Assembly: GCF_900100705.1 (NCBI RefSeq)
Contig: NZ_FNCH01000001.1
Coordinates: 199,163-263,162, forward strand
Source of the DNA: Pedobacter terrae
GTDB taxonomy: Bacteria > Bacteroidota > Bacteroidia > Sphingobacteriales > Sphingobacteriaceae
Length of the DNA stretch: 64,000 nucleotides
Direction: 5' to 3'
Shown: positions 1 through 64,000 of the stretch, in pieces
Layout: every line of letters begins with the position of its first letter
Numbering within the stretch: position 1 is the first letter of the stretch
Notes under the pieces: model-generated
What the model was told of the DNA's origin: nothing
Databases searched by the model: none
The model's input: the letters and a program-made list of their open reading frames with translations, nothing else
Program-made: the position numbers and the translations under genes

Positions 1-423
1 GACCAATTAGCCCGAACCAAAAATGAAGATCGTAAAAATCGGCTGATGTATTTAATGCCTGCATTATCTTTAGATGTTAAAGAAAGGGATCTATTTTTTA
101 ATGGCTTAAAAGATAGAAAGAACCGCCAGAAAGAAGCTTGGGTAACAACTGCATTATCTTATTTGCATCATCCCATCAGGCAAAAAACATCTATCCTCTA
201 CCTGAAAGAAAGCCTGGATTTACTCGCAGAAATACAGAAAACAGGAGATATATTTTTTCCACAATCGTGGTTAGCGGCCACCTTTTCTACTTACAACAAC
301 AAAGAGGCAAATGCAATTGTACAGGATTTCTTAAAATCCCATCCTGATTACAATCCAAAGTTAAAAGATAAGATTTTGCAAACAACTGATAATCTTAGGA
401 GGGCACAGGTCATCATGCATTAA
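1..423 (+). CDS. C-terminal fragment of an M1-family metallo-aminopeptidase (5' end outside window)
   Basis: The frame is open from base 1, so the gene begins upstream of the window; the ATG at 46 is internal. The visible 140 residues are helical and charged, with FFPQSWLAATFS followed by a VQDFLKSHPDY..LKDKILQ segment. This resembles the helical C-terminal end of Bacteroidota M1 aminopeptidases. The zinc site (HExxH) lies outside the window, so function rests on the tail alone. It ends with TAA at 421-423 and no clear terminator follows. Confidence 0.55.
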   Translation, partial: DQLARTKNEDRKNRLMYLMPALSLDVKERDLFFNGLKDRKNRQKEAWVTTALSYLHHPIRQKTSILYLKESLDLLAEIQKTGDIFFPQSWLAATFSTYNNKEANAIVQDFLKSHPDYNPKLKDKILQTTDNLRRAQVIMH

Positions 424-652
424 CGTTTAATTAAATAAATTTGTACAAACAGGTTTATGAAGAATTTATACTTTTGTTGAGAGAGCGTTAATTTAGATTT
501 GAAAAGGATAAGCATTAATTTGTTTGCCCTTTTTTATAGCAAATCTGCATCAGCTAACATAAAGTTCCCCTCATCTCGACTTAAACGCAGTGGAATGCCC
601 CGCCCGCCCATACAGGAGGAGAGATCTATCTTAATGAAATTTTAAGCTATCT

Positions 653-790
653 TCACTTAATTAAAGCCTCTGTTTGACTGTTCAAATCTTCCAATAAACC
701 ATTCAATAAAATTTCTCTTTTATCTTCAATAGAAGTATCATCCTGGATAAAAACGGTAAGGTTCGTATTTTCTGCTGTTTGAGTTTGCAT
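653..790 (-). CDS. Possible small protein, 45 aa, no known family
   Basis: An ATG frame in the otherwise empty 424-961 gap encodes 45 residues rich in Thr, Glu and Asn, with a KREILLNGLLEDL helix in the middle and a TGA stop. The upstream sequence is AT-rich with no clear ribosome site, which is usual in this phylum. It could equally be a chance frame. The rest of the gap holds a degenerate repeat (about 571-645) and the AT-rich leader of the next operon. Confidence 0.3.
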   Translation of the reverse strand: MQTQTAENTNLTVFIQDDTSIEDKREILLNGLLEDLNSQTEALIK

Positions 791-961
791 GAGTTAGGGA
801 TTTACGTTTGTCAATTTAATGTCTACAAAGATTTAACGTCAGTTTTCGAATATAGTTTGTAACTTTTTTATTTAAACTTTAAATATTTTACTAAACATCA
901 TGTTAAGTCAAACATTGATCTACCTATTTAGGTTATGATAAAAGCAAAATAAATTCCATCA

Positions 962-2344
962 ATGAAACATTACGACGCAATAATTATCGGAGCGGGGCAG
1001 GCAGGCGTACCATTGGCTAAAAAACTTGCCGAAGCCGGTAAAAAAACAGTTCTTATTGAAAAAAGATTGGTCGGTGGTACCTGTATTAACGATGGCTGTA
1101 CACCAACAAAAGCGATGATCGCTTCTGCAAAAGCTATATATCAGGCTAAAAAAGCCTCCGCATTAGGTGTCGAAATAGGATCTGTCAAAGTTGACTTCAA
1201 TAAAATAAAACAGCGTAAAAACGATATTGTAAATCAGTTTAGATCTTCATCAGAAAAAGGAATTAACGAAACCAAAGGGCTGAGGCTCATTTTCGGAACG
1301 GCAAAATTCAGCGCTGAAAAAGAATTAACCATTAGTCTGAATAACGGTGGCGAAGAAAAAGTAACCGCCGATTGGATTTTTATTAATACCGGAGCAAAAA
1401 CTGCCTTACCAGATATAGAAGGATTGGATGAAATTGACTATCTTACTTCTACAACAATTTTAGATATAGAAACCGTTCCGGAGCATTTGATGGTTATTGG
1501 CGGTAATTATATTGGGCTGGAATTTGGACAAATGTTTAATCGCTTTGGTAGTAAAGTCACCATTTTGGAAAAATCATCAAGTATATTGTCAAGAGAAGAC
1601 GAAGATATTTCATCAGCCCTCACTGAAATTTTAACCGATGAAAAGATCGAAATCATTACGGATGTAAAGATTGATAAAATCAGTCAGGACAAAAAACAGC
1701 TTCATGTATTGCTCCAGTCCGGTAAAACTGCAAAGAACATAACAGCAAGTCATGTACTCGTTGCAGTCGGGCGCATACCGCAAACTGCTGATTTAGGCCT
1801 CGAAAATTGTGGTGTTAAAATGGATGATAAAGGTCATATAATAGTGAATGAAAAACTGGAAACCAATGTTAAAGGCATTTATGCATTGGGTGATGTAAAA
1901 GGAGGGCCAGCCTTTACGCACATTGCCTATAACGATTATACCATTGTTTACCGCAACCTGATCGAAGGCATGAAGTACTCCATTCAGGATCGGCCTGTGC
2001 CATATTGTATGTTTACCGACCCTCAACTGGGCAGGATTGGTATTTCGGAAAAAGAAGCGAAAGAAAAGAATTTGAATTATAAAGTAGCCATGATTCCAAT
2101 GTCGCAGGTGGCACGCGGAATTGAAACCAACGAAACTTTAGGCTTAATGAAGGCGGTTGTAGATCCGGATACGAAAAAGATTTTGGGAGCAGCTATTTTG
2201 GCTTCAGAAGGCGGGGAAATCATGTCTGTTTTGCAAATGGCCATGGAAGGCGATATTACTTACGATAGGATCAGGTATTGCGTTTTTGCACATCCTACCT
2301 ATACAGAATCGCTGAATAACCTATTTATGAAACTCGATAAATGA
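962..2344 (+). CDS. FAD-dependent pyridine nucleotide-disulfide oxidoreductase (mercuric reductase/dihydrolipoamide dehydrogenase-like), first gene of the ergothioneine operon
   Basis: The 460-residue protein has an N-terminal FAD-binding GAGQAG motif (residues 10-15), the redox-active pair C41/C46 in GGTCINDGCTPTK, a second Rossmann fold near residue 180 (GGNYIGLEFG), the FAD motif ALGDVKGG near 310, and the C-terminal His-Glu dyad in HPTYTE (H444, E449). This is the complete class I disulfide reductase layout. It lacks an N-terminal heavy-metal domain and the C-terminal Cys pair of true MerA, so mercury reduction is unlikely. Its stop is one base before the ATPase start, so it is probably co-transcribed with the ergothioneine transport and synthesis genes. 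By analogy with mycothione reductase it could reduce a low-molecular-weight disulfide; that role is inference. Confidence 0.85.
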   Translation: MKHYDAIIIGAGQAGVPLAKKLAEAGKKTVLIEKRLVGGTCINDGCTPTKAMIASAKAIYQAKKASALGVEIGSVKVDFNKIKQRKNDIVNQFRSSSEKGINETKGLRLIFGTAKFSAEKELTISLNNGGEEKVTADWIFINTGAKTALPDIEGLDEIDYLTSTTILDIETVPEHLMVIGGNYIGLEFGQMFNRFGSKVTILEKSSSILSREDEDISSALTEILTDEKIEIITDVKIDKISQDKKQLHVLLQSGKTAKNITASHVLVAVGRIPQTADLGLENCGVKMDDKGHIIVNEKLETNVKGIYALGDVKGGPAFTHIAYNDYTIVYRNLIEGMKYSIQDRPVPYCMFTDPQLGRIGISEKEAKEKNLNYKVAMIPMSQVARGIETNETLGLMKAVVDPDTKKILGAAILASEGGEIMSVLQMAMEGDITYDRIRYCVFAHPTYTESLNNLFMKLDK

Positions 2345-2345
2345 G

Positions 2346-3305
2346 ATGATCGAATTAAAAGAGATAAGCAAGAAATTTGGCGATACCCAGGCGGTGAAGC
2401 AGGTCTCTTTTAGTGTGGCCAGGGAGGAAACATTGGTCTTGTTGGGTACCAGTGGCTGTGGTAAAACCACCACCTTGAAAATGATCAACCGTTTAATTGA
2501 ACCCGATGCAGGGCAGATTTTAATCAACAATGAAAATATCATCGATGAGGATCCCGATGTGTTACGCAAGGGAATAGGTTATGTGATGCAAAATATTGGC
2601 CTTTTTCCACATTATACCATTGCCGAAAACATTGCACTTGTACCAAAACTGTTGAAATGGGATAAGGCAAAAATTGTAAGCCGTACACAAGAACTGATTG
2701 AAAAACTTCATCTTCCGGAAAGTACCTTGACCATGTATCCGCATGAATTAAGTGGCGGACAGCAGCAACGTGTAGGCCTGGCCCGTGCATTGATTACCGA
2801 TCCGTCCGTATTATTAATGGATGAGCCATTTGGAGCTTTAGACAATGTTACCCGCACCAGTATCCAAAAAGAATTTAAGGCTTTAGAGGAGTTGAAAAGA
2901 AAAACCATTGTGATGGTAACACACGATGTTTTGGAAGCCTTTGAGCTTGCAGACAGGATCTGTTTAATGGATAAAGGAGAGGTGGTTCAGATCGGTACAC
3001 CTAAAGAATTATTGTACCAGCCAACAAATGATTTTGCAAAGCGTTTTCTTGCCGGACAGAAGCTTATACTTGAATTCAAAGTTGTTAATATACAGGATAT
3101 CTGGACTTATTTACCTCAAGAAATAGTTCATCGCGGAGAAACTGAAACTGCAGATTTAAGTATATGGGAAGCTATGGAATTATTGCGGAACAAGGATCGG
3201 TCGGAACTGTTCATTTCAGGACCCAACAAAGCCATTAAATCCATTAATTTCGAACAGTTAACCAGCGGATTTAATCAATACCAAAACGCACAACATCATG
3301 AATGA
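2346..3305 (+). CDS. egtV: ABC transporter ATP-binding subunit, OpuCA/EgtV type
   Basis: The 319-residue ATPase has Walker A GTSGCGKTT, the Q-loop MQNIGLFPHYT, signature LSGGQQQRVGLARAL, Walker B VLLMDEPFGALD and a switch His in MVTHD. These are typical of the glycine betaine/choline (QAT) ATPases, to which the ergothioneine importer subunit EgtV belongs. The tail after about residue 235 is shorter than a full CBS pair and shows only a weak resemblance to one. It starts one base after the flavoprotein stop and overlaps the permease by 8 bases. The egtV symbol depends on the neighbouring ergothioneine genes; on its own it would be called an osmoprotectant ATPase. Confidence 0.8.
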   Translation: MIELKEISKKFGDTQAVKQVSFSVAREETLVLLGTSGCGKTTTLKMINRLIEPDAGQILINNENIIDEDPDVLRKGIGYVMQNIGLFPHYTIAENIALVPKLLKWDKAKIVSRTQELIEKLHLPESTLTMYPHELSGGQQQRVGLARALITDPSVLLMDEPFGALDNVTRTSIQKEFKALEELKRKTIVMVTHDVLEAFELADRICLMDKGEVVQIGTPKELLYQPTNDFAKRFLAGQKLILEFKVVNIQDIWTYLPQEIVHRGETETADLSIWEAMELLRNKDRSELFISGPNKAIKSINFEQLTSGFNQYQNAQHHE

Positions 3306-4869
3306 GCAACAGCAAACCTTATGGCAATTTATGTCGGGGCAGTCTGATAAATTGCTCAGTCAAACCTTGCAACATGGAGGTTTAACCTTTATTTCTTTAA
3401 TCCTTGCTATTGCCATCGGTTTACCTTTGGGCATATTGATTGCCAGAAAACGGAAACTTTCGGGGATGGTTTTAGGCATTGCCGGTGTATTGCAAACCAT
3501 TCCAAGTATTGCCTTATTGGGTTTCATGATCCCGGTTTTGGGCATCGGCGCCAAACCAGCTATTGTTGCGTTGCTGATTTATGCTTTGCTTCCAATTATC
3601 CGCAATACCTATACCGGCATTATTGGCATCGATTTACATGTTAAAGAGGCTGCGAGGGCGATGGGCATGAGTAAAGGCCAGATTTTGTTAAAAGTAGAAT
3701 TGCCTCTAGCCATGCCTGTTATTTTAGCGGGGATCCGTACCGCAACTGTGATTAATGTAGGGGTTGCTACTTTGGCTTCGTTTATTGCTGCGGGAGGATT
3801 GGGTGAGTTTATTTTTGGCGGCATTTCCCTCAATAATACCAATATGATTTTAGCCGGCGCCATTCCAGCCGCTTTACTGGCGATTATACTTGATGCTTTA
3901 CTTTCGCTCGTTCAAAAAACGGATGTTAAAAAGTTAAGAAAAGGTTTATACATTTTTCCTGTAATAATTTTGGTTTTAGGTGGGTTTTATGCTTTACCCT
4001 CAGCTTATGGCTCTACCTTAACGGCTGGATTTACACCTGAATTTATGGGCAGGCAGGATGGAGATCTTGGATTGAAATCAACTTATGGCTTAAAGATCCA
4101 TACCATCGTGATCAGCGATGCGGTGATGTACAAAGCTGCTTATGCGAAAGAACTGGATGTAATTAGTGGTTATTCTACCGATGGAAGGTTAAAAGCTTTC
4201 GATCTGAAAATCTTAAAGGATGACAAGAATATTTTTCCGCCTTATTATGCCGCACCCATAGTTCGGGATGAAGCTTTAAAACAGTTTCCCGAACTGGAAA
4301 AAACTTTGAATCTGCTCTCTGGTAAAATTACAGATTCGATCATGACCGATCTGAACTATAGAACAGATTATCTTCATCAGCAACCAGAGCGGGTTGCTAG
4401 GGATTTTCTGATCAGCAAGGGCTTGTATAAAGCGCCTAAAAACGGACACAAAGGCACTGTTCGGATCGGTTCGAAGATTTTTGGAGAACAATATATTCTC
4501 GCAGAAATGTATAGCATGCTGATTAAAGGCAATACACAGTATGCTGTAGCTACCAAAACCGGATTGGGCGGAACTAAAATCTGTTTTGATGCGCTGATGA
4601 ACGATCAGATCGACTTTTATCCCGAATATACCGGGACCGGCCTTTTGGTATTGTTGCAGCCAAATCCAAAAATTGCAAAGGAAATGGCACATGATAAAGA
4701 AAAAACTTACAACTATGTAAGTACTGAATTCGAGAAAAAGTTTAAAATCAAATGGCTCAAACCGATCGGTTTTAACAATTCTTATGCTTTAATGATGCGA
4801 CAAAAACAATCAAAAGAACTGAATGTTAATACCATCACAGACCTTAAAAATTACCTGGATAAAAATTAA
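3298..4869 (+). CDS. egtU: ABC permease fused to a circularly permuted OpuAC-type substrate-binding domain (EgtU-like)
   Basis: Residues 20-230 form a ProW-type permease with about six membrane segments and the EAA loop (EAARAMGMSKGQILLKVELP). The rest is an OpuAC-type binding protein in swapped order. Residues 240-375 match what is normally its second half (DVISGYSTDGR, DLKILKDDKNIFPPYYAAP). Residues 386-523 match what is normally its first half (RIGSKIFGEQYILAEMY, LGGTKICFDAL, YPEYTGTG, GFNNSYALMMR). Permease-binding fusions of this kind import ergothioneine (EgtU) or betaine/choline. Placement directly before EgtB and EgtD favours ergothioneine. The stop TAA shares its last base with the next ATG. 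Confidence 0.8.
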   Translation: MNEQQQTLWQFMSGQSDKLLSQTLQHGGLTFISLILAIAIGLPLGILIARKRKLSGMVLGIAGVLQTIPSIALLGFMIPVLGIGAKPAIVALLIYALLPIIRNTYTGIIGIDLHVKEAARAMGMSKGQILLKVELPLAMPVILAGIRTATVINVGVATLASFIAAGGLGEFIFGGISLNNTNMILAGAIPAALLAIILDALLSLVQKTDVKKLRKGLYIFPVIILVLGGFYALPSAYGSTLTAGFTPEFMGRQDGDLGLKSTYGLKIHTIVISDAVMYKAAYAKELDVISGYSTDGRLKAFDLKILKDDKNIFPPYYAAPIVRDEALKQFPELEKTLNLLSGKITDSIMTDLNYRTDYLHQQPERVARDFLISKGLYKAPKNGHKGTVRIGSKIFGEQYILAEMYSMLIKGNTQYAVATKTGLGGTKICFDALMNDQIDFYPEYTGTGLLVLLQPNPKIAKEMAHDKEKTYNYVSTEFEKKFKIKWLKPIGFNNSYALMMRQKQSKELNVNTITDLKNYLDKN

Positions 4870-6017
4870 TGACACTAGCAGAAGAATACTTACAGATTAG
4901 GAAATATTCCGAACAGGTTTGTGAACCTCTACAAACTGAAGATTACGTGGTACAACCTGTTGTAGATGTTAGTCCGCCCAAATGGCATTTAGGGCATACC
5001 ACCTGGTTTTTTGAAACCTTTATATTAAAACCTTTTTCTGTTAACTATCAGGTATATAACAACGATTATAATTTCGTGTTCAATAGTTATTACGAAACTG
5101 TTGGAAATCGGGTAATCCGTACCGATCGGGGCAATTTAAGCCGCCCAAGCGTGAATGAAATTTATCAGTACCGTGCTTATGTAGATGAAGCCATGGTAAG
5201 TTTTTTAAGTACAACGTTAAATGATGAAGTTAAGGAATTATTGATTTTGGGCTTTAATCATGAGCAGCAGCATCAGGAATTGTTGTTAACTGATATTAAA
5301 TATATTTTAGGTAATAACCCGCTATTTCCGGTTTATGCTAAAGACAAAAAAGAAGTTTTGGCATCTGAAAACGAATCAGGCTGGATCGATATCCCGGGTG
5401 GAATTTACCAAATCGGTTATGAAGGAACCGGTTTTAGCTTCGACAATGAACTGAACAGACATCAGGTTTACCTGCACGATTTTTCTATTAGTAAAACATT
5501 GGTCAGCAATGCCGAATTTTTAGCATTTATCCATGCAGGTGGATATGAAAATTTTAATTATTGGCACGCGGAGGGCTGGGACTGGGTAAAAAGCAATCAT
5601 ATTATATCACCCATGTACTGGCATTTAATTGATGGAGAATGGTTTAATTATACTTTAGGCGGACTTTTACCAATTGCTCCCAATGCAGCGGTAAGTCATA
5701 TAAGTTATTATGAAGCTTATGCCTATGCCAGTTGGAAAGGCATGCGTTTGCCTACTGAATTTGAGTGGGAAGTAGCTGCAAAAAACTTTAACTGGGGCGA
5801 AAGGTGGGAGTGGACAGAAAGTGCTTATCTCCCTTATCCTGGTTTTAGTAAAGCCCCTGGGGCCATTGGCGAGTACAATGGAAAGTTTATGGTCAATCAA
5901 AAAGTACTTAGAGGGGCTTCCGTCGCTACACCACAAAATCATTCACGTATTACTTATCGAAATTTCTTTCATCCACATTTAAGATGGCAATATACAGGCA
6001 TACGCCTGGTAAAATAA
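4869..6017 (+). CDS. egtB: EgtB-like iron-dependent sulfoxide synthase (ergothioneine biosynthesis)
   Basis: The 382-residue protein has an N-terminal DinB-type helical domain followed by a formylglycine-generating-enzyme (sulfatase-modifying) fold. Candidate iron ligands are H43 in HLGHTTWFFE and H131/H135 in HEQQHQE. The C-terminal fold shows IPGGIYQIGY, RLPTEFEWEVAA and the closing WQYTGIRLVK. EgtB joins hercynine to a thiol donor, oxidatively, to give a sulfoxide. No egtA or egtC is nearby, so cysteine may be the sulfur donor rather than gamma-glutamylcysteine; this is inference. It is coupled to EgtU by a TAATG overlap and to EgtD by a one-base gap. OvoA is unlikely because it would carry a fused methyltransferase. 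Confidence 0.88.
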   Translation: MTLAEEYLQIRKYSEQVCEPLQTEDYVVQPVVDVSPPKWHLGHTTWFFETFILKPFSVNYQVYNNDYNFVFNSYYETVGNRVIRTDRGNLSRPSVNEIYQYRAYVDEAMVSFLSTTLNDEVKELLILGFNHEQQHQELLLTDIKYILGNNPLFPVYAKDKKEVLASENESGWIDIPGGIYQIGYEGTGFSFDNELNRHQVYLHDFSISKTLVSNAEFLAFIHAGGYENFNYWHAEGWDWVKSNHIISPMYWHLIDGEWFNYTLGGLLPIAPNAAVSHISYYEAYAYASWKGMRLPTEFEWEVAAKNFNWGERWEWTESAYLPYPGFSKAPGAIGEYNGKFMVNQKVLRGASVATPQNHSRITYRNFFHPHLRWQYTGIRLVK

Positions 6018-6018
6018 A

Positions 6019-6999
6019 ATGATTATGAGCATCACTACCATTGAAATACCAACCGACAACAAAACCCAGTTTCTTCAGGAAACATTAAAAGGGCTACAAT
6101 CTGAACCAAAATTTATGCTTTCCAAGTATTTTTATGATGCTATCGGAGACCGCATATTTCAGCAGATTATGGACATGGAAGAATACTATCTCACTAATGC
6201 TGAAATGGAAATTCTCCAAAACCAGTCTGCACAACTTTCAGAAGCCATATCTGCAGATGGAACAGCCTTTGATCTGATCGAATTAGGTGCGGGTGATGCC
6301 ACCAAGTCTATCTATTTATTAGAATCTCTATTAGATGCTCAAATGGAATTTAGCTATTTTCCAATTGATATTTCTGAACATGTTATTGCCGATCTGGAAG
6401 AAAATTTGCCTAAAAAACTTTCTTCATTGGATATTACAGGCCTAAATGGTGATTATTTTGATATGCTGAAAAAGGCTGCTGAATTGTCTGACCGTAGAAA
6501 AGTAGTATTGTTTATGGGTGCAAATATTGGTAATATGAACGTTGCTGATGCGGAAAGTTTCTGTCTTTCGCTGAAGCAATTGCTTGCTCCAAAAGATCTG
6601 CTCATTATTGGTTTCGACCTGAAAAAAAATCCACAACAGATCCTCGACGCTTACAACGATAAAGGTGGGATTACCAGATCTTTCAATCTAAATTTGCTTC
6701 ATCGCATCAATAAAGAACTTGATGGAGATTTTAATATCGATCAGTTTGAGCATTACGCCAGTTATGATCCGGCATCAGGCGCCTGTAAAAGTTACCTCAT
6801 CAGTTTAAAAAATCAGATCGTAAATATTGGGCACCATGTTATTCAATTTGCCGAAAATGAACATATTTTTATGGAAATTTCCCAAAAATATTCCTTAGAC
6901 GATATTGATCAATTGGCAACAAAAACAGGTTTTAAACCAATTCAGCGCTTTTTTGACCAAAAACAATATTTTGTAGATGCCATTTGGCGGGTAGATTAG
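6019..6999 (+). CDS. egtD: L-histidine N-alpha-methyltransferase EgtD
   Basis: EgtD trimethylates histidine to hercynine with S-adenosylmethionine. The 326 residues show the family signature KYFYDAIGDRIFQQI and EEYYLT, the SAM motif IELGAGDATKS (about residues 88-98), GANIGNM (N172) and the histidine-binding pair E286/S288 in MEISQKY. Another family landmark is SFNLNLLHRINKELDGDFN. The length equals typical EgtD. Start could also be the ATG at 6025. It is the last gene of the operon beginning at 962, and its stop overlaps the stop of the convergent PLP enzyme by four bases. Confidence 0.9.
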   Translation: MIMSITTIEIPTDNKTQFLQETLKGLQSEPKFMLSKYFYDAIGDRIFQQIMDMEEYYLTNAEMEILQNQSAQLSEAISADGTAFDLIELGAGDATKSIYLLESLLDAQMEFSYFPIDISEHVIADLEENLPKKLSSLDITGLNGDYFDMLKKAAELSDRRKVVLFMGANIGNMNVADAESFCLSLKQLLAPKDLLIIGFDLKKNPQQILDAYNDKGGITRSFNLNLLHRINKELDGDFNIDQFEHYASYDPASGACKSYLISLKNQIVNIGHHVIQFAENEHIFMEISQKYSLDDIDQLATKTGFKPIQRFFDQKQYFVDAIWRVD

Positions 7000-8069
7000 T
7001 TCTTCCCATCTAAAACTTGGAGCAGCTGGTTTAAATCTTCTTCCGTATTGTAAAAATGGAAGGAAATCCTGGTACCAGCACCCCTGGGTGAGCACAGAAT
7101 TTTAGCTGCGACTAATTTATCTACTTTTTTTTGATCCAGCGGCATACTCATGATGGTAGATCGATACTTTCTCCCGAGCATCCAATCGGGCACTAATCCT
7201 CTCGCATTTAATGCCAACCTGGCTTGATTACTGAGCGTTTGTGTGGTTTTTTCAATATAATCGAAACCCATTACACCCAGATCATTTAAACTTTCGTTTA
7301 AGGTGCCAAAGTTTAAAGTATCCAGGTGACCGGGTTCGAAACACATCGATAAATGATCTTTTTCTTTTAAAAATGGCGCTGCAGGCAAATTGGTCAATTT
7401 GTTTTTTACATAAATGGCATCTTTCATCTGATCGGATAACATTACATAACCATTTCCGTATCCGGCTAAAAGCCATTTATATCCACTGCCAATTAATGCA
7501 TCTAAGCCCGATTTTTCAAAATTAAAGGTAGTGGTGCCTAAAAACTGAGTGCCGTCGCCAACCAATAACAGGTTAGGGTAGGTTGTTTTTAACTTCCGGA
7601 TAAAATCATCATCCATTCTGAAACCGCTAATGTATTGTACCATGCTAAATGCCAGTATGGTCGGTTTAAACTTTTCAATGGCATTAATGATGTTTTCCTC
7701 TAGTTTCTCATCAATTGGCACATTATGATAATCAAACCCCATACTCATTATGGGGTAACTCACCGAGGGATATTCTTCCTCTAACAATAAAAAACGATGA
7801 TTTCTATCTAATCCATTCAATAAAATATTGAAGCCTAACGAAAAATTCTGAACGAGATAAGTGTTTTCGGGCTTTGATCCAAAATGTTTTGTGATGTTAT
7901 TTCTCACGTCAGTAATAAGGGACATACTTTCCATTTTGAACACGCTTCCACCAGCCACGAACGCTTCGTCATGCTGGGCCCGCCATTCAGCTAAGCTAGT
8001 AGATAAGATGCCCGAATTGGCCGTGTTGAGGTACGTATATTCTTTGAGGATAGGGAAAGATAGGTTCAT
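6996..8069 (-). CDS. Class V aminotransferase-like PLP enzyme, candidate EgtE C-S lyase
   Basis: The 357-residue protein has a fold-type I PLP enzyme layout: LVQNFSLGFNILLNGL for the cofactor phosphate region, the Asp/Gln pair in LLVGDGTQFLG, and the Schiff-base lysine in GSGYKWLLAGYGNGY. Class V enzymes include cysteine desulfurases and the EgtE sulfoxide lyase, which completes ergothioneine synthesis. It lies tail to tail with egtD with a four-base overlap, so it is genetically linked but transcribed separately. The longer frame to 8075 would use TTG, so the ATG at 8069 is preferred. The EgtE role is inferred from context only. Confidence 0.7.
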   Translation of the reverse strand: MNLSFPILKEYTYLNTANSGILSTSLAEWRAQHDEAFVAGGSVFKMESMSLITDVRNNITKHFGSKPENTYLVQNFSLGFNILLNGLDRNHRFLLLEEEYPSVSYPIMSMGFDYHNVPIDEKLEENIINAIEKFKPTILAFSMVQYISGFRMDDDFIRKLKTTYPNLLLVGDGTQFLGTTTFNFEKSGLDALIGSGYKWLLAGYGNGYVMLSDQMKDAIYVKNKLTNLPAAPFLKEKDHLSMCFEPGHLDTLNFGTLNESLNDLGVMGFDYIEKTTQTLSNQARLALNARGLVPDWMLGRKYRSTIMSMPLDQKKVDKLVAAKILCSPRGAGTRISFHFYNTEEDLNQLLQVLDGKN

Positions 8070-8178
8070 GTCCAAATTTAAAAGAAATGTACATTAAAAA
8101 TAAATGCTGCCCGCCAAAATTAATTTTTATACAAACCTATGGGAATCAGGATTGTTGTTTTATAAACGTACAGGCATT

Positions 8179-8658
8179 ATGGAAAGTCAAACCGCAATAT
8201 TGGTTACTGAATTAAAAAAGCTCTTAAACGGGGGCGGAGCACATGTAGGATTTAAGGACGCAGTTGCCAATCTACCTTTTAATCTCCTGGGCGAAAAGCC
8301 TTATAACTTACCCTATAGCATCTGGCAATTGGTAGCGCATATTAAAATCGCCCAATGGGATATGCTGGAATTTAGTAAAAACGGAGCCCATCAATCGCCA
8401 AAATGGCCCGATGAATATTGGGCAAAAGAAGTAATTCCAAAGGACGAGGAAACCTGGAAAAATACCTTAAAGCAAATTGATGATGATCTGCAAGCATTTA
8501 TAGCGCTTTTGGAATCGTCAAATATATACGATACAATACCACATGGCGATGGACAACGTATTTTGACTGAAGCTTTACAGATTGCAGATCACAATGCTTA
8601 TCACATTGCCGAAATTGTCGTCATCAGGCGTTTGTTGGGAGCATGGAAATCTAGCTAA
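8179..8658 (+). CDS. DinB-family protein
   Basis: The 159-residue protein is an all-helical DinB/YfiT-like four-helix protein, with histidines in IWQLVAHIKIAQWDML and in the C-terminal ADHNAYHIAEIVVIRRLLG that match the usual metal-binding triad. Members are metal-binding, often thiol- or stress-related enzymes, of mostly unknown substrate. A frame extends upstream to an ATG at 8104, but similarity begins at the ATG at 8179. It faces away from the PLP gene. Thiol-transfer activity near the ergothioneine genes is possible but not shown. Confidence 0.75.
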   Translation: MESQTAILVTELKKLLNGGGAHVGFKDAVANLPFNLLGEKPYNLPYSIWQLVAHIKIAQWDMLEFSKNGAHQSPKWPDEYWAKEVIPKDEETWKNTLKQIDDDLQAFIALLESSNIYDTIPHGDGQRILTEALQIADHNAYHIAEIVVIRRLLGAWKSS

Positions 8659-8766
8659 CATTAATCTTTGAGGCCAGGCTTTTGCTTCCAAAATAGTAAT
8701 TATTGCAAGGACAATCAGCTAAATTAATTATCCGTTCTCCCAAAAAAGAATTAAAAAAATTAAGTT

Positions 8767-9150
8767 ATGTTACAAAACTCAAAAGCATTCAGTTCATTTT
8801 CTGTAGACGATGTAAGAAAAGCAAAAGAATTTTACAAGGAGGTATTGGGCCTCGAAGTTAAAGATAATCCGATGGGAGTGATTGAAGTGGTGGTTTCGGG
8901 GTCGTCGAATATACTCCTGTACCCAAAACCTAATCATGTTCCGGCAACTTTTACAGTGCTTAACTTCCCGGTAGAAAATATTGATCAGGCTGTTGATGAC
9001 TTGATAGCCAAAGGAGTGAAGTTTGAAATTTATAATCAGGAATCAATCAAAACCGATCAAAAAGGTATTTCCAGAGGAAACGGTGGGCCAGATATTGCCT
9101 GGTTTAGAGATCCGGCAGGCAACATCTTGTCTATATTGGAAACCACCTAG
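8767..9150 (+). CDS. VOC (glyoxalase/bleomycin resistance) family protein
   Basis: The 127-residue single-domain protein shows the VOC beta-alpha-beta repeats: [21 protein letters not shown] at the start and [11 protein letters not shown] at the end. Members bind metals and act as dioxygenases, isomerases or antibiotic-binding proteins. The substrate cannot be read from the sequence. It is a single-gene unit, followed by an inverted repeat that separates it from the convergent ackA. Confidence 0.85.
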
Positions 9151-9160
9151 GCTTAAAAGA

Positions 9161-9205
9161 CTTCTGAAGTTTGCAAAGCGAATGCTATAGCGCAAACTTC
9201 GGAAG
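9161..9205. terminator. Inverted repeat between convergent VOC gene and ackA
   Basis: Arms CTTCTGAAGTTTGC (9161-9174) and GCAAACTTCGGAAG (9192-9205) pair with one mismatch around a 17-base loop. Placement between two stop codons suits a bidirectional terminator, although no strong T-run follows. It may also be an interspersed palindromic repeat. Confidence 0.4.
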
Positions 9206-9213
9206 CCTTGCGA

Positions 9214-10410
9214 TTAGCCTATAAGCCCATAACACTGATGCGCAATTTCATATTCTTCGTTAGTTGGAATAACCAATATTTTAACCTTTGCAGCTGCTGT
9301 GTTAATTTCTTTTAATTCACCTTTGTAAGCTGTATTCAGGGTGGGATCCAATTCAATACCTAAATATTCAAGTTCTGAACACACCGCTGCACGCATGTTG
9401 CTGTCGTTTTCGCCAACACCTGCGGTAAATATAATGGCATCTATACCGTTTAAGACAGCTGCATAAGCGCCGATAAATTTCTTAATCCGGTAAGCATATA
9501 ATTGAATGGCCAAAGTAGCCGCTGCATTGCCTTCATTTATCATTTTTCTAATATCGCGCATATCGCTCGAACCGCCCACACCCAAAAGACCAGACGCTTT
9601 GTTAACCAGCGTACTCAATTGTGCCAAGGTATATCCGGAATGTTCCATTAAATGAAAAATAACCGATGGATCGATATCTCCGGAACGTGTGCCCATCATT
9701 AACCCGCTTAATGGTCCAAACCCCATGCTGGTATCTATCGATTGACCATTTTTGATAGCCGTTATGCTACAACCGTTGCCTAAGTGGATACTGATGATTT
9801 TACTGTCTTTTTGTTTTAACCAATTCACCGCCTGTTCACTTACATACTTATGGCTGGTACCATGAAATCCATACACCCGGATGCCATTTTCTTTATAATA
9901 CGATTCTGGAATGGCATAACGATAAGCCTTTTCGGGGATAGTTTGATGAAAGGCCGTGTCGAATACGGCAATTTGCTTGGCATTTACAAAAGTCTGTTCG
10001 GCTACTTCAATACATTTATAATTCACTGGATTATGTAACGGCGCAAGTGAAAATAACTTTTTGATCTGATGTTTTACATCTTCTGTAATAATGGTCGGCC
10101 CTGAAAAATGTTCACCGCCATGTACCACACGGTGGCCAACAGCTGCAATATCATCCGGACTTGCGATTACTGCATAATCTCCAGCGGTTAATAAGGCCAA
10201 AACCTGTCTTAATGCTTCGCCATGATTAGCTATAAAACCAGATTCTTCTATACTGAATTTTTCGCCATTGCGATAAACCGTATGTTTTATAAAAGAACCT
10301 TCAATGCCAATGCGTTCTACCAGCCCGCTGCAAACAGGTGCTTTTTCTGGCATTTTAAAAAGCTGATATTTTAAGGAACTACTTCCGGAATTGATGACTA
10401 AAATGTTCAT
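9214..10410 (-). CDS. ackA: Acetate kinase
   Basis: AckA interconverts acetyl phosphate and acetate with ADP/ATP. The 398-residue protein begins with the conserved MNILVINSGSSSLKY and carries GFHGTSHKYV, the active-site loop MMGTRSGDIDPSV and FTAGVGEND. The frame extends to an upstream ATG at 10428 inside pta, but the family start is the ATG at 10410. It lies two bases after the pta stop, so the two form an operon. Confidence 0.95.
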   Translation of the reverse strand: MNILVINSGSSSLKYQLFKMPEKAPVCSGLVERIGIEGSFIKHTVYRNGEKFSIEESGFIANHGEALRQVLALLTAGDYAVIASPDDIAAVGHRVVHGGEHFSGPTIITEDVKHQIKKLFSLAPLHNPVNYKCIEVAEQTFVNAKQIAVFDTAFHQTIPEKAYRYAIPESYYKENGIRVYGFHGTSHKYVSEQAVNWLKQKDSKIISIHLGNGCSITAIKNGQSIDTSMGFGPLSGLMMGTRSGDIDPSVIFHLMEHSGYTLAQLSTLVNKASGLLGVGGSSDMRDIRKMINEGNAAATLAIQLYAYRIKKFIGAYAAVLNGIDAIIFTAGVGENDSNMRAAVCSELEYLGIELDPTLNTAYKGELKEINTAAAKVKILVIPTNEEYEIAHQCYGLIG

Positions 10411-10412
10411 GT

Positions 10413-12500
10413 TTAAATGTCTTGACATTGGATTGCTGTAATCACAACAGTATTAAAAATATCATCTACGGTACAACCTCGACTCAAATCGTTTATGGGC
10501 TTGTTCAATCCCTGCAACATTGGTCCAATGGCCAATGCACCGGTTTCCCGTTGTACTGCTTTATAAGTATTATTGCCGGTATTTAAATCGGGAAAGATCA
10601 ATACACTTGCTCTGCCTGCCACTTCAGATCCCGGGAGTTTTTGTTTACCGACAAGTGGGTCTACAGCAGCATCATATTGTATCGGGCCTTCAATTTTTAA
10701 TTCCGGGTGCCTTGCTTTAACGATGGCAGTGGCTTCTCTTACGCGTTCTACATCTTCACCTTCGCCTGATGTACCGGAAGAATAAGATAACATGGCTATA
10801 CGTGGTTCAATACCGAATTTGGCGCTGCTTTCTGCTGAAGAAATGGCTATTTCTGCCAATTGCTGGGCCGTAGGATTGGGGTTAACTGCACAATCGCCAA
10901 ATATAGCCACACGTTCTGGCAGGCACATAAAGAAAATAGAAGAAACGACAGATACGCCTGGCTTTGTTTTAACAAATTGTAAAGCAGGCCTGATGGTATG
11001 CTGCGTGGTGTGAACGGCCCCTGAAACCATGCCATCCGCATCACCTTTATACACCATCATGGTTCCGAAATAAGAAACATCGGTCATCATGTCTCTGGCC
11101 ATTTCCAGGTTTACATTTTTATTTTTACGCAATTCATGTAAGGTATTTACATAATCGCCGTAATGGGCTGAATGGGCGGGATTATGTATTTTTATGCTAT
11201 TGCTATCCAGGTTTAATCCAAGCCTTTTGATGCTGTTAGTAATTTCAGTTGGGTCGCCCAGAAGCGTAATGTCTACAATATCCTGGGTGATGAGTTTTTC
11301 TACCGCCTTTAAAATACGCTCATCATTTCCTTCTGGTAAAACGATATGTTTTTTATCGCGTTTGGCCCATTTAACCAGCTGATATTGAAACATGTGTGGA
11401 GTAATGCCCTGATAGCTAAAGGTGATGATTTTATCATCTAGTGCTTTTATGTCTACATATTTTTCGAAAAGTTCTATAGCCAAAGCAATTTTTTTCTTGT
11501 TTTCGATGGTGATTTTGGAGTGGATCCCGCCAATAGTTGTGGTGGTTTCGAAAGTTCCTTTTGGCACCGCTATAATTGGGATAATCGTCTGTAAGCCTTC
11601 AATCAATTTAATAATGGGCTCATCGGGCAAACTGCCTGCTGTTAAAACAATGCCTGCTATTTTTGGGTAATTGGCTGATAAATTGGCCTGAAGTGCGCCA
11701 ATAATAATATCACCACGATCGCCTGGGGTAACAATAAGCAGGTTATCTTTAATGTGCCTTAAAAAATTGGGTAACATCATGGCACCTGTCACAAAATTAT
11801 CAACCTGATTGTCCAGTAATTCTGTACCAAAAAGCACCTCGCCACCTAAAGCCAACGTAATTTCTTTCATGGTTGGACTTTGCAAACCTGTTTCAGTTGG
11901 AATGACGGCGATCAATAATTCAGCTGGTAACTGATTGCTTAAAGCTTGTTTAATCCGGTCTGCCTCTTCCGGATTTACCATATTTGCCACTACACCTAAA
12001 ACCTGCACATCGCGCAACAAAAAGTTACGGTAAATGTTGATGGCTGATTTAAAAAGCTGACTTGCCGTTTTGTTTTTTCCCGATACAACTATTAAAACAG
12101 GGGCACCTAAGTTTTTGGCCATCAAAGCATTTGATTCGAACTCGAACGCAGTGCCTTCACCCAAAAAATCGCTTCCTTCAATTACGGTAAAATCGTAATT
12201 ATCTTCTAATTTTTTATATTTACTGATGATGGTATTGATAATTCCGCCACTATCTTCTGATTGGTGGAGCATTTCTTGCCGGGTAAAAGCAAAAGCATCC
12301 TCATAGTTAACAGGAAGCGAAAAATAGTCTAACATGGCTTCTACATGTTCATCCTTTTTATTCGGATCATCTTGTGCTATAATGGGTTTAAAATAGCCCA
12401 CTTTTTGGGTTTTTGCCAACAACATATTGATCATCCCGAAAGCAATTACTGATTTGCCTGTGTAAGGTTCGGCTGAGGCAATGAATATATTTTTAGTCAT
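10413..12500 (-). CDS. pta: Phosphate acetyltransferase, long form
   Basis: The 695-residue protein has a BioD-like P-loop N-terminal domain (IASAEPYTGKSVIAFGM), a DRTGG domain near residues 215-330, and a C-terminal PTA_PTB catalytic domain (about 365-690) with VLPEGNDERIL, YSSGTSGEGEDV and DAAVDPLVGKQKLPGS. This is the regulated long Pta type. It makes acetyl phosphate from acetyl-CoA and feeds AckA encoded immediately downstream. The ATG at 12500 (MTKNIFIASAEP) is chosen over a TTG at 12524. Confidence 0.95.
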   Translation of the reverse strand: MTKNIFIASAEPYTGKSVIAFGMINMLLAKTQKVGYFKPIIAQDDPNKKDEHVEAMLDYFSLPVNYEDAFAFTRQEMLHQSEDSGGIINTIISKYKKLEDNYDFTVIEGSDFLGEGTAFEFESNALMAKNLGAPVLIVVSGKNKTASQLFKSAINIYRNFLLRDVQVLGVVANMVNPEEADRIKQALSNQLPAELLIAVIPTETGLQSPTMKEITLALGGEVLFGTELLDNQVDNFVTGAMMLPNFLRHIKDNLLIVTPGDRGDIIIGALQANLSANYPKIAGIVLTAGSLPDEPIIKLIEGLQTIIPIIAVPKGTFETTTTIGGIHSKITIENKKKIALAIELFEKYVDIKALDDKIITFSYQGITPHMFQYQLVKWAKRDKKHIVLPEGNDERILKAVEKLITQDIVDITLLGDPTEITNSIKRLGLNLDSNSIKIHNPAHSAHYGDYVNTLHELRKNKNVNLEMARDMMTDVSYFGTMMVYKGDADGMVSGAVHTTQHTIRPALQFVKTKPGVSVVSSIFFMCLPERVAIFGDCAVNPNPTAQQLAEIAISSAESSAKFGIEPRIAMLSYSSGTSGEGEDVERVREATAIVKARHPELKIEGPIQYDAAVDPLVGKQKLPGSEVAGRASVLIFPDLNTGNNTYKAVQRETGALAIGPMLQGLNKPINDLSRGCTVDDIFNTVVITAIQCQDI

Positions 12501-12982
12501 AATAAAGGCGCAAATGCATATCAATAACGAATTATGCCCAATATAGTTGGAAATATTTATTTTAAAAATTAAAGTGCGTTAAGTTATTTTTTGGTTAATA
12601 CTTTCTAGCTTGTTAGATAAATCGCGATTAAACTAAGTGAAAATGCTTTTCCTGTCCATATAGCTCCATTAGATAATTATTTAATTGTGATGATAATCAT
12701 TTTATTATGCGATCAAAGATAGTTTTCCAAAATGGATTCATGCTTGTCTTAGCACATCCTTAACAGGCTACTATTGACAGAATCCAATAGTCCGGTCGTC
12801 ACTGCAAGGACGAACGACGAAGCAATCTTTCATGTTAGCGATTCTTTGCATAAAGATTGCCCCAAAAATCAGGACAGGCTGTCGGCTGAAAAGCCTTCTC
12901 GCAATGACGATTCCACGAGCATATTCACAAATTTGAATCACAGCCGCAGTTTCTATATTAGTGATTTACTTATTCTAATATC
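12501..12982. other. Intergenic region with pta leader and palindromic repeat pair
   Basis: This 480-base gap holds the AT-rich upstream region of pta (about 12501-12720) and, at 12797-12909, an interspersed element with a CGTCACTGC tip and an opposed TCGCAATGACG tip. Copies of AAGCAATCTT and AAGATTGC inside the element pair with each other. No convincing gene is visible; an open frame here is made of repeat sequence. Confidence 0.6.
12797..12909. repeat. Interspersed palindromic repeat, CGTCAT/ATGACG-tipped (GCAATGACG type)
   Basis: Opposed tips CGTCACTGC (12797-12805) and TCGCAATGACG (12899-12909) enclose GAAGCAATCTTT and AAAGATTGC arms that can fold back on each other. It belongs to the same class as 17049-17143. 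Confidence 0.6.
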
Positions 12983-13201
12983 CTAAATATTTGATTCAAT
13001 TAATAACTTCAACATTTTCAGCCTATGAATAATCGGTACGTTTACTTTTGCATCGGGGTTAAGCTTTAGTGGCATAAGATGGCTTTCCAAAAAATGATCA
13101 TAGTCGGTAATTACCGTTGCCTCATTAAGGTAAATTGGAACCTGCTGCTTACCGGCCTGGGCAAAAAAATCCTCTAATTGCTGTATTTCTTGAATAGTCA
13201 T
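12983..13201 (-). CDS. Small conserved hypothetical protein (DUF6965-like), 72 aa
   Basis: The 72-residue protein has the pattern IQQLEDFFAQAG, QVPIYLNEATVITDYDHFLESHL, then a C-terminal helix HRLKMLKLLIE. This resembles short Bacteroidota proteins that I recall as DUF6965; no function is known. It is a single gene, flanked on both sides by repeat-rich DNA, and starts at a clear ATG. Confidence 0.6.
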   Translation of the reverse strand: MTIQEIQQLEDFFAQAGKQQVPIYLNEATVITDYDHFLESHLMPLKLNPDAKVNVPIIHRLKMLKLLIESNI

Positions 13202-13234
13202 GTTGCAAAGTTAGTGAATAGTTTGGAGTCTAAA

Positions 13235-13646
13235 AGTCAGAAGTCCGATGTCGGAGGTCCGAAGATAGGGTTTCAAATAATAGGCGCCCAGTTCGGTGTG
13301 CTCAGTGTCCTTAATTGTGTTTTTTGTGTTTAATAAAAGTCAGAAGTCCTATGTTGAAGGTCCGAAGATAGGATTTCAAATAATAGGCGCCCAACTTTGC
13401 GCGCTCGGTGCCCTTAATTGTGTCTTTTGAGGTTAATAAAAGTCAGAAGTCCGATGTTGGAGGTCCGAAGATAGGGTTTCAAATAAGAGCCGCCCAGCTT
13501 TGTGTGCTCGGTACCCTTAATTGTGTCTTTTGTGGTTAATAAAAGTCCGGAGTCTGGTGTCGGAGGTCCGAAGATAGGGTTTCAAATAATAGGCATTCGA
13601 CTTTGTGCTAAGTGCCCTTACTTTGGTCCTTTGTGGTTTAAAAAAG
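13235..13646. repeat. Four tandem 103-bp repeats
   Basis: Units begin at 13235, 13338, 13441 and 13544, each starting at AGTCAGAAGTCC or a close variant. Each contains GGTCCGAAGATAGGGTTTCA, a variable GCGCCCA..TTTG..GTGCTC block and a CCTTAATTGTGTCTTTTG block. The period is exactly 103, not a multiple of three, and each unit has stops in frame, so it is not a coding repeat. The fourth copy is the most diverged. The array fills the gap between the DUF6965-like gene and the CoiA-like gene. Confidence 0.9.
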
Positions 13647-13736
13647 TTATGAATTCAAATGCATAGGCTAAATTCTTGTTCTACTAAAAATTTTAGTCTA
13701 AATTTGTATTTCCCTAATTGATTGTTTTTATTGTAA

Positions 13737-14423
13737 GTGCAGAGAATGGATAATGGTGAAATCAGAAAAGATATTCCTGATGATGGATTGCTTCCTGGTA
13801 TTTCATCCCTTAAAAAAGAATATTACCGAAAAGAAACCGTATGGCATCGCGATTGGAAGTTGGCTTTTCCTCCGTCTTTCAGAGAAGTTGCCTTTTATGA
13901 TGCTGCCAATTCCGATCTTCACCGGGCGGATATATTTACCCCCTCTGGTTATACTATTGAATTTCAAAATTCTCCGTTAACACTTGCTGAATTGAAGAGC
14001 AGGGAGTCTTTCTATCCAAATCTGATATGGGTATTGAATGGTAAGAAGTTCAAAGGCTTTAAAATATTGAAACATCTGCCAGATGTGGATGATCCAAAAT
14101 TAGATGCATATGAGTTTTGTCATTCCGATCACCTTTCCATGATTAGGAAAGCAGAGGTAATACAGGGAATAACGAATCCAAAAATACTTAATTTCTATCA
14201 TCCAGAACTGAAAGGAGTTAAACTCACCTCCAACTTATATTCTTTTTGCTGGAAACAACCTCATAGTGTATGGTATGCTGCTACAGCTAAAATTATTGTC
14301 GATTTAGGCGGCCATTTTCTGTATGAACTAAAACAGCGGAAACAATTGAATGGAAATTATCCGTATTTAAAAATGTTGAGTAGAAAAACATTTATTGATT
14401 GGCATACCCCTCCAGAGATTTAG
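13737..14423 (+). CDS. CoiA-like competence/nuclease protein, possibly N-terminally short
   Basis: The 228-residue protein carries WHRDWK (residues 36-41), HRADIFTPSG (62-71) and IEFQNSPLT (74-82), then YPNLIWVLNG. This is the CoiA-type PD-(D/E)xK-like nuclease core, with likely metal-binding D65 and E75-x-Q77. CoiA proteins are linked to competence and recombination in Firmicutes, and homologues elsewhere are poorly understood. The usual N-terminal zinc-binding cysteine segment is absent. The start is GTG at 13737 or ATG at 13746. It is monocistronic beside a repeat array. Confidence 0.65.
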   Translation: MQRMDNGEIRKDIPDDGLLPGISSLKKEYYRKETVWHRDWKLAFPPSFREVAFYDAANSDLHRADIFTPSGYTIEFQNSPLTLAELKSRESFYPNLIWVLNGKKFKGFKILKHLPDVDDPKLDAYEFCHSDHLSMIRKAEVIQGITNPKILNFYHPELKGVKLTSNLYSFCWKQPHSVWYAATAKIIVDLGGHFLYELKQRKQLNGNYPYLKMLSRKTFIDWHTPPEI

Positions 14424-14472
14424 AAATATGTAAATGTAGTAATGAAATTATTCTTTTCACGGAGGTAAAGGA

Positions 14473-14510
14473 CGTCATTTCGAGCGAAACGCAGTGAAGT
14501 CGAGAAATCT
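14473..14510. repeat. Interspersed repeat, CGTCATTTCGAGCG type
   Basis: It begins CGTCATTTCGAGCGAAACGC and ends CGAGAAATCT. The same type recurs at 39217-39254 and, in reverse, at 41902-41934, with an internal GAAGTCGA/CGAAGCCGA variable part. Confidence 0.65.
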
Positions 14511-14605
14511 TTTAAATTGGAATAGCTAAAAATGGGCTTATTAGCCTGAGTTCGATTAATATTTAAAAATTAATGAGCTTTATTAGGACAAATTGCTAGC
14601 CATTT

Positions 14606-14706
14606 CGTCATGCTGAATTTATTTCAGCATCTTTTCCGTTAAAACGCCTTGCTATAAAGACCCTGAAACACCCGTCCGACTGGCCGGGCGGAAGTTCAGG
14701 GTGACG
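14606..14706. repeat. Interspersed palindromic repeat, CGTCATGCTGAA type
   Basis: CGTCATGCTGAATT is followed by a reverse copy (ATTTCAGCAT), and the element closes with GAAGTTCAGGGTGACG. A GC-rich CCGTCCGACTGGCCGGGCGG segment sits inside the second half. Confidence 0.65.
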
Positions 14707-14882
14707 ACCGTTCATGCAGAGTGCCAATGAACCCAAATTAAAGCACATTATTAATCGAACTCAGGTTATTAATAGTTTTAATAAAACTGGGAAGATGTAA
14801 CGAAAGTTAGAAATGAGTTGAAGAATAAAGCAATGGTTTTAAATAATTTACTACAGCCGGTTTAGAAGACTTTTCAAAGAAA

Positions 14883-14943
14883 TCATCATTGAGAGAAGGT
14901 TTCCAAAAAGGTTGGGGAAGCGTATTCCTTTTCTCAATGATGA
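14883..14943. terminator. 17-bp inverted repeat downstream of the DUF4142 gene
   Basis: Arms TCATCATTGAGAGAAGG (14883-14899) and CCTTTTCTCAATGATGA (14927-14943) match with one exception around a 27-base loop. It starts 14 bases after the stop of the minus-strand DUF4142 gene, so it may end that transcript. Confidence 0.4.
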
Positions 14944-14956
14944 CATTTAGCACATG

Positions 14957-15538
14957 TTATTTCATGCTATCTTTAATTTTATTGATCATTTGTAAGTGGC
15001 TTTGAACAATTGGAGCAGTCTTAGTTGCAAAAGCTTTAAGATCTGCATCTTTTCCATCCTTTGATTCATCTTCCATCAGTTTTAAGGTAGACTTATGCCC
15101 ATCAACCATGGCATCTACATAAGCCTTATCAAAATCTGCACCTGTTTTTTTACTTAGGTCTTCCATTTTTTTCTTGTGCTCATCATCTACTGTACTTGGA
15201 AGCGTGATGTTTTTTTGTTTGGCTATCGCCATTAATTCTGTATTTGCCATACCATGGTCTTTAACCATCATGGTTGCAAATTCTTTAACCTGTGGATTAC
15301 TACTTTTGTCGAGGGCCATTTTTCCCAATTCTACTTCAGCCATGCCACCAACAGCTGCCTGTGTGGTGAATTTGGAATCAGCTTCATCTACGGCAATTCC
15401 GCCGGTAGCTGCCGTACTGGTGGTGGTGTCTTTGGCCATGTTTAAACTATCGGCACTTTCTTTGGCATCTTTATTTCCTCCATTACAAGCCTGAAAGGCC
15501 AAGGCAGAAATAGCCATTACATAAATAAACTTTTTCAT
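14957..15538 (-). CDS. DUF4142 domain lipoprotein
   Basis: The 193-residue protein has a lipoprotein signal, MKKFIYVMAISALAFQAC with the lipobox cysteine, then a Ser/Thr/Asp-rich linker and a ferritin-like helical DUF4142 domain (about residues 55-190). The domain shows VGGMAEVELGKMALDKS, VKEFATMMVKDHGMAN and DAMVDGHKSTLKLM. Predicted location is the outer or inner membrane facing the periplasm. The function of DUF4142 is unknown. An ATG two codons upstream (15544) is possible. A second DUF4142 gene lies at 32606. Confidence 0.85.
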   Translation of the reverse strand: MKKFIYVMAISALAFQACNGGNKDAKESADSLNMAKDTTTSTAATGGIAVDEADSKFTTQAAVGGMAEVELGKMALDKSSNPQVKEFATMMVKDHGMANTELMAIAKQKNITLPSTVDDEHKKKMEDLSKKTGADFDKAYVDAMVDGHKSTLKLMEDESKDGKDADLKAFATKTAPIVQSHLQMINKIKDSMK

Positions 15539-15894
15539 ATACATTGTTTTTGTTGTATATGCAGAACACGATTTGCTAGGAAAGGGTTTTAATGTTTTTG
15601 AGATTAGTGGAATCTTATAACAGTCACATGCTCAGAAAACTATTGCTGGTGAAGCTGAAGATTTAAAAGCAAACAGCGAAGAATTGTATTTTTAACCAAG
15701 TGGATAACAACCATTTTAAATGTTAAGCCAATGGTTAAAATTCCGGTAAAAAGGGTAGAAGAGGTTGTGTATTAGTATCCTTTGCTCTTAGCAATCGTCA
15801 TCCTGAACTTGTTTCAGCATCTTTTCTATTCATTTCAGGGTGACGATACAAGAAAAACCTGGATACTCTCCAGATTTTTCTTGTTTAATGCTTT
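15539..15894. other. Intergenic region with one palindromic repeat
   Basis: Upstream DNA of the DUF4142 gene is AT-rich, with no certain promoter. A repeat occupies 15796-15845 beside the 3' end of the coiled-coil gene. I see nothing else. Confidence 0.5.
15796..15845. repeat. Interspersed palindromic repeat, CGTCATCCTGAA type
   Basis: The element CGTCATCCTGAACTTGTTTC ... ATTTCAGGGTGACG is bounded by inverted CGTCATCCTGAA/TTCAGGGTGACG tips. Confidence 0.65.
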
Positions 15895-16095
15895 TTACGA
15901 TTTAACCCGCTTAGCTTTTGGTTCGGGTTTTTCGGGTAATTGGATCGACAAAATCAAATCAATGCTTTCCGAATTAATCTCATAATCGGCCGCAATTTTC
16001 TCCCATCTTTTTAATTCTGCTTGCAAGGTTTCAATTTCCTTGCCTAGTGATTCGATCTTATTCTGGATTGATTTTCTAACGTTCATGTTTGCCAT
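15895..16095 (-). CDS. Small coiled-coil hypothetical protein, 66 aa
   Basis: Residues 8-40 (IQNKIESLGKEIETLQAELK and on) have a heptad pattern for a short coiled coil, followed by a basic tail ending KPEPKAKRVKS. No family is recognised. The start is ATG 16095, or ATG 16086 three codons in. The tail suggests nucleic-acid contact, but this is speculative. Confidence 0.5.
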   Translation of the reverse strand: MANMNVRKSIQNKIESLGKEIETLQAELKRWEKIAADYEINSESIDLILSIQLPEKPEPKAKRVKS

Positions 16096-16137
16096 AACAC
16101 AAAATTAGGATTTGATGGCATATCTTCGAACTTCTTT

Positions 16138-16153
16138 TTGACAGTTATGTCAA
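16138..16153. promoter_or_regulatory. Perfect TTGACA-N4-TGTCAA palindrome, possible Crp/Fnr-type site
   Basis: A 16-base palindrome lies between the divergent coiled-coil gene and the Crp/Fnr gene. TTGA/TCAA half-sites are typical of Crp/Fnr regulators, but the spacing is two bases longer than the classical FNR box. Autoregulation is possible. Confidence 0.35.
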
Positions 16154-16293
16154 TAAAAATTGCTAAGTGTTCTATTTCAGTGGGTTTTATTCTGATAAAA
16201 TTTTTCAACAATGGTGAAGAACCGCCAAATTTGTTTTCGATAGCGTAAAATTGTGCAATCATTTGTTATTTTTACCCAACATCCCTGATAAAC

Positions 16294-16977
16294 ATGAAGA
16301 AAAATAATAGCTGTGATCTTAAAACCTGCTTTATGTGCAAACTCACATTAAAAGAATGGCATCCTGCTATTGAAGGTCATAAACGGAATTTTATTGCAAA
16401 AAAAGGGGAGGTAATTATCAAAGAAGGCGATCCTGTTAGTGGTGTGTATTTTGTAACTTCAGGAAATGTGAAAGTGCATAAACAATGGGGCGATAAAGAA
16501 CTGATTTTGCGCTTTGCAAATGATGGCGCCATAATCGGACATCGGGGAATTAGCAGCAACACTTCTACCTACCCAATCTCAGCAACGGCTTTAGAAACCA
16601 CTAAACTTTGTTTTGTAGATATCGAATTTTTTAAATCCACTATAAAAGTAAACCAGGAATTTGCCTATGGTTTATTGATGTTTTATGCAGACGAACTGCA
16701 TGCTTCAGAAAAGAAAATGCGTAATCTGGCTTTAATGTCGGTAAAAGGAAGACTTGCAGTAGCCATTTTAGGATTAAGCGATCAATTTGGACTAGACGAA
16801 GAGGGATTTTTAAATCTGGCTTTAAGTCGTCAGGATCTGGCTGCCTTTACTGGTGCAACTTATGAAACCGTTTTTAGAACAATGAATGAGCTTCTCGCAG
16901 AAAAATTAGTTGTAGTTAACGGAAAACAGATTGGTATTTTAAACGAGGCAGGATTGACAGATCTGAGTAATAAATAA
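16294..16977 (+). CDS. Crp/Fnr-family transcriptional regulator with N-terminal cysteine cluster
   Basis: The 227-residue protein has a cyclic-nucleotide-binding-like barrel (about 25-140, with KKGEVIIKEGDPVSGVYFVTSG), a dimer helix near 135-150 and a C-terminal winged helix with recognition segment LSRQDLAAFTGATYETVFRTM. C7, C12 and C15 form CDLKTCFMC before the barrel. FNR proteins use N-terminal cysteines for an oxygen-sensing Fe4S4 cluster, so redox sensing is plausible; only three clustered cysteines are seen here. It lies next to mobA and the nitrate operon, which it may control. Confidence 0.8.
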   Translation: MKKNNSCDLKTCFMCKLTLKEWHPAIEGHKRNFIAKKGEVIIKEGDPVSGVYFVTSGNVKVHKQWGDKELILRFANDGAIIGHRGISSNTSTYPISATALETTKLCFVDIEFFKSTIKVNQEFAYGLLMFYADELHASEKKMRNLALMSVKGRLAVAILGLSDQFGLDEEGFLNLALSRQDLAAFTGATYETVFRTMNELLAEKLVVVNGKQIGILNEAGLTDLSNK

Positions 16978-17048
16978 TCCATTATGGATAATTTACTGCA
17001 AATGGATATTAGCGACATGTATTTTAAGAAAGATTAGCAATGAGGAAT

Positions 17049-17143
17049 CGTCATTGCGAAGCCAATTTTTCATTGGATGAAGCAATCCTAATGCACTCGC
17101 TAGTAGCGATAGTTGTAAGATTACTTCGTGCCTCGCAATGACG
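17049..17143. repeat. Interspersed palindromic repeat, CGTCATTGCGAA type
   Basis: Tips CGTCATTGCGAA (17049-17060) and CCTCGCAATGACG (17131-17143) are inverted, with GAAGCAATCC and GATTACTTCG inner arms. The whole can form a long hairpin between crp/fnr and mobA. Confidence 0.65.
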
Positions 17144-17249
17144 ACTCTTCTGTGGGAGTCTGTCCTTGATAGCGTAGTCGAAGTGTCTTTTCAAAACATT
17201 TGTTTCGCTAGGCTTAATTAATAACAGATTTTTAAATTATTGATATTAT

Positions 17250-17837
17250 ATGTTAGGAATCGTTTTATGTGGCGGACAGAGTCTGCGCATGGGCACTGAT
17301 AAAGGTTTGCTTAACCATGATGATAAACTATGGGCGCAGGCGGCGGCTGATAAATTGGAATCGCTTGATCTCCCTGTAAAGTTTTCAGTTAATCCATTGC
17401 AGCAACTCACTTATTCGGGTTATTTTGGCAATCAGCAGCTGATCGTCGATAATACTTCCCTTGATCTCAGAGGACCATTATTGGGCGCGCTTTCTGCACA
17501 TCTATCCAATAATGAAGAAGATTTGTTTTTATTGGCTTGTGATATCTTGTTGATGGAAACCAGATTGTTGGAAAAACTTATCCATTCTGCCAAAGCTGAT
17601 GGTACTTTCGACGCCTATATCTTTACCAAAGATGGTCAACAGGAGCCTTTATGTGGGATTTATAAATCAGAAGGGTTAAAAAAAATCATCTTTATGCTTC
17701 AAAATAATGCACTGACTAAACATAGTATGAAATATGTGTTAGGCAATTTAAGGGTGAGCGAAATCGCTGTTGAGGACCATGATTATCATTATTTCGGTAA
17801 TTTTAATTCACAAGAAGAGATAAAACGGGTATCGTAG
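17250..17837 (+). CDS. mobA: Molybdenum cofactor guanylyltransferase
   Basis: MobA attaches GMP to molybdopterin to form the MGD cofactor needed by the molybdenum nitrate reductase encoded nearby. The 195-residue protein begins with the nucleotide-binding signature LCGGQSLRMGTDKGLL and contains LLACDILLM, corresponding to the Mg-binding Asp motif, and QEPLCGIYK. The length fits the family. It is transcribed toward the convergent nitrate operon. Confidence 0.88.
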   Translation: MLGIVLCGGQSLRMGTDKGLLNHDDKLWAQAAADKLESLDLPVKFSVNPLQQLTYSGYFGNQQLIVDNTSLDLRGPLLGALSAHLSNNEEDLFLLACDILLMETRLLEKLIHSAKADGTFDAYIFTKDGQQEPLCGIYKSEGLKKIIFMLQNNALTKHSMKYVLGNLRVSEIAVEDHDYHYFGNFNSQEEIKRVS

Positions 17838-17898
17838 CCCTGACCTTTAGCGCAGCGAAAAACTACGAAGTAAACCGAGCCTTAAGCGGGCTCACTGC

Positions 17899-17954
17899 AG
17901 GTAATTCATTTCAGGATTTATTTTCAAGAAAGATGAAACAAGTTCAGCATGACG
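17899..17954. repeat. Interspersed repeat, partial CGTCATGCTGAA type
   Basis: The segment contains ATTTCAGGATTTATTTTC and ends AAGTTCAGCATGACG. It is a degenerate copy with one intact tip, between mobA and the rubredoxin gene. Confidence 0.45.
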
Positions 17955-18000
17955 ATTGAGTTGATGAGCGTTTAGCAACAAATAAATTATTGCTTCAGAT

Positions 18001-19482
18001 TTACAAAAGCTGTAATACAGATTGATCAATTTTGGTGAAATTACTTTTCTTTCCTTCACAAAGTGTGCAGCAATAATCATCTGGTAAATCTTTAAATGCT
18101 GTACCTGTACTAATGTTATTTTCAATTTCCCCGATCCGCTCGTTGTACACGGTTAAACAATTGTTACATTGATATAAAAAAGTGCCAACTTTTATTGCGG
18201 TTTCTTCTGCCTGAGAACGCTGTTTCTGTTTACCTGTTTTAATAGCATTTAAACGGTATTTGTAAAATTTAAATATAGCGCGTCTGAGTTGTTCTGGCAG
18301 TAGAAAGCTGGGATTGCTGCGGCTAAAGATTTCGCCGGTACGCTCGTTGGGGTTAAAATCTTTCGCACACAAAATATCATAAACAGGGAACAGTTTCACA
18401 CCTAAAAAATTAATGAGATGACGTTTTTGGATCAGAATACTACTAAAAACCTCACTTTTTTTGCGGGTTTTAATGCCAAAGCAAATTCCAAAGGTTCGGG
18501 TATCATCAATACTTAAATGTTTAACCAGGAAGCTTTTTAATGCTAAACCTTCGTTACAGTTATCTTCCACCTGAAAATTTAACTCGTTGGCCGCATGCCG
18601 CATATTAATCTCATATTCTTCGAGCAGGGCATTCCAAAGTTTTTTATCTTTCTCGTCTATCCCTTTTATAATAATGGTTTTCCATGATGTACAGCACAAT
18701 TGACCAAGTTTGGTATCTAAACAAAGCTGACATATTTTTTTTAAAAATGCGATGCTGAATAGTTCATCGCGCCTGTAAATACCCAACCAGTATTTGTTGT
18801 TATAGCGGTTCAAACCCTCGTAATAAGGCAGGTTGAATGAAGAAAGCGAAACTGTATTTTCTGCTGCTTTAAAAATAAAATTGCCCTGGTCTAAAAGAGC
18901 AAAAAGCTCTTCGCCATTAGCCAAAGTGTTATCTATAAAGCGCGTTGGATTATTTTTGATGATGGTTTCTAAGCCCTTAGTTACCTTAGCGATGTGGTTA
19001 GTATAACAAAGTTGATTCCATTCGTAAGTAACATTTGTTTTAGGAAAGCGGATAATCAGGTGCCAGTAATGTTCTGATTGTGAAGAGGCAATCCAGTTAA
19101 TATTTCCCGTTAGCATGGGCGTGAAACTCTGGTCGCTGTCGCAAATGTTTACTTTTACTGAAGGTTTAAAATCGATGTCATCCAGAATATCTTTATATAC
19201 GCCTTCAGTAAGCCAGGTTTTACGGATAAAAATTTCTTCAGCCGGGTATGAGCTGATGATATTCGGGAAATTATTGCTGTCTATTTCATAATCGACCCCA
19301 AGTTTACCCAGTTCACCGGTAAATATATCAACATTGTAATTTGTAGTGTCAATCAATAACTGCTGGCGAAGGCCAAAACGAACATATTGGATTCTTACTT
19401 TTGTTGCCGCAACTAGAATGTTGTACAGATTGCCTGGTGATATGATTCCGCCTGGAAAATTAATGATAATAGTTTGATACAT
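18001..19482 (-). CDS. Degenerate sulfite/nitrite reductase-like protein with C-terminal rubredoxin domain
   Basis: The 493-residue protein ends in a rubredoxin fold with C439-x2-C442 and C472-x2-C475 as iron ligands (about residues 433-490). The body resembles siroheme sulfite/nitrite reductases: IQYVRFGLRQQLLID like the ferredoxin-like half, then NIISSYPAEEIF and KPSVKVNICDSDQSFTP where active enzymes have a Cys-x3-Cys pair. Those cysteines are missing, so siroheme-Fe4S4 catalysis is unlikely. It is the last gene of the nitrate operon, three bases after the preceding gene. An electron-transfer or assembly role for nitrate reductase is inferred. Confidence 0.7.
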   Translation of the reverse strand: MYQTIIINFPGGIISPGNLYNILVAATKVRIQYVRFGLRQQLLIDTTNYNVDIFTGELGKLGVDYEIDSNNFPNIISSYPAEEIFIRKTWLTEGVYKDILDDIDFKPSVKVNICDSDQSFTPMLTGNINWIASSQSEHYWHLIIRFPKTNVTYEWNQLCYTNHIAKVTKGLETIIKNNPTRFIDNTLANGEELFALLDQGNFIFKAAENTVSLSSFNLPYYEGLNRYNNKYWLGIYRRDELFSIAFLKKICQLCLDTKLGQLCCTSWKTIIIKGIDEKDKKLWNALLEEYEINMRHAANELNFQVEDNCNEGLALKSFLVKHLSIDDTRTFGICFGIKTRKKSEVFSSILIQKRHLINFLGVKLFPVYDILCAKDFNPNERTGEIFSRSNPSFLLPEQLRRAIFKFYKYRLNAIKTGKQKQRSQAEETAIKVGTFLYQCNNCLTVYNERIGEIENNISTGTAFKDLPDDYCCTLCEGKKSNFTKIDQSVLQLL

Positions 19483-19485
19483 AGC

Positions 19486-19992
19486 TTAACTGTTTAGAAG
19501 ACCAAATTCTGCCATTGCTTTAGGGAAATTCTTGTTTTCGTGACCTGGTCGGCATAATTTTAAAAGTACAAACCTTTGGATATTAGTTAGTTTTTGCCAT
19601 TGGCTGATGGAAAGATGTAGCTGGGATTCAGTTAGTTTCTCCTTAAGCATTGCAGGGATTTGATCTATATTTCCCCAATCAGGTAAAGGTTCGATGGCCA
19701 GGATTGTAGCCGGATTTCCTGTGTATTTGGTAATCAGGCCAATCAGAAATTGATGGTATTGGTCAGTTTGTTCCTGTGTTGAAACCGGTAGTAAGGCCAG
19801 TTGGATTCTTTCTGATGGATGAAATTTGCTCCATTCGGCCAATTTTAATTTTATTCCTGCTGCATCCATTTTAAAACGCACCACCATAGGGATGCAACGT
19901 ACATTTTCTTCAATAAAATCTTCTTCGAACTTAAAATATTCAATCCCTTTAAGGTTTTTAAATTCTGAAGGGCCCAGTTTAACTTTCATCAT
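19486..19992 (-). CDS. Nitrate reductase associated protein
   Basis: The 168-residue protein resembles the Nitr_red_assoc family found beside assimilatory nitrate reductases in cyanobacteria and Bacteroidota: YFKFEEDFIEENVRCIPMVVRFKMD, KLKLAEWSKFHPSERIQLALLPV and RFVLLKLCRPGHENKNF. Its biochemical role is unknown. It lies between the reductase and the rubredoxin protein in the operon. The start is one of two consecutive ATGs. Confidence 0.75.
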   Translation of the reverse strand: MMKVKLGPSEFKNLKGIEYFKFEEDFIEENVRCIPMVVRFKMDAAGIKLKLAEWSKFHPSERIQLALLPVSTQEQTDQYHQFLIGLITKYTGNPATILAIEPLPDWGNIDQIPAMLKEKLTESQLHLSISQWQKLTNIQRFVLLKLCRPGHENKNFPKAMAEFGLLNS

Positions 19993-20032
19993 CTCTTTAT
20001 TTTAATCATCTCTTTAATGTTTCAATGCGTTA

Positions 20033-20097
20033 CGTCATGCTGAACTCGTTTCAGCATCTTTTTTACAGGATAGATCCTGAATAAATTCAGGATGACG
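20033..20097. repeat. Interspersed palindromic repeat overlapping the 3' end of the nitrate reductase gene
   Basis: CGTCATGCTGAACTCGTTTC begins the element and AAATTCAGGATGACG ends it, with an inner CAGGATAGATCCTG palindrome. The last four codons of the nitrate reductase gene (RSSS-stop) are read from its right tip. Confidence 0.7.
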
Positions 20098-23000
20098 AAC
20101 GTTGATGTGATTTGTCATATCCAGCTAAAGCAATCTTAGGTTCCGTTTTCAATACATTTACAAACGAATCTAAAATCGCTTTTACCTCTGGTCTGCAACT
20201 ACCACAACCCATTCCGGCACCTGTGAGCTGGCAGAGTTGCAAAGGATCTTTGCAACCGTCTTTTATTTTGTTGATCAGATTGCCCTCACCAACATTGTTG
20301 CAGCTGCATATGGTTTTGCCGATAATGGGTTCGATTGTTTTGCCACTCCTTAACAGTTGGAGTCGCTTTTCGCTCAACTCCATTTTATTTTCAATCAGGT
20401 TCCGAAACTCTAAAAACTCACTCTTATCGCCAATTAATATTGCTCCAACCAGCTTATCCTTGTGTACAATACATTTTTTGTAATAGCGTTTGGCTTTATC
20501 AATAAAAACAATTTCCTCATATGTGGGATCGTTGTCAGGTATTTCTACCAAGCCTAGAGAACAGAGTTCTAAACTGTGCATTTTTAGGATATTCATCAGT
20601 AAACTGCCCTGATAAAATTTAGCAATATCTCCACAAAGAAACTGCGCTACAATTTCGGCCTGCTGCTCTGCCGCTGCAGTAATTCCGTATAGCTGACCTT
20701 TAAATTCGGCAATTTCGCCAATGGCATAAACGTCTTTTTCATTGGTTGTCAGGTATTCGTCAACCACAACGCCGCGTTTACATTCAATTCCTGCTTCTTT
20801 AATCAGTTCGGTGTTTGGTACAGTACCAATGGCAATTACTAACGATTCACAATCGAGCAATAAACCGCTTTTTAAACGCAGCCCCGAAATGCTTTTTTCA
20901 CCGATAATGCGGTCTACCTCATCGTTGTAGAAAATTTCTATGCCTTTGCTAATCAGTTCTTCGTGCAGTAATTGACTGCCTAATGAATCTAACTGGCGGC
21001 CCATTAATCTCGATATCCGTTGAATAATTGTCACCCTCGATCCGGTTTCAGCCAAAGACGTAGCCAATTCGATTCCTAATAAACCACCGCCTACAATCAC
21101 TACTTTTCCATTTGTAGTGTCAATATGTTTTTTGAAATTATCGGCATCATTTCTGCTTCGCATGGTAAATATTCCGTTTAGTTTCGGGATATCTTTAAGC
21201 ACAAAAGCCCTGCTTCCGGTAGCCAGAAGCAAAACGTCGTATTGATGAACTATTCCGTTGCTATCGGTAACGGTTTTATTTTTTTTATTGATTTTATCAA
21301 TACCTAAACCACGGTGTAGTTTTATTCTGTAGTCCGTTTCCTCACTGTCGCTCATTTTAATGAGGTTATGCCACGGTAAGGTGCCAATAATATAATCGGG
21401 GAGAAGTACCCTGTTGTAAAAGGGGGAATTCTCTTTGCTAAAGATCTCAATATCATCTTCAGTATTTAAGGCCCTGTAACTCTTAACAAAACCACAGGCT
21501 CCAGCACCTGCACCAATCACAATAATCTTTTGCCGGGCTTTTTCATACAGTTTAACCTGTACAGCACTGAATTTAAAATCAGGTTCTTTGCTCTGCGGAT
21601 CAACCAGGTTATTGGTGAGATTATTTACCCGGTTTAAATCACTTTTTAAAATTTTGCCCCAGTGCATGGGCATAAAAACTACTCCGGGTTTAATGTCTTC
21701 AGAGAATTTTGCCTTTACACGGACATTTCCACGTAAACTGGAAATTTCGATGATATCATTGTCTTTAATGTTTCGAATTTCTGCATCAATGGGATTAATT
21801 TCTAAAAAAGATTCACTGATGTGCTGGTTCAGTTTATTTACCTTACCAGTTTTGCTTCGGGTATGCCATTGATCCCTGATTCTTCCCGTAGTTAAAATCA
21901 ATGGATGTTCCGGTGTTAAAGCTTCCGATTGGTTCTGATCATCAAATGATAGAATATTGGCTTTTTTATCTGGTGTATAAAACTGGCGATCAGTAAATAA
22001 CCTGGCTGTTCCAAAGGCTTTTTCTTTCTTAGGATACGGCCATTGAACAGCTCTTTTTTCTTTTAAAATCTCATAATTAAGTCCACTGATATCAATATTG
22101 GTTCCTTCGGTAAGGGCTGCATGTTCATTATATATGTCGCTTGCATTTTTAAAATCGAAACCATGATAGCCCATTTTTTTTGCAAACCGGCAGATGATTT
22201 CCGAATCTGGTAGCGCTTCTCCAGGTGCTTCGGTTACTTTGCTGAGATAAGAAATATAACGCCCAGCGTTGGTCATGGTGCCTTCTTTCTCAACCCAGGC
22301 TGCTGCTGGTAAAACTACATCAGCATATTTTAGTGTTTCTACAGTATTGCTAATGTCTTGAACAACTACAAATTTTGTTTTTTTCAAGCCTTCTTCGGCT
22401 ATGCGAACATCTGGCAGGCTGATTAAAGGATTGGTACATAAAATCCATATTGCTTTCAATTTACCGGTGTTAAGCTCATCGAACATTTCGGTGGCAGTTA
22501 ACCCTGGTTTAGACTGTATGGAACCCAAGGGGATCTGCCAAAATTTCTCAACCTCATTGCGGTGATTTTCATTGCCTAAAACACGGTGTGCCGGTAATAA
22601 ATTACTTAAACCGCCAACTTCGCGGCCACCCATGGCATTTGGCTGTCCGGTGAGCGAGAAAGGGCCGCTTCCAGGCTTGCCAATGTGACCTGTAATCAGG
22701 TTCAGATTAATTAATGAAAGATTCTTATTAGTACCCACCACACTTTGATTAAGCCCCATGGTCCACATGCTGATGAAACCTTTTGCATTGCCGATGTAAG
22801 ATGCAGCCAAACGGATATCACTTTCTTTAAGGCCACAAATCGTTGCTGCCTCTGCCAAGGAGGTGGCAAAAACGGTAGCCTGGTATTTTTCGTAACCATT
22901 AGTGCTGTTGATGATAAAATCACTATCAATTTTTCCGTCTTCAATCAAACATCTGCCAATGGCATGGTGTAGTGTAATGTCGGTACCTGGATTAAGCTGT

Positions 23001-23665
23001 AAATGAACATTGGCGATTGAGCAGGTCTGTGTTTTCCGCGGATCGCTGACAATAATTTTTAACTCCGGATTTTTCTGCTTTGCGGCTTCAACACGGCGCC
23101 ACAGGATAGGATGGCACCATGCTGGGTTTGCGCCTGCAACAAAAATACAATCGGCAATTTCAATATCATCGTAACTAATGGGCACGGTATCTTCGCCCAA
23201 GCTCATTTTATAACCAACAACCGCACTGCTCATACATAAGCGGCTGTTGGTATCGATGTTATTACTACCGATAAATCCTTTAATTAATTTATTTACTACA
23301 TAATATTCTTCCGTTAAACATTGTCCGCTGGCATAAAAAGCAACACTGTCAGGACCGTATTTTTTAATTAATGTTTTAAAAACGGCTGCTGTGCGTTCCA
23401 GTGCGGTATCCCAGCTTACCCTTTGGAGTGGCATGTTCTTATTGTAGCGCATTTCAGGGTAAAGTAGCCTGTCGCTTTTGTCATTTGCTGTATAATGAAG
23501 ATTCATGCCTTTACTGCATAACATGCCTTTGTTTACAGGATGGTTTTTGTCTCCTTCAACAGTTATGCGTTCATGAATATCTTTATTTATCACAATACCA
23601 CAGCCTACACCACAATAACAGCAGGTAGTTGTTTTGTTTGGCGATATGTTTTTTTCTGCTTTCAA
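20087..23665 (-). CDS. Assimilatory nitrate reductase fused to an NADH-linked flavoprotein and BFD-type [2Fe-2S] domain
   Basis: The 1192-residue enzyme reduces nitrate to nitrite. Residues 10-55 bind Fe4S4 through CYCGVGC and MLCSKG. The molybdopterin domain follows to about 540, with a molydopterin-binding fold near 590-700 (TTGRIRDQWHTRSKTGK). A NirB-like FAD/NAD domain starts near 705 (IIVIGAGAGACGF), and a BFD-type [2Fe-2S] domain has C1120, C1122, C1154 and C1157. The fusion can take electrons directly from NAD(P)H. The start is TTG at 23665: no ATG precedes the first cysteines. The C-terminal codons come from a repeat element. Confidence 0.88.
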   Translation of the reverse strand: MKAEKNISPNKTTTCCYCGVGCGIVINKDIHERITVEGDKNHPVNKGMLCSKGMNLHYTANDKSDRLLYPEMRYNKNMPLQRVSWDTALERTAAVFKTLIKKYGPDSVAFYASGQCLTEEYYVVNKLIKGFIGSNNIDTNSRLCMSSAVVGYKMSLGEDTVPISYDDIEIADCIFVAGANPAWCHPILWRRVEAAKQKNPELKIIVSDPRKTQTCSIANVHLQLNPGTDITLHHAIGRCLIEDGKIDSDFIINSTNGYEKYQATVFATSLAEAATICGLKESDIRLAASYIGNAKGFISMWTMGLNQSVVGTNKNLSLINLNLITGHIGKPGSGPFSLTGQPNAMGGREVGGLSNLLPAHRVLGNENHRNEVEKFWQIPLGSIQSKPGLTATEMFDELNTGKLKAIWILCTNPLISLPDVRIAEEGLKKTKFVVVQDISNTVETLKYADVVLPAAAWVEKEGTMTNAGRYISYLSKVTEAPGEALPDSEIICRFAKKMGYHGFDFKNASDIYNEHAALTEGTNIDISGLNYEILKEKRAVQWPYPKKEKAFGTARLFTDRQFYTPDKKANILSFDDQNQSEALTPEHPLILTTGRIRDQWHTRSKTGKVNKLNQHISESFLEINPIDAEIRNIKDNDIIEISSLRGNVRVKAKFSEDIKPGVVFMPMHWGKILKSDLNRVNNLTNNLVDPQSKEPDFKFSAVQVKLYEKARQKIIVIGAGAGACGFVKSYRALNTEDDIEIFSKENSPFYNRVLLPDYIIGTLPWHNLIKMSDSEETDYRIKLHRGLGIDKINKKNKTVTDSNGIVHQYDVLLLATGSRAFVLKDIPKLNGIFTMRSRNDADNFKKHIDTTNGKVVIVGGGLLGIELATSLAETGSRVTIIQRISRLMGRQLDSLGSQLLHEELISKGIEIFYNDEVDRIIGEKSISGLRLKSGLLLDCESLVIAIGTVPNTELIKEAGIECKRGVVVDEYLTTNEKDVYAIGEIAEFKGQLYGITAAAEQQAEIVAQFLCGDIAKFYQGSLLMNILKMHSLELCSLGLVEIPDNDPTYEEIVFIDKAKRYYKKCIVHKDKLVGAILIGDKSEFLEFRNLIENKMELSEKRLQLLRSGKTIEPIIGKTICSCNNVGEGNLINKIKDGCKDPLQLCQLTGAGMGCGSCRPEVKAILDSFVNVLKTEPKIALAGYDKSHQRSSS

Positions 23666-23700
23666 ATGATGTGCTTGTAGGATAGATTTTGTTTTGTTCT

Positions 23701-25068
23701 TTATTTGCCAGGGGTAAGGACCAGGTCTTCTATCTCAGCAGTTTTTTGGGCCATAATGGTTCTGAAGATGAATACTGCAACGCCGATCCCGAGAATAATA
23801 AAACCAAGTAGTGTAAAAGCACTGGTATAATCGATCAGGTCTTTTTGAATACTATGACCGTTTTCAATTACATTTTTCGCCGCATGATTGGCTTTAGCTT
23901 TAAACATAAAGGCAATAAGCATGGCTCCGATATTTCCACCAGCACCTACAATACCAGCTACACTGCCAACCGCAAGCGGATTAATGAAAGGAACAAGACT
24001 ATATGTCGCGCCATTGGCCATTTTTAAACTTAAACCGAAAACAAACATCATAAAAATGGCCATTCCGATATTGCCCGATTTTGCGAACCAGATCAAACCG
24101 ATTCCCTCTACCAAAAGCAATAAGGCGAGTAAAAGTGTTTTGCCATCAAATCCCCAGGTCTTGCCAATTTTATCGGCAACAATGCCACCCAATGGCCTGG
24201 CAAAAATATTTATCCAGCCAAAAATACCTGCAACCATTCCGGCCACAGCTATGGTTGCGCCAAAAGAATCAGTAAAAAAGATTGGTGCAAAGTTATCTAC
24301 CGTAATTTCTACGCCAAAACATGCTGCGTAGGCAATGGTTAAAATCCAGGTGCGATAATCTTTGGCTGCAATTAAAAAGGTGTTTTTGATACTTTTTGTG
24401 CTTTCATCTTTTAAATCCTTGAAGTCTCCCTGTGGAGAATCTAAAGTATAGCGGTGATATAAAAAAGCACAGATCAAAAGCATTACACCCGGAAATATCA
24501 TGGCATAACGCCAGCTGTCTTCTGTGCTGCAAAAGCCAAGCGCGGTAATGCCTGAAGCAATTAAAGGCATAAATAAATTTGCTGCACCACCACCTGCGTT
24601 ACCAAAACCACCTGCTGTTGCGTTCGCGGTTCCCTTAACATTGGAAGCAAACATAATTGATGTGTGAAATTGGGTGATTACAAATGAAGCTCCGATTATG
24701 CCAATGGCGAGGCGGAAAAGTAAAAATGAAGTGTAAGAATTACTGGTTCCGATCAATAGTACGGGAATAGCGCAAAACACCAGGAGCCAGGTGTAAATCA
24801 GTTTAGGACCAAATTTATCAATCAATCTTCCGATGAGTAAACGGGCAATAATTGTAGCTGATACGGAAGCAATTTGAATATTACCTACCTGATCTTTGGT
24901 GAGGTGAAGCTGCTCTCTCGCTATCTTCATTAAAGGAGCCATTCCGAACCAGGCGAAAAAACAGAAGAAAAAAGTTAACCAGGTAATATGAAAGGTCTTC
25001 ATCTGAACACCTTTAAGCGAAAATATATTAAGATTATCAAGCGGTTTAGTTGTTGTGTTCTGTGTCAT
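23701..25068 (-). CDS. narK: NarK-type nitrate/nitrite MFS transporter
   Basis: The 455-residue protein has twelve predicted membrane segments and the nitrate/nitrite porter hallmarks: FHITWLTFFFCFFAWFGMAPL, a FVITQFHTSIMFASNVKGTANATAGGFGNAGGG signature region (loop 2 and helix 5 at about residues 130-165), and GAGGNIGAMLIAF near 370. It imports nitrate for the reductase encoded next, 35 bases downstream. No QacA-like extension is present. Confidence 0.9.
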   Translation of the reverse strand: MTQNTTTKPLDNLNIFSLKGVQMKTFHITWLTFFFCFFAWFGMAPLMKIAREQLHLTKDQVGNIQIASVSATIIARLLIGRLIDKFGPKLIYTWLLVFCAIPVLLIGTSNSYTSFLLFRLAIGIIGASFVITQFHTSIMFASNVKGTANATAGGFGNAGGGAANLFMPLIASGITALGFCSTEDSWRYAMIFPGVMLLICAFLYHRYTLDSPQGDFKDLKDESTKSIKNTFLIAAKDYRTWILTIAYAACFGVEITVDNFAPIFFTDSFGATIAVAGMVAGIFGWINIFARPLGGIVADKIGKTWGFDGKTLLLALLLLVEGIGLIWFAKSGNIGMAIFMMFVFGLSLKMANGATYSLVPFINPLAVGSVAGIVGAGGNIGAMLIAFMFKAKANHAAKNVIENGHSIQKDLIDYTSAFTLLGFIILGIGVAVFIFRTIMAQKTAEIEDLVLTPGK

Positions 25069-25102
25069 TATGGTTGGTTTAAGCGTGATAAATTGATTTT
25101 TG

Positions 25103-25498
25103 TTAAAATTTATATCCCAAACCTAGGCCAACGTTCCACTCACCATTTTTGACTGCAGTTTTAGGATTGTAGTATAAGGGTACTTGTAAGGCTACATGCC
25201 GAAATGCTGTTGTTAACCCAAAACCAAGGTTAGGGGTGAGGGCAGTATTTTTTGGCGCACCGGCGGCTACTTTATCTTCTTTGATTCGTAAACTTGGGAG
25301 TAAGCCCAGTAAAACAGTGTAAGGTTTTTTGCTGAATTTGATGCTTGGACCGGAACAGTTTATAAAAGCACCATGATCAACGTAACCAGCAATGATAGTC
25401 CCGTCGAATAAAACGGCTTTAGTTTGCGATTTAGCAGAAAAAAAGAACAAGGTAAGTGCAAGGCAGCCTGTTATGGCTACATCATTAGAAATTTTCAT
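25103..25498 (-). CDS. Small secreted or outer-membrane protein of unknown function
   Basis: The 131-residue protein has a signal peptide (hydrophobic stretch GCLALTLFFFSAKSQ), glycine-rich beta segments and a C-terminal phenylalanine (GLGLGYKF) typical of outer-membrane barrels. Its length suits a small or partial barrel. I recognise no family. It lies between nirD and narK in the nitrate operon, so it may be expressed with them; a porin role for nitrate is only a guess. Confidence 0.6.
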   Translation of the reverse strand: MKISNDVAITGCLALTLFFFSAKSQTKAVLFDGTIIAGYVDHGAFINCSGPSIKFSKKPYTVLLGLLPSLRIKEDKVAAGAPKNTALTPNLGFGLTTAFRHVALQVPLYYNPKTAVKNGEWNVGLGLGYKF

Positions 25499-25556
25499 GT
25501 CGGTTGGTTTAGGGTTAAATTTTTATCCGGAAAAATTTAAATCTTACTGGGTCAAG

Positions 25557-25904
25557 TTAAGATTTTGGCGTAGTGCCAATATAAACAGTTCCGTTTTCTA
25601 CCTTTACAGGATAGGTTTTTATGGCGCATTCGTCGCCGCTCAAACATTCTCCGGTACTCAATGAGAATGTTTTTTTGTGAAAAGGGCAGGCTACCTTAGG
25701 TTCGCCGGTAGTAGAGCCAATCATTCCACGGCTTAATGCCATTTGTTTTTTGTGCGGGCATTCGTTTTGCGTGGCGTACCACTCATTTCTTCTGGTGAAA
25801 TAAAAAAGTGCAATCTGATCTTCACCATGTTTTACGCAAACGCCACCGTTCTCAATGGCATCCTCGACTCGGCAGGCTGCCAGCCAGTTTGATTGTTCAT
25901 TCAT
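25557..25904 (-). CDS. nirD: Nitrite reductase small subunit (Rieske-type)
   Basis: NirD is the small subunit of NADH-dependent nitrite reductase. The 115 residues form a Rieske-like fold with NECPHKKQMALSRGMIG and ACPFHKKTFSLSTGEC. Thus it retains C-x-H and C-x2-H residues that could bind a [2Fe-2S] cluster, unlike NirD versions that lack them. It lies directly after nirB (36 bases). Confidence 0.88.
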   Translation of the reverse strand: MNEQSNWLAACRVEDAIENGGVCVKHGEDQIALFYFTRRNEWYATQNECPHKKQMALSRGMIGSTTGEPKVACPFHKKTFSLSTGECLSGDECAIKTYPVKVENGTVYIGTTPKS

Positions 25905-25940
25905 AATTTTGGGTTTTATAAAGGTTGTAAAGATTATTGA

Positions 25941-28454
25941 TTAAACCGTTTTCCATTCAGCAGTTCTCTTTTGTCCGCGCATTTCAACAAATTCTATAGT
26001 TGGGTCTTTGTCTTCAGGTGCATTTACAAAATGAGAGAATCTTTTTCTGATGGCAGGGTTTTCAACCGCCTCTTTCCACTCACATTTATAAGAAGCGATT
26101 AAATTCTCAATTTCATTTTCCCACTGGGCCGCCATGCCTAAACTATCATTGATAATTACATTCCGTAAGTAATCTATTCCGCCTTCCATTTTGTTTAACC
26201 AGGTTGCTGTACGGGTAAGAGGATCAGCGGTACGGATGTAAAACATTAAAAATCTGTCGATGTATTTAATGCAGGTTTCACTATCCAGGTCTGTCGCCAG
26301 TAAAAGAGCATGCTGAGGCTTGCTTCCACCATTTCCGCATACATATAAATTCCAGCCTTTTTCGGTGGCAATAATGCCAAAATCCTTGCTTTGGGCTTCT
26401 GCACATTCCCTGATACAGCCACTTACTGCAGATTTGAATTTATGTGGCGCACGAATGCCCCTGTATCTTTCTTCAATCCGGATGGCAAAACTCACGCTAT
26501 CGTGCAAGCCAAATCTGCACCAGGTGCTACCAACGCAGCTTTTAACGGTTCTTAAGCCTTTCCCGTAAGCATGTCCGCTTTCAAAACCTGCAGCAATGAG
26601 TTCCTCCCAGATGATTGGAAGATCGTTAAGGTGTGCCCCAAACATATCTATCCGCTGGCCGCCAGTAATTTTGGTATAGAGGTTGTATTTTTTAGCTACC
26701 TCGCCAATTACAATCAATTTGTCGGGTGTAATTTCTCCACCAGGAACCCTTGGTACTACAGAATATGAGCCGCCTTTTTGGATGTTGGCCAGAAAGCGGT
26801 CGTTGCTATCCTGCGCTACGTCGTTTCCTTTTTTAAGAATCATTTCGTTCCAAAGACTGGCAAGGAGTGAGGATACCAGAGGCTTGCATACTTCGCAACC
26901 GTCATTTTTGCCTAAAGCATCCAATACTTCATCGTAACTTTTTAGTTCATGAATGTGAATGAGGTCAAAAAGCTCTTGCCGGCTATAATTAAAGTGCTCA
27001 CACATTACATTTTTGATGTATTTGCCTTGCGATTTTAAGGTATGGGTCATTAAATCTTTTACCATCGGCAAACAACCGCCACAACCTGTACCTGCTTTGG
27101 TGCATTTTTTCAGGTCATCGATGTTTTCGCAAGAGACATCAGCAACTGCCGAGCAGATATCACCTTTACTAACACCTTCGCAACTGCATATTAGTGCAGT
27201 ATCTGGTAAGCCTGTAATTCCGGCTCCGCCTGCAGATTCGCTTCCGCCACGTGCACCCAATATCAGTTCTGCTGGGTCTTCTGGTAAAACAATTTTGTTA
27301 TTAGAGGTTTGCAACAGCAGGTTATACGCTGTTGCATCTCCAATTAATATACCTCCTAAAAGGTATTGCCCGTCATTACTAACATTTATTCTTTTATAAA
27401 TTCCTTTGTGTTTGTTTTCAAAAATAATGGTACGGCAATCCGGCTCGGTAATAAAGTTATCACCAAAACTGGCTACGTCGATGCCAATCAGTTTGAGTTT
27501 AGTACTCATATCAAATCCTGTGAAGGTTTTGTCGCCTTTACAAAGGTTCGCAGCCAGCACTTCGGCCATTTCATAACCAGGTGCAATCAAACCATAAATC
27601 ATTCCGTCATATAAAGCACATTCGCCAATAGCAAATACAGCCGGATCGTTGGTTTGCATTTTTTCGTCAACTACAATTCCGCCCCGCGGACCAACCTCAA
27701 TGCCACAGGCTTTCGCTAGTTCATCGCGTGGTTTTATGCCGGCAGAGATCACCAGCATATCAACATCTAAAGCGGTATCATCACTAAACTTTAATGCAGT
27801 AATACGGCCATCACCTTCAATGCCAGTGGTGTTTTTATTTAGATGGATCTGTAAACCTAAATCTGCCAGCTTTGATTTAAGCATGTCACTACCGGCAGCA
27901 TCAATTTGCCTTGGCATTAGGCGCGGTGCAAATTCAATAATACTGGTTTTTTCGATACCCAGATCTATCAATGCTTTAGCGGCTTCCAGCCCTAATAAAC
28001 CTCCTCCTATAACTGAAGCCGTTTTAGCCTTTTTTGCATAACTGCTAATAAGGTCAAGATCTTCTATAGTACGGTAAACAAAAACACCTTCTTTCTCAAT
28101 TCCAGGGATGTTAGGGACAAATGCGCCAGAGCCAGTAGCAAAAACAAGGATATCATAGCTGTAATCTAAACCATTGGCGGTGTAAACTTTTTTAAGGTCT
28201 CGGTTTATTTTAGTAACCGGATTGTTGAGAAATAGGGTAATATTTTGTTCCTGGTACCAGTTTTCTGTAGAAAGGGAGAGGTCCTCGGCAGTTTTGCCAT
28301 TAAAATATTCACTTAAATGAACACGATCGTAAGCCCTACGAGGTTCTTCGCCAAAAACAATAAGATTAAAAGAAGAACTTTTTGATCTAAGCTTTTCGCA
28401 GAATTTATATCCCACCATTCCATTTCCTATTACGATTATTTGTGGTTCTTTCAT
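25941..28454 (-). CDS. nirB: NADH-dependent nitrite reductase large subunit
   Basis: NirB reduces nitrite to ammonium in the cytoplasm. The 837-residue protein has an FAD/NAD domain (IIVIGNGMVGYKF at the start), a BFD-type [2Fe-2S] region near 415-465 (ICSCEGVSKGDI, GTGCGGCLPMV), a ferredoxin-like half and the siroheme-Fe4S4 site (SCVGSTWCRFG and SGCIRECAEA, about residues 640-685). The length is standard. It is the first gene of the minus-strand nitrate operon, divergent from cobA. The ATG at 28454 is preferred to an upstream TTG at 28463. Confidence 0.95.
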   Translation of the reverse strand: MKEPQIIVIGNGMVGYKFCEKLRSKSSSFNLIVFGEEPRRAYDRVHLSEYFNGKTAEDLSLSTENWYQEQNITLFLNNPVTKINRDLKKVYTANGLDYSYDILVFATGSGAFVPNIPGIEKEGVFVYRTIEDLDLISSYAKKAKTASVIGGGLLGLEAAKALIDLGIEKTSIIEFAPRLMPRQIDAAGSDMLKSKLADLGLQIHLNKNTTGIEGDGRITALKFSDDTALDVDMLVISAGIKPRDELAKACGIEVGPRGGIVVDEKMQTNDPAVFAIGECALYDGMIYGLIAPGYEMAEVLAANLCKGDKTFTGFDMSTKLKLIGIDVASFGDNFITEPDCRTIIFENKHKGIYKRINVSNDGQYLLGGILIGDATAYNLLLQTSNNKIVLPEDPAELILGARGGSESAGGAGITGLPDTALICSCEGVSKGDICSAVADVSCENIDDLKKCTKAGTGCGGCLPMVKDLMTHTLKSQGKYIKNVMCEHFNYSRQELFDLIHIHELKSYDEVLDALGKNDGCEVCKPLVSSLLASLWNEMILKKGNDVAQDSNDRFLANIQKGGSYSVVPRVPGGEITPDKLIVIGEVAKKYNLYTKITGGQRIDMFGAHLNDLPIIWEELIAAGFESGHAYGKGLRTVKSCVGSTWCRFGLHDSVSFAIRIEERYRGIRAPHKFKSAVSGCIRECAEAQSKDFGIIATEKGWNLYVCGNGGSKPQHALLLATDLDSETCIKYIDRFLMFYIRTADPLTRTATWLNKMEGGIDYLRNVIINDSLGMAAQWENEIENLIASYKCEWKEAVENPAIRKRFSHFVNAPEDKDPTIEFVEMRGQKRTAEWKTV

Positions 28455-28626
28455 AAATCTCAAGGTGTTTAGTGTTTTTTAGCTTCTGTTGGTTGTTTTT
28501 AATTTCATATTATCTGTTTTGATGTGTTTTTGGATTAAATAATCACAATTAAATTATCTATTTTACTATTTATATGATTTTTGATAGTCAAATATATAAT
28601 TTAATTGCTTTATAATTCAATAATAT

Positions 28627-28640
28627 ATGATTTTTATCAT
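28627..28640. promoter_or_regulatory. Perfect ATGAT-N4-ATCAT palindrome in the nirB/cobA divergent promoter region
   Basis: The 14-base palindrome has the same 5-4-5 layout as FNR boxes (TTGAT-N4-ATCAA), differing only at the outer base of each half. It lies 172 bases upstream of nirB and 66 upstream of cobA in a very AT-rich gap. The Crp/Fnr protein at 16294 is a candidate binder. Because the gap is so AT-rich, chance occurrence is possible. Confidence 0.4.
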
Positions 28641-28705
28641 TAAATTTCTAGATTTTTAATAAATTTTCATCACTTTTATATTTAAATAGTTAAATCATTA
28701 AAATT

Positions 28706-29470
28706 ATGAATCAAAAAAATGCTGATTTTGGACTTTTTATAATGGGTGGAGGTCCTGGAGATCCGGAATTAATCACAATGAAAGCGTTTAATGTGTTGAA
28801 AAGAGCAGAAGTTATCCTTTATGACAACTTAAGTAATGAAAAATTGCTCGAAATTGCTCCGAAAACCTGTAAAATGATCTATGTTGGCAAGCAACCTTAT
28901 GGAAAATACACCCCACAAGAGAAAATAAATGAATTAATTGTCGAAAATGCCCAAAATTACCAGGTAGTAGTCCGTTTAAAGGGGGGAGATCCTTTTATTT
29001 TCGGCAGAGGATTCGAAGAATTAATTTATGCAGAGGCCAGAGGGATTAAATGTCATTACATTCCAGGTATAAGTAGTATGCAAGGGGCAGGTTTTATTGA
29101 TGTGCCCTTAACGCACCGTGGAATTAGTGAAAGTGTTTGGATACTTACCGGAACTAAAAAGGACGGAAGTTTAACCGACGATTTAAAATGTGCCATGAAA
29201 AGTTCAGCTACGGTGGTTATATATATGGGCATGAAAAAAGTTGGTGAAATTTCTAAAGCCTATAGTGATGCGGGTTTAGGTAATATGCCTGCCGCAATTA
29301 TTCAGCATGCTACCTTACCCAATCAAAAACAAGTGGTATGTTCTGTGCAGCATTTACAGGAATCTGCAGAAAACGCCGGTTTAACTTATCCGGCAATAAT
29401 TATCATAGGTAATGTAGTACAGGCTAAAGCCTATGCGAACTTAAATCAGAGCGAGTTATTGTCGGCATAG
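28706..29470 (+). CDS. cobA: Uroporphyrinogen-III C-methyltransferase
   Basis: The enzyme makes precorrin-2, the first step to siroheme, the cofactor of NirB. The 254-residue protein shows the SUMT signatures GGGPGDPELITMKA, VVRLKGGDPFIFGRG and VPLTHRGIS, with SAM-binding VVIYMGMKK. It is divergent from nirB and shares its promoter region, which fits coordinated expression. Oxidase/chelatase functions for siroheme (CysG N-terminal part) are not fused here. Confidence 0.92.
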   Translation: MNQKNADFGLFIMGGGPGDPELITMKAFNVLKRAEVILYDNLSNEKLLEIAPKTCKMIYVGKQPYGKYTPQEKINELIVENAQNYQVVVRLKGGDPFIFGRGFEELIYAEARGIKCHYIPGISSMQGAGFIDVPLTHRGISESVWILTGTKKDGSLTDDLKCAMKSSATVVIYMGMKKVGEISKAYSDAGLGNMPAAIIQHATLPNQKQVVCSVQHLQESAENAGLTYPAIIIIGNVVQAKAYANLNQSELLSA

Positions 29471-29821
29471 ATAGGTTAATTAGTTCAATTGTCATGAGTT
29501 CATTTATTGGTTTAACCCGTTGATTGATGCCTAAAGCTCAAACGCAGGCTTATTGCCTTATAGGCAGGTCGCTTTTAGCGATTGCAAAATCTTAACGCTC
29601 TAACTTCTTAATGATCAGCTAATGGGGTAAGTATTTAAATTGGTCTCTCAATTAATAAATTATAAACTTAAATGATCTTATATTCACTTATACAGTGAAA
29701 ACTTGGTAAATGGCTATGGATCAACGTAGAGAGATCTTTCATTGCATTCGATAGCCATCGGATCAGGATGACAAGACCATTTATTGTACTCCAGACTTTA
29801 AATTACAAACTACGGGGTTAT
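29471..29821. other. Intergenic region, no gene seen
   Basis: It contains a short GCCTTATAGGC palindrome near 29556 and a degenerate repeat tail (GGATCAGGATGAC) near 29760. No terminator with a T-run was found after cobA. Confidence 0.4.
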
Positions 29822-30541
29822 CTAAAAATATTTATCAAGTGTTAATCCATAAGTGAGGTTCAAGTTTTCGCTGTTGGTAATATTCAGTTTGTTATAGTTT
29901 AATGCTGTAGTTAAACTAATCCACTTACGAAGTTTTAATCCAAGAGTTGCCGATGAACGGATAATGTAATCGCCTTTTCTGGAGAAGGAATTCTGCAAAA
30001 AATGATTTCCATCAATCGTAATCAATTCCTTTATTTCGAAATGATATTGTAACCTTAGCGAATTTCGATAGGTATGGTAGCTATCGCCTGCAATTAAGCT
30101 ACTTTGATCAAATAATATCCCGTCGCTTAGGTTAATGTATGCATTCGGTTTGTCTAATACACTATAGGCAATGCCCCCGCCGGCAAGCAGTTGGTTTTTT
30201 AATTTTAAAGAATAACTGGTATTGTAATTTACCAAACCCCAGTAGTAAAAGTGCGGAAAGGTTTTATACAGATTAAAGTTTAATGTAGTCGAAAAATCAT
30301 TGTTGGTTAAATCGCTGTTTTGCTTTCCATAAAGCCATGCGGTAGTAGAATTTAAAACAAAACTTTTCTTTTTTAACCCAAAATTAAGGGCGTTGTTCAA
30401 TAAATAAGCACGGTCTTCATTTGTGCGGTTGATGGATCCGGTTGAAGTAAGTAGTACATGGTAATTTACGCTATCGGTATATTGGGCATATGACTTAAGA
30501 TAGCACAGGAAAAAACATAGTGGCAATGCAATAAACTTCAT
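29822..30541 (-). CDS. DUF481-type outer membrane protein
   Basis: The 239-residue protein has a signal peptide (MKFIALPLCFFLCYLKSYAQ) and alternating beta strands ending in a C-terminal phenylalanine (YGLTLDKYF), consistent with an outer-membrane barrel. Segments such as GGGIAYSVLDKPNAYINLSDG and NSLRLQYHFEIKE resemble DUF481 proteins (YdiY-like). It is monocistronic and no ligand can be predicted. Confidence 0.65.
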   Translation of the reverse strand: MKFIALPLCFFLCYLKSYAQYTDSVNYHVLLTSTGSINRTNEDRAYLLNNALNFGLKKKSFVLNSTTAWLYGKQNSDLTNNDFSTTLNFNLYKTFPHFYYWGLVNYNTSYSLKLKNQLLAGGGIAYSVLDKPNAYINLSDGILFDQSSLIAGDSYHTYRNSLRLQYHFEIKELITIDGNHFLQNSFSRKGDYIIRSSATLGLKLRKWISLTTALNYNKLNITNSENLNLTYGLTLDKYF

Positions 30542-30583
30542 ATAAGCTTAACATTTTTCGCTGTCAATATGTTTAGTTGGTGT

Positions 30584-30883
30584 TTAATTAAGATCGTACC
30601 ATTTTGGAACCGGTATGTATTCTTCGCTCCATAAAATTTCACCTTTTTCATTTCTGTACCCCGCAGAGATCAGTTCAATACGAGGCTCTTCTTCTGCAAT
30701 TTCTTTTTTAAACCGGTAAGCATCAACAGCTAAATAATGATAAAGTTTTTCCTGTTCAGATTTATTCTCGGCTAATAAAATCAAAGCATTTTCACCCGTT
30801 TTAAGTGTATAAATAAATGTGCCTTTTACTCTCATGATACCTTTTAATAAAGGACAAAAAAAATCACGATAAGTTTTGCTCAT
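30584..30883 (-). CDS. Hypothetical protein, 99 aa
   Basis: I do not recognise this protein. It has mixed alpha/beta composition, with YTLKTGENALILLAENKSEQE and a C-terminal GEILWSEEYIPVPKWYDLN. There is no signal peptide or membrane segment. An in-frame ATG at 30835 would give 83 residues. It lies upstream of the DUF481 gene on the same strand with a 42-base gap, so the two may be co-transcribed. Confidence 0.5.
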   Translation of the reverse strand: MSKTYRDFFCPLLKGIMRVKGTFIYTLKTGENALILLAENKSEQEKLYHYLAVDAYRFKKEIAEEEPRIELISAGYRNEKGEILWSEEYIPVPKWYDLN

Positions 30884-30996
30884 TTCGGCAAGACTGTAAC
30901 GTAGGATCTAAATAGTAGATGGCATGGCTGAGTTCTTAAAACTTTGCAGAAGATGTTCTTGTTAATTGATTAGTAAACTTAATTAGATAAGAAGCG

Positions 30997-31848
30997 ATGA
31001 AAACACAAAAAACACCTGCCAAACAAAATAAACAACCTGGTATAGAAGCGAAGATGGATCCAAAACCTGAAGTAATTAAAGCAAACTATAAAGGAGCAGG
31101 CAAACTGACTGACAAGGTTGCGCTGATTACCGGTGGAGATAGTGGGATCGGTCGCTCGGTTGCTGTCCATTTTGCCAGGGAGGGCGCTGACGTAGCCATT
31201 GTTTACCTGGATGAAGATATTGATGCAAAAGAAACCCAGAAATTAGTTGAAGCAGAAGGTAAAAATTGTTTATTGATTAAAGGCGATGTTAAAAAACCTG
31301 ATTTTTGTAAAAAAGCCGTACAAACAACGGTTAAAAAGTTTGGGAAGATCAATATTTTGGTAAATAATGCCGGAATGCAGGTTCCTCAGAAAGATCCGAA
31401 AAAGATCGACGATAAACAGCTGGAAGATACTTTCCGCACCAATATATTTGGCTATTTTTACTTTGCAAATGAGGTGTTGCCGCATTTTCAGGCGGGTGAT
31501 ACCATTATCAATACAACTTCGGTAACAGCTTACCGTTCTTCACCAAACCTTATCGATTACTCTTCAACAAAAGGTGCAATAACATCGTTTACCCGTTCGC
31601 TGGCCACAAATTTAGCTAAAACTGGTATTCGCGTTAATGCTGTGGCACCTGGCCCGGTGTGGACACCACTCATTGTATCTACCTTTGATGAAGAAAAAAT
31701 TAAATCATTTGGTTCTGAAACAGCAATGGAAAGGGCAGGTCAACCCTCAGAACTTGGACCTTCTTATGTGTTCCTGGCCTCAGATGATGCCTCTTTTATT
31801 ACTGGACAGGTGATACATGTTAATGGTGGTGAGGTAGTAAATGGGTAA
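30997..31848 (+). CDS. SDR-family oxidoreductase, YghA/general-stress type
   Basis: The 283-residue protein has a charged 35-residue N-terminal extension, then a Rossmann fold with ITGGDSGIGRSVAVHFAREG, NNAGMQ and the catalytic YSSTK, and a C-terminal HVNGGEVVNG. The extension and sequence fit the NAD(P)-dependent YghA/GsiB-like stress dehydrogenases. The substrate is unknown. It is a single gene. Confidence 0.85.
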   Translation: MKTQKTPAKQNKQPGIEAKMDPKPEVIKANYKGAGKLTDKVALITGGDSGIGRSVAVHFAREGADVAIVYLDEDIDAKETQKLVEAEGKNCLLIKGDVKKPDFCKKAVQTTVKKFGKINILVNNAGMQVPQKDPKKIDDKQLEDTFRTNIFGYFYFANEVLPHFQAGDTIINTTSVTAYRSSPNLIDYSSTKGAITSFTRSLATNLAKTGIRVNAVAPGPVWTPLIVSTFDEEKIKSFGSETAMERAGQPSELGPSYVFLASDDASFITGQVIHVNGGEVVNG

Positions 31849-31879
31849 TTTGTATTACCTTTAAATACTACATTAAATT

Positions 31880-32011
31880 ATGGCAACAGATTCATCTAAA
31901 AACTGACGTTTTAAGCTTCATGAAATTATTTATGAATCGAATACGCCGGCGGGTAAAGCTTTTGATGTAGGCCTGTTAATTGCTATTTTTTCAAGCCTTA
32001 TAGTCGTATAG
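31880..32011 (+). pseudogene. Remnant of a voltage-gated ion channel gene (5' end only)
   Basis: From the ATG at 31880 the reading is MATDSSKN-stop-RFKLHEIIYESN, then TPAGKAFDVGLLIAIFSSL, with TGA at 31904-31906 and TAG at 32009-32011. The segment KLHEIIYESNTPAGKAFDV matches the start of Bacteroidota Ion_trans/potassium channel proteins, where the position of the TGA is normally Trp (TGG). Only about 43 codons survive and the channel pore is gone. A terminator follows at 32055. Confidence 0.6.
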
Positions 32012-32054
32012 CGATGCCTTATGCTGTAAATATTGTGGATCATCATTGTTTAAA

Positions 32055-32090
32055 TAAAAAATGCCAGACAATTTTTGCCTGGCATTTTAA
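32055..32090. terminator. Rho-independent terminator, likely bidirectional
   Basis: ATGCCAG (32061-32067) and CTGGCAT (32079-32085) pair around ACAATTTTTGC, with an A-run before and TTTT after. It follows the stop of the minus-strand acidic protein gene. Confidence 0.7.
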
Positions 32091-32109
32091 ACGCTAAATA
32101 TAAAATGTT

Positions 32110-32439
32110 CTATAACATTTCATCATCTTCCTTTTCGTAACCGTTTGGATCTTTGTCCAACTCCTCTACATCCGATTCGTTGTAGTCTTCCGAATCACTA
32201 TCTAAAGCGTCATCATCTTCTAGAACATCATCATCTTCATTTTCGGGGTCTTCAATTTCTTCGTTAAGCTGTGTGCCTTCGCCATCAGCAAAAGGAATTT
32301 CATCTTCGGTGTACTCATCATCTTCGGATGGTTCTGGAGTGGTATGACCTTCAGCTGCATTTCCTTCCGATCGGTTGATCTGGAACTGTTCAATATTTTG
32401 AATTTCTTCTTCTGGTTGATTATTTTCTTGATTTTCCAT
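32110..32439 (-). CDS. Highly acidic low-complexity protein, 109 aa
   Basis: The 109-residue protein is dominated by Glu and Asp, with runs such as EDPENEDDDVLEDDDALDSD, and has very few hydrophobic or basic residues. It is probably disordered. Similar acidic proteins occur in Bacteroidota without known function. It starts at a clear ATG, has its own terminator and is a single gene. Confidence 0.65.
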   Translation of the reverse strand: MENQENNQPEEEIQNIEQFQINRSEGNAAEGHTTPEPSEDDEYTEDEIPFADGEGTQLNEEIEDPENEDDDVLEDDDALDSDSEDYNESDVEELDKDPNGYEKEDDEML

Positions 32440-32605
32440 AGTGTAAGTTTTTATAAATAGAACAGGGTAAAATTGGATTAAGTTTAGTGAAAATTTAAAA
32501 TCTTAACCCCCTGATGTTGTAGGTTGTTAAATAAGAATTTTATTGTTGAAACTTTTTAAATATTTCCACGGTTCTATCAATGCGTTATACCTTAATTACT
32601 TCATT

Positions 32606-33301
32606 ATGAAAAACCGTTTTAAAACCAGGGAAATAGCTGTAGTGGGAATGATTATTTCAGCTACTTCATTTAATGCGATGGCGAAAACCGATTGGCATTA
32701 TTCAACCTTAACTGATTATACACAAAGGCAAGATACCATAACTACTGCGCAGTTTTTGCAACAGGCGGCAATTGCAGGAATGAAAGAGGTTTTAACAGGA
32801 AAGCTTGCTGCAGATAAAGCAGCCGATAAAAAAATTAAAGCGTTTGGTCAAATGATGGTTGATGACCATAACAAGGCCAACGAAGAATTAAGGTTGTTGG
32901 CAAAACTAAAAAAAGTTGCGCTGCCTATGAGTAATCCTGAAGGTGGGCAACGGCCTGATGGCAGGGTTGATTCTGCTCCTGAAAATTTGAAAGATACTTC
33001 CCGGACCAAAAATGCGGAAGGAGAAGCGGGTAATACTGGTTTGGCACAAAAAACGGTTGATGGAACAACAGAAACTGAAGTAACCCAGGCGATAAATCAG
33101 TTGAATAATTTAAGCGGAGGCGCATTTGATAAAACTTATGTAGAAATGATGGTTTCGGATCATCAAAAAGCGGTTTCCTTGTTTGAAAAAGCAGCTCAAT
33201 CTTCTGATGCTGATATTAAAAGATATGCAGGGAAATATTTACCTACCCTAAAAAAGCATTTAAAGCAAGTGAATGTGCTAGCCAGTAAATCAAGTAAATA
33301 G
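32606..33301 (+). CDS. DUF4142 domain protein with inserted linker
   Basis: The 231-residue secreted protein has an N-terminal hydrophobic segment (IAVVGMIISATSFNAMA) and DUF4142 helices: AAIAGMKEVLTGKLAADKA, IKAFGQMMVDDHNKAN and, after a roughly 60-residue Gly/Asp/Asn-rich insert, FDKTYVEMMVSDHQKAVSLFEKA. The insert splits the helical domain, compared with the copy at 14957. An upstream frame to 32543 is open, but the signal peptide starts at the ATG at 32606. Function is unknown. Confidence 0.8.
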   Translation: MKNRFKTREIAVVGMIISATSFNAMAKTDWHYSTLTDYTQRQDTITTAQFLQQAAIAGMKEVLTGKLAADKAADKKIKAFGQMMVDDHNKANEELRLLAKLKKVALPMSNPEGGQRPDGRVDSAPENLKDTSRTKNAEGEAGNTGLAQKTVDGTTETEVTQAINQLNNLSGGAFDKTYVEMMVSDHQKAVSLFEKAAQSSDADIKRYAGKYLPTLKKHLKQVNVLASKSSK

Positions 33302-33329
33302 GTTTTATTTTCAAAAAAAAAATAAGCAG

Positions 33330-33363
33330 CTATACCAAAGGATAGCACTATCCTTTGGTATAG
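33330..33363. promoter_or_regulatory. Perfect 16-bp palindrome upstream of azoR, candidate operator or terminator
   Basis: Arms CTATACCAAAGGATAG and CTATCCTTTGGTATAG flank the dinucleotide CA. Nested inside is ACTAT-N8-ATAGT, the size of a MarR/HxlR-type site. It lies 58 bases before azoR and 28 after the DUF4142 stop. It could also end the upstream transcript; no T-run follows directly. Confidence 0.5.
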
Positions 33364-33421
33364 TAATAGCTTTTTGATACTTTGTATCTTTAATTTTGCC
33401 AGACATTAAAAAGGCAAAAAA

Positions 33422-34018
33422 ATGAAAATATTACATCTTATATCAAGCCCAAGAGGCGAAGCATCTTTCAGTATTAAATTGGGAAATGCCATAGTAGAAA
33501 AATTACAGGCGGCAAATCCAGGTAGTACTTTAACCGTACATGATCTTACCAATACCCCATTTCCACATTTGGAGGAGGTGCACATCAATTCGTTTTTCAC
33601 TCCACAAGAAAATCATACTGCAGAATTAACAGCAGCAATAAAACATTCTGATGAGGCTATTGCCGAACTTAAAGATGCAGATGTGATCGTAATCGGTGCG
33701 CCATTGTATAATTTTGGTATCCCGTCTACTTTAAAAGCATGGATCGATCATATTGCACGTGCTGGTCACACATTCCGTTACTCAGAAAAAGGTCCTGAAG
33801 GTTTAATAAAAAATAAAAAAGTGTATTTGGCGATTTCTTCCGGTGGCGTTTATTCAGAAGGACCAATGAAACCTTATGATTTCACAGAATCTTATCTAAG
33901 ATCTGTTCTTGGTTTTATGGGTATGACGGATATCACGGCATATCGTGCAGAAGGCGTGAGCATCCCAGATTTAAAGGATCTAGCATTAGATAAAGCAATC
34001 GAAAGTATAGCCATTTAG
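33422..34018 (+). CDS. azoR: FMN-dependent NADH-azoreductase / quinone reductase
   Basis: AzoR reduces quinones and azo compounds with NADH via FMN. The 198-residue flavodoxin-like protein has SSPRGEASFS for FMN phosphate binding, IVIGAPLYNFGIPSTLKAWIDHIARAGHTF and ISSGGVYSEGP. The length is typical. It is a single gene preceded by a strong palindrome, so it may be controlled by a thiol- or quinone-responsive repressor. Confidence 0.9.
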   Translation: MKILHLISSPRGEASFSIKLGNAIVEKLQAANPGSTLTVHDLTNTPFPHLEEVHINSFFTPQENHTAELTAAIKHSDEAIAELKDADVIVIGAPLYNFGIPSTLKAWIDHIARAGHTFRYSEKGPEGLIKNKKVYLAISSGGVYSEGPMKPYDFTESYLRSVLGFMGMTDITAYRAEGVSIPDLKDLALDKAIESIAI

Positions 34019-34021
34019 ATA

Positions 34022-34166
34022 GTTCATTAGTCATTGGTTCACTAGTCATTGGTTTATTAGTCATCAGTTCATTGCTATTAGTTAAAGAAGTTTTTTATGC
34101 TATTAAAACTTTCGACTAATGGCTGTGGACTAATGACTCCAGACTAATACGTGGACTAATGACTCT
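34022..34166. repeat. Short direct and inverted repeats based on ATTAGTCATTGG
   Basis: Three tandem 15-base units start at 34023, 34038 and 34053 (TTCATTAGTCATTGG, TTCACTAGTCATTGG, TTTATTAGTCATCAG). Inverted versions (GGACTAATGACTC) occur near 34127 and 34152. The element lies between the convergent azoR and receiver genes. Confidence 0.65.
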
Positions 34167-34174
34167 GTACCAAA

Positions 34175-34537
34175 TTAGGCTGCCAGATACTTTTCAACCC
34201 TGTAGGCAAAATCGTTAAGGTCAAACGGTTTGTTAATAAAATTTTCTGCATCACATTTAGCCTTAACTGCACTCAGGTGGTTATTGGCCGACATCACCAT
34301 TACCGGAATGTGATGTGTTTTAATATTTCCTTTTAATGCATTACAGATTTCCAGCCCATTTCCATCAGGCAACATAATGTCAAGAATGACCATATCTGGT
34401 AGCCGTTTACTCATTTGAAACCAAAATTCCTTGGTGTTTGGACAGGCCTTTACCTCGTAAAGCTCTTCGATTAATAGAAATTCAATAATTTCTCTAATAT
34501 TCAGATTGTCTTCCACTACATAGATGCACTTTTTCAT
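34175..34537 (-). CDS. Single-domain response regulator (CheY-like receiver)
   Basis: The 120-residue protein is a bare receiver domain: acidic pair in YVVEDN, phospho-acceptor Asp in MVILDIMLPDGNG, Ser in VMVMSAN and Lys in FINKPFDL. There is no output domain, so it must act through a partner. No histidine kinase is nearby. The ATG at 34537 is preferred because upstream residues do not match the fold. It is a single gene. Confidence 0.85.
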   Translation of the reverse strand: MKKCIYVVEDNLNIREIIEFLLIEELYEVKACPNTKEFWFQMSKRLPDMVILDIMLPDGNGLEICNALKGNIKTHHIPVMVMSANNHLSAVKAKCDAENFINKPFDLNDFAYRVEKYLAA

Positions 34538-34828
34538 AAGCTCAACTTTTGTTATATGGATAACTGATCTAGCTATCAGATGTTTAAGATATTTATGCAC
34601 AACTAATGACTTATTAACTTCATCTCAGCTCATGTCATGCATTTCTATAATTTTTACGTTGACTAAAAAAAAACACGAAAATAAATTTTGATACTAATTT
34701 TTTTAGTATAGATTTGCTTTTGGAGAGACAGGATAAAGAACTATCATCGATATTATTTGATGTCTAGTGAATGATTTTAAACAAAAGGCTTCTTTCCTGG
34801 TTTGTTTGCTGATATATTTATTTTTTCT

Positions 34829-35143
34829 ATGACCGTTACCGTTTTAGCCATACTAGAAACAGATTTTAAACCAGATCTTTCATTAGGTAGAATTATGAAT
34901 GAAAGATTAAAGATCGCTGCTGCAGATCTGCAGGATATTCATTTACAACATTTACATGCAATTGGGCAACGTAGTGATGATTTGGTGGTTTATATCAGTT
35001 ATAACCCAAAATATAAAATCAGGTGGCGTGTAGTTAATGATGTGCCAGAAGATGTAGAAAACTTTGTAGCACAAACCTGTGGTAATTTAGGCTACATTCA
35101 ATGGAAAACCGCATCAATTAATGTATTTAAAGGAAGTGAATAG
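34829..35143 (+). CDS. Hypothetical protein, 104 aa
   Basis: I do not recognise a family. The protein is alpha/beta with LDLS-like patches, LQDIHLQHLHAIGQRSDDLV and YKIRWRVVNDVPEDVENFV. It has no signal peptide. The start at ATG 34829 is chosen because the longer frame to 34802 adds an unlikely leader. A terminator follows 40 bases after the stop. Confidence 0.5.
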   Translation: MTVTVLAILETDFKPDLSLGRIMNERLKIAAADLQDIHLQHLHAIGQRSDDLVVYISYNPKYKIRWRVVNDVPEDVENFVAQTCGNLGYIQWKTASINVFKGSE

Positions 35144-35184
35144 TGATCAATCCTTAGTTTAGTAAGGGATTTGTAAATATAATT

Positions 35185-35223
35185 AAACAAAAAACGAGAT
35201 GTTAAATACATCTCGTTTTTTGT
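35185..35223. terminator. Rho-independent terminator
   Basis: AAAACGAGATGT (35191-35202) and ACATCTCGTTTT (35208-35219) form a perfect 12-bp stem with A-rich upstream and T-rich downstream ends. It probably serves the 34829 gene. Confidence 0.8.
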
Positions 35224-35334
35224 TATCATGGCATCTCCGATCATTATGTTTAAGATGCTGAAATAGATTCAGCATAACGGATTGTATCAGTATATCATCA
35301 CCCTGATTTATTTCAGGGTCTATGCAATAATCTT

Positions 35335-36426
35335 TTAAACTAAAAATCCTCCACCCAATAAATCATTGCCTTCATAAAACACAGCCGATTGGCCGGGAGC
35401 AATTGCGGATACATGATGATCGAATACCACGCGCATTTTATCTTTTTCCTGAACAATTGTACTCAACATACCTGCATCCTTATAACGGATTTTGGTAATC
35501 ACATCGCTCATTGGTTCCTCAATACTGGCGTATTTAATTAAATTAATATTACGCACCATGGCTTCACGGCGTTCAAGCTCATCAGCTTTGCCTAAAACAA
35601 CTGTATTGCTTTCTGGTAGGATCTGCGTTACAAACATAGGCTCACCAAAGGCAACACCCAATCCTTTTCTCTGACCGATGGTATAAAAAGGATAACCTTT
35701 ATGTTGCCCGACCACCATTCCATTGCTTAAAATAAAATTTCCGCCTGCTACTCTATCTTCTAAATCAGCTACTTTATGTTTCAAGAAAGCCCTGTAATCA
35801 TTATCCGGTACAAAGCAAATTTCGTAACTCTCTGATTTTTTGGCTAGTTCTTCCTGGCCCATATCTAAAGCCATCTGTCTGATTTCAGACTTTGCAAAAC
35901 TGCCTAATGGGAATTTGGTGCGCGAAAGGTTTTCTTGCGAAACACCCCATAATACATAAGACTGATCTTTATTTTCATCTTTTCCTTTCGAAATTACATA
36001 ACGGCCGCTATCTTGCTGGCGGATATTGGCATAATGCCCCGTTGCAATAAATTCACAATCCAGTTTATTGGCACGTTTTAAAAGTGCTTCCCATTTAATA
36101 TGCGTATTACATAAAACACACGGATTTGGCGTCCGACCGGCAAGATATTCATCTACAAAATTATCAATCACATAATCGCCAAATTCATCCCTGATATCCA
36201 GAATGTAATGCGGGAATCCATAATTTACGGCAAGCGTGCGGGCATCATTAATACTGTCTAATGAGCAACAACCAGTTTCTTTACTGCTACCGCCAGAAGT
36301 AGCATAATCCCAGGTCTTCATAGTTAACCCAATAACCTCATACCCCTGCTCATGCAACATTACAGCTGCTACCGAACTATCAACCCCGCCACTCATGGCC
36401 ACCAGAATTCTACCGTGTTTACTCAT
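35335..36426 (-). CDS. mnmA: tRNA-specific 2-thiouridylase
   Basis: MnmA thiolates U34 of Lys, Glu and Gln tRNAs. The 363-residue protein has the PP-loop VAMSGGVDSSVAA, the catalytic Cys in GRTPNPCVLCNTHIKW and the second Cys in ESYEICFVPD, plus GQRKGLGVA and the C-terminal barrel (AIAPGQSAVFYEG). The start is ATG at 36426, since the upstream frame to 36447 needs TTG. It is a single gene. Confidence 0.95.
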   Translation of the reverse strand: MSKHGRILVAMSGGVDSSVAAVMLHEQGYEVIGLTMKTWDYATSGGSSKETGCCSLDSINDARTLAVNYGFPHYILDIRDEFGDYVIDNFVDEYLAGRTPNPCVLCNTHIKWEALLKRANKLDCEFIATGHYANIRQQDSGRYVISKGKDENKDQSYVLWGVSQENLSRTKFPLGSFAKSEIRQMALDMGQEELAKKSESYEICFVPDNDYRAFLKHKVADLEDRVAGGNFILSNGMVVGQHKGYPFYTIGQRKGLGVAFGEPMFVTQILPESNTVVLGKADELERREAMVRNINLIKYASIEEPMSDVITKIRYKDAGMLSTIVQEKDKMRVVFDHHVSAIAPGQSAVFYEGNDLLGGGFLV

Positions 36427-36868
36427 CTTAAAAATATAAGGATGCAAAAATAAGGTTTATTTAGTTGAAATTATTTAAAGGAAGTCAGTTACTTGTAAAA
36501 AGCGTTGACTAAACTTCCTGCTTTATATATTAACTGGTAATTAATATTTTGAAAATGATTAGTCCGGTGTTAGTGGCCGCCAGCAGTCCTGCTATCCCTT
36601 CAAGTTCTCGGCTCGTACCTCACCTCTGGGCTCCCCGTTTTATCAGTTTTAACTGTAAAGTCTGTACTAATCGGCAAAACAAAAAGCACACATAAACCTC
36701 GCAGGTTTTTAAAACCTGAGAAGTTTGAATCACAATAAGTTGTATCTTCAAGCTTATAAAATGTATTTTTTTATTTACTTAAACGTTTTAGTTTATGCTT
36801 TGTGCATATTTGAAGATAAATTAATACCTTAGAATTTTCAACAAAACAAACTAAATTTTTAAAAAGAT
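36427..36868. other. Intergenic region with two repeat-like elements
   Basis: It holds a GC-rich 116-base element (36557-36672) and an AACCTCGCAGG...CCTGAGAAGTT palindrome (about 36693-36725), followed by the AT-rich leader of the GH92 gene. No gene is visible. Confidence 0.5.
36557..36672. repeat. GC-rich element bounded by GATTAGT/ACTAATC inverted ends
   Basis: GATTAGT (36557-36563) and ACTAATC (36666-36672) bound a block with GTGGCCGCCAGCAGTCCTGC and CTCTGGGCTCCCC, far richer in G+C than its surroundings. It could be a repeat element or a structured RNA. Confidence 0.4.
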
Positions 36869-39154
36869 ATGATTAAAAAATTGATCCTGCCTTGTCTTTT
36901 GCTATCGGCCATGGTTACATCGGCACAGCAGAATTTAGTGCAGTATGTTAAACCCATTATCGGCACTTCAAAAATGGGGCATACTTATCCGGGGGCAACA
37001 GTTCCCTTTGGTGCCGTGCAGCTAAGCCCCGAAACGGATACTTTATCCTATGAAGTAAACGGAAAATACAATGGCGATGTATATAAATATTGTGCAGGGT
37101 ATAAGTATGAAGATAAAACCATTACGGGGTTTAGTCATACCCATTTTAGCGGTACCGGACACTCTGATCTGGGCGATTTTCTGATTATGCCTACACAGGG
37201 GAAGCTGCAGTTAAACCCGGGTGTGGCTTCTAATCCTAAAGGCGGTTACCGTTCTGCCTATTCGCATAACAATGAGGTTGCCGAGGCTGGTTATTACAAA
37301 GTGAAGCTAGATGATGATAATATTACAGCAGAACTCACCTCAACCACCAGGGTAGGTATGCACCAGTATACTTTTCCTAAATCAGATCAATCGCATATTA
37401 TTCTGGATCTAATGGCAGGAATTTATAATTATGAAGAAAAAACAGTATGGACCTACGTTCGTGTGGTGAACGATACCTTAATTACAGGTTACCGTCAGAC
37501 CAATGGATGGGCCAGAACACGAACCGTATATTTTGCAATGAGTTTTTCTAAACCATTCAAAAGTTATGGTCGCAAAAGCTACGATGCGAAACAAGCTTAC
37601 CGGGGCTTTTGGGGTAAGTTTAATCAGGACCAGAACTTTCCGGAGATTGCTGGCAAAAAATTAAAAATGTTTTTCGATTTCGATACCAAAGAAGGAGAGA
37701 AGATCAAAATTAAATTTGCTTTATCTCCCGTAAGTCAGGAAAATGCGCTGCAGAATATGCGTGCAGAAATTTCGGGTTGGGATTTTGAAAAAGTAAAAGC
37801 ACAGGCACAGGCTACATGGAACAAAGAATTGAACAAAATTCAGGTAAACACATCTAATAATAATAAAATAAACTTTTATACTGCCTTATATCATGCCTAT
37901 ATCAATCCAACAACATATACCGATATAAATGGAGAGTATAAGGGGTTAGATCAGGGCGTGCATAAAGCATATGGATTTACCAATTATACTACCTTTTCTC
38001 TTTGGGATACCTACCGGGCTTTACATCCATTTTTTAATATTACCCAGCCAGGCCGTAGTAATGATATGGTGAAATCGATGTTGGCGCATTACGATCAGAG
38101 CAGCTTGCACATGTTACCCATCTGGTCGCATTATGCCAACGATAACTGGTGTATGAGTGGTTACCACAGTGTTTCGGTAATTGCTGATGCCATTATTAAA
38201 GGTACTTACAGTGGTGATGCGAACAAAGCTTTAGATGCCTGCGTAGCAACAGCCAAACACCGCGATTATGAGGGAATTGGCTACTATATGGATAAAGGTT
38301 ATATCCCGGCAGAAAAATCGGGCATTTCGGTTTCCAATAACCTAGAATATTCTTACGATGATTGGTCGATTGCACAATTGGCTAAAAAATTAGATAGGAT
38401 GGATATTTACGATGAGTTTATCAAACGTTCTAACAACTGGAAAAATAACTATGACAGTGCTTCGGGTTTTATGCGTCCGAAATTGGCCGATGGAACCTTT
38501 AAAAAGGAATTTGATCCAAAAGATACCGAAGGACAAGGTTTTATTGAAGGTAATAGCTGGAACTATAGCTTCTTTGTGCCACAAGACCCGGCTACTTTAA
38601 TAGAAATGATGGGCGGTAAAAAGAAATTTGCTACCCGTTTAGATACCTTGTTTACCATGCATTTGCCTGATGAGTTTTTTGCGCATACCGAAGATATTAC
38701 CCGCGAAGGTATTATTGGTGGCTATGTGCATGGAAACGAGCCGGCACACCATATTGTATATCTTTATAATTGGACCGATCAGCCATGGAAAACACAAGCC
38801 CAGGTTCGTCATATCCTGAATATGCAATACAAACCTACTGCCGATGGTTTAGGTGGAAATGATGACTGTGGACAGATGAGCGCCTGGTATATGTTTTCTT
38901 CATTGGGCTTTTACCCGGTTGCGCCAGGTTCAGATGTGTACTCCTTAGGCAGTCCTTTGGTAAATCATGCTGTAATCAATTTAGAAAATGGTAAAACCTT
39001 TACGGTTGAAGCCATTAAACAAAGCGATAAGAATGTATATGTAGCAAAGGTTTTATTGAACGGCAAAGAAATTACCAATCATAAAATTAAACATGCTGAT
39101 ATCACCGATGGTGGAAAGCTTACTTTTTACATGAGTGCAAAGCCTAAAAAATAA
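36869..39154 (+). CDS. GH92 family alpha-mannosidase, secreted
   Basis: GH92 enzymes are calcium-dependent exo-acting alpha-mannosidases that trim mannose from N-glycans or yeast mannan. The 761-residue protein has a signal peptide (MIKKLILPCLLLSAMVTSAQ), the N-terminal signature GTSKMGHTYPGATVPFG, GFSHTHFSGTG, SLWDTYRALHP, the likely catalytic Glu E560 in EGNSWNY and the Asp pair D665/D666 in GGNDDCGQMSAWY. The length is typical. It stands alone, not in a SusC/SusD locus, and ends in a strong terminator. Confidence 0.93.
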   Translation: MIKKLILPCLLLSAMVTSAQQNLVQYVKPIIGTSKMGHTYPGATVPFGAVQLSPETDTLSYEVNGKYNGDVYKYCAGYKYEDKTITGFSHTHFSGTGHSDLGDFLIMPTQGKLQLNPGVASNPKGGYRSAYSHNNEVAEAGYYKVKLDDDNITAELTSTTRVGMHQYTFPKSDQSHIILDLMAGIYNYEEKTVWTYVRVVNDTLITGYRQTNGWARTRTVYFAMSFSKPFKSYGRKSYDAKQAYRGFWGKFNQDQNFPEIAGKKLKMFFDFDTKEGEKIKIKFALSPVSQENALQNMRAEISGWDFEKVKAQAQATWNKELNKIQVNTSNNNKINFYTALYHAYINPTTYTDINGEYKGLDQGVHKAYGFTNYTTFSLWDTYRALHPFFNITQPGRSNDMVKSMLAHYDQSSLHMLPIWSHYANDNWCMSGYHSVSVIADAIIKGTYSGDANKALDACVATAKHRDYEGIGYYMDKGYIPAEKSGISVSNNLEYSYDDWSIAQLAKKLDRMDIYDEFIKRSNNWKNNYDSASGFMRPKLADGTFKKEFDPKDTEGQGFIEGNSWNYSFFVPQDPATLIEMMGGKKKFATRLDTLFTMHLPDEFFAHTEDITREGIIGGYVHGNEPAHHIVYLYNWTDQPWKTQAQVRHILNMQYKPTADGLGGNDDCGQMSAWYMFSSLGFYPVAPGSDVYSLGSPLVNHAVINLENGKTFTVEAIKQSDKNVYVAKVLLNGKEITNHKIKHADITDGGKLTFYMSAKPKK

Positions 39155-39170
39155 TTTCTCATCCCTGTAC

Positions 39171-39204
39171 AAAAAAAGTCGGCTATTTTAGCCGACTTTT
39201 TTTT
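39171..39204. terminator. Rho-independent terminator after the GH92 gene
   Basis: AAAGTCGGCTA and TAGCCGACTTT form a strong stem with a short loop, followed by a run of T (to 39204). Confidence 0.85.
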
Positions 39205-39216
39205 CCTTCCGAATGT

Positions 39217-39254
39217 CGTCATTTCGAGCGGAGTACAACGAAGCCGAGAAATCT
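39217..39254. repeat. Interspersed repeat, CGTCATTTCGAGCG type
   Basis: CGTCATTTCGAGCGGAGTAC through GCCGAGAAATCT, a close copy of 14473-14510. Confidence 0.65.
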
Positions 39255-39390
39255 GAACCGACATAGATCTCCCCCGCCCTTAAGGCATTAAAATACAAGA
39301 TATTTATGCACTAAGTAAAACATTGAATCTATAAAAATTCTATAACGCGTGAAGTAAGTTTAATAATAAATTTTGATATCCAAATTATAC

Positions 39391-39406
39391 ATCGTAATAT
39401 TGCGAT
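39391..39406. promoter_or_regulatory. Candidate ArsR operator in front of arsR
   Basis: ATCGTAATATTGCGAT is an imperfect palindrome of the form ATCGYAATATTRCGAT, seven bases before the arsR ATG. This suits autorepression relieved by arsenite. Confidence 0.6.
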
Positions 39407-39412
39407 ATAAAT

Positions 39413-39742
39413 ATGGGGCTTACCAAAACAGAAATCTTTACCGAAGAACAAAACCAGATGGCAGCGTGGTTAAAAGCGATGGCACATCCTGCGCGAATAG
39501 CCATTCTTCAGCGCATCCTCCAATCAAATACCTGTATTTGTGGTGATTTGGTTGAAGAACTGGGTTTGGCACAGGCGACCATTTCCCAACATTTAAAAGA
39601 ACTTAAAAATGCGGGCATTATACAGGGTACAATAGAAGGGGTGAGCATCTGTTACTGCATAGAACCTAAGACATGGAAATTACTCCAAAATCAATTGGGA
39701 GATTTTTTTGCTTCTTATCAAGGTGAACAAAACTGCTGTTAA
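39413..39742 (+). CDS. arsR: ArsR-family metalloregulator
   Basis: The 109-residue winged-helix repressor has MAHPARIAILQRIL, the helix containing TCICGDLVEELG and the recognition helix AQATISQHLKELKNAG. The C-x-C before the DNA-binding helix is the typical arsenite/antimonite site. A terminal CC pair (EQNCC) may help. It is the first gene of the arsenic operon, with an operator just upstream. Confidence 0.92.
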   Translation: MGLTKTEIFTEEQNQMAAWLKAMAHPARIAILQRILQSNTCICGDLVEELGLAQATISQHLKELKNAGIIQGTIEGVSICYCIEPKTWKLLQNQLGDFFASYQGEQNCC

Positions 39743-39768
39743 AATTTTTTATTCATATCAATCGTTAA

Positions 39769-39784
39769 ATTGCAATATTATGAT
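39769..39784. promoter_or_regulatory. Second ArsR-box-like site overlapping the DUF6428 start codon
   Basis: ATTGCAATATTATGAT matches ATCGCAATATTACGAT, the reverse complement of the upstream box, at 14 of 16 positions. It overlaps the ATG at 39780. It may give internal control, or it may be chance in AT-rich DNA. Confidence 0.4.
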
Positions 39785-40346
39785 CAATAAATTATCTGTC
39801 GGGTGGAGTGCTTTTAAGGCTAAACTTCAACAACATCCGGAATTGCTTTTGCAGTTCCAATATGAGTCTAATAAATGGGTAAATGCCAATTACCACATTA
39901 CAGAGATTAAACAGGCACCGATAACCTCAGTAGATTGCGGAGGAGTAATGAATGCCTGGACTGAAATTATAGTGCAGTTATGGGAACCTACCGACGAGGA
40001 AGAGGGCAGGGCTATGGAGGTTAAAAAAGCATTATCTATTATCAATCTGGTAGAAAGTAAGCTCCAACTAAATCCAAATGGAATTGTGAAAATTGAATTT
40101 GGTAATTCTTTGTTCGATACGAGGCAGATGTTTCCGGGGGAATTTAAAATTGACGATGAAAACTTGATTTTGGATCTTACCCCGGATGCTACCCAATGTA
40201 AAGCCATTAACCGCGGTGGAAGTTGCGGTACCACTTCAGCAGGTGAAGAATGTTGCGCACCCGCTGAACCTGTAAAAAGAAAAATCGAATTGGTTAACCT
40301 CGCCGCTGATCAAAATAGCTGTACACCGGGGAGCGGTTGTTGTTAA
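39780..40346 (+). CDS. DUF6428-type protein of arsenic operons, Cys-rich C-terminus
   Basis: The 188-residue protein has an alpha/beta body (DNA-free, no signal) and a Cys-rich end: GGSCGTT, EECCAPAEP and CTPGSGCC. Proteins of this kind recur between arsR and arsC in Bacteroidota ars operons; I recall them as DUF6428. The cysteines could bind arsenite or zinc, but no function is established. The ATG at 39780 is chosen because the longer frame overlaps arsR. Confidence 0.7.
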   Translation: MINKLSVGWSAFKAKLQQHPELLLQFQYESNKWVNANYHITEIKQAPITSVDCGGVMNAWTEIIVQLWEPTDEEEGRAMEVKKALSIINLVESKLQLNPNGIVKIEFGNSLFDTRQMFPGEFKIDDENLILDLTPDATQCKAINRGGSCGTTSAGEECCAPAEPVKRKIELVNLAADQNSCTPGSGCC

Positions 40347-40364
40347 GAAGTTAAATTTAAAATA

Positions 40365-40784
40365 ATGAAAAATATATTGGTGCTTTGCACCGGAAACAGT
40401 TGCCGTAGTCAACTTGCTGAAGGATATTTAAAATATTTCGCTCAAAACAAAGCTAAAATCTATAGTGCGGGTATCGAAGTGCATGGTGTAAACCCCAGGG
40501 CAATAAAAATAATGGCAGAAGATGGAATCGATATTTCGGATCAAACATCGAATAATGTCGAAGAATACTTTGATGTTCCTTTTAATTATGTGATTACTGT
40601 ATGTGATCATGCGAAAGAAAGTTGTCCGTATTTCCCAACTCAGGCCATAAAACTGCACCATAACTTTCCCGATCCGGCTAAAGCGATAGGTACTGAAGCT
40701 GAAATTATGACACAATTCAGAAGCACAAGAGACTTGATTAAAGTTTACATGGAGAATTTTGTCAACGAAAACTTAAAACGATAA
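40365..40784 (+). CDS. arsC: Arsenate reductase, low-molecular-weight phosphatase type
   Basis: ArsC reduces arsenate to arsenite using a Cys cascade. The 139-residue protein starts with the P-loop [14 protein letters not shown] (nucleophile Cys in CTGNSCRS) and has [12 protein letters not shown] with the resolving cysteines. This is the thioredoxin-coupled type. It lies 18 bases after the DUF6428 gene and one base before acr3. Confidence 0.92.
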
Positions 40785-40785
40785 G

Positions 40786-41850
40786 ATGTCGGCAAATAGT
40801 TGTACGCCTGTAGTGAAACGAAAACAGCTCAGTTTTTTAGACCGGTACTTAACGATCTGGATTTTTTTATCGATGCTTTTAGGTGTATCGCTGGGCTATT
40901 TATTTCCTTCATCTGCGGTATTAATCAATTCATTTTCCAGTGGAAGTACCAACATTCCTTTAGCAATTGGATTAATCCTGATGATGTATCCTCCTTTAGC
41001 CAAAGTCAATTATGGAAACCTGGGCGAAGTATTTAAAAATACCAAAGTTTTAGGGGCTTCGCTGGTTTTAAATTGGATCGTTGGGCCATTTTTAATGTTT
41101 TTCCTGGCGATTATCTTTTTACATGGGTATCCCGAATACATGGTTGGTTTAATTATGATCGGTTTAGCCAGGTGTATTGCCATGGTGGTAGTTTGGAATG
41201 AACTTGCGGAGGGAAGCCGTGAATATGCTGCTGGTCTGATTGCCCTGAATAGTATTTTTCAGGTATTGCTTTACAGTTTATTCGCTTACTTCTTTATTAC
41301 CATTTTGCCTCCTATATTCGGTTTAAAAGGCTTACCTGTATCAATTTCTATTGGAGAGATTGCAAAAAGCGTGGGGATTTACCTGGGTATTCCGTTTTTA
41401 ATGGGCATTTTAAGTCAAAAAATACTGATTAAATGGAAAGGCGAAAAGTGGTTCCGCTTAACTTTTATTCCAATGATTTCGCCAGTAACCTTAATTGCCC
41501 TTTTGTTTACGATCGTAATAATGTTTAGTTTAAAAGGCGAGCTGATCGTTCAGATTCCATTGGACGTACTACGAATTGCCTTGCCATTGGTAATCTATTT
41601 CGCCATTATGTTTGTGATCAGTTTCTTTGTAGGTAAGTATTTCGGTGCAGATTATAGCCAAAGTACCGCTATTGCTTTTACCGCTACCGGAAACAACTTC
41701 GAATTGGCCATTGCAGTGGCCATAGGTGTATTCGGAATCCATTCCGGACAGGCATTTGCAGGTGTTATCGGTCCGTTGGTTGAAGTACCGGCATTAATTG
41801 CATTGGTTAACTTGGCGCAGTGGTTTAAGAGGCGATATTTTGAAGTATAA
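40786..41850 (+). CDS. acr3: ACR3-family arsenite efflux transporter
   Basis: The 354-residue membrane protein has about ten segments and the ACR3 hallmarks [13 protein letters not shown] (the thiolate Cys that binds arsenite) and [16 protein letters not shown]. It exports arsenite made by ArsC and completes the arsR-DUF6428-arsC-acr3 operon, with a one-base gap to arsC. Confidence 0.93.
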
Positions 41851-41901
41851 GATATAATCATCTCAAATGAAACGCAGCGAAATGGATAGATCTATCTAGA
41901 C

Positions 41902-41934
41902 AGATTTCTCGACTTCGCTGCGCTAGAAATGACG
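41902..41934. repeat. Interspersed repeat, CGTCATTTCGAGCG type, reversed
   Basis: AGATTTCTCGACTTCGCTGC through AAATGACG is the reverse-oriented copy of the element at 14473. A partial inverted partner lies at about 41862-41900. Confidence 0.6.
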
Positions 41935-41953
41935 ACTATTTTATGCTTGTATA

Positions 41954-42805
41954 CTACGCGCCAATCTCGTCAAAATTCGTGGCGGTTGCCAGATATTTCC
42001 AATTCGCCATATCCTTTTGTACATCCGCAATTTTCGCATCCGCAACCTGATAAGCATCAGGGCCTAAGAATAAATGAAGCGGTGGGTTTTCACTTTTTGA
42101 AGCTTCAATAATCACCTCAACTGCCTTGGCCGGATCGCCTGGCTGTTGGTTGTTGATGTCATTTTGGTGTGCCGCCTGCGAGTCACGTACTTCCTTGTAA
42201 GCGTCGATAGGAGAATTTGGAACGGCTAAAGAACCTGTTGTCAGAAATTCAGTTCTAAAATAACCCGGTTCTACCACTGTTGCTTTTATGCCCATCGATT
42301 TTACTTCTGCAGCTAACGATTCAGTAAAACCAACCACTGCGAATTTTGTAGCGCAATAAATTCCAAACCCTGGGAAATTACCTGAAAAACCACCAATTGA
42401 AGAAATGTTGAAAATATGACCTGATTGTTGTTTGCGTAATTGAGGCAAGACCTTTCTGATTATATTTAAAGAACCGAAAACATTCACATCGAAGTTTTGG
42501 CGTGATTCTTTATCACTTAGTTCTTCCAATGCACCAAGCATGCCATAACCTGCATTGTTTACCACAACATCTAACCGGCCAAATTTGCTGATGGTTTGGC
42601 TCACTGCACTTTCTACACTGTTTTCGTCGATCAGATCAACTGCCAAAGGCAAAAAGTTTTCGTGTTCGCCCACGGCTTTTGTTAAGTCGCTTAAATTTCT
42701 TGAAGTTGCGGCAACGTTAACACCACTGTTTAATAATGTTTTTACTAAGATTAATCCCAGGCCTTTTGATGCGCCTGTTACAAACCATACTTTTTGATTT
42801 TCCAT
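41954..42805 (-). CDS. SDR-family oxidoreductase
   Basis: The 283-residue classical SDR has TGASKGLGLILVKTLL for the cofactor, NNAGYGMLG and the catalytic tetrad with ISSIGGFSG and YCATK. The C-terminal part (PGDPAKAVEVIIEA, LFLGPDAY) is typical of oxidoreductases regulated by nearby AraC or TetR genes. It is a paralogue of the neighbour at 42998. The substrate is unknown. Confidence 0.88.
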   Translation of the reverse strand: MENQKVWFVTGASKGLGLILVKTLLNSGVNVAATSRNLSDLTKAVGEHENFLPLAVDLIDENSVESAVSQTISKFGRLDVVVNNAGYGMLGALEELSDKESRQNFDVNVFGSLNIIRKVLPQLRKQQSGHIFNISSIGGFSGNFPGFGIYCATKFAVVGFTESLAAEVKSMGIKATVVEPGYFRTEFLTTGSLAVPNSPIDAYKEVRDSQAAHQNDINNQQPGDPAKAVEVIIEASKSENPPLHLFLGPDAYQVADAKIADVQKDMANWKYLATATNFDEIGA

Positions 42806-42997
42806 GATATTGTTTTTAAGTCGAAATGAATTGATTGTGTGGTATCATAAAAATAGTTTCGCTAAAACTTTGTCATGTTGAGCCTGTCGAAACGCCTTAA
42901 ACAGGTTTATTGCAATTCCTTCCGACAATTTCGGATAACAAAGTTATATTTATGATACCGCCTCTTTTTGAAATGCTAATTCGCGATCAGGATTTAA

Positions 42998-43837
42998 TTA
43001 ATTGTCAAAATCTGTTGAAATGGTGATGGCTTTCCAATCGTTAAATTCTTTCTGTAGCGATTCTAATTTATTGTTTGCCCTCAGGAAAGCATCGTTCCCT
43101 AAAAGTAAATGAACCGGTGGATTAGGCATACTGACCAATGAGATCATAGCCGCTGCAGCCTTCTCGGGGTCACCAATCTGTTGACCATCCATTTTGAGGT
43201 ATTTATGGTGTATTGCGCGCACCTCTTCATATTCTGCAATGGGACTGGCTGCCAAAATTAGCGAATCAGTGGTTAAGAAACTGGTTCTGAATGCGCCGGG
43301 AACCACAACAGTTACTTTTACGCTAAATTCTTTAAGGTCTTCGGCAGATACTTCTGATAATGCAATTACCGCTGATTTTGCAGTTGCGTATACCGCCCAG
43401 CCAGTTGCACCCGCAATACCCGCAATTGATGCAATGTTAATGATGTGACCAGCTCTTTGTGCCCTTAAATAAGGTGAGGCTTTTCTGATGACATTTATTG
43501 TTCCGAAAACGTTTACATCAAAACTATTGCGCGTTTCTGCATCACTTAATTCTTCTATACTGCCTCCAATGCCATAACCCGCATTATTGATCACAACATC
43601 AATTCTTTCGAATTTTGCAATAGTGGCCTGTATAGCTTCTTCCACACTTTTTTCATCGGCCAGGTCAACGGCCAGCGGAAGAAATTTTCCAGAGTCATTA
43701 TTTACTGCTTTTTTAAGTTCACTGATATTTCTTGAGGTAGCCGCAACAGATTGGCCAGCTTTTAATAATTGATGAACTAAACTTAATCCTAAGCCCTTTG
43801 AAGCTCCGGTAATAAACCAAACTTTTTTCATGCCCAT
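42998..43837 (-). CDS. SDR-family oxidoreductase (paralogue)
   Basis: The 279-residue SDR has TGASKGLGLSLVHQLL, NNAGYGIGG and YATAK. It is similar throughout to the SDR at 41954, with matching LLLGNDAF near the end, so the pair probably arose by duplication. The start is ATG 43837 or 43831; the frame to 43876 is not similar to the family. The AraC gene lies upstream on the same strand with an 83-base gap. Confidence 0.88.
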   Translation of the reverse strand: MGMKKVWFITGASKGLGLSLVHQLLKAGQSVAATSRNISELKKAVNNDSGKFLPLAVDLADEKSVEEAIQATIAKFERIDVVINNAGYGIGGSIEELSDAETRNSFDVNVFGTINVIRKASPYLRAQRAGHIINIASIAGIAGATGWAVYATAKSAVIALSEVSAEDLKEFSVKVTVVVPGAFRTSFLTTDSLILAASPIAEYEEVRAIHHKYLKMDGQQIGDPEKAAAAMISLVSMPNPPVHLLLGNDAFLRANNKLESLQKEFNDWKAITISTDFDN

Positions 43838-43920
43838 AGTTTTATCCTTTTTTGTTAAGACAAAATTACAGTGCAAATGAATTTACGTTATTACGTTAAT
43901 CAAACCGATTATTACGAAAT

Positions 43921-44832
43921 TCAAACAATCCGGTAAGAAGTAGGGGTATGGTTAGTTAATTTTTTGAAAAAGTTGTTAAAATGGGTAGGTTCTTCAAATC
44001 CCAGGCAATAGCCTATTTCTGAAATATTCCAGTCTGTGTGCTTCAGTAAAGCTTTAGCCTCTCTTAATAAACGTTCTGTAATGTAGTGGGTAGTTGTTTT
44101 ACCAGTAGTTTCTTTTATCGCACGGTTTAAATGGTTTACGTGTACCGAAAGCTGTGACGCATAATCCTTTGCCGAGCGCATGGTAAACCTTTGGGTGGTA
44201 GTTTCGATAGGAAACTGGCGCTCTAATAACTCCGTAAAAACAGAAGTAATCCTGGCATTGGCATCCGTATGTTTAAATAAATTTTCGGAAGGCTCTGTTT
44301 TTAAAGCAAAGTGGGTAATTTCTGTAATGTAATTGCGGAGCAAATCATATTTATAAATATAATCAGAATTAATTTCATCAAACATTTTGGCAAAAATAGC
44401 TTCGATATGTTTGTCTTGCTGTTCATTTAAAAAATATGCTGGTTTTCCTCCATGGGTAAACATCGGTAAATCGCCAATGTTTCCACGGATCTTTTCGGTG
44501 AAGAAGGCTTCTGTAAAAATGCAAAAATAACCCGTTACCTCACTTTGTTTGCCGCTGCCCAGTTCCCAGGTATAAGGTACAAGCGGATTAAAAAAGATTA
44601 AAGCTGTACCATTAATTTCGATACTCCTATCTGCATAGTGGTAAACATTATGGCCACGCGTAAGGCAGATTTTGTAATAATCCCTTCGGTTATAACTCAT
44701 TGGTTTGTGATCATCCCTTAAACAATCTTCCAGTTTGAAAACGTTAAAATGACCTACGCCATTCTGGAGGTTATCAGGAAGGAACCTGAATTTATTCTGA
44801 TAAAAATCTTCTATCGTTTCTGGTTTGTTCAT
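43921..44832 (-). CDS. AraC-family transcriptional regulator
   Basis: The 303-residue protein has an N-terminal cupin-like sensor part (about 20-150, with LIFFNPLVPYTWELG) and a C-terminal double helix-turn-helix (205-303) containing YASQLSVHVNHLNRAIKETTGK and ISEIGYCLGFEEPTHFNNFFK. It stands upstream of two SDR genes on the same strand and may activate them. Confidence 0.88.
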   Translation of the reverse strand: MNKPETIEDFYQNKFRFLPDNLQNGVGHFNVFKLEDCLRDDHKPMSYNRRDYYKICLTRGHNVYHYADRSIEINGTALIFFNPLVPYTWELGSGKQSEVTGYFCIFTEAFFTEKIRGNIGDLPMFTHGGKPAYFLNEQQDKHIEAIFAKMFDEINSDYIYKYDLLRNYITEITHFALKTEPSENLFKHTDANARITSVFTELLERQFPIETTTQRFTMRSAKDYASQLSVHVNHLNRAIKETTGKTTTHYITERLLREAKALLKHTDWNISEIGYCLGFEEPTHFNNFFKKLTNHTPTSYRIV

Positions 44833-44927
44833 AAAATCAAAGTTACAAAATTCAAACCAAAAATAGATTAATGTAATCGAAGGAGCGGCCGTGCTTGAAT
44901 TAAAAGGAGATTACGGTGATAAAAATA

Positions 44928-44960
44928 ATTGCATTTAATATACCGATTGGTATATATTTG
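44928..44960 (+). promoter_or_regulatory. Bacteroidota-type promoter overlapped by the TetR operator
   Basis: TATATTTG (44953-44960) fits the -7 consensus TAnnTTTG, and ATTG (44928-44931) lies 21 bases upstream at the -33 position. It ends 20 bases before the tetR-type ATG. Confidence 0.5.
44938..44955. promoter_or_regulatory. TetR-type operator 1 (autoregulatory)
   Basis: ATATACC-GATT-GGTATAT is a perfect 7-4-7 palindrome. Its core ACCGATTGGT differs by one base from the core of the second site at 45586. It overlaps the -7 element of the regulator gene. Confidence 0.65.
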
Positions 44961-44980
44961 CATCGTCAATTTCAAAGAAC

Positions 44981-45568
44981 ATGACCAAAGCAGAAAAAAC
45001 AAGAATTTTTATTGTGGAGAAAACGGCGCCTATTTTTAATATGAAGGGTTATGCTGGTACGTCTTTAAATGATATTACTGCTGCTACAGGTTTAACAAAG
45101 GGCAGTATTTATGGCAACTTTGCCAATAAGGATGAAGTAGCATTGGCTGCTTTTGATTATAACCTCAAAAATGTTTCGTCAAAGATAGATGCTGAAATGA
45201 ATAAACAGCGGAGTATAAAAGACAAGCTTTTGGTGTATATTGATATTTATCAGAAATTTATAGATGGCTCGGTGTCAGAAGGTGGTTGCCCGGTTTTAAA
45301 TACTGCAATTGATGCTGATGATACGCATCCCGAATTGCGTGGAAAGGTACTGAAAGCTGTTCTGGATTGGAAAAATAAAATCGCCAAACTGGTTGAAGCC
45401 GGTATTGCCGGAAAAGAAATCGACGCAGACCAAGATCCCGAACAAATTGCTTTAACCATTATCGCCATGGTAGAAGGTGGGATCATGATTTCAAAACTGA
45501 CTTCAAAAGTGGAATACTGGAGCCTCATTATGGGGTCATTAAAAAAATACGTTGAAAGCCTCGGCTAA
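44981..45568 (+). CDS. TetR/AcrR-family regulator
   Basis: The 195-residue protein has an N-terminal helix-turn-helix (about 5-55: FNMKGYAGTSLNDITAATGLTKGSIYGNFANKDEV) and a C-terminal ligand domain of the TetR_C_6-like type. Matching palindromes sit before this gene and before the downstream SDR, so it probably represses both. The ligand is unknown. Confidence 0.9.
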   Translation: MTKAEKTRIFIVEKTAPIFNMKGYAGTSLNDITAATGLTKGSIYGNFANKDEVALAAFDYNLKNVSSKIDAEMNKQRSIKDKLLVYIDIYQKFIDGSVSEGGCPVLNTAIDADDTHPELRGKVLKAVLDWKNKIAKLVEAGIAGKEIDADQDPEQIALTIIAMVEGGIMISKLTSKVEYWSLIMGSLKKYVESLG

Positions 45569-45585
45569 AAATTTTGAACTAAAAT

Positions 45586-45599
45586 ATACCGATCGGTAT
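45586..45599. promoter_or_regulatory. TetR-type operator 2, in front of the SDR gene
   Basis: ATACCGATCGGTAT is a perfect 14-base palindrome 53 bases before the ATG at 45652, sharing its core with operator 1. Confidence 0.65.
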
Positions 45600-45651
45600 T
45601 TATTAGGTTTAAACAGTATTGTTAATCTTAAAATTTAAAAAAAATATAAAA

Positions 45652-46422
45652 ATGAAAACTTCAAAAAACACCGTTTTATTGATCGGCGGAACGGCTGGTA
45701 TCGGTTTAGAAATCGCAAAACAGTTAACCACTTTAGATAACCATGTCATTATTACGGGTAGGAACCAGGAAAGGTTAAATGCAGCAGCTGCATCGTTACC
45801 TAATGTAACCACTGTTCTGTCTGACGTGAGTAAGGCTGATGATGTAGATCTTTTGGTCGAGGAAATTAAATCGGAGTTTCCTCAGTTAAACATGGTGATC
45901 AACAATGCCGGAAGAGCATTGCTCTATCATTTAGCCGATCCAAACCAGGATGCATTTACAAATGCAGCAGATGAAATGATGACCAATTACTTGTCTATCA
46001 TCAGGATTAATCAAAAGTTGTTACCCTTGTTAAAACAGCAAGAGGCTTCAGCTATCGTAAATGTATCGTCTGTAGTAGCTTATGTGCCAGGGATTACCTT
46101 GCCCACTTATGCAGCCAGTAAAGCAGCATTACATTCATACAGCACTTCGTTAAGATTAAGTTTAGAAGAAACTGCTGTTAAAGTTTTCGAATTAATGCCT
46201 CCCTTGGTTGATACTGAATTTTCTAAAGAAATCGGTGGTCATAATGGGATTAAACCTTCAGTTGTGGCAGATGAGCTCTTAGCTGCTTTAGCCAATGATG
46301 AGTTTGAAATCAGGGTAGGTGATACCGCCAAGATTTATGAATTGTTCAGACAGTCGCCAGTTGATGCTTTAAACGTAATGAACGCCAATCGAAAAGCCTG
46401 GATAGATACTGTTGAGCACTAA
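45652..46422 (+). CDS. SDR-family oxidoreductase (DltE-like), TetR-linked
   Basis: The 256-residue SDR has LIGGTAGIGLEIAKQL, NNAGRALLYHL, VSSVVAYVPG and catalytic YAASK. It resembles DltE-like short-chain oxidoreductases. It follows the TetR gene by 83 bases, with an operator between them, so expression should respond to the same ligand. The ATG at 45652 is preferred over an upstream in-frame start at 45619. Confidence 0.88.
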   Translation: MKTSKNTVLLIGGTAGIGLEIAKQLTTLDNHVIITGRNQERLNAAAASLPNVTTVLSDVSKADDVDLLVEEIKSEFPQLNMVINNAGRALLYHLADPNQDAFTNAADEMMTNYLSIIRINQKLLPLLKQQEASAIVNVSSVVAYVPGITLPTYAASKAALHSYSTSLRLSLEETAVKVFELMPPLVDTEFSKEIGGHNGIKPSVVADELLAALANDEFEIRVGDTAKIYELFRQSPVDALNVMNANRKAWIDTVEH

Positions 46423-46640
46423 AATGATAGAGTTGGAAAGCAAAAGAACTTGTTGTTTCCATTTAAATGACAGTTTTCCATGTTGGAATTGTTACTTTCG
46501 CGGCATTAAGTGTAAAACCTGGGTTTACATCAGCTTTAATAAAACGATAGGTCTTATCTAGCTCTTCCAGCTATATTAAACATCTCTTGGCTAATTAACA
46601 GTTGATTTTTATCCAAGGGAATTGACTAAAAAATATTAAA

Positions 46641-47891
46641 ATGAAAAGAGTAGTAGTAACCGGTTTAGGTGCGATAACCCCGCTTGGCAATACCGTTGAG
46701 CAATTTTGGCAACAGATTTTAGCCGGAAAAAGTGGCATTGGCCCCATTACAAAATTTGATTCGGGTAAATTTAAAACGCAATTTGCAGGTGAAGTAAAGG
46801 ATTTTAATCCTGAAGAATACCTGGAGAAAAAGGAGATAAAAAAATACGACCTTTTTACGCAGTATGCTATTGCTTCGAGTGATCAGGCCATAAAAGATGC
46901 CGGATTGGATTTCAGCATCATGAATGATGGTCAGTTGGCAGAAGTTGGCGTAATCTGGGCAACCGGAAACGGTGGTATAGGTACTTTCGAAGCGCAGCTC
47001 GAAGAATTTCATGCAGGGGATGGCACGCCAAGATTTAACCCTTATTTTATCCCAAAAATGATTGTTGATATTGCTGCCGGGGCTATTTCTATTCGTCATA
47101 AATTGCGCGGACCGAATTACTGTACAGTTTCGGCCTGCGCATCGTCTAACACCGCCATTGTGAATGCTTTTGACACCATCCGTTTAGGTAAAGCAAACGT
47201 GATGATTGCCGGTGGTTCGGAAGCAGCACTAACCAAATCGTCTGTAGGTGGATTTAATGCCGCACAAGCTTTGTCAAAAAATAACGACGATCCTCAAGGT
47301 GCATCTAAGCCTTTTGATAAAGATAGGGATGGTTTCGTGATGAGTGAAGGGGCAGGCGCGCTGGTTTTGGAAGAACTGGATCATGCTTTACAGCGTGGTG
47401 CGCATATTTATGCCGAAATTGTTGGAGGAGGAATGGCTGCAGATGCCTATCACCTTACCGGAACGCCTCCGGATGGGATTGGTGCTGCTTTAGGAATGAC
47501 AAAAGCATTGAAAGATGCCGGGATAACTGCCGATAAAATTGATTATATTAATGCACATGCTACTTCAACCGGATTGGGCGATTTAAGTGAGTTGCAGGGT
47601 ATTAATACTGTTTTTAATGGTTTGCCCGTAATTATTGGGGCTACCAAATCAATGACAGGTCATTTGTTGGGTGCTGCAGGTGCAATTGAAAGTGTAATCA
47701 GTATTCTTTCGATCAGGGATAATATCATTCCACCTACCATTAACACCAAAAATCTGGATGAAAATATTCCAAAGGGATTAAATATTGTTTTGGGTGAGCC
47801 GATTAAAAAGGAAATCAATTACGTATTAAACAATACTTTTGGTTTCGGTGGTCACACGGCGAGTACTATTTTTAAAAAGTACGAAGCTTAA
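46641..47891 (+). CDS. fabF: 3-oxoacyl-ACP synthase II
   Basis: FabF elongates acyl-ACP in fatty acid synthesis. The 416-residue thiolase-fold enzyme starts MKRVVVTGLGAITPLGNT and has the catalytic Cys in SACASSNTAI, and the two His in NAHATSTGLGD and KSMTGHLLGAAGA. GLGD replaces the common PLGD beside the first histidine. No acpP is adjacent, so this is a standalone copy, perhaps one of several in the genome. The length is typical. Confidence 0.92.
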   Translation: MKRVVVTGLGAITPLGNTVEQFWQQILAGKSGIGPITKFDSGKFKTQFAGEVKDFNPEEYLEKKEIKKYDLFTQYAIASSDQAIKDAGLDFSIMNDGQLAEVGVIWATGNGGIGTFEAQLEEFHAGDGTPRFNPYFIPKMIVDIAAGAISIRHKLRGPNYCTVSACASSNTAIVNAFDTIRLGKANVMIAGGSEAALTKSSVGGFNAAQALSKNNDDPQGASKPFDKDRDGFVMSEGAGALVLEELDHALQRGAHIYAEIVGGGMAADAYHLTGTPPDGIGAALGMTKALKDAGITADKIDYINAHATSTGLGDLSELQGINTVFNGLPVIIGATKSMTGHLLGAAGAIESVISILSIRDNIIPPTINTKNLDENIPKGLNIVLGEPIKKEINYVLNNTFGFGGHTASTIFKKYEA

Positions 47892-47915
47892 TTGTCTCAA
47901 AAAAAATCTGGTACT

Positions 47916-47938
47916 GGTCTTAGCGTCTCGCTAAGACC
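47916..47938. terminator. Perfect 10-bp hairpin after fabF
   Basis: GGTCTTAGCG-TCT-CGCTAAGACC forms a perfect stem 24 bases after the fabF stop. It lacks a strong T-run. Further repeat-like sequence (CCACGGAAACACATAAGCAC) follows. Confidence 0.45.
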
Positions 47939-48072
47939 TAATTTTCGCCACGGAAACACATAAGCACGGAAAATTAATTCTTAACGGTCTTCGACTACGC
48001 TCAGACCGACAAGCACTTTAGCTAAAGCTTGTTGGTTAAAGATCATTAACTAATGCCAATGAATAAGTTAAT

Positions 48073-48717
48073 CTACTTGTCCATCAACAAATTTACCAGT
48101 TCTTTAAGTTCTTCCACTTCCAACTCCAGTTTTTCAATGCGATTTTCCAATGCAGTGGTCTCGATTTGCGGCGCTGTAAATGTTTCAGTTTCGACAGTGG
48201 TTTCAGCCTGTTCGCCTAAAAGATGAACAAAACGGGCTTCCTTCTGACCAGCTTTCTTAGCCAATTGCTTTACAAAGGCTGGTTCTTCATCCGAAAGTTT
48301 TTGAAGTTGCGCTAAAACCTCTTCTATACTTTCAAATTCATACAACCTTCCCGAATTGCTATTGATTTCACCAGGCGTTAATGGTCCGCGCAAAAGCAAA
48401 AGGCAAATGATAGCCAACTCAGAAGGTAGTAATGGATAAACAATGGCTAAATTATGTTTGTATTTGGTTGCACGACTAGATCCTCCTGTAGCTGTAGAAA
48501 TTAAACCTTTTATTTTAAGTTGGTTTAGCGTTAAAATTATCGTTTCCTCATCGTAATTTACCACCGGATTTCTTGAACTTTTTTGATTACATGCAGCGGT
48601 TAAACTGTTTAAAGTCATTGGGTAATAATCGGGCGTGGTACGGCTTTTTTCTATTAATGCGCCCAAAACACGTTGTTCTTCTGCTGATAAATCAGGTAGG
48701 GGTTTTACATTGTCCAT
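48073..48717 (-). CDS. DUF480 / YceH (UPF0502) family protein
   Basis: The 214-residue protein starts with LSAEEQRVLGALIEKSRTTPDYYPMTLNSLTAACNQKSSRNPV, the recognisable YceH signature (DUF480, winged-helix-like pair), and ends in a coiled coil (LENRIEKLELEVEELKELVN). The function is unknown; conserved widely. It is a single gene. Confidence 0.9.
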   Translation of the reverse strand: MDNVKPLPDLSAEEQRVLGALIEKSRTTPDYYPMTLNSLTAACNQKSSRNPVVNYDEETIILTLNQLKIKGLISTATGGSSRATKYKHNLAIVYPLLPSELAIICLLLLRGPLTPGEINSNSGRLYEFESIEEVLAQLQKLSDEEPAFVKQLAKKAGQKEARFVHLLGEQAETTVETETFTAPQIETTALENRIEKLELEVEELKELVNLLMDK

Positions 48718-49008
48718 GTTATAAAAGTATAAATTGGTTGCGCATTTTGAAAATTATTTTGTTTATCATTTTTCTAAGGCGTTACATGAAATGTTACCGG
48801 GTAGAAAATTCTAATTTCTGAATTGTGCAATGTCCAAATCCAGCCATAATTTTTTAGCGGATACCGATCATAAATTGGTTTGTAACATAAAAGCGTTTCG
48901 GGAGACTCGCCATGACCAATCGATGCAAATACAACGATAACACAACCTCTTTTATAAGACCGTATGGATTCTAAAGACAAGTTTAGAATGACGAGGCGAT
49001 AAGAAAAA
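48718..49008. other. Intergenic region, no gene seen
   Basis: The region is AT-rich with a degenerate repeat tail ending AGAATGACG (about 48984-48992). No gene or terminator is evident. Confidence 0.4.
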
Positions 49009-50895
49009 TTAAATCTTTGTGATCACAAATGAGGTTCTTCTATTGTTTTTTCGTCCTGTTTCAGTTTTATTATCAGCGATAGGTTTACTTGCGCCGAAGC
49101 CCTTAAAAGTGAGTCTTTTTGCATCAATACTGTTTTTAATCAGGTATTCGTAAACGGCGTTGGCCCGATTAAAAGATAACCTTTCATTCAATTTATCATC
49201 GCCAACATTATCCGTATGCCCTTGAACTTCAATCTGTACGTTTTTATTTTGCTGCAAAAAATCGATCAGCAGATCAAGTTCCCGAATGGAAGCAGGTAAG
49301 AGGTTAAACTTGTTGGTGTCGAAGAAAATATTTTTTAAAGTTACATTTCCACCTTGTTTTATTTTTTCGATATAAACTTCGATCTGGTAAGGTTTGGTAA
49401 TATCGTCACTCTTAAGTTCGAAGTTTTCCGAGTAAAATAGATAACCTTCGGAATTTACGTTAAACAGGTAATTACTTCCAATGGGCATCACTGCTAAAAA
49501 TTGACCCGTTTCGGGATCGGTATAATCATCAAAAACAGTTTTATTGGTTTTTAAATCTACTACCTGCACATTGCTTTCAATTGTTTTTTTTGTGTCCCGG
49601 TCTCTTACAATTCCTTTCACATAAGAAACCTTTAAGGGTTTTGCTGTTTCCGGAATACCAAAACTGTAAATGTCCTGCATGCCGAAACCTCCTTTTAAAT
49701 TTGATGAAAACAACCCTAAATTTCCATCGGCGCTTACTACTAAACCGCTTTCATCTTCAAAAGAATTGATCGGATAGCCAATGTTAACCGGTTTTTGCCA
49801 TTGGCCATCATTTCCCTGTCTGCTAAAGTAAATATCTTTATTCCCAAAACCTGGCCAGCCATTAGAAGAAAAATACAATGTTTTACCGTCTGCATGTAGA
49901 AAAGGAGTATTTTCATCGAAAGCGGTGTTAATCTCAGGTCCAAGATTAATAGCAGGCCCCCATTTGGCATCATCCGTAATGGTGCTTTTCCATATGTCAT
50001 ATCCACCATATCCGCCAGGTCTGTTGCTGATAAAATATAATGTCCGCCCGTCGGGGCTTATGGCGGGCTGCGATTCCCAGAACTCAGAATTGACGGGCTG
50101 ACCAACATTATAGGGTTCACCCCAATCTTTTCCCTCACGGTGAGAAACATAAATATCACACCTACCCAAACCATCAGGCCGGTTACAGCCGGTAAAAAAC
50201 AGGTACTTTCCATCAGGAGAAATGGTTTGTGCACCTTCATTATATCTGGTGGTATTTATTTTACTTGATAAGGGTGTGGCCGTACTCCATGTGTTGTTTT
50301 TAAATTGGGCGGTCCAAAAGTCTTCATTACCCTTAACCTGACGGGTAAAAACCAAAATTTCACCATCAGCAGTTATTGCAGGAAAGTATTCCGCATCAAC
50401 TGTATTTACACCTTCGCCTAAATTTGTCGGACTGTATTTTACAGGTTTTTTTATTGCAACGGTTGCAAAATCACAATCTAAAAGGTATTTTTTCGCTCTT
50501 CTTGCTCGATCAGATGACGAATCCACTGTCAAAAAATCTCCAAAATGCTGTTTTGCTTTTAAATAATCCTGTGTAGCAAATTCTGTTTCTGCGAGGTCGT
50601 AAATTACTCCCGGAGCCACCACCTTATTGATTAATATCGCTTTTTCGTATGCCGATCTGGCATCCTGATATTTTTTTTGAGCTTTATAAACTCCTGCCAG
50701 TACGATGTAGGCATTCTGAAATAAGGGATCTGTTTCTACCGCATTCTTTAACACTTGCTCGGCAGCAACATAATCAAATTTATCAATAAGTGGCCCTGCT
50801 TTTTCAAAATAAACCTGAGCTTTTTTATTCGCAGAACTTTGTCCAAAACAATAAATACTCAGTATGCTAAACGAGAGGATTAAGCAAAATTTCAT
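49009..50895 (-). CDS. OmpA-family protein with TPR and PD40 repeats
   Basis: The 628-residue protein has a signal peptide (MKFCLILSFSILSIYCFGQ), TPR helices (about 25-125), several PD40/WD40-like beta-propeller repeats (FPAITADGEILVFTRQ, ISPDGKYLFFTGCNRPDG, ISPDGRTLYFISNRPGGYGG), a carboxypeptidase-regulatory-like domain near 420-490 and a C-terminal OmpA peptidoglycan-binding domain (EVQGHTDNVGDDKLNERLS). It is anchored at the outer membrane and cell wall. Related proteins are linked to gliding/type IX secretion, but no PorP/SprF gene is adjacent. The ATG at 50895 is preferred to a TTG at 50916. Confidence 0.9.
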   Translation of the reverse strand: MKFCLILSFSILSIYCFGQSSANKKAQVYFEKAGPLIDKFDYVAAEQVLKNAVETDPLFQNAYIVLAGVYKAQKKYQDARSAYEKAILINKVVAPGVIYDLAETEFATQDYLKAKQHFGDFLTVDSSSDRARRAKKYLLDCDFATVAIKKPVKYSPTNLGEGVNTVDAEYFPAITADGEILVFTRQVKGNEDFWTAQFKNNTWSTATPLSSKINTTRYNEGAQTISPDGKYLFFTGCNRPDGLGRCDIYVSHREGKDWGEPYNVGQPVNSEFWESQPAISPDGRTLYFISNRPGGYGGYDIWKSTITDDAKWGPAINLGPEINTAFDENTPFLHADGKTLYFSSNGWPGFGNKDIYFSRQGNDGQWQKPVNIGYPINSFEDESGLVVSADGNLGLFSSNLKGGFGMQDIYSFGIPETAKPLKVSYVKGIVRDRDTKKTIESNVQVVDLKTNKTVFDDYTDPETGQFLAVMPIGSNYLFNVNSEGYLFYSENFELKSDDITKPYQIEVYIEKIKQGGNVTLKNIFFDTNKFNLLPASIRELDLLIDFLQQNKNVQIEVQGHTDNVGDDKLNERLSFNRANAVYEYLIKNSIDAKRLTFKGFGASKPIADNKTETGRKNNRRTSFVITKI

Positions 50896-50933
50896 TACAT
50901 TAACATTTGGTAACAAAGCTAATGTAAACTAAT

Positions 50934-51557
50934 TTAAGGAATATTTAAAAATTTGTGTGTTTGCAAGGAGATCTCCCATTTAGGATTAGCCATCACATAT
51001 TCGATAATTAACGGTGTAATTTCTTTTGATTTAGACCACTCTGGCTGAAGATACAATTTACAGGTAGGAGACACCATTGCAGCATATTCTTCAGCCCATT
51101 TAAAATCACTTTTATTAAATATGATAACCTTCAGTTCGTGAGCAAATGGCGTAATATCTGGTCTGGGCGCTTTAAATTTCTTTGGCGATAAACAGATCCA
51201 ATCCCAGTTGCCTGAAAGGGGATAGGCGCCAGATGTTTCGATAAAGGTTAAAATACCTCTTTCTTTTAACTTATAAGTTAAATAATCCAGGTTATAAATC
51301 AAAGGCTCGCCGCCGGTAATTACAACAGCTTTACCCGGAAATCGATCGGCATTTTCTACAATAACATCCGAAGAGGTAAGTGGGTGCATCTCGGCATCCC
51401 AGCTTTCTTTAACATCGCACCAATGGCAACCCACATCGCAGCCGCCTAAACGGATGAAATAAGCCGCCTTACCCGTGTTAAATCCTTCTCCCTGTATAGT
51501 ATAAAATTCTTCCATTAAAGGAAGTAATGTGCCGTCTTCTGGTATTGCCTGTTTCAT
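50934..51557 (-). CDS. queE: 7-carboxy-7-deazaguanine synthase
   Basis: QueE is a radical SAM enzyme of queuosine/7-deazaguanine synthesis. The 207-residue protein has the cluster motif GCDVGCHWCD (Cys-x3-Cys-x2-Cys), FYTIQGEGF near the start and VVITGGEPLIYN. No other queuosine gene is adjacent. It precedes the PD40/OmpA gene on the same strand, with a 38-base gap. Confidence 0.92.
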   Translation of the reverse strand: MKQAIPEDGTLLPLMEEFYTIQGEGFNTGKAAYFIRLGGCDVGCHWCDVKESWDAEMHPLTSSDVIVENADRFPGKAVVITGGEPLIYNLDYLTYKLKERGILTFIETSGAYPLSGNWDWICLSPKKFKAPRPDITPFAHELKVIIFNKSDFKWAEEYAAMVSPTCKLYLQPEWSKSKEITPLIIEYVMANPKWEISLQTHKFLNIP

Positions 51558-51663
51558 TTTTGAGGATGCAAATATCCTAAAAAAATATGGTGTTGCTGTG
51601 CTCTTTTGAAATTTAATAGAAAGATGAAATAAGAGTGATATTTATTTGCTGTATTTTAGCTGG

Positions 51664-51999
51664 ATGAAGTGGTTCAAGGCGCTAAATAATAATCAAATTC
51701 CTCGTCCTGATACGATTAGGACGATTGAAGTTGCAGGAAAACAGCTCTGTCTGATCAATAATGATGATAAAATTACTGCTACTCAATCTTCTTGCCCGCA
51801 TGCCGGTGGCCATTTTGGCGGTGGCTGGTGTAAAAACGGAAACCTGGTATGCCCAATCCACCGGTATGAATATAGTTTAACTACCGGAAGGGGTGCAGAG
51901 GGACAAGGCGATTACATCAATATTTACCCAACCGAATTACGTGAAGATGGTTTGTATATTGGTTTCGAAGAAAGCTGGTGGAATAAGCTTTGGGGATAG
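51664..51999 (+). CDS. Rieske [2Fe-2S] protein
   Basis: The 111-residue protein is a single Rieske domain with CPHAGGHFGGG and CPIHRYEYSL, giving the C-x-H and C-x2-H ligands. It is soluble with no leader and probably acts as an electron-carrier ferredoxin. No oxygenase is adjacent. The ATG at 51664 is preferred because the frame to 51646 starts with TTG. Confidence 0.88.
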   Translation: MKWFKALNNNQIPRPDTIRTIEVAGKQLCLINNDDKITATQSSCPHAGGHFGGGWCKNGNLVCPIHRYEYSLTTGRGAEGQGDYINIYPTELREDGLYIGFEESWWNKLWG

Positions 52000-52105
52000 T
52001 TAGGTTCATAAGTTTATTTGTCATTAGTATACTGGGCAATTAGGTCTTCTTAGCAGATGTAAAAATAAACTTTGTGCCTTTTTGGAGGTGACATTTGGCT
52101 TAATA

Positions 52106-52525
52106 TTAATTAAGCAAATGCCTACTAAAAAACTCCTGACAGCTTAAAACTTCAATTTCAGAAAAGTAAAAATCATCTACATCTTCTGTGATGATGCATT
52201 TACAATCAGCGGATCGTGCAGCGTAATATTCCAGCCCGTCTTCAAAATCATGTATCTTCTTATTCGATAATGTATCCAAAACACCTTTTGATGAATTCCC
52301 TGCAATTTTAATATGTCGGCAAAGCAAATCAATTTTTTGTTTAGCCAACTGTGCTTTATGCTTTTTTTCGGCAAAGTAAAAAGCAATAGCCAAACAAAGC
52401 GGTGAGGTATAAATTTCAAATTTCGGATGAGCCGCTAAACTTAAAATTCTTGATGAATAGGTGTAAAGTGGGTATTCCTTATTCAGCACCGAAACTAAAA
52501 CATTAGCATCTAAAAATATCTTCAT
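52106..52525 (-). CDS. PIN-domain toxin (VapC-like)
   Basis: The 139-residue protein starts MKIFLDANVLVSVL and has the acidic residues of a PIN nuclease: D6, E/D in DFEDGLEYYAARSADCKCIITEDVDDF. PIN toxins cut RNA. It starts three bases after the antitoxin stop, a normal order for such pairs. Residue EDGLEYYAA is a recognised PIN motif. It is the second gene of the module. Confidence 0.82.
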   Translation of the reverse strand: MKIFLDANVLVSVLNKEYPLYTYSSRILSLAAHPKFEIYTSPLCLAIAFYFAEKKHKAQLAKQKIDLLCRHIKIAGNSSKGVLDTLSNKKIHDFEDGLEYYAARSADCKCIITEDVDDFYFSEIEVLSCQEFFSRHLLN

Positions 52526-52528
52526 CAA

Positions 52529-52789
52529 TTACTTTTTAGATGAAAAGAATTCATCTTTTGAATTTTTACGTGTTGCTTTTGGCGTTTTTTTATATTCAAC
52601 TTCGCCCTCAGCAACCATACTCACCCAGTCTGAAATTGGAAAATCTTCTAAAGATTTGTATTCTTTGGCAGTTACCTGAGTTAAGAGGTGTTCTATTAAT
52701 CGTGACAAGCTAATATTGTTTTCAGCGGCATATTTTTTTGCCCTTGCCACAACATCTTGATTAAAGCTTAAAGTTAACTTGGTGTCCAT
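52529..52789 (-). CDS. Antitoxin of the PIN toxin module (DUF6364/ribbon-helix-helix-like)
   Basis: The 86-residue protein begins MDTKLTLSFNQDVVARAKKY, a ribbon-helix-helix pattern, followed by a helix and a basic, probably disordered tail (KKTPKATRKNSKDEF) that could wrap the toxin. It resembles DUF6364 antitoxins. Direct repeats upstream may be its operator. Confidence 0.78.
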   Translation of the reverse strand: MDTKLTLSFNQDVVARAKKYAAENNISLSRLIEHLLTQVTAKEYKSLEDFPISDWVSMVAEGEVEYKKTPKATRKNSKDEFFSSKK

Positions 52790-52817
52790 GTGATTAAATT
52801 TTATTTCAAATATAATA

Positions 52818-52848
52818 ATTATACGTGGTGATTAAAAATATTATACGT
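52818..52848. promoter_or_regulatory. Direct repeats upstream of the antitoxin gene, possible operator
   Basis: ATTATACGT occurs at 52818-52826 and 52840-52848, exactly 22 bases apart (about two helical turns), 29 bases before the antitoxin ATG. Such spacing suits a ribbon-helix-helix autorepressor. Confidence 0.5.
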
Positions 52849-52851
52849 AAA

Positions 52852-52878
52852 AAAAACGGCTCAATTTGAGCCGTTTTT
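52852..52878. terminator. Rho-independent terminator of folD
   Basis: AAAACGGCTCAA and TTGAGCCGTTTT form a strong stem; on the minus strand a run of T follows. It lies 46 bases after the folD stop. Confidence 0.8.
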
Positions 52879-52924
52879 AATATCTGTTACCGTTGGTTTT
52901 TCGCTTTCGTGTTTAAGCTTTTAC

Positions 52925-53806
52925 CTATGAATAAATTTCTTTCCTTGCTGAGGCCAACGTATTTTTCAATAAACCAACAATGGTCATTAAACCTACGCCG
53001 CCCGGTACCGGAGTAATGTACGATGATATTGGTGCAACGTTTTCAAAATCTACATCACCATATAACTTAAAACCTGATTTGGTTTCGGTAGAGTTTTCTC
53101 TATTAATACCTACATCAATTATAATCGCACCAGGTTTAACCATATCGGCAGTAACAAAATTCTTTTTGCCAATTGCTGCAATCACAATATCAGCCTGGAG
53201 AACCTGTTCTTTTAAATCTTTGGTGCGCGAGTGGGTAAGTGTTACGGTACAGTTGCCCGGGTTTGCATTACGGGCCATTAAAATACTCATTGGGCTGCCT
53301 ACAATGTTACTGCGACCTACAACTACGCAGTGTTTACCTGTCGTATCGATATTGTATTCTTGTAACATCAATAAAATACCATAAGGTGTTGCAGGGATAA
53401 AGCAAGGTAGATTACGCATCATTCGCCCCAAATTAACCGGATGGAAACCGTCCACATCTTTACGATAATCAATTTTTTCGGTTACTTTTTCAGGGTCGAT
53501 ATGTTTAGGTAAAGGCAATTGTACAATTAAGCCATCTACATCAGCATCCTGATTAATTTCTTCAATTTTAGCTAATAATTCGGCTTCGGTAACCGAGTTG
53601 TCGTAACGGTGTAAGGAAGATTTAAAACCAACCTTTTCACAGTTTTTCATCTTACTGGCCACATAGGTTTCGCTGCCGCCATCGTTGCCCACTAAAATGG
53701 CGACAAGATGTGGCTTGCGACCTGTTTTATTCAAAAAATCAGCCGCCTCTTCAGCAATCTGAACTTTGACTTTTTCTGATACGTATTTACCGTCTAATAA
53801 TTTCAT
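52925..53806 (-). CDS. folD: Bifunctional methylenetetrahydrofolate dehydrogenase/cyclohydrolase
   Basis: FolD oxidises and hydrolyses one-carbon folates. The 293-residue protein begins [14 protein letters not shown] and has the active-site Lys/Tyr segment [31 protein letters not shown] and [13 protein letters not shown], then NADP-binding [12 protein letters not shown]. The longer frame to 53878 is read from an inverted-repeat region and is not used. It has its own terminator. Confidence 0.95.
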
Positions 53807-53826
53807 ACTTATGAGATGTGAGATAC

Positions 53827-53881
53827 GAGATGTTAGATTTGAGATTGACGGTTCTGTCTCAAATCTCAAATCTAACATCTC
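53827..53881. repeat. 19-bp perfect inverted repeat between lepA and folD
   Basis: GAGATGTTAGATTTGAGAT (53827-53845) and ATCTCAAATCTAACATCTC (53863-53881) are exact reverse complements with a 17-base loop. It lies in the folD leader and is eight bases after the lepA stop. Confidence 0.8.
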
Positions 53882-53889
53882 AAATCTAA

Positions 53890-55677
53890 TTAATCTAATT
53901 TCAAAACCGCCATAAATGCAGATTGAGGGATTTCTACGTTACCCACCTGGCGCATACGTTTTTTACCTTTTTTCTGTTTTTCCAATAACTTACGCTTACG
54001 TGAAATATCACCACCATAACATTTAGCGGTTACATCTTTACGTAAAGCGCTCAGTGTTTCGCGGGCAATAACTTTCGCACCGATGGATGCCTGTATTTTA
54101 ATCTCAAATTGTTGACGAGGGATCAATTCTCTTAATTTCTCGCAGATTTTCTTACCAAAATCATAAGCGTTACTTCTATGGATCAATGAAGATAGTGCAT
54201 CAACGGGTTCGTCATTGATTAACATATCTAAACGAACCAAATCCGATTTACGGTAACCAACCTGATGATAATCAAATGAGGCATAACCTTTAGAAATGGT
54301 TTTTAATTTATCGTAAAAATCAAATACGATTTCGCCCATCGGCATTTCGAAAACCAGTTCAACACGGTCGGATGTTAAATAGGATTGATTAACAATAATT
54401 CCGCGTTTTTGAATACAAAGCGACATTACCGGACCAACAAATTCTGCTTTGGTAATAATATTTGCTTTAATAAAAGGCTCTTCAACGGAGTCCAATTTGC
54501 TTGGGTCTGGTAAATCAGAGGGGTTGTTCACCGTAATTTCGACACCTTTGGTGGTATGTGCAATGTACGAAACGTTAGGTACGGTCGTAATTACCGTCAT
54601 GTCGAATTCGCGTTCTAAGCGCTCCTGAATAATTTCCATGTGCAACATGCCCAGGAAACCGCAACGGAAACCAAAGCCCAAAGCGGCAGAACTTTCCGGC
54701 TCAAACACAATCGAAGCATCATTAAGCTGCAATTTATGCATCGCTTCACGTAATTCTTCAAAATCGTCTGTATCAACAGGATAAATACCTGCAAAAACCA
54801 TCGGCTTAACCTCTTCAAAACCTTGAATGGCACCTTCTGCTGGCCTGCCAACTGTTGTGATGGTATCGCCAACCTTTACCTCGCGCGCTTCCTTAATTCC
54901 GGAAATAATATAGCCCACATCACCGGTTTTAACTACACTACGTGGAGCCATATCCAGTTTCAGAATTCCAACTTCATCAGCCAGATATTCTTTACCGGTG
55001 TTAATAAATTTTACTTTATCACCTTTTTTAATTTCACCATTTACCACTTTATAGTAGGCGATAATGCCTCTGAAAGAGTTAAAAACAGAGTCGAAAATTA
55101 AGGCTTGTAATGGCGCTTCCGGATCACCAACCGGAGCTGGTACACGATCAACAATAGCCTGGATAATATCAGGAATACCCAATCCTGTTTTACCCGAAGC
55201 TGGAATAATATCTTCACGTTTGCAACCGATCAAATCAATAATCTGGTCTTTAACTTCCTCAGGCATAGCCCCAGGTAAATCCATTTTATTTAAAATCGGG
55301 ATAATTTCAAGATCGTGCTCTAAAGCCAGATATAAATTCGAAATGGTCTGCGCCTGAATGCCTTGCGAAGCATCTACAATTAATAACGCACCTTCACAGG
55401 CTGCAATGGAACGTGAAACTTCGTAGGAAAAATCCACGTGCCCTGGTGTATCAATCAGGTTGAAATTGTATTCAATATCGCCAACCTTATAGTTCATTTG
55501 TATGGCATGACTTTTAATGGTTATGCCTCTCTCACGCTCTAAATCCATGTTATCGAGCAATTGCGCCTGCGCTTCACGCTGCGAAATCGTCGCTGTATAT
55601 TCTAATAACCTATCAGCCAGTGTACTTTTACCATGGTCGATATGTGCAATAATGCAAAAATTACGTATATGCTTCAT
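53890..55677 (-). CDS. lepA: Elongation factor 4 (LepA)
   Basis: LepA is a ribosome-associated GTPase. The 595-residue protein has G1 [40 protein letters not shown] and NKMDLPGA, followed by the EF4-specific C-terminal domain ending [21 protein letters not shown]. The length is standard. It is separated from folD by an inverted repeat. Confidence 0.96.
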
Positions 55678-55699
55678 CTTTGCGCAAAGATATGTTTTT

Positions 55700-55955
55700 T
55701 AATGGGAAATTTAAGATGCAAAATTAGTGATGGAACGCTTAGTTATTTATTAGTTTTTGTAAAGCGAAAGCGTTGGTTTTCGGTTGCTGCAATCCTGCTT
55801 TTCGTTGCAATCTTTTTGTCATTGTGCTTCGTTCAAATTCGGTCATTGCGGGCAGGAAAAAAGCGGCAATCTAATTCTATAGATGAACAAAAAGTATTTC
55901 CACTGCAATCAGGTTTATATCAATGTAAATCCATTTTTTCCTGGTAAGTTGAAAC
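55700..55955 (+). other. Repeat-like GC-richer element between lepA and the MATE gene
   Basis: An open frame of up to 104 codons spans 55633-55947, but its first part overlaps lepA. The DNA (GCGAAAGCGTTGGTTTTCGG, CTGCAATCCTGC, CTGCAATCAGG) looks like an interspersed element with repeated CTGCAATC. I do not call a gene. Confidence 0.35.
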
Positions 55956-55961
55956 AAAAAA

Positions 55962-57386
55962 TTAAACCATCGTTTTCTTCCACTTACCTTTTTTGAATAA
56001 AATAAATGCAGCTAATGCAATACCTGCTTCTGCTGTTGGGATCGCAATAAAAACACCTGTTGGACCCATTTCGAAATATTTGGCCAAAAAGTATGCTAAT
56101 GGAATCTGAAAGAGCCAAAAGGCAAAAACATTAATTTTGGTTGGTGTCCAGGTATCGCCAGCACCATTAAATGCGCTGCTAAATACCATTGCGGCTCCAT
56201 AAATTACAAAACCAATGCTTAAAATTTTTAAAGCTTCACCGGCAACTGCAATTACATTTTTATCCGAAGTAAAAAATGCGGCAAACAAATGCCCGCAGGT
56301 TAAGAACAGCACACTTACTATTGCCATGAAAATAATAATGTATTTCAAGGTCTGGAATACCGATTTTTCTGCACGATCTATGTGGCCAGCTCCTAAATTC
56401 TGCCCAACCAGCGTCGCGGCCGCATTGCTTAATCCCCATGCCGGTAACATAAAAAACATCATGAGTCGTAGTGCAGTCTGGTAACCTGCCGAGCCGGTAT
56501 CGCCACCTGTGGTGGCCACCAATTCGGCCAGAAATACCCAGCTACAGCTGGCAATAACAAACTGAAAGATCGCTGGAGCAGCAATTTTTATAATGGCTTT
56601 AATCTGTTCCCAATCAGGGATAAAGTGACTGATCTGTATTTTTAGAGCGTTTTTCCCATTGAACAGATTGTACACCTGATAGATAACGCCTAAACCACGA
56701 CCAATAGTAGTGGCAATTGCTGCGCCGGTTAAACCAAATGCAGGTATCGGGCCAAAGCCATTGATCAAAATAGGGCATAGGATGATATTGGCAATGTTCG
56801 CGATCCACAAACTCCGCATGGCAATCGCCGCATTACCTGCGCCACGAAAAATTCCATTAATTAAGAATAGCAGAACAATAATGACACTTCCGCCCATCAT
56901 AATGCGAACGAATGTAACACCTTGATTTGCTGTTTCTATGGAAGCACCCATAAGTAAAAGGATATCTCTGGCGTAAATTAAGCCCAGGATACTGATGATA
57001 ATATTTATAAAAACAGCTATTATAATGGTCTGCATGCCAGCTTTTGACGCCGCTTCGGGATTTTTCTCGCCAATTCTCCGCGCCACAACCGCAGTTGCCG
57101 CCATACTCAAGCCAATGGCTAAGGAATAAATAATGGTTAATACCGATTCTGTTAAACCAACGGTTTGTATGGCATGGCTGCTATTTTCCAGGTGACCAAC
57201 AAAATATAAATCGACTAAAGCAAAAACCGATTCCATAGCCATTTCCAGCATCATCGGAATGGCCAATAAAATAATGGCTCGTTTAATGCTGATTGAGGTG
57301 AGATCAACTTCATGACCCTTTAAAGACTGTACCAGGATATCAAAAAAAGATGATAGTTTACCCTGTGCCTTTGTAGACTGTGACAT
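55962..57386 (-). CDS. MATE-family efflux transporter
   Basis: The 474-residue protein has twelve predicted membrane segments in two similar halves, with AIPMMLEMAMESVFALVDLYFVGHLEN at the start and QNLGAGHIDRAEKS in the second half. MATE pumps export drugs or metabolites using proton or sodium gradients. The substrate cannot be predicted. It is a single gene. Confidence 0.9.
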   Translation of the reverse strand: MSQSTKAQGKLSSFFDILVQSLKGHEVDLTSISIKRAIILLAIPMMLEMAMESVFALVDLYFVGHLENSSHAIQTVGLTESVLTIIYSLAIGLSMAATAVVARRIGEKNPEAASKAGMQTIIIAVFINIIISILGLIYARDILLLMGASIETANQGVTFVRIMMGGSVIIVLLFLINGIFRGAGNAAIAMRSLWIANIANIILCPILINGFGPIPAFGLTGAAIATTIGRGLGVIYQVYNLFNGKNALKIQISHFIPDWEQIKAIIKIAAPAIFQFVIASCSWVFLAELVATTGGDTGSAGYQTALRLMMFFMLPAWGLSNAAATLVGQNLGAGHIDRAEKSVFQTLKYIIIFMAIVSVLFLTCGHLFAAFFTSDKNVIAVAGEALKILSIGFVIYGAAMVFSSAFNGAGDTWTPTKINVFAFWLFQIPLAYFLAKYFEMGPTGVFIAIPTAEAGIALAAFILFKKGKWKKTMV

Positions 57387-57633
57387 ATAATATATAAAAA
57401 AAATGATGTATAAACCAATGATACGCGATTAAGCGTACATACCTAAATTGAGTTGGGAGGTAATCCTCGGTTGTCTAGAACCTTAAACGGATTGCAGATA
57501 CTATCATGGCTCTGGTCTTATTGATAGATCAAAGATAAAGAAAAAATCTAAACGACAAATTTGATACTGATTTTTTGTTTACGACTGTTTAGTACTCAAA
57601 GAGTGAAGAGATAACGCTCCATAAAACATAACT

Positions 57634-58071
57634 TTATATACTATAAGCTTTAATCATTTCTGCACTAACTTTTGTTCCTCTGCCTGTATTTAAGTCAATA
57701 AGCACGTAATCAAAAACACCGTCTGATGCGATTTTACCGGTTTTCTGATTAATAATCTCAAATTGTACCGAGCAGCCTTTATCATGCATAGCTAAAATGC
57801 CTGTCCTGATCAACATTAAATCGTTCATTAATAACGGGCGTTTAAAATTGATATCCACGTGGCTTACCACCCAGCCCAAGCCTTGCTGGGTAAAATGTTC
57901 CCACGGCATGCCGTAAAACTTTTCCATCTGCTCATAACGGGCAGCGAGTACATAATCTAGGTACTTGCTGTTATGTACATGGTTAAACATATCTATATCA
58001 TCCGGGCGGACGCGTAATTCGCTTTCAAATATGCTGTATTGATTCTTTTCCAAGGTAAATGTTTTGGGCAA
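57634..58071 (-). CDS. Hotdog-fold acyl-CoA thioesterase
   Basis: The 145-residue protein belongs to the 4HBT/FcbC-like hotdog family, with the catalytic-region motif RVRPDDIDMFNHVHNSKYLDYVLAAR and VSHVDINFKRPLLMNDLMLIRT. It is probably a thioesterase of acyl-CoA substrates. It is a single gene. Confidence 0.88.
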   Translation of the reverse strand: MPKTFTLEKNQYSIFESELRVRPDDIDMFNHVHNSKYLDYVLAARYEQMEKFYGMPWEHFTQQGLGWVVSHVDINFKRPLLMNDLMLIRTGILAMHDKGCSVQFEIINQKTGKIASDGVFDYVLIDLNTGRGTKVSAEMIKAYSI

Positions 58072-58312
58072 AAGTAAGCTTTTGATATCTTTATATAAAG
58101 ATGTATTTCGTGACTACGTATGACGGAAGTTTTTAAAAGATTTCAGCGCGGACGGGAGTGAGGCAATTGATTAGCGCAGCGCCTTGCTTTATCCTAAACC
58201 AACTAAAGTGGACTTTGGCTTATCATTCAATAAAAACTTGCTTCTAATTAAAAAGAACCTTATCTTTGCGCCACAATTAATTAATTTTTATTGCTTTAAT
58301 ATTATTCAAGAA

Positions 58313-58597
58313 ATGTATTTAAGTCCAGAAAAGAAAGCCGAAATCTTTAAACAACACGGCGAAGTAGAAACCAACACGGGTTCTGCAGAAGGTCAAGTAG
58401 CGTTATTTACATACCGTATTGCGCACTTAACAGAACACTTAAAGAAAAATCGTAAAGATTTCTCTACTCAGTTGTCACTTCAAAAATTGGTAGGTAAACG
58501 CCGCGGTATTTTGGCATACCTATACAAAAAAGATATTGAGCGCTATCGTGCTATCATCAAAGCTTTATCGCTTCGTGATATCATTAAACAAAAATAA
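58313..58597 (+). CDS. rpsO: 30S ribosomal protein S15
   Basis: S15 is an early-assembling small-subunit protein that binds 16S rRNA. The 94-residue protein has the standard sequence MYLSPEKKAEIFKQHG, NTGSAEGQVALFTYRIAHLTEHLKKN and KLVGKRRGILAYLYKKD. The long upstream frame is not part of the gene. The rpsO-pnp order is conserved in many bacteria. Confidence 0.96.
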   Translation: MYLSPEKKAEIFKQHGEVETNTGSAEGQVALFTYRIAHLTEHLKKNRKDFSTQLSLQKLVGKRRGILAYLYKKDIERYRAIIKALSLRDIIKQK

Positions 58598-58613
58598 GCG
58601 AATTTTATCAGCG

Positions 58614-58642
58614 AAAGCCATTCTTAAGGGAGTGGCTTTTTA
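58614..58642. terminator. Rho-independent terminator after rpsO
   Basis: AAAGCCATTC and GAGTGGCTTT pair, with one wobble, followed by T-rich DNA. It may attenuate readthrough into pnp. Confidence 0.7.
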
Positions 58643-58772
58643 CTTTCCTGTTAATTTTTTTAACGGGATTTGTTATGATAGGCTTTTTTAATCCTATCTT
58701 CGTTTGCAAAAACAAAAACATATATAAACAACGGTGTGTAGAAAGAGGAAAACACACCATAATTCTAATTAA

Positions 58773-60908
58773 ATGAATGTAATAAAAAAATCGTTCGATT
58801 TGGGCGATGGCAGAATTGTAGAAATTGAAACGGGTAAACTGGCTAAACAGGCTGATGGTTCGGTTGTAGTAAAAATGGGCGATACCATGTTACTAGCAAC
58901 GGTTGTATCTACTGTAGGTGCTAAGCCAGGTACTGATTTTTTACCTTTATCGGTTGATTATCAGGAAAAATATGCGGCTACCGGCCGTATTCCAGGTGGC
59001 TTTTTACGTCGTGAAGCAAGATTATCTGATTACGAAGTATTAATTTCACGTCTAGTAGATAGAGCTTTACGCCCAATGTTTCCAAGTGATTATCACTCTG
59101 ATACGCAGGTGATGATTTCTCTAATCTCTGCTGATAAAGATATTATGCCGGATTGTTTGGCAGGTTTAGCGGCATCTGCTGCATTATCAGTTTCTGATAT
59201 TCCTTTCAATGGTCCGATTTCTGAAGTACGTGTGGCTAAAATTGATGGTAAATTAATTATCAATCCTAAAGCCAGCGATTTAGAGCGTGCAACTTTAGAG
59301 TTTATGGTTGCTGGTTCAGCTAACGATATAGGCATGGTTGAAGGTGAGTGTGATGAAATCCAGGAAGACGAAATGGTTGAGGCTTTAAAATTTGCACACG
59401 ATGCAATTAAAGTTCAATGTGCTATTCAGGTTGAATTAACAGAGGCTACTGGCAAAACCGTTAAGCGTGAATATAACCATGAAGACCATGATGCTGATTT
59501 AAAAGCTAAAGTTTATGCTGATACTTACGATAAAGTTTATGCTGTAGCAAAAGCTGGCGGCAATAAAGATGTTCGTAAAGAAGGTTTCACTGCAATCATT
59601 AACGAATTCTTCGAAGCAATGCCAGAAGATACTGCAGATTTAACGAAAGCAATGGCTAAACATTATTACCATGATGTTCAGTACGATGCGATTAGAAATC
59701 TATTATTAGATGAAGGCATCCGTTTAGATGGTCGTAAGACTACAGAAATCCGTCCAATCTGGAGTGAAGTTGGTTATTTACCTGCTGCTCACGGTTCGGC
59801 TGTATTTACACGTGGCGAAACTCAATCTTTAACATCGGTTACTTTAGGTAGTAAAGATGATGAGCAAATGATTGATGGTGCTTTCTTTAATGGTTATAAC
59901 AAATTCTTATTGCACTATAATTTCCCTGGTTTCTCAACTGGTGAGGTTAGACCAAACAGAGGCGCTGGCCGTCGTGAAATTGGTCATGGTGCTTTAGCAC
60001 AACGTTCATTGAAAAAAGTATTGCCTCAAGGTGAAGCAAATCCTTATACCATCCGTATCGTTTCTGATATTTTAGAATCTAACGGTTCTTCATCAATGGC
60101 AACTGTTTGTGCTGGTACATTAGCATTAATGGATGCTGGTATTAAAATCAAATCGCCGGTTTCTGGTATCGCAATGGGTTTAATTACCGATGAGAAAACC
60201 GGTAAATATGCAATCCTTTCTGATATTTTAGGTGATGAAGACCATTTAGGTGATATGGACTTTAAAGTAACCGGTACTGAACACGGTATCGTTGCTTGTC
60301 AGATGGACTTAAAAATCAATGGTTTATCTTACGAAGTTTTAACTAAAGCTTTGTTACAGGCTAAAGAAGGTCGTTTACACATCTTAAACGAGATGAAGAA
60401 AACCATCAGCTTACCTAACGAAGATTACAAACCGCATGCTCCACGTATTGTTTCTTTAACAATTGATAAAGAATTTATCGGTGCAATTATCGGCCCTGGA
60501 GGTAAAATTATACAGGAAATGCAACGCGAAACTGGTGCATCAATCTCTATTGAAGAAGTTGATGGTAAAGGTATTGTTGAAGTTTTCGCAGATAACAAAG
60601 CGGCTATAGATGCAGCAGTTACCCGTATCCGTAACATCGTAGCTAAACCAGAAATTGGTGAAGTTTACCAGGGTAAAGTAAAATCAATTATGCCATTCGG
60701 TGCATTTGTTGAGGTTATGCCAGGTAAAGATGGTTTACTACACATTTCTGAAATTTCATGGGAACGTTTAGAAACTATGGATGGTGTATTGAAAGAAGGT
60801 GATAAAATCGAAGTTAAATTATTAGACATCGATAAACAAGGCAAAATGAAACTTTCCCGTAAAGTTTTATTGCCGAGACCAGAAAAACCAGCAGCGCCAC
60901 AAGCGTAA
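58773..60908 (+). CDS. pnp: Polynucleotide phosphorylase
   Basis: PNPase degrades RNA 3' to 5' with phosphate. The 711-residue protein has two RNase PH domains ([19 protein letters not shown] near 70; [30 protein letters not shown] near 375-405), a KH domain ([19 protein letters not shown], about 565-625) and an S1 domain ([17 protein letters not shown], to 700). The length is typical. It lies downstream of rpsO. Confidence 0.96.
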
Positions 60909-60952
60909 TAAAAACCGAAGTCGGGAGACCGGAATCGGAAGATATTAAGATT

Positions 60953-60986
60953 AGCCCTTTCAGTGTAAAACTGAAAGGGCTTTTTA
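60953..60986. terminator. Rho-independent terminator of pnp
   Basis: AGCCCTTTCAGT (60953-60964) and ACTGAAAGGGCT (60970-60981) form a perfect 12-bp stem followed by TTTTT. Confidence 0.85.
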
Positions 60987-61010
60987 CTTCTAAATCGAAT
61001 TAATGCGCTT

Positions 61011-61037
61011 CGTCGTGCTGAATTTATTTCAGCATCT
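61011..61037. repeat. Short CGTCRTGCTGAA repeat
   Basis: CGTCGTGCTGAATTTATTTC then AGCATCT, the half-element form of the palindromic repeat. Confidence 0.5.
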
Positions 61038-61087
61038 TTGTTTCTAACTTAAAAATTTTCACAGTTCTTTTGTAACTTGCATCATAC

Positions 61088-61153
61088 CGTCATGCTGAAT
61101 TTATTTCAGCATTTTACCAACTCATAAGTCCCTTAAATGAATTCAGGGCGACG
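61088..61153. repeat. Interspersed palindromic repeat, CGTCATGCTGAA type
   Basis: CGTCATGCTGAATTTATTTC at the left and TGAATTCAGGGCGACG at the right, with opposed tips. It lies between pnp and rpe. Confidence 0.6.
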
Positions 61154-61193
61154 GTCGTTTTAAAATGTTACTTTAATACTAAGAGATAATTAA

Positions 61194-61865
61194 ATGAAAT
61201 ACATCATAGCCCCATCCATACTTTCTGCCGATTTCGGCAACTTACAGCGAGATATTGAAATGATTAATCAAAGTGAAGCCGATTGGTTCCACGTTGATGT
61301 AATGGATGGTGTTTTCGTTCCAAATATCTCTTTTGGTTTCCCGGTAATGGCTGCTGTAAAAAAACATGCTATTAAACCATTGGATGTCCATTTAATGATC
61401 GTGGAACCTGATAAATACATTGAGGATTTTGCCAAGGCAGGGGCAGATAGAATTACAGTGCATTATGAGGCCTGCACACACTTGCACAGAACGATCCAGT
61501 TAATTAAGGCATCTGGTTGTAAAGCGGGTGTAGCGCTAAATCCGCATACACCGGTTACTTTGCTGCAGGATGTGATAGAAGACTTAGATCTGGTACTCAT
61601 TATGTCCGTTAATCCAGGTTTCGGCGGGCAGGCCTTTATTCATAATACCTACAAGAAAATAAAGGATTTAAAAGTCATGATTCAAGGGGTAAATGAAAAC
61701 TTAATTATAGAGGTTGACGGTGGCGTGGGTTTACAGAATATCGCTACATTAATAACAGCAGGTGCAAATGCCTTCGTGGCCGGAAACGCAGTTTTTGCCA
61801 CAGATAGTCCGACACAGACTATTTCCCAAATGAAAAGCTTGACAACTAGCACCATAAGTATTTAA
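61194..61865 (+). CDS. rpe: Ribulose-phosphate 3-epimerase
   Basis: Rpe interconverts ribulose- and xylulose-5-phosphate in the pentose phosphate pathway. The 223-residue TIM barrel has IAPSILSADFGNLQ, HVDVMDGVFVPNISFG, DVHLMI, MSVNPGFGGQAF and EVDGGVG, covering the metal-binding and phosphate sites. The length is typical. It is a single gene. Confidence 0.95.
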   Translation: MKYIIAPSILSADFGNLQRDIEMINQSEADWFHVDVMDGVFVPNISFGFPVMAAVKKHAIKPLDVHLMIVEPDKYIEDFAKAGADRITVHYEACTHLHRTIQLIKASGCKAGVALNPHTPVTLLQDVIEDLDLVLIMSVNPGFGGQAFIHNTYKKIKDLKVMIQGVNENLIIEVDGGVGLQNIATLITAGANAFVAGNAVFATDSPTQTISQMKSLTTSTISI

Positions 61866-62001
61866 TTGTTAAATGTTTCATTGCTAAATTGTTCGAATGA
61901 TAACGAGTTTAGTTATCTTGCTACTTAATATTTTTATCTCAATACTTAATACTCTTGTCTTAATACTTTTATCTTGATAGGCTTACATCTTGATACTAAA
62001 A

Positions 62002-64000
62002 ATGCTCAAATTTCGGCTAATCCTTTTCCTTTTAATTGCGGGTTGCGGTTTTGCCGTCGCTCAGCCTTTAGTCAGGGTTTCGGGAATAGTTTATAACGAT
62101 GAAAAGTTACCGCTAGCACAGGTTACCGTAACCGTTTTAGGACAAGCGCAATCTACAGTTACCGATGAATTTGGGGTATATACCATTTATTCCAAATCAA
62201 AAACGTTTAGTATCAAATACTCGCTCCTGGGTTACCAGCCCAAAACTGTTGAGTTTCGTGAACGCTCGGGTGCGCGAATTATCAGGCAGGTAAGCTTAAT
62301 TGCCAACATAAACGAATTAGAACAGGTTAACATAGCCAATAAACAGAATCAATTAAGTAATACCACTACAATCAACATTGGCAGCGTTTCTTCGATGCCT
62401 TTAGTATCCGGCAATTTCGAAACCATGCTCAAAACCCTGCCAGGGGTATCTACCAACAACGAATTAAGTGCGCAGTATAGCGTTCGAGGAGGTAATTTTG
62501 ATGAAAATCTGATTTACATTAATGATATAGAAATTAACCGGCCTGTATTGATCCGCAACGGGCAGCAGGAAGGCTTAAGTTTTATCAATTCAGATCTGGT
62601 GAGTAAAGCAAAATTCTCTGCCGGTGGCTTTGAAGCAAAATATGGCGATAAACTTTCGTCGGTTTTAGATATCAGGTATGATAAGCCAGATAGTAATCAA
62701 ACGATCTTGAGTACAAGTTTGTTAAATACTTCATTAAGCACAAAGAGAGTATTGAAAAACAGCTTTTTACTCGCCGGTTTGCGATACAAAAATAATACAA
62801 GTGTTTTAGTTAAGCAGGATGAGAAAGGAAGCTACAGTCCTAATTATGCTGATGCTCAAGTGCTTTACCAGTACGATTTTTCGCCTAAATTTAATATCAG
62901 TTTTTTAAGCAATTTTAATATTGGTCAGTTTAAGTTGGTGCCTACCAATCGCGAAACCCAGTTTGGTACCTTAAGCACTACATATAGATTAGATGTTGAT
63001 TATACCGGGCAGGAAATAGATGATTATCAGGCTTTTGGCAGTGCTATTACTGCTGCTTATTCGCCTAAGCCAAATTTGGTAGTTAAATTTATAAACAGCT
63101 ATTTCAATACCACTGAAAAGGAGCGTTTCGATATTAACGGAAGCTATATTTTTGCACAGGTAGATAAGAATTTTTATGGTGAAAATTTTGGACAAATTAG
63201 TAAAAGCAGGGGGCTGGGGAGTTATTATAATTATGGACGAAATAGTTTAAATACCGAGGTTTTTGCTTCAGAAATAAAGGTGGATCAGAATTTTGATAGT
63301 CATGTTTTTTCATGGGGACTAAAATTCGACCAGTCTAAATACAGCGATCAGTTGAATGAATACAACTATATTGACTCTGCAGGATATATTTTGCCCAATA
63401 ATTCGAAAAATATTACTTTACAGGATGTCATTAATGTTAAGAATGACCTTGATATTAGAAATTTTAGCGCTTATATTCAGGACAGTTATTCGCTTTCCAG
63501 TTTAGCCGAACTACAGTTAGGCGCACGTACTACTTATAGTTCTTTAAGCAAACAATTGCTGATCAGCCCGAGGATGTTAATTGCTTATCGCCCAAACGCT
63601 AACAATAAAATATTGCGGTTTACTGCTGGTATTTATAATCAGCCACCTTCGTACAGAACTATCCGTGATTTTTCAGGGATATTAAATATAAGCCAAAAGG
63701 CTCAGCGTTCTTATCATACTTCTGTAGGTTATGATTATGCTTTTGATGGTTTTGGAACCCGGTTAAAGTTTACTTCGGAACTTTATTTTAAATATTCAGA
63801 CCGATTAATTCCATACAAAATTGATAACCTCAGAATTAAATATCTGGCTAACGAAGTGTCGCGGGGTTACGCTTACGGTGCTGATTTTAGTATTGGCGGT
63901 GAATTTGTTAAAGATCTGGTGTCTTATTTCAGAATGTCGGTCATGCATGCCAATGAAAATATTTTGGCAGATAGTTACGTTCAAAATGGGACGACATTTT
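62002..64000 (+). CDS. TonB-dependent receptor, N-terminal part (3' end outside window)
   Basis: The frame runs from ATG 62002 to the end of the window without a stop (666 codons visible). It has a signal peptide (MLKFRLILFLLIAGCGFAVAQ), a carboxypeptidase-regulatory-like domain (about 25-110, with TDEFGVYTIYS and SLLGYQPKTVEF), and a plug domain with MLKTLPGVSTNNELSAQYS then VRGGNFDENLIYINDIEI, followed by barrel strands. It is an outer-membrane TonB-dependent transporter; the long SusC pattern and a SusD partner are not seen in the window, and the substrate is unknown. Confidence 0.9.
   Translation, partial: MLKFRLILFLLIAGCGFAVAQPLVRVSGIVYNDEKLPLAQVTVTVLGQAQSTVTDEFGVYTIYSKSKTFSIKYSLLGYQPKTVEFRERSGARIIRQVSLIANINELEQVNIANKQNQLSNTTTINIGSVSSMPLVSGNFETMLKTLPGVSTNNELSAQYSVRGGNFDENLIYINDIEINRPVLIRNGQQEGLSFINSDLVSKAKFSAGGFEAKYGDKLSSVLDIRYDKPDSNQTILSTSLLNTSLSTKRVLKNSFLLAGLRYKNNTSVLVKQDEKGSYSPNYADAQVLYQYDFSPKFNISFLSNFNIGQFKLVPTNRETQFGTLSTTYRLDVDYTGQEIDDYQAFGSAITAAYSPKPNLVVKFINSYFNTTEKERFDINGSYIFAQVDKNFYGENFGQISKSRGLGSYYNYGRNSLNTEVFASEIKVDQNFDSHVFSWGLKFDQSKYSDQLNEYNYIDSAGYILPNNSKNITLQDVINVKNDLDIRNFSAYIQDSYSLSSLAELQLGARTTYSSLSKQLLISPRMLIAYRPNANNKILRFTAGIYNQPPSYRTIRDFSGILNISQKAQRSYHTSVGYDYAFDGFGTRLKFTSELYFKYSDRLIPYKIDNLRIKYLANEVSRGYAYGADFSIGGEFVKDLVSYFRMSVMHANENILADSYVQNGTTF

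Follow-up and report, generated by a model that had tools for sequence, protein, structure and literature searches.

The only direct enzymatic recycling of ergothioneine that we found in the open-licence literature is that by mammalian selenocysteine thioredoxin reductase (Sec-TrxR), a class I flavoprotein disulfide reductase (FDR), in a report whose available text calls itself the first on the subject (PMC8868364). According to this text, ergothioneine disulfide persists for hours at neutral pH and is reduced by Sec-TrxR, which depends on a C-terminal selenocysteine (or cysteine) arm. Glutathione reductase reduces it only with GSH, and selenium-free thioredoxin reductases (TrxRs) show little or no activity, the fruit-fly enzyme having 94-97% less. 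The sulfenate was suggested there as a possibly better Sec-TrxR substrate. Ergothioneine sulfenate is formed from the sulfoxide by EgtE of M. smegmatis, and passages of the respective study state that it disproportionates without a reductant, that it yields ergothioneine only when DTT is present, and that natural thiols are proposed as the reductants (PMC4493562). We found no dedicated bacterial ergothioneine (disulfide) reductase in the open-licence literature. In class I enzymes, electrons pass from NAD(P)H to FAD and on to the disulfide of a cysteine pair. Mycothione reductase is an example of an FDR that serves a single microbial thiol. The active site of HOSCN reductases is said to have a pair of lysines, K13 and K16 (Har numbering). 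For Har it has been proposed, in the part of the paper available, that the first cysteine forms a sulfenylthiocyanate which is resolved by the second (PMC11107202), so the RclA/Har branch can probably act on an S-O bond.

The window (the whole stretch of 64,000 nucleotides that was analysed) carries a compact cluster of five genes starting at position 962:

962-2344, forward strand: class I flavoprotein disulfide reductase of 460 amino acids with an ATG start, proposed oxidised-ergothioneine reductase
2346-3305, forward strand: ABC transporter ATPase (proV/OpuA-like), partner of the EgtU-like transporter (TIGR01186 321.4 against a cutoff of 326.6; PF00005)
3298-4869, forward strand: permease fused to an EgtU-like substrate-binding domain (BPD_transp_1 and OpuAC)
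4869-6017, forward strand: EgtB, the C-S bond forming iron enzyme (TIGR03440, 545.5 bits against a cutoff of 360)
6019-6999, forward strand: EgtD, histidine N-alpha-methyltransferase (PF10017, 321.5 bits; TIGR03438 277.9 against a cutoff of 290.9)

EgtD falls slightly under its NCBIfam cutoff, yet is clear by Pfam. The successive junctions are a 1-base gap, an 8-base overlap, a 1-base overlap and a 1-base gap, a spacing that suggests co-transcription of the five genes. The closest upstream ORF of at least 80 amino acids on the same strand stops 538 bases before the reductase. Together with the spacing, this bears out an earlier sequence-only reading in which the reductase headed an ergothioneine operon; the transporter pair before EgtB had not been named there. 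The order is widely conserved. Among loci from named genomes, the best 80 of 475 candidates, the complete five-gene order was found in 71, which is far beyond chance. These candidates came from the sole search that reached other phyla; the best 80 are all from Bacteroidota and belong to Pedobacter, Mucilaginibacter, Olivibacter and unclassified Bacteroidetes, a selection that favours close, linked relatives. Elsewhere among the 80, only the first one to three partners were visible in six loci (L151, L152, L173, L191, L196 and L197), some of them at contig ends, one locus had no transporter (L155), one had none of these genes in the stretch (L198), and one carried EgtD and EgtB on the opposite strand (L182). 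The last locus, from Pedobacter miscanthi, is a second ergothioneine island (9956-17643), in which a second reductase copy is followed on the opposite strand by EgtD, an MFS-like transporter (by eye) and EgtB, with hydrolase-like and TetR-like genes (by eye) around them.

The protein has the following marks of its class:

1082-1099, forward strand: redox-active CINDGC motif with C41 and C46, both cysteines present in all 110 family rows
2006-2008, forward strand: C349, an extra cysteine present in 109 of 110 family rows and in 1 of 18 distant relatives (L234)
2291-2308, forward strand: H444-E449 acid/base dyad within HPTYTE, from the sequence and the ortholog alignment

C41 and C46 were read from GGTCINDGCTPTK. 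All 21 aligned orthologs and all 110 family rows have both cysteines as well as H444 and E449. Of the 112 rows wanted for this comparison, L162 and L107, which come from the same genome and contain N stretches, were left out; the remaining 110 hold 108 distinct sequences, since some genomes were reached by two routes, as also in the transporter comparison below. Pfam matches over the full length were to Pyr_redox_2 (4e-65) and Pyr_redox_dim (PF02852, 8e-27), an FAD motif (GAGQAG) and an NAD(P)H motif are present, and the AlphaFold model has a mean pLDDT of 90. The closest named relatives are from Pedobacter. The hallmarks of MerA are a C-terminal cysteine pair and, often, an N-terminal HMA domain. 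No heavy-metal-associated domain was found among the Pfam matches at E <= 0.001, and the C-terminus (NNLFMKLDK) has zero cysteines; the arm on which Sec-TrxR depends is missing as well. Mercuric reductase was rejected on these features and on its TIGR02053 score (380.8 against 454.45). By sequence and predicted fold, the protein is confirmed as a class I flavoprotein disulfide reductase, and the earlier claims of a C41/C46 pair, an H444/E449 dyad and missing MerA-specific features all hold.

To learn how far the reductase follows ergothioneine metabolism, we surveyed 221 genomes of the family of the window as defined by assigned codes, whose named members suggest Sphingobacteriaceae. With thresholds of E <= 1e-140 for the reductase and E <= 1e-60 for EgtB, the reductase was found in 87 genomes and EgtB in 115: both in 85, the reductase only in 2, EgtB only in 30 and neither in 104. 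EgtB accordingly occurs in 85/87 genomes with the reductase and in 30/134 without it (Fisher p 2e-32, kinship ignored). By genus, it was present in 9 of 9 genera with the reductase and 5 of 16 without (p 0.001). EgtB follows the reductase on its strand at a distance of up to 6 kb in 71 of the 85 genomes, mostly at ~2.5 kb, which is the length of the two transporter genes. Another set of 59 genomes (36 of the same genus, that of the window included, and 23 others) gave a similar picture: a reductase of at least 52% identity was present in 25, all of the same genus, while the remaining matches at E <= 1e-60 reached 34% identity or less. EgtD was found in 25/25 same-genus genomes with the reductase against 1/11 without (G025), and each of the 24 genomes with the EgtU-like fusion also had the reductase. 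A role of the reductase in ergothioneine metabolism is therefore very probable, given this co-occurrence and the several gene arrangements described below.

We propose that the protein acts as an NAD(P)H:oxidised-ergothioneine reductase, with a probability of roughly 0.5. For the substrate, the choice of coenzyme, the direction and every catalytic step we infer the following scheme. NAD(P)H would reduce FAD, which in turn would reduce the C41-C46 disulfide. C41 would attack the substrate sulfur of ergothioneine disulfide, ergothioneine sulfenate or a mixed disulfide with another cell thiol, with H444/E449 from the other subunit giving a proton, and C46 would resolve the intermediate and release ergothioneine. 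Ergothioneine could be recycled in this way whether home-made (EgtD-EgtB-lyase) or imported (EgtU-like), and sulfenate released by the C-S lyase could be cleared as well. Ergothioneine disulfide is a plausible substrate, and the sulfenate or a mixed disulfide fits equally. The oxidised-ergothioneine reading is supported by the reduction of HOSCN, with its S-O bond, by close relatives of the same fold. It is also supported by the available texts stating that the EgtE product is a sulfenate needing a reductant (PMC4493562), and that the disulfide lasts for hours and is reduced by Sec-TrxR (PMC8868364). As glutathione reductase needs GSH and the selenium-free TrxRs show little or no activity in the latter text, direct action of a plain dithiol enzyme cannot be taken for granted, and cell thiols such as bacillithiol could reduce oxidised ergothioneine without the reductase. 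The best mechanism we can offer is nevertheless that the enzyme reduces an oxidised ergothioneine species directly, at about even odds.

The sequence-only reading had proposed a reductase of ergothioneine disulfide or of a hercynyl disulfide. Its link to ergothioneine metabolism is strongly supported by the co-occurrence and the gene arrangements; the hercynyl variant is not, as hercynine has no thiol. It had also regarded a dedicated reductase as new. That would hold for a bacterial enzyme that is both dedicated and selenium-free, whereas enzymatic reduction of the disulfide as such is not new, since Sec-TrxR already performs it in the text cited (PMC8868364). The idea that Bacteroidota have an ergothioneine redox cycle driven by NAD(P)H and closed by a selenium-free dedicated reductase, with synthesis, uptake and recycling in one operon, has in our judgement slightly less than an even chance. 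If the proposal is true, ergothioneine would be an enzyme-maintained redox buffer, like glutathione or mycothiol, and part of the large uncharacterised branch of 'FAD-containing oxidoreductases' would gain a function. The reductase, which accompanies ergothioneine genes in numerous genomes of Pedobacter and Mucilaginibacter, is a simple, purifiable candidate that allows a genetic test, and it is a possible reagent for measuring oxidised ergothioneine.

The transporter, a candidate ergothioneine importer, also counts in favour of the proposal. The best solved relative of the fusion protein is EgtUC, the ergothioneine-binding domain of S. pneumoniae (7e-60), and the two halves of this domain were aligned in reversed order:

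4015-4431, forward strand: binding-domain segment placed first, matching EgtUC chain residues 138-276 (second half)
4456-4851, forward strand: binding-domain segment placed second, matching EgtUC chain residues 7-134 (first half)

Residues 240-378 of the fusion protein match the second half of EgtUC and residues 387-518 the first, and the binding domain appears from this alignment to be circularly permuted. Swapped halves are known in other betaine-binding proteins. In the available text of the EgtU paper, permutation is mentioned for a GFP sensor only (PMC9732360). The 11 EgtUC contacts given in that text were placed through an offset derived from the EgtUC alignment. They were compared in 110 rows (98 distinct sequences), namely the window and 109 of 120 loci with a match of at least 40%, after exclusion of 11 with fewer than 450 aligned residues or a stop. 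Eight contacts are kept in all 110 rows (K242, T296, N339, Y341, E375, R379, Y419 and Y443) and three are changed in all (G244F, T274G and F293Y). The window transporter shares with EgtU of S. pneumoniae the permease-binding domain fusion and 8/11 contacts, and differs from it in the permuted domain and the three replacements. The F293 switch and G244, described as affinity determinants of EgtU in the same text, are both altered; some EgtU relatives in Helicobacter pylori are reported there to import ergothioneine at lower affinity (PMC9732360).

Rearranged loci helped to separate recycling from a mainly synthetic role, in which the reductase would act on the sulfenate from the C-S lyase and not on spent ergothioneine. 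Ten reductase entries with an incomplete or odd locus all had EgtB (G031 and G607 are the same genome, so nine are distinct). The reductase was kept with EgtB and EgtD, in that order, where no transporter was found (G031), as a synthetic role would have it. Against such a role, it also accompanies the transporter alone, apart from EgtB-EgtD, either directly before it with EgtB elsewhere (G011, G027 and G604) or convergent with it (G416 and G447); a further genome has the order EgtD-FDR-transporter-EgtB (G490). Among 16 unusual family loci, 14 from genomes with EgtB and two from those with the reductase only, two were convergent with the transporter, one preceded the transporter and EgtD, one preceded a transporter cut by the contig end, and twelve had none of these genes in the stretch. 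Ten of these twelve had EgtB elsewhere in the genome; G530 and G467 lie near a contig start. The EgtU-like transporter was found in 12 of 17 genomes, comprising the 16 family genomes with an unusual locus or no EgtB and one from another family (G304). The 30 genomes with EgtB and no reductase likewise speak against a synthetic role, and they also weigh against the proposal as a whole. The EgtU-like transporter is encoded in six of them: five belong to genus g25, and the sixth is G422, in which the egt genes lie on a contig fragment of 3.4 kb. Three of the g25 genomes (G493, G529 and G570) carry EgtD-EgtB-ATPase-permease fusion operons without the reductase, which is therefore not essential; they form a natural comparison group. 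The reductase is a frequent, dispensable partner of ergothioneine that is tied to neither synthesis nor uptake alone, and in our judgement recycling fits this best.

The synthetic role also draws support from genes resembling EgtE. In six genomes (G005, G012, G017, G018, G022 and G023), the reductase is directly preceded by a same-strand EgtE-like class V PLP gene, at 17-77 bases in five and 361 in the sixth (counted from the end of the match), and the lyase requires a reductant to yield ergothioneine alone, according to the available text (PMC4493562). In the Mucilaginibacter-type loci L171 and L181, a relative with 37-38% identity lies on the opposite strand, ~2 kb past EgtD. The EgtE-like protein of L109 scores 140 bits against the EgtE cutoff of 400, and slightly better as SufS (155), so its lyase role is deduced from position. 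Matches to the EgtE model TIGR04343 were found in 40 of 41 genomes and 13 of 14 controls, none above cutoff; such scores prove nothing, and the matches beside the reductase were used on position. In the genome of the window, the best EgtE match scores 58 bits and lies elsewhere, and none is close to the operon. Another PLP enzyme is found there:

6996-8075, reverse strand: class V aminotransferase-fold PLP enzyme, convergent with egtD (PF00266), following the operon in 31/80 loci (best 80 of 475)

This protein has no match to the NCBIfam EgtE model and 22% identity over ~250 amino acids to the EgtE-like upstream protein, and the case for it as a possible C-S lyase is weak. A gene for a DinB-like protein (8104-8658) adjoins it. 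Overall, we consider it unlikely that the reductase serves mainly synthesis.

Also unlikely is a detoxifier of the RclA kind, acting on HOSCN, HOCl products or Cu(II) and merely co-expressed with ergothioneine in a stress module. It finds some backing in the relatives: E. coli RclA and S. aureus MerA head the solved proteins in sequence similarity, and of the four E. coli references in a tree computed without L162, RclA is the closest, with Lpd, Gor and SthA outside (100/99; long-branch warning). In this tree the family reductases group at 89/88 (not starred), with one distant row, L234, inside. RclA is, moreover, annotated as a cupric reductase, and ergothioneine binds copper according to the available text of PMC9732360. 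RclA, Har and S. aureus MerA share with the window reductase 34-37% identity, the class I fold, CxxxxC, the His-Glu dyad and a single FDR unit with no added domains. The window protein differs in the extra C349, the linkage to ergothioneine genes and the lack of the active-site lysines. Position 13 is Q in 110/110 family rows, and position 16 is K in 1/110 (L116) and elsewhere V, T, G, I, S, A, N, L or M, with V in the window. HOSCN reductase was rejected on these residues and on scores of 392.1 and 385.0 bits, far under the equivalog cutoffs of 740 and 650. Finally, ten neighbour proteins scanned around seven lone reductase copies were not stress genes as a group and showed no other common theme.

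The coenzyme site reads E203-K204-S205 and the arginine pair of NADPH enzymes is missing, which by a rule quoted in PMC11107202, as far as its available text goes, points to NADH or dual use; NADH use is likely common to RclA, Har and S. aureus MerA. In the GxGxxG of the NAD(P)H site (reductase residues 180-185), the second Gly is replaced by Asn in 85 of 110 rows (GGNYIG), an unusual substitution. C349 presumably aligns with the glutathione reductase residue that touches the nicotinamide. A trimethylammonium pocket formed by D44, Y447 and E388 would be speculation: E388 is present in 17/18 distant relatives too, and D44 in just 100/110 family rows. The two reductase-only genomes, G430 and G491, in which neither EgtB nor the transporter was found at the cutoffs used, count against the proposal. 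In their residues they provide one case each way, T47, E388, N452 and N453 being altered in the reductase of the former and unaltered in that of the latter.

The reductase might instead act on another low-molecular-weight disulfide, such as bacillithiol disulfide, cystine or CoA disulfide, with ergothioneine merely benefiting, which we regard as quite improbable. Production of another thiol is probable, as BshC (bacillithiol) was found in 39 of 41 genomes; BshC occurs with and without the reductase alike, whereas the reductase tracks EgtB. Models for reductases of other thiols all scored far below cutoff. Glutathione reductase was rejected on the missing NADPH arginine pair and on scores of 263 against 606, 232 against 556 and 296 against 480, mycothione reductase on TIGR03452 (263 against 635.65) and NF005884 (305.7 against 501), and the CoA-disulfide reductase models were far from matching as well. 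The top NCBIfam model over the full length was NF004992 (PRK06370, 'FAD-containing oxidoreductase'), with 527 bits against a cutoff of 629; it names no function. Lower-ranked models, all sub-cutoff, were oxidoreductases of the same name, Lpd, RclA, HOSCN reductase, MerA, mycothione reductase and glutathione reductase. Foldseek with the reductase model gave Lpd 6uzi first, followed by S. aureus MerA, RclA, MerA and Har among others, with TM-scores of ~0.9. A stray paralog of lipoamide dehydrogenase or mercuric reductase is very improbable despite the top Foldseek match and a narrow miss on TIGR01350 (400.9 against 408.8). Lipoamide dehydrogenase was rejected on that score and on the position of the protein apart from the Lpd clade, which unites two other Lpd-like proteins of the genome with E. 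coli Lpd (100/99; long-branch warning). A scan of nine genes at 962-12524 found no 2-oxoacid dehydrogenase, and the HMA domain and C-terminal cysteine pair of mercuric reductase are absent.

Co-occurrence with ergothioneine genes was weaker outside the family than within. In the phylum sample outside the family of the window, 21 reductase relatives were found at E <= 1e-125, with 39-49% identity plus one of 60% (G304), and we do not claim a shared function for them. EgtB was present in 14 of these 21 genomes against 75 of 317 phylum genomes without such a relative (p 7e-5, kinship ignored), and in 0 of 20 of their locus stretches (the 21 minus G238). One of the distant relatives is found in genome G206 (L242), in which no EgtB was detected at E <= 1e-60. 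Past this relative and a sigma-70-like gene, the locus encodes, at 6135-6869 on the reverse strand, a short protein in which an AhpD-like domain is joined to the C-terminal half of an EgtD-like methyltransferase; next comes a protein with three rhodanese stretches.
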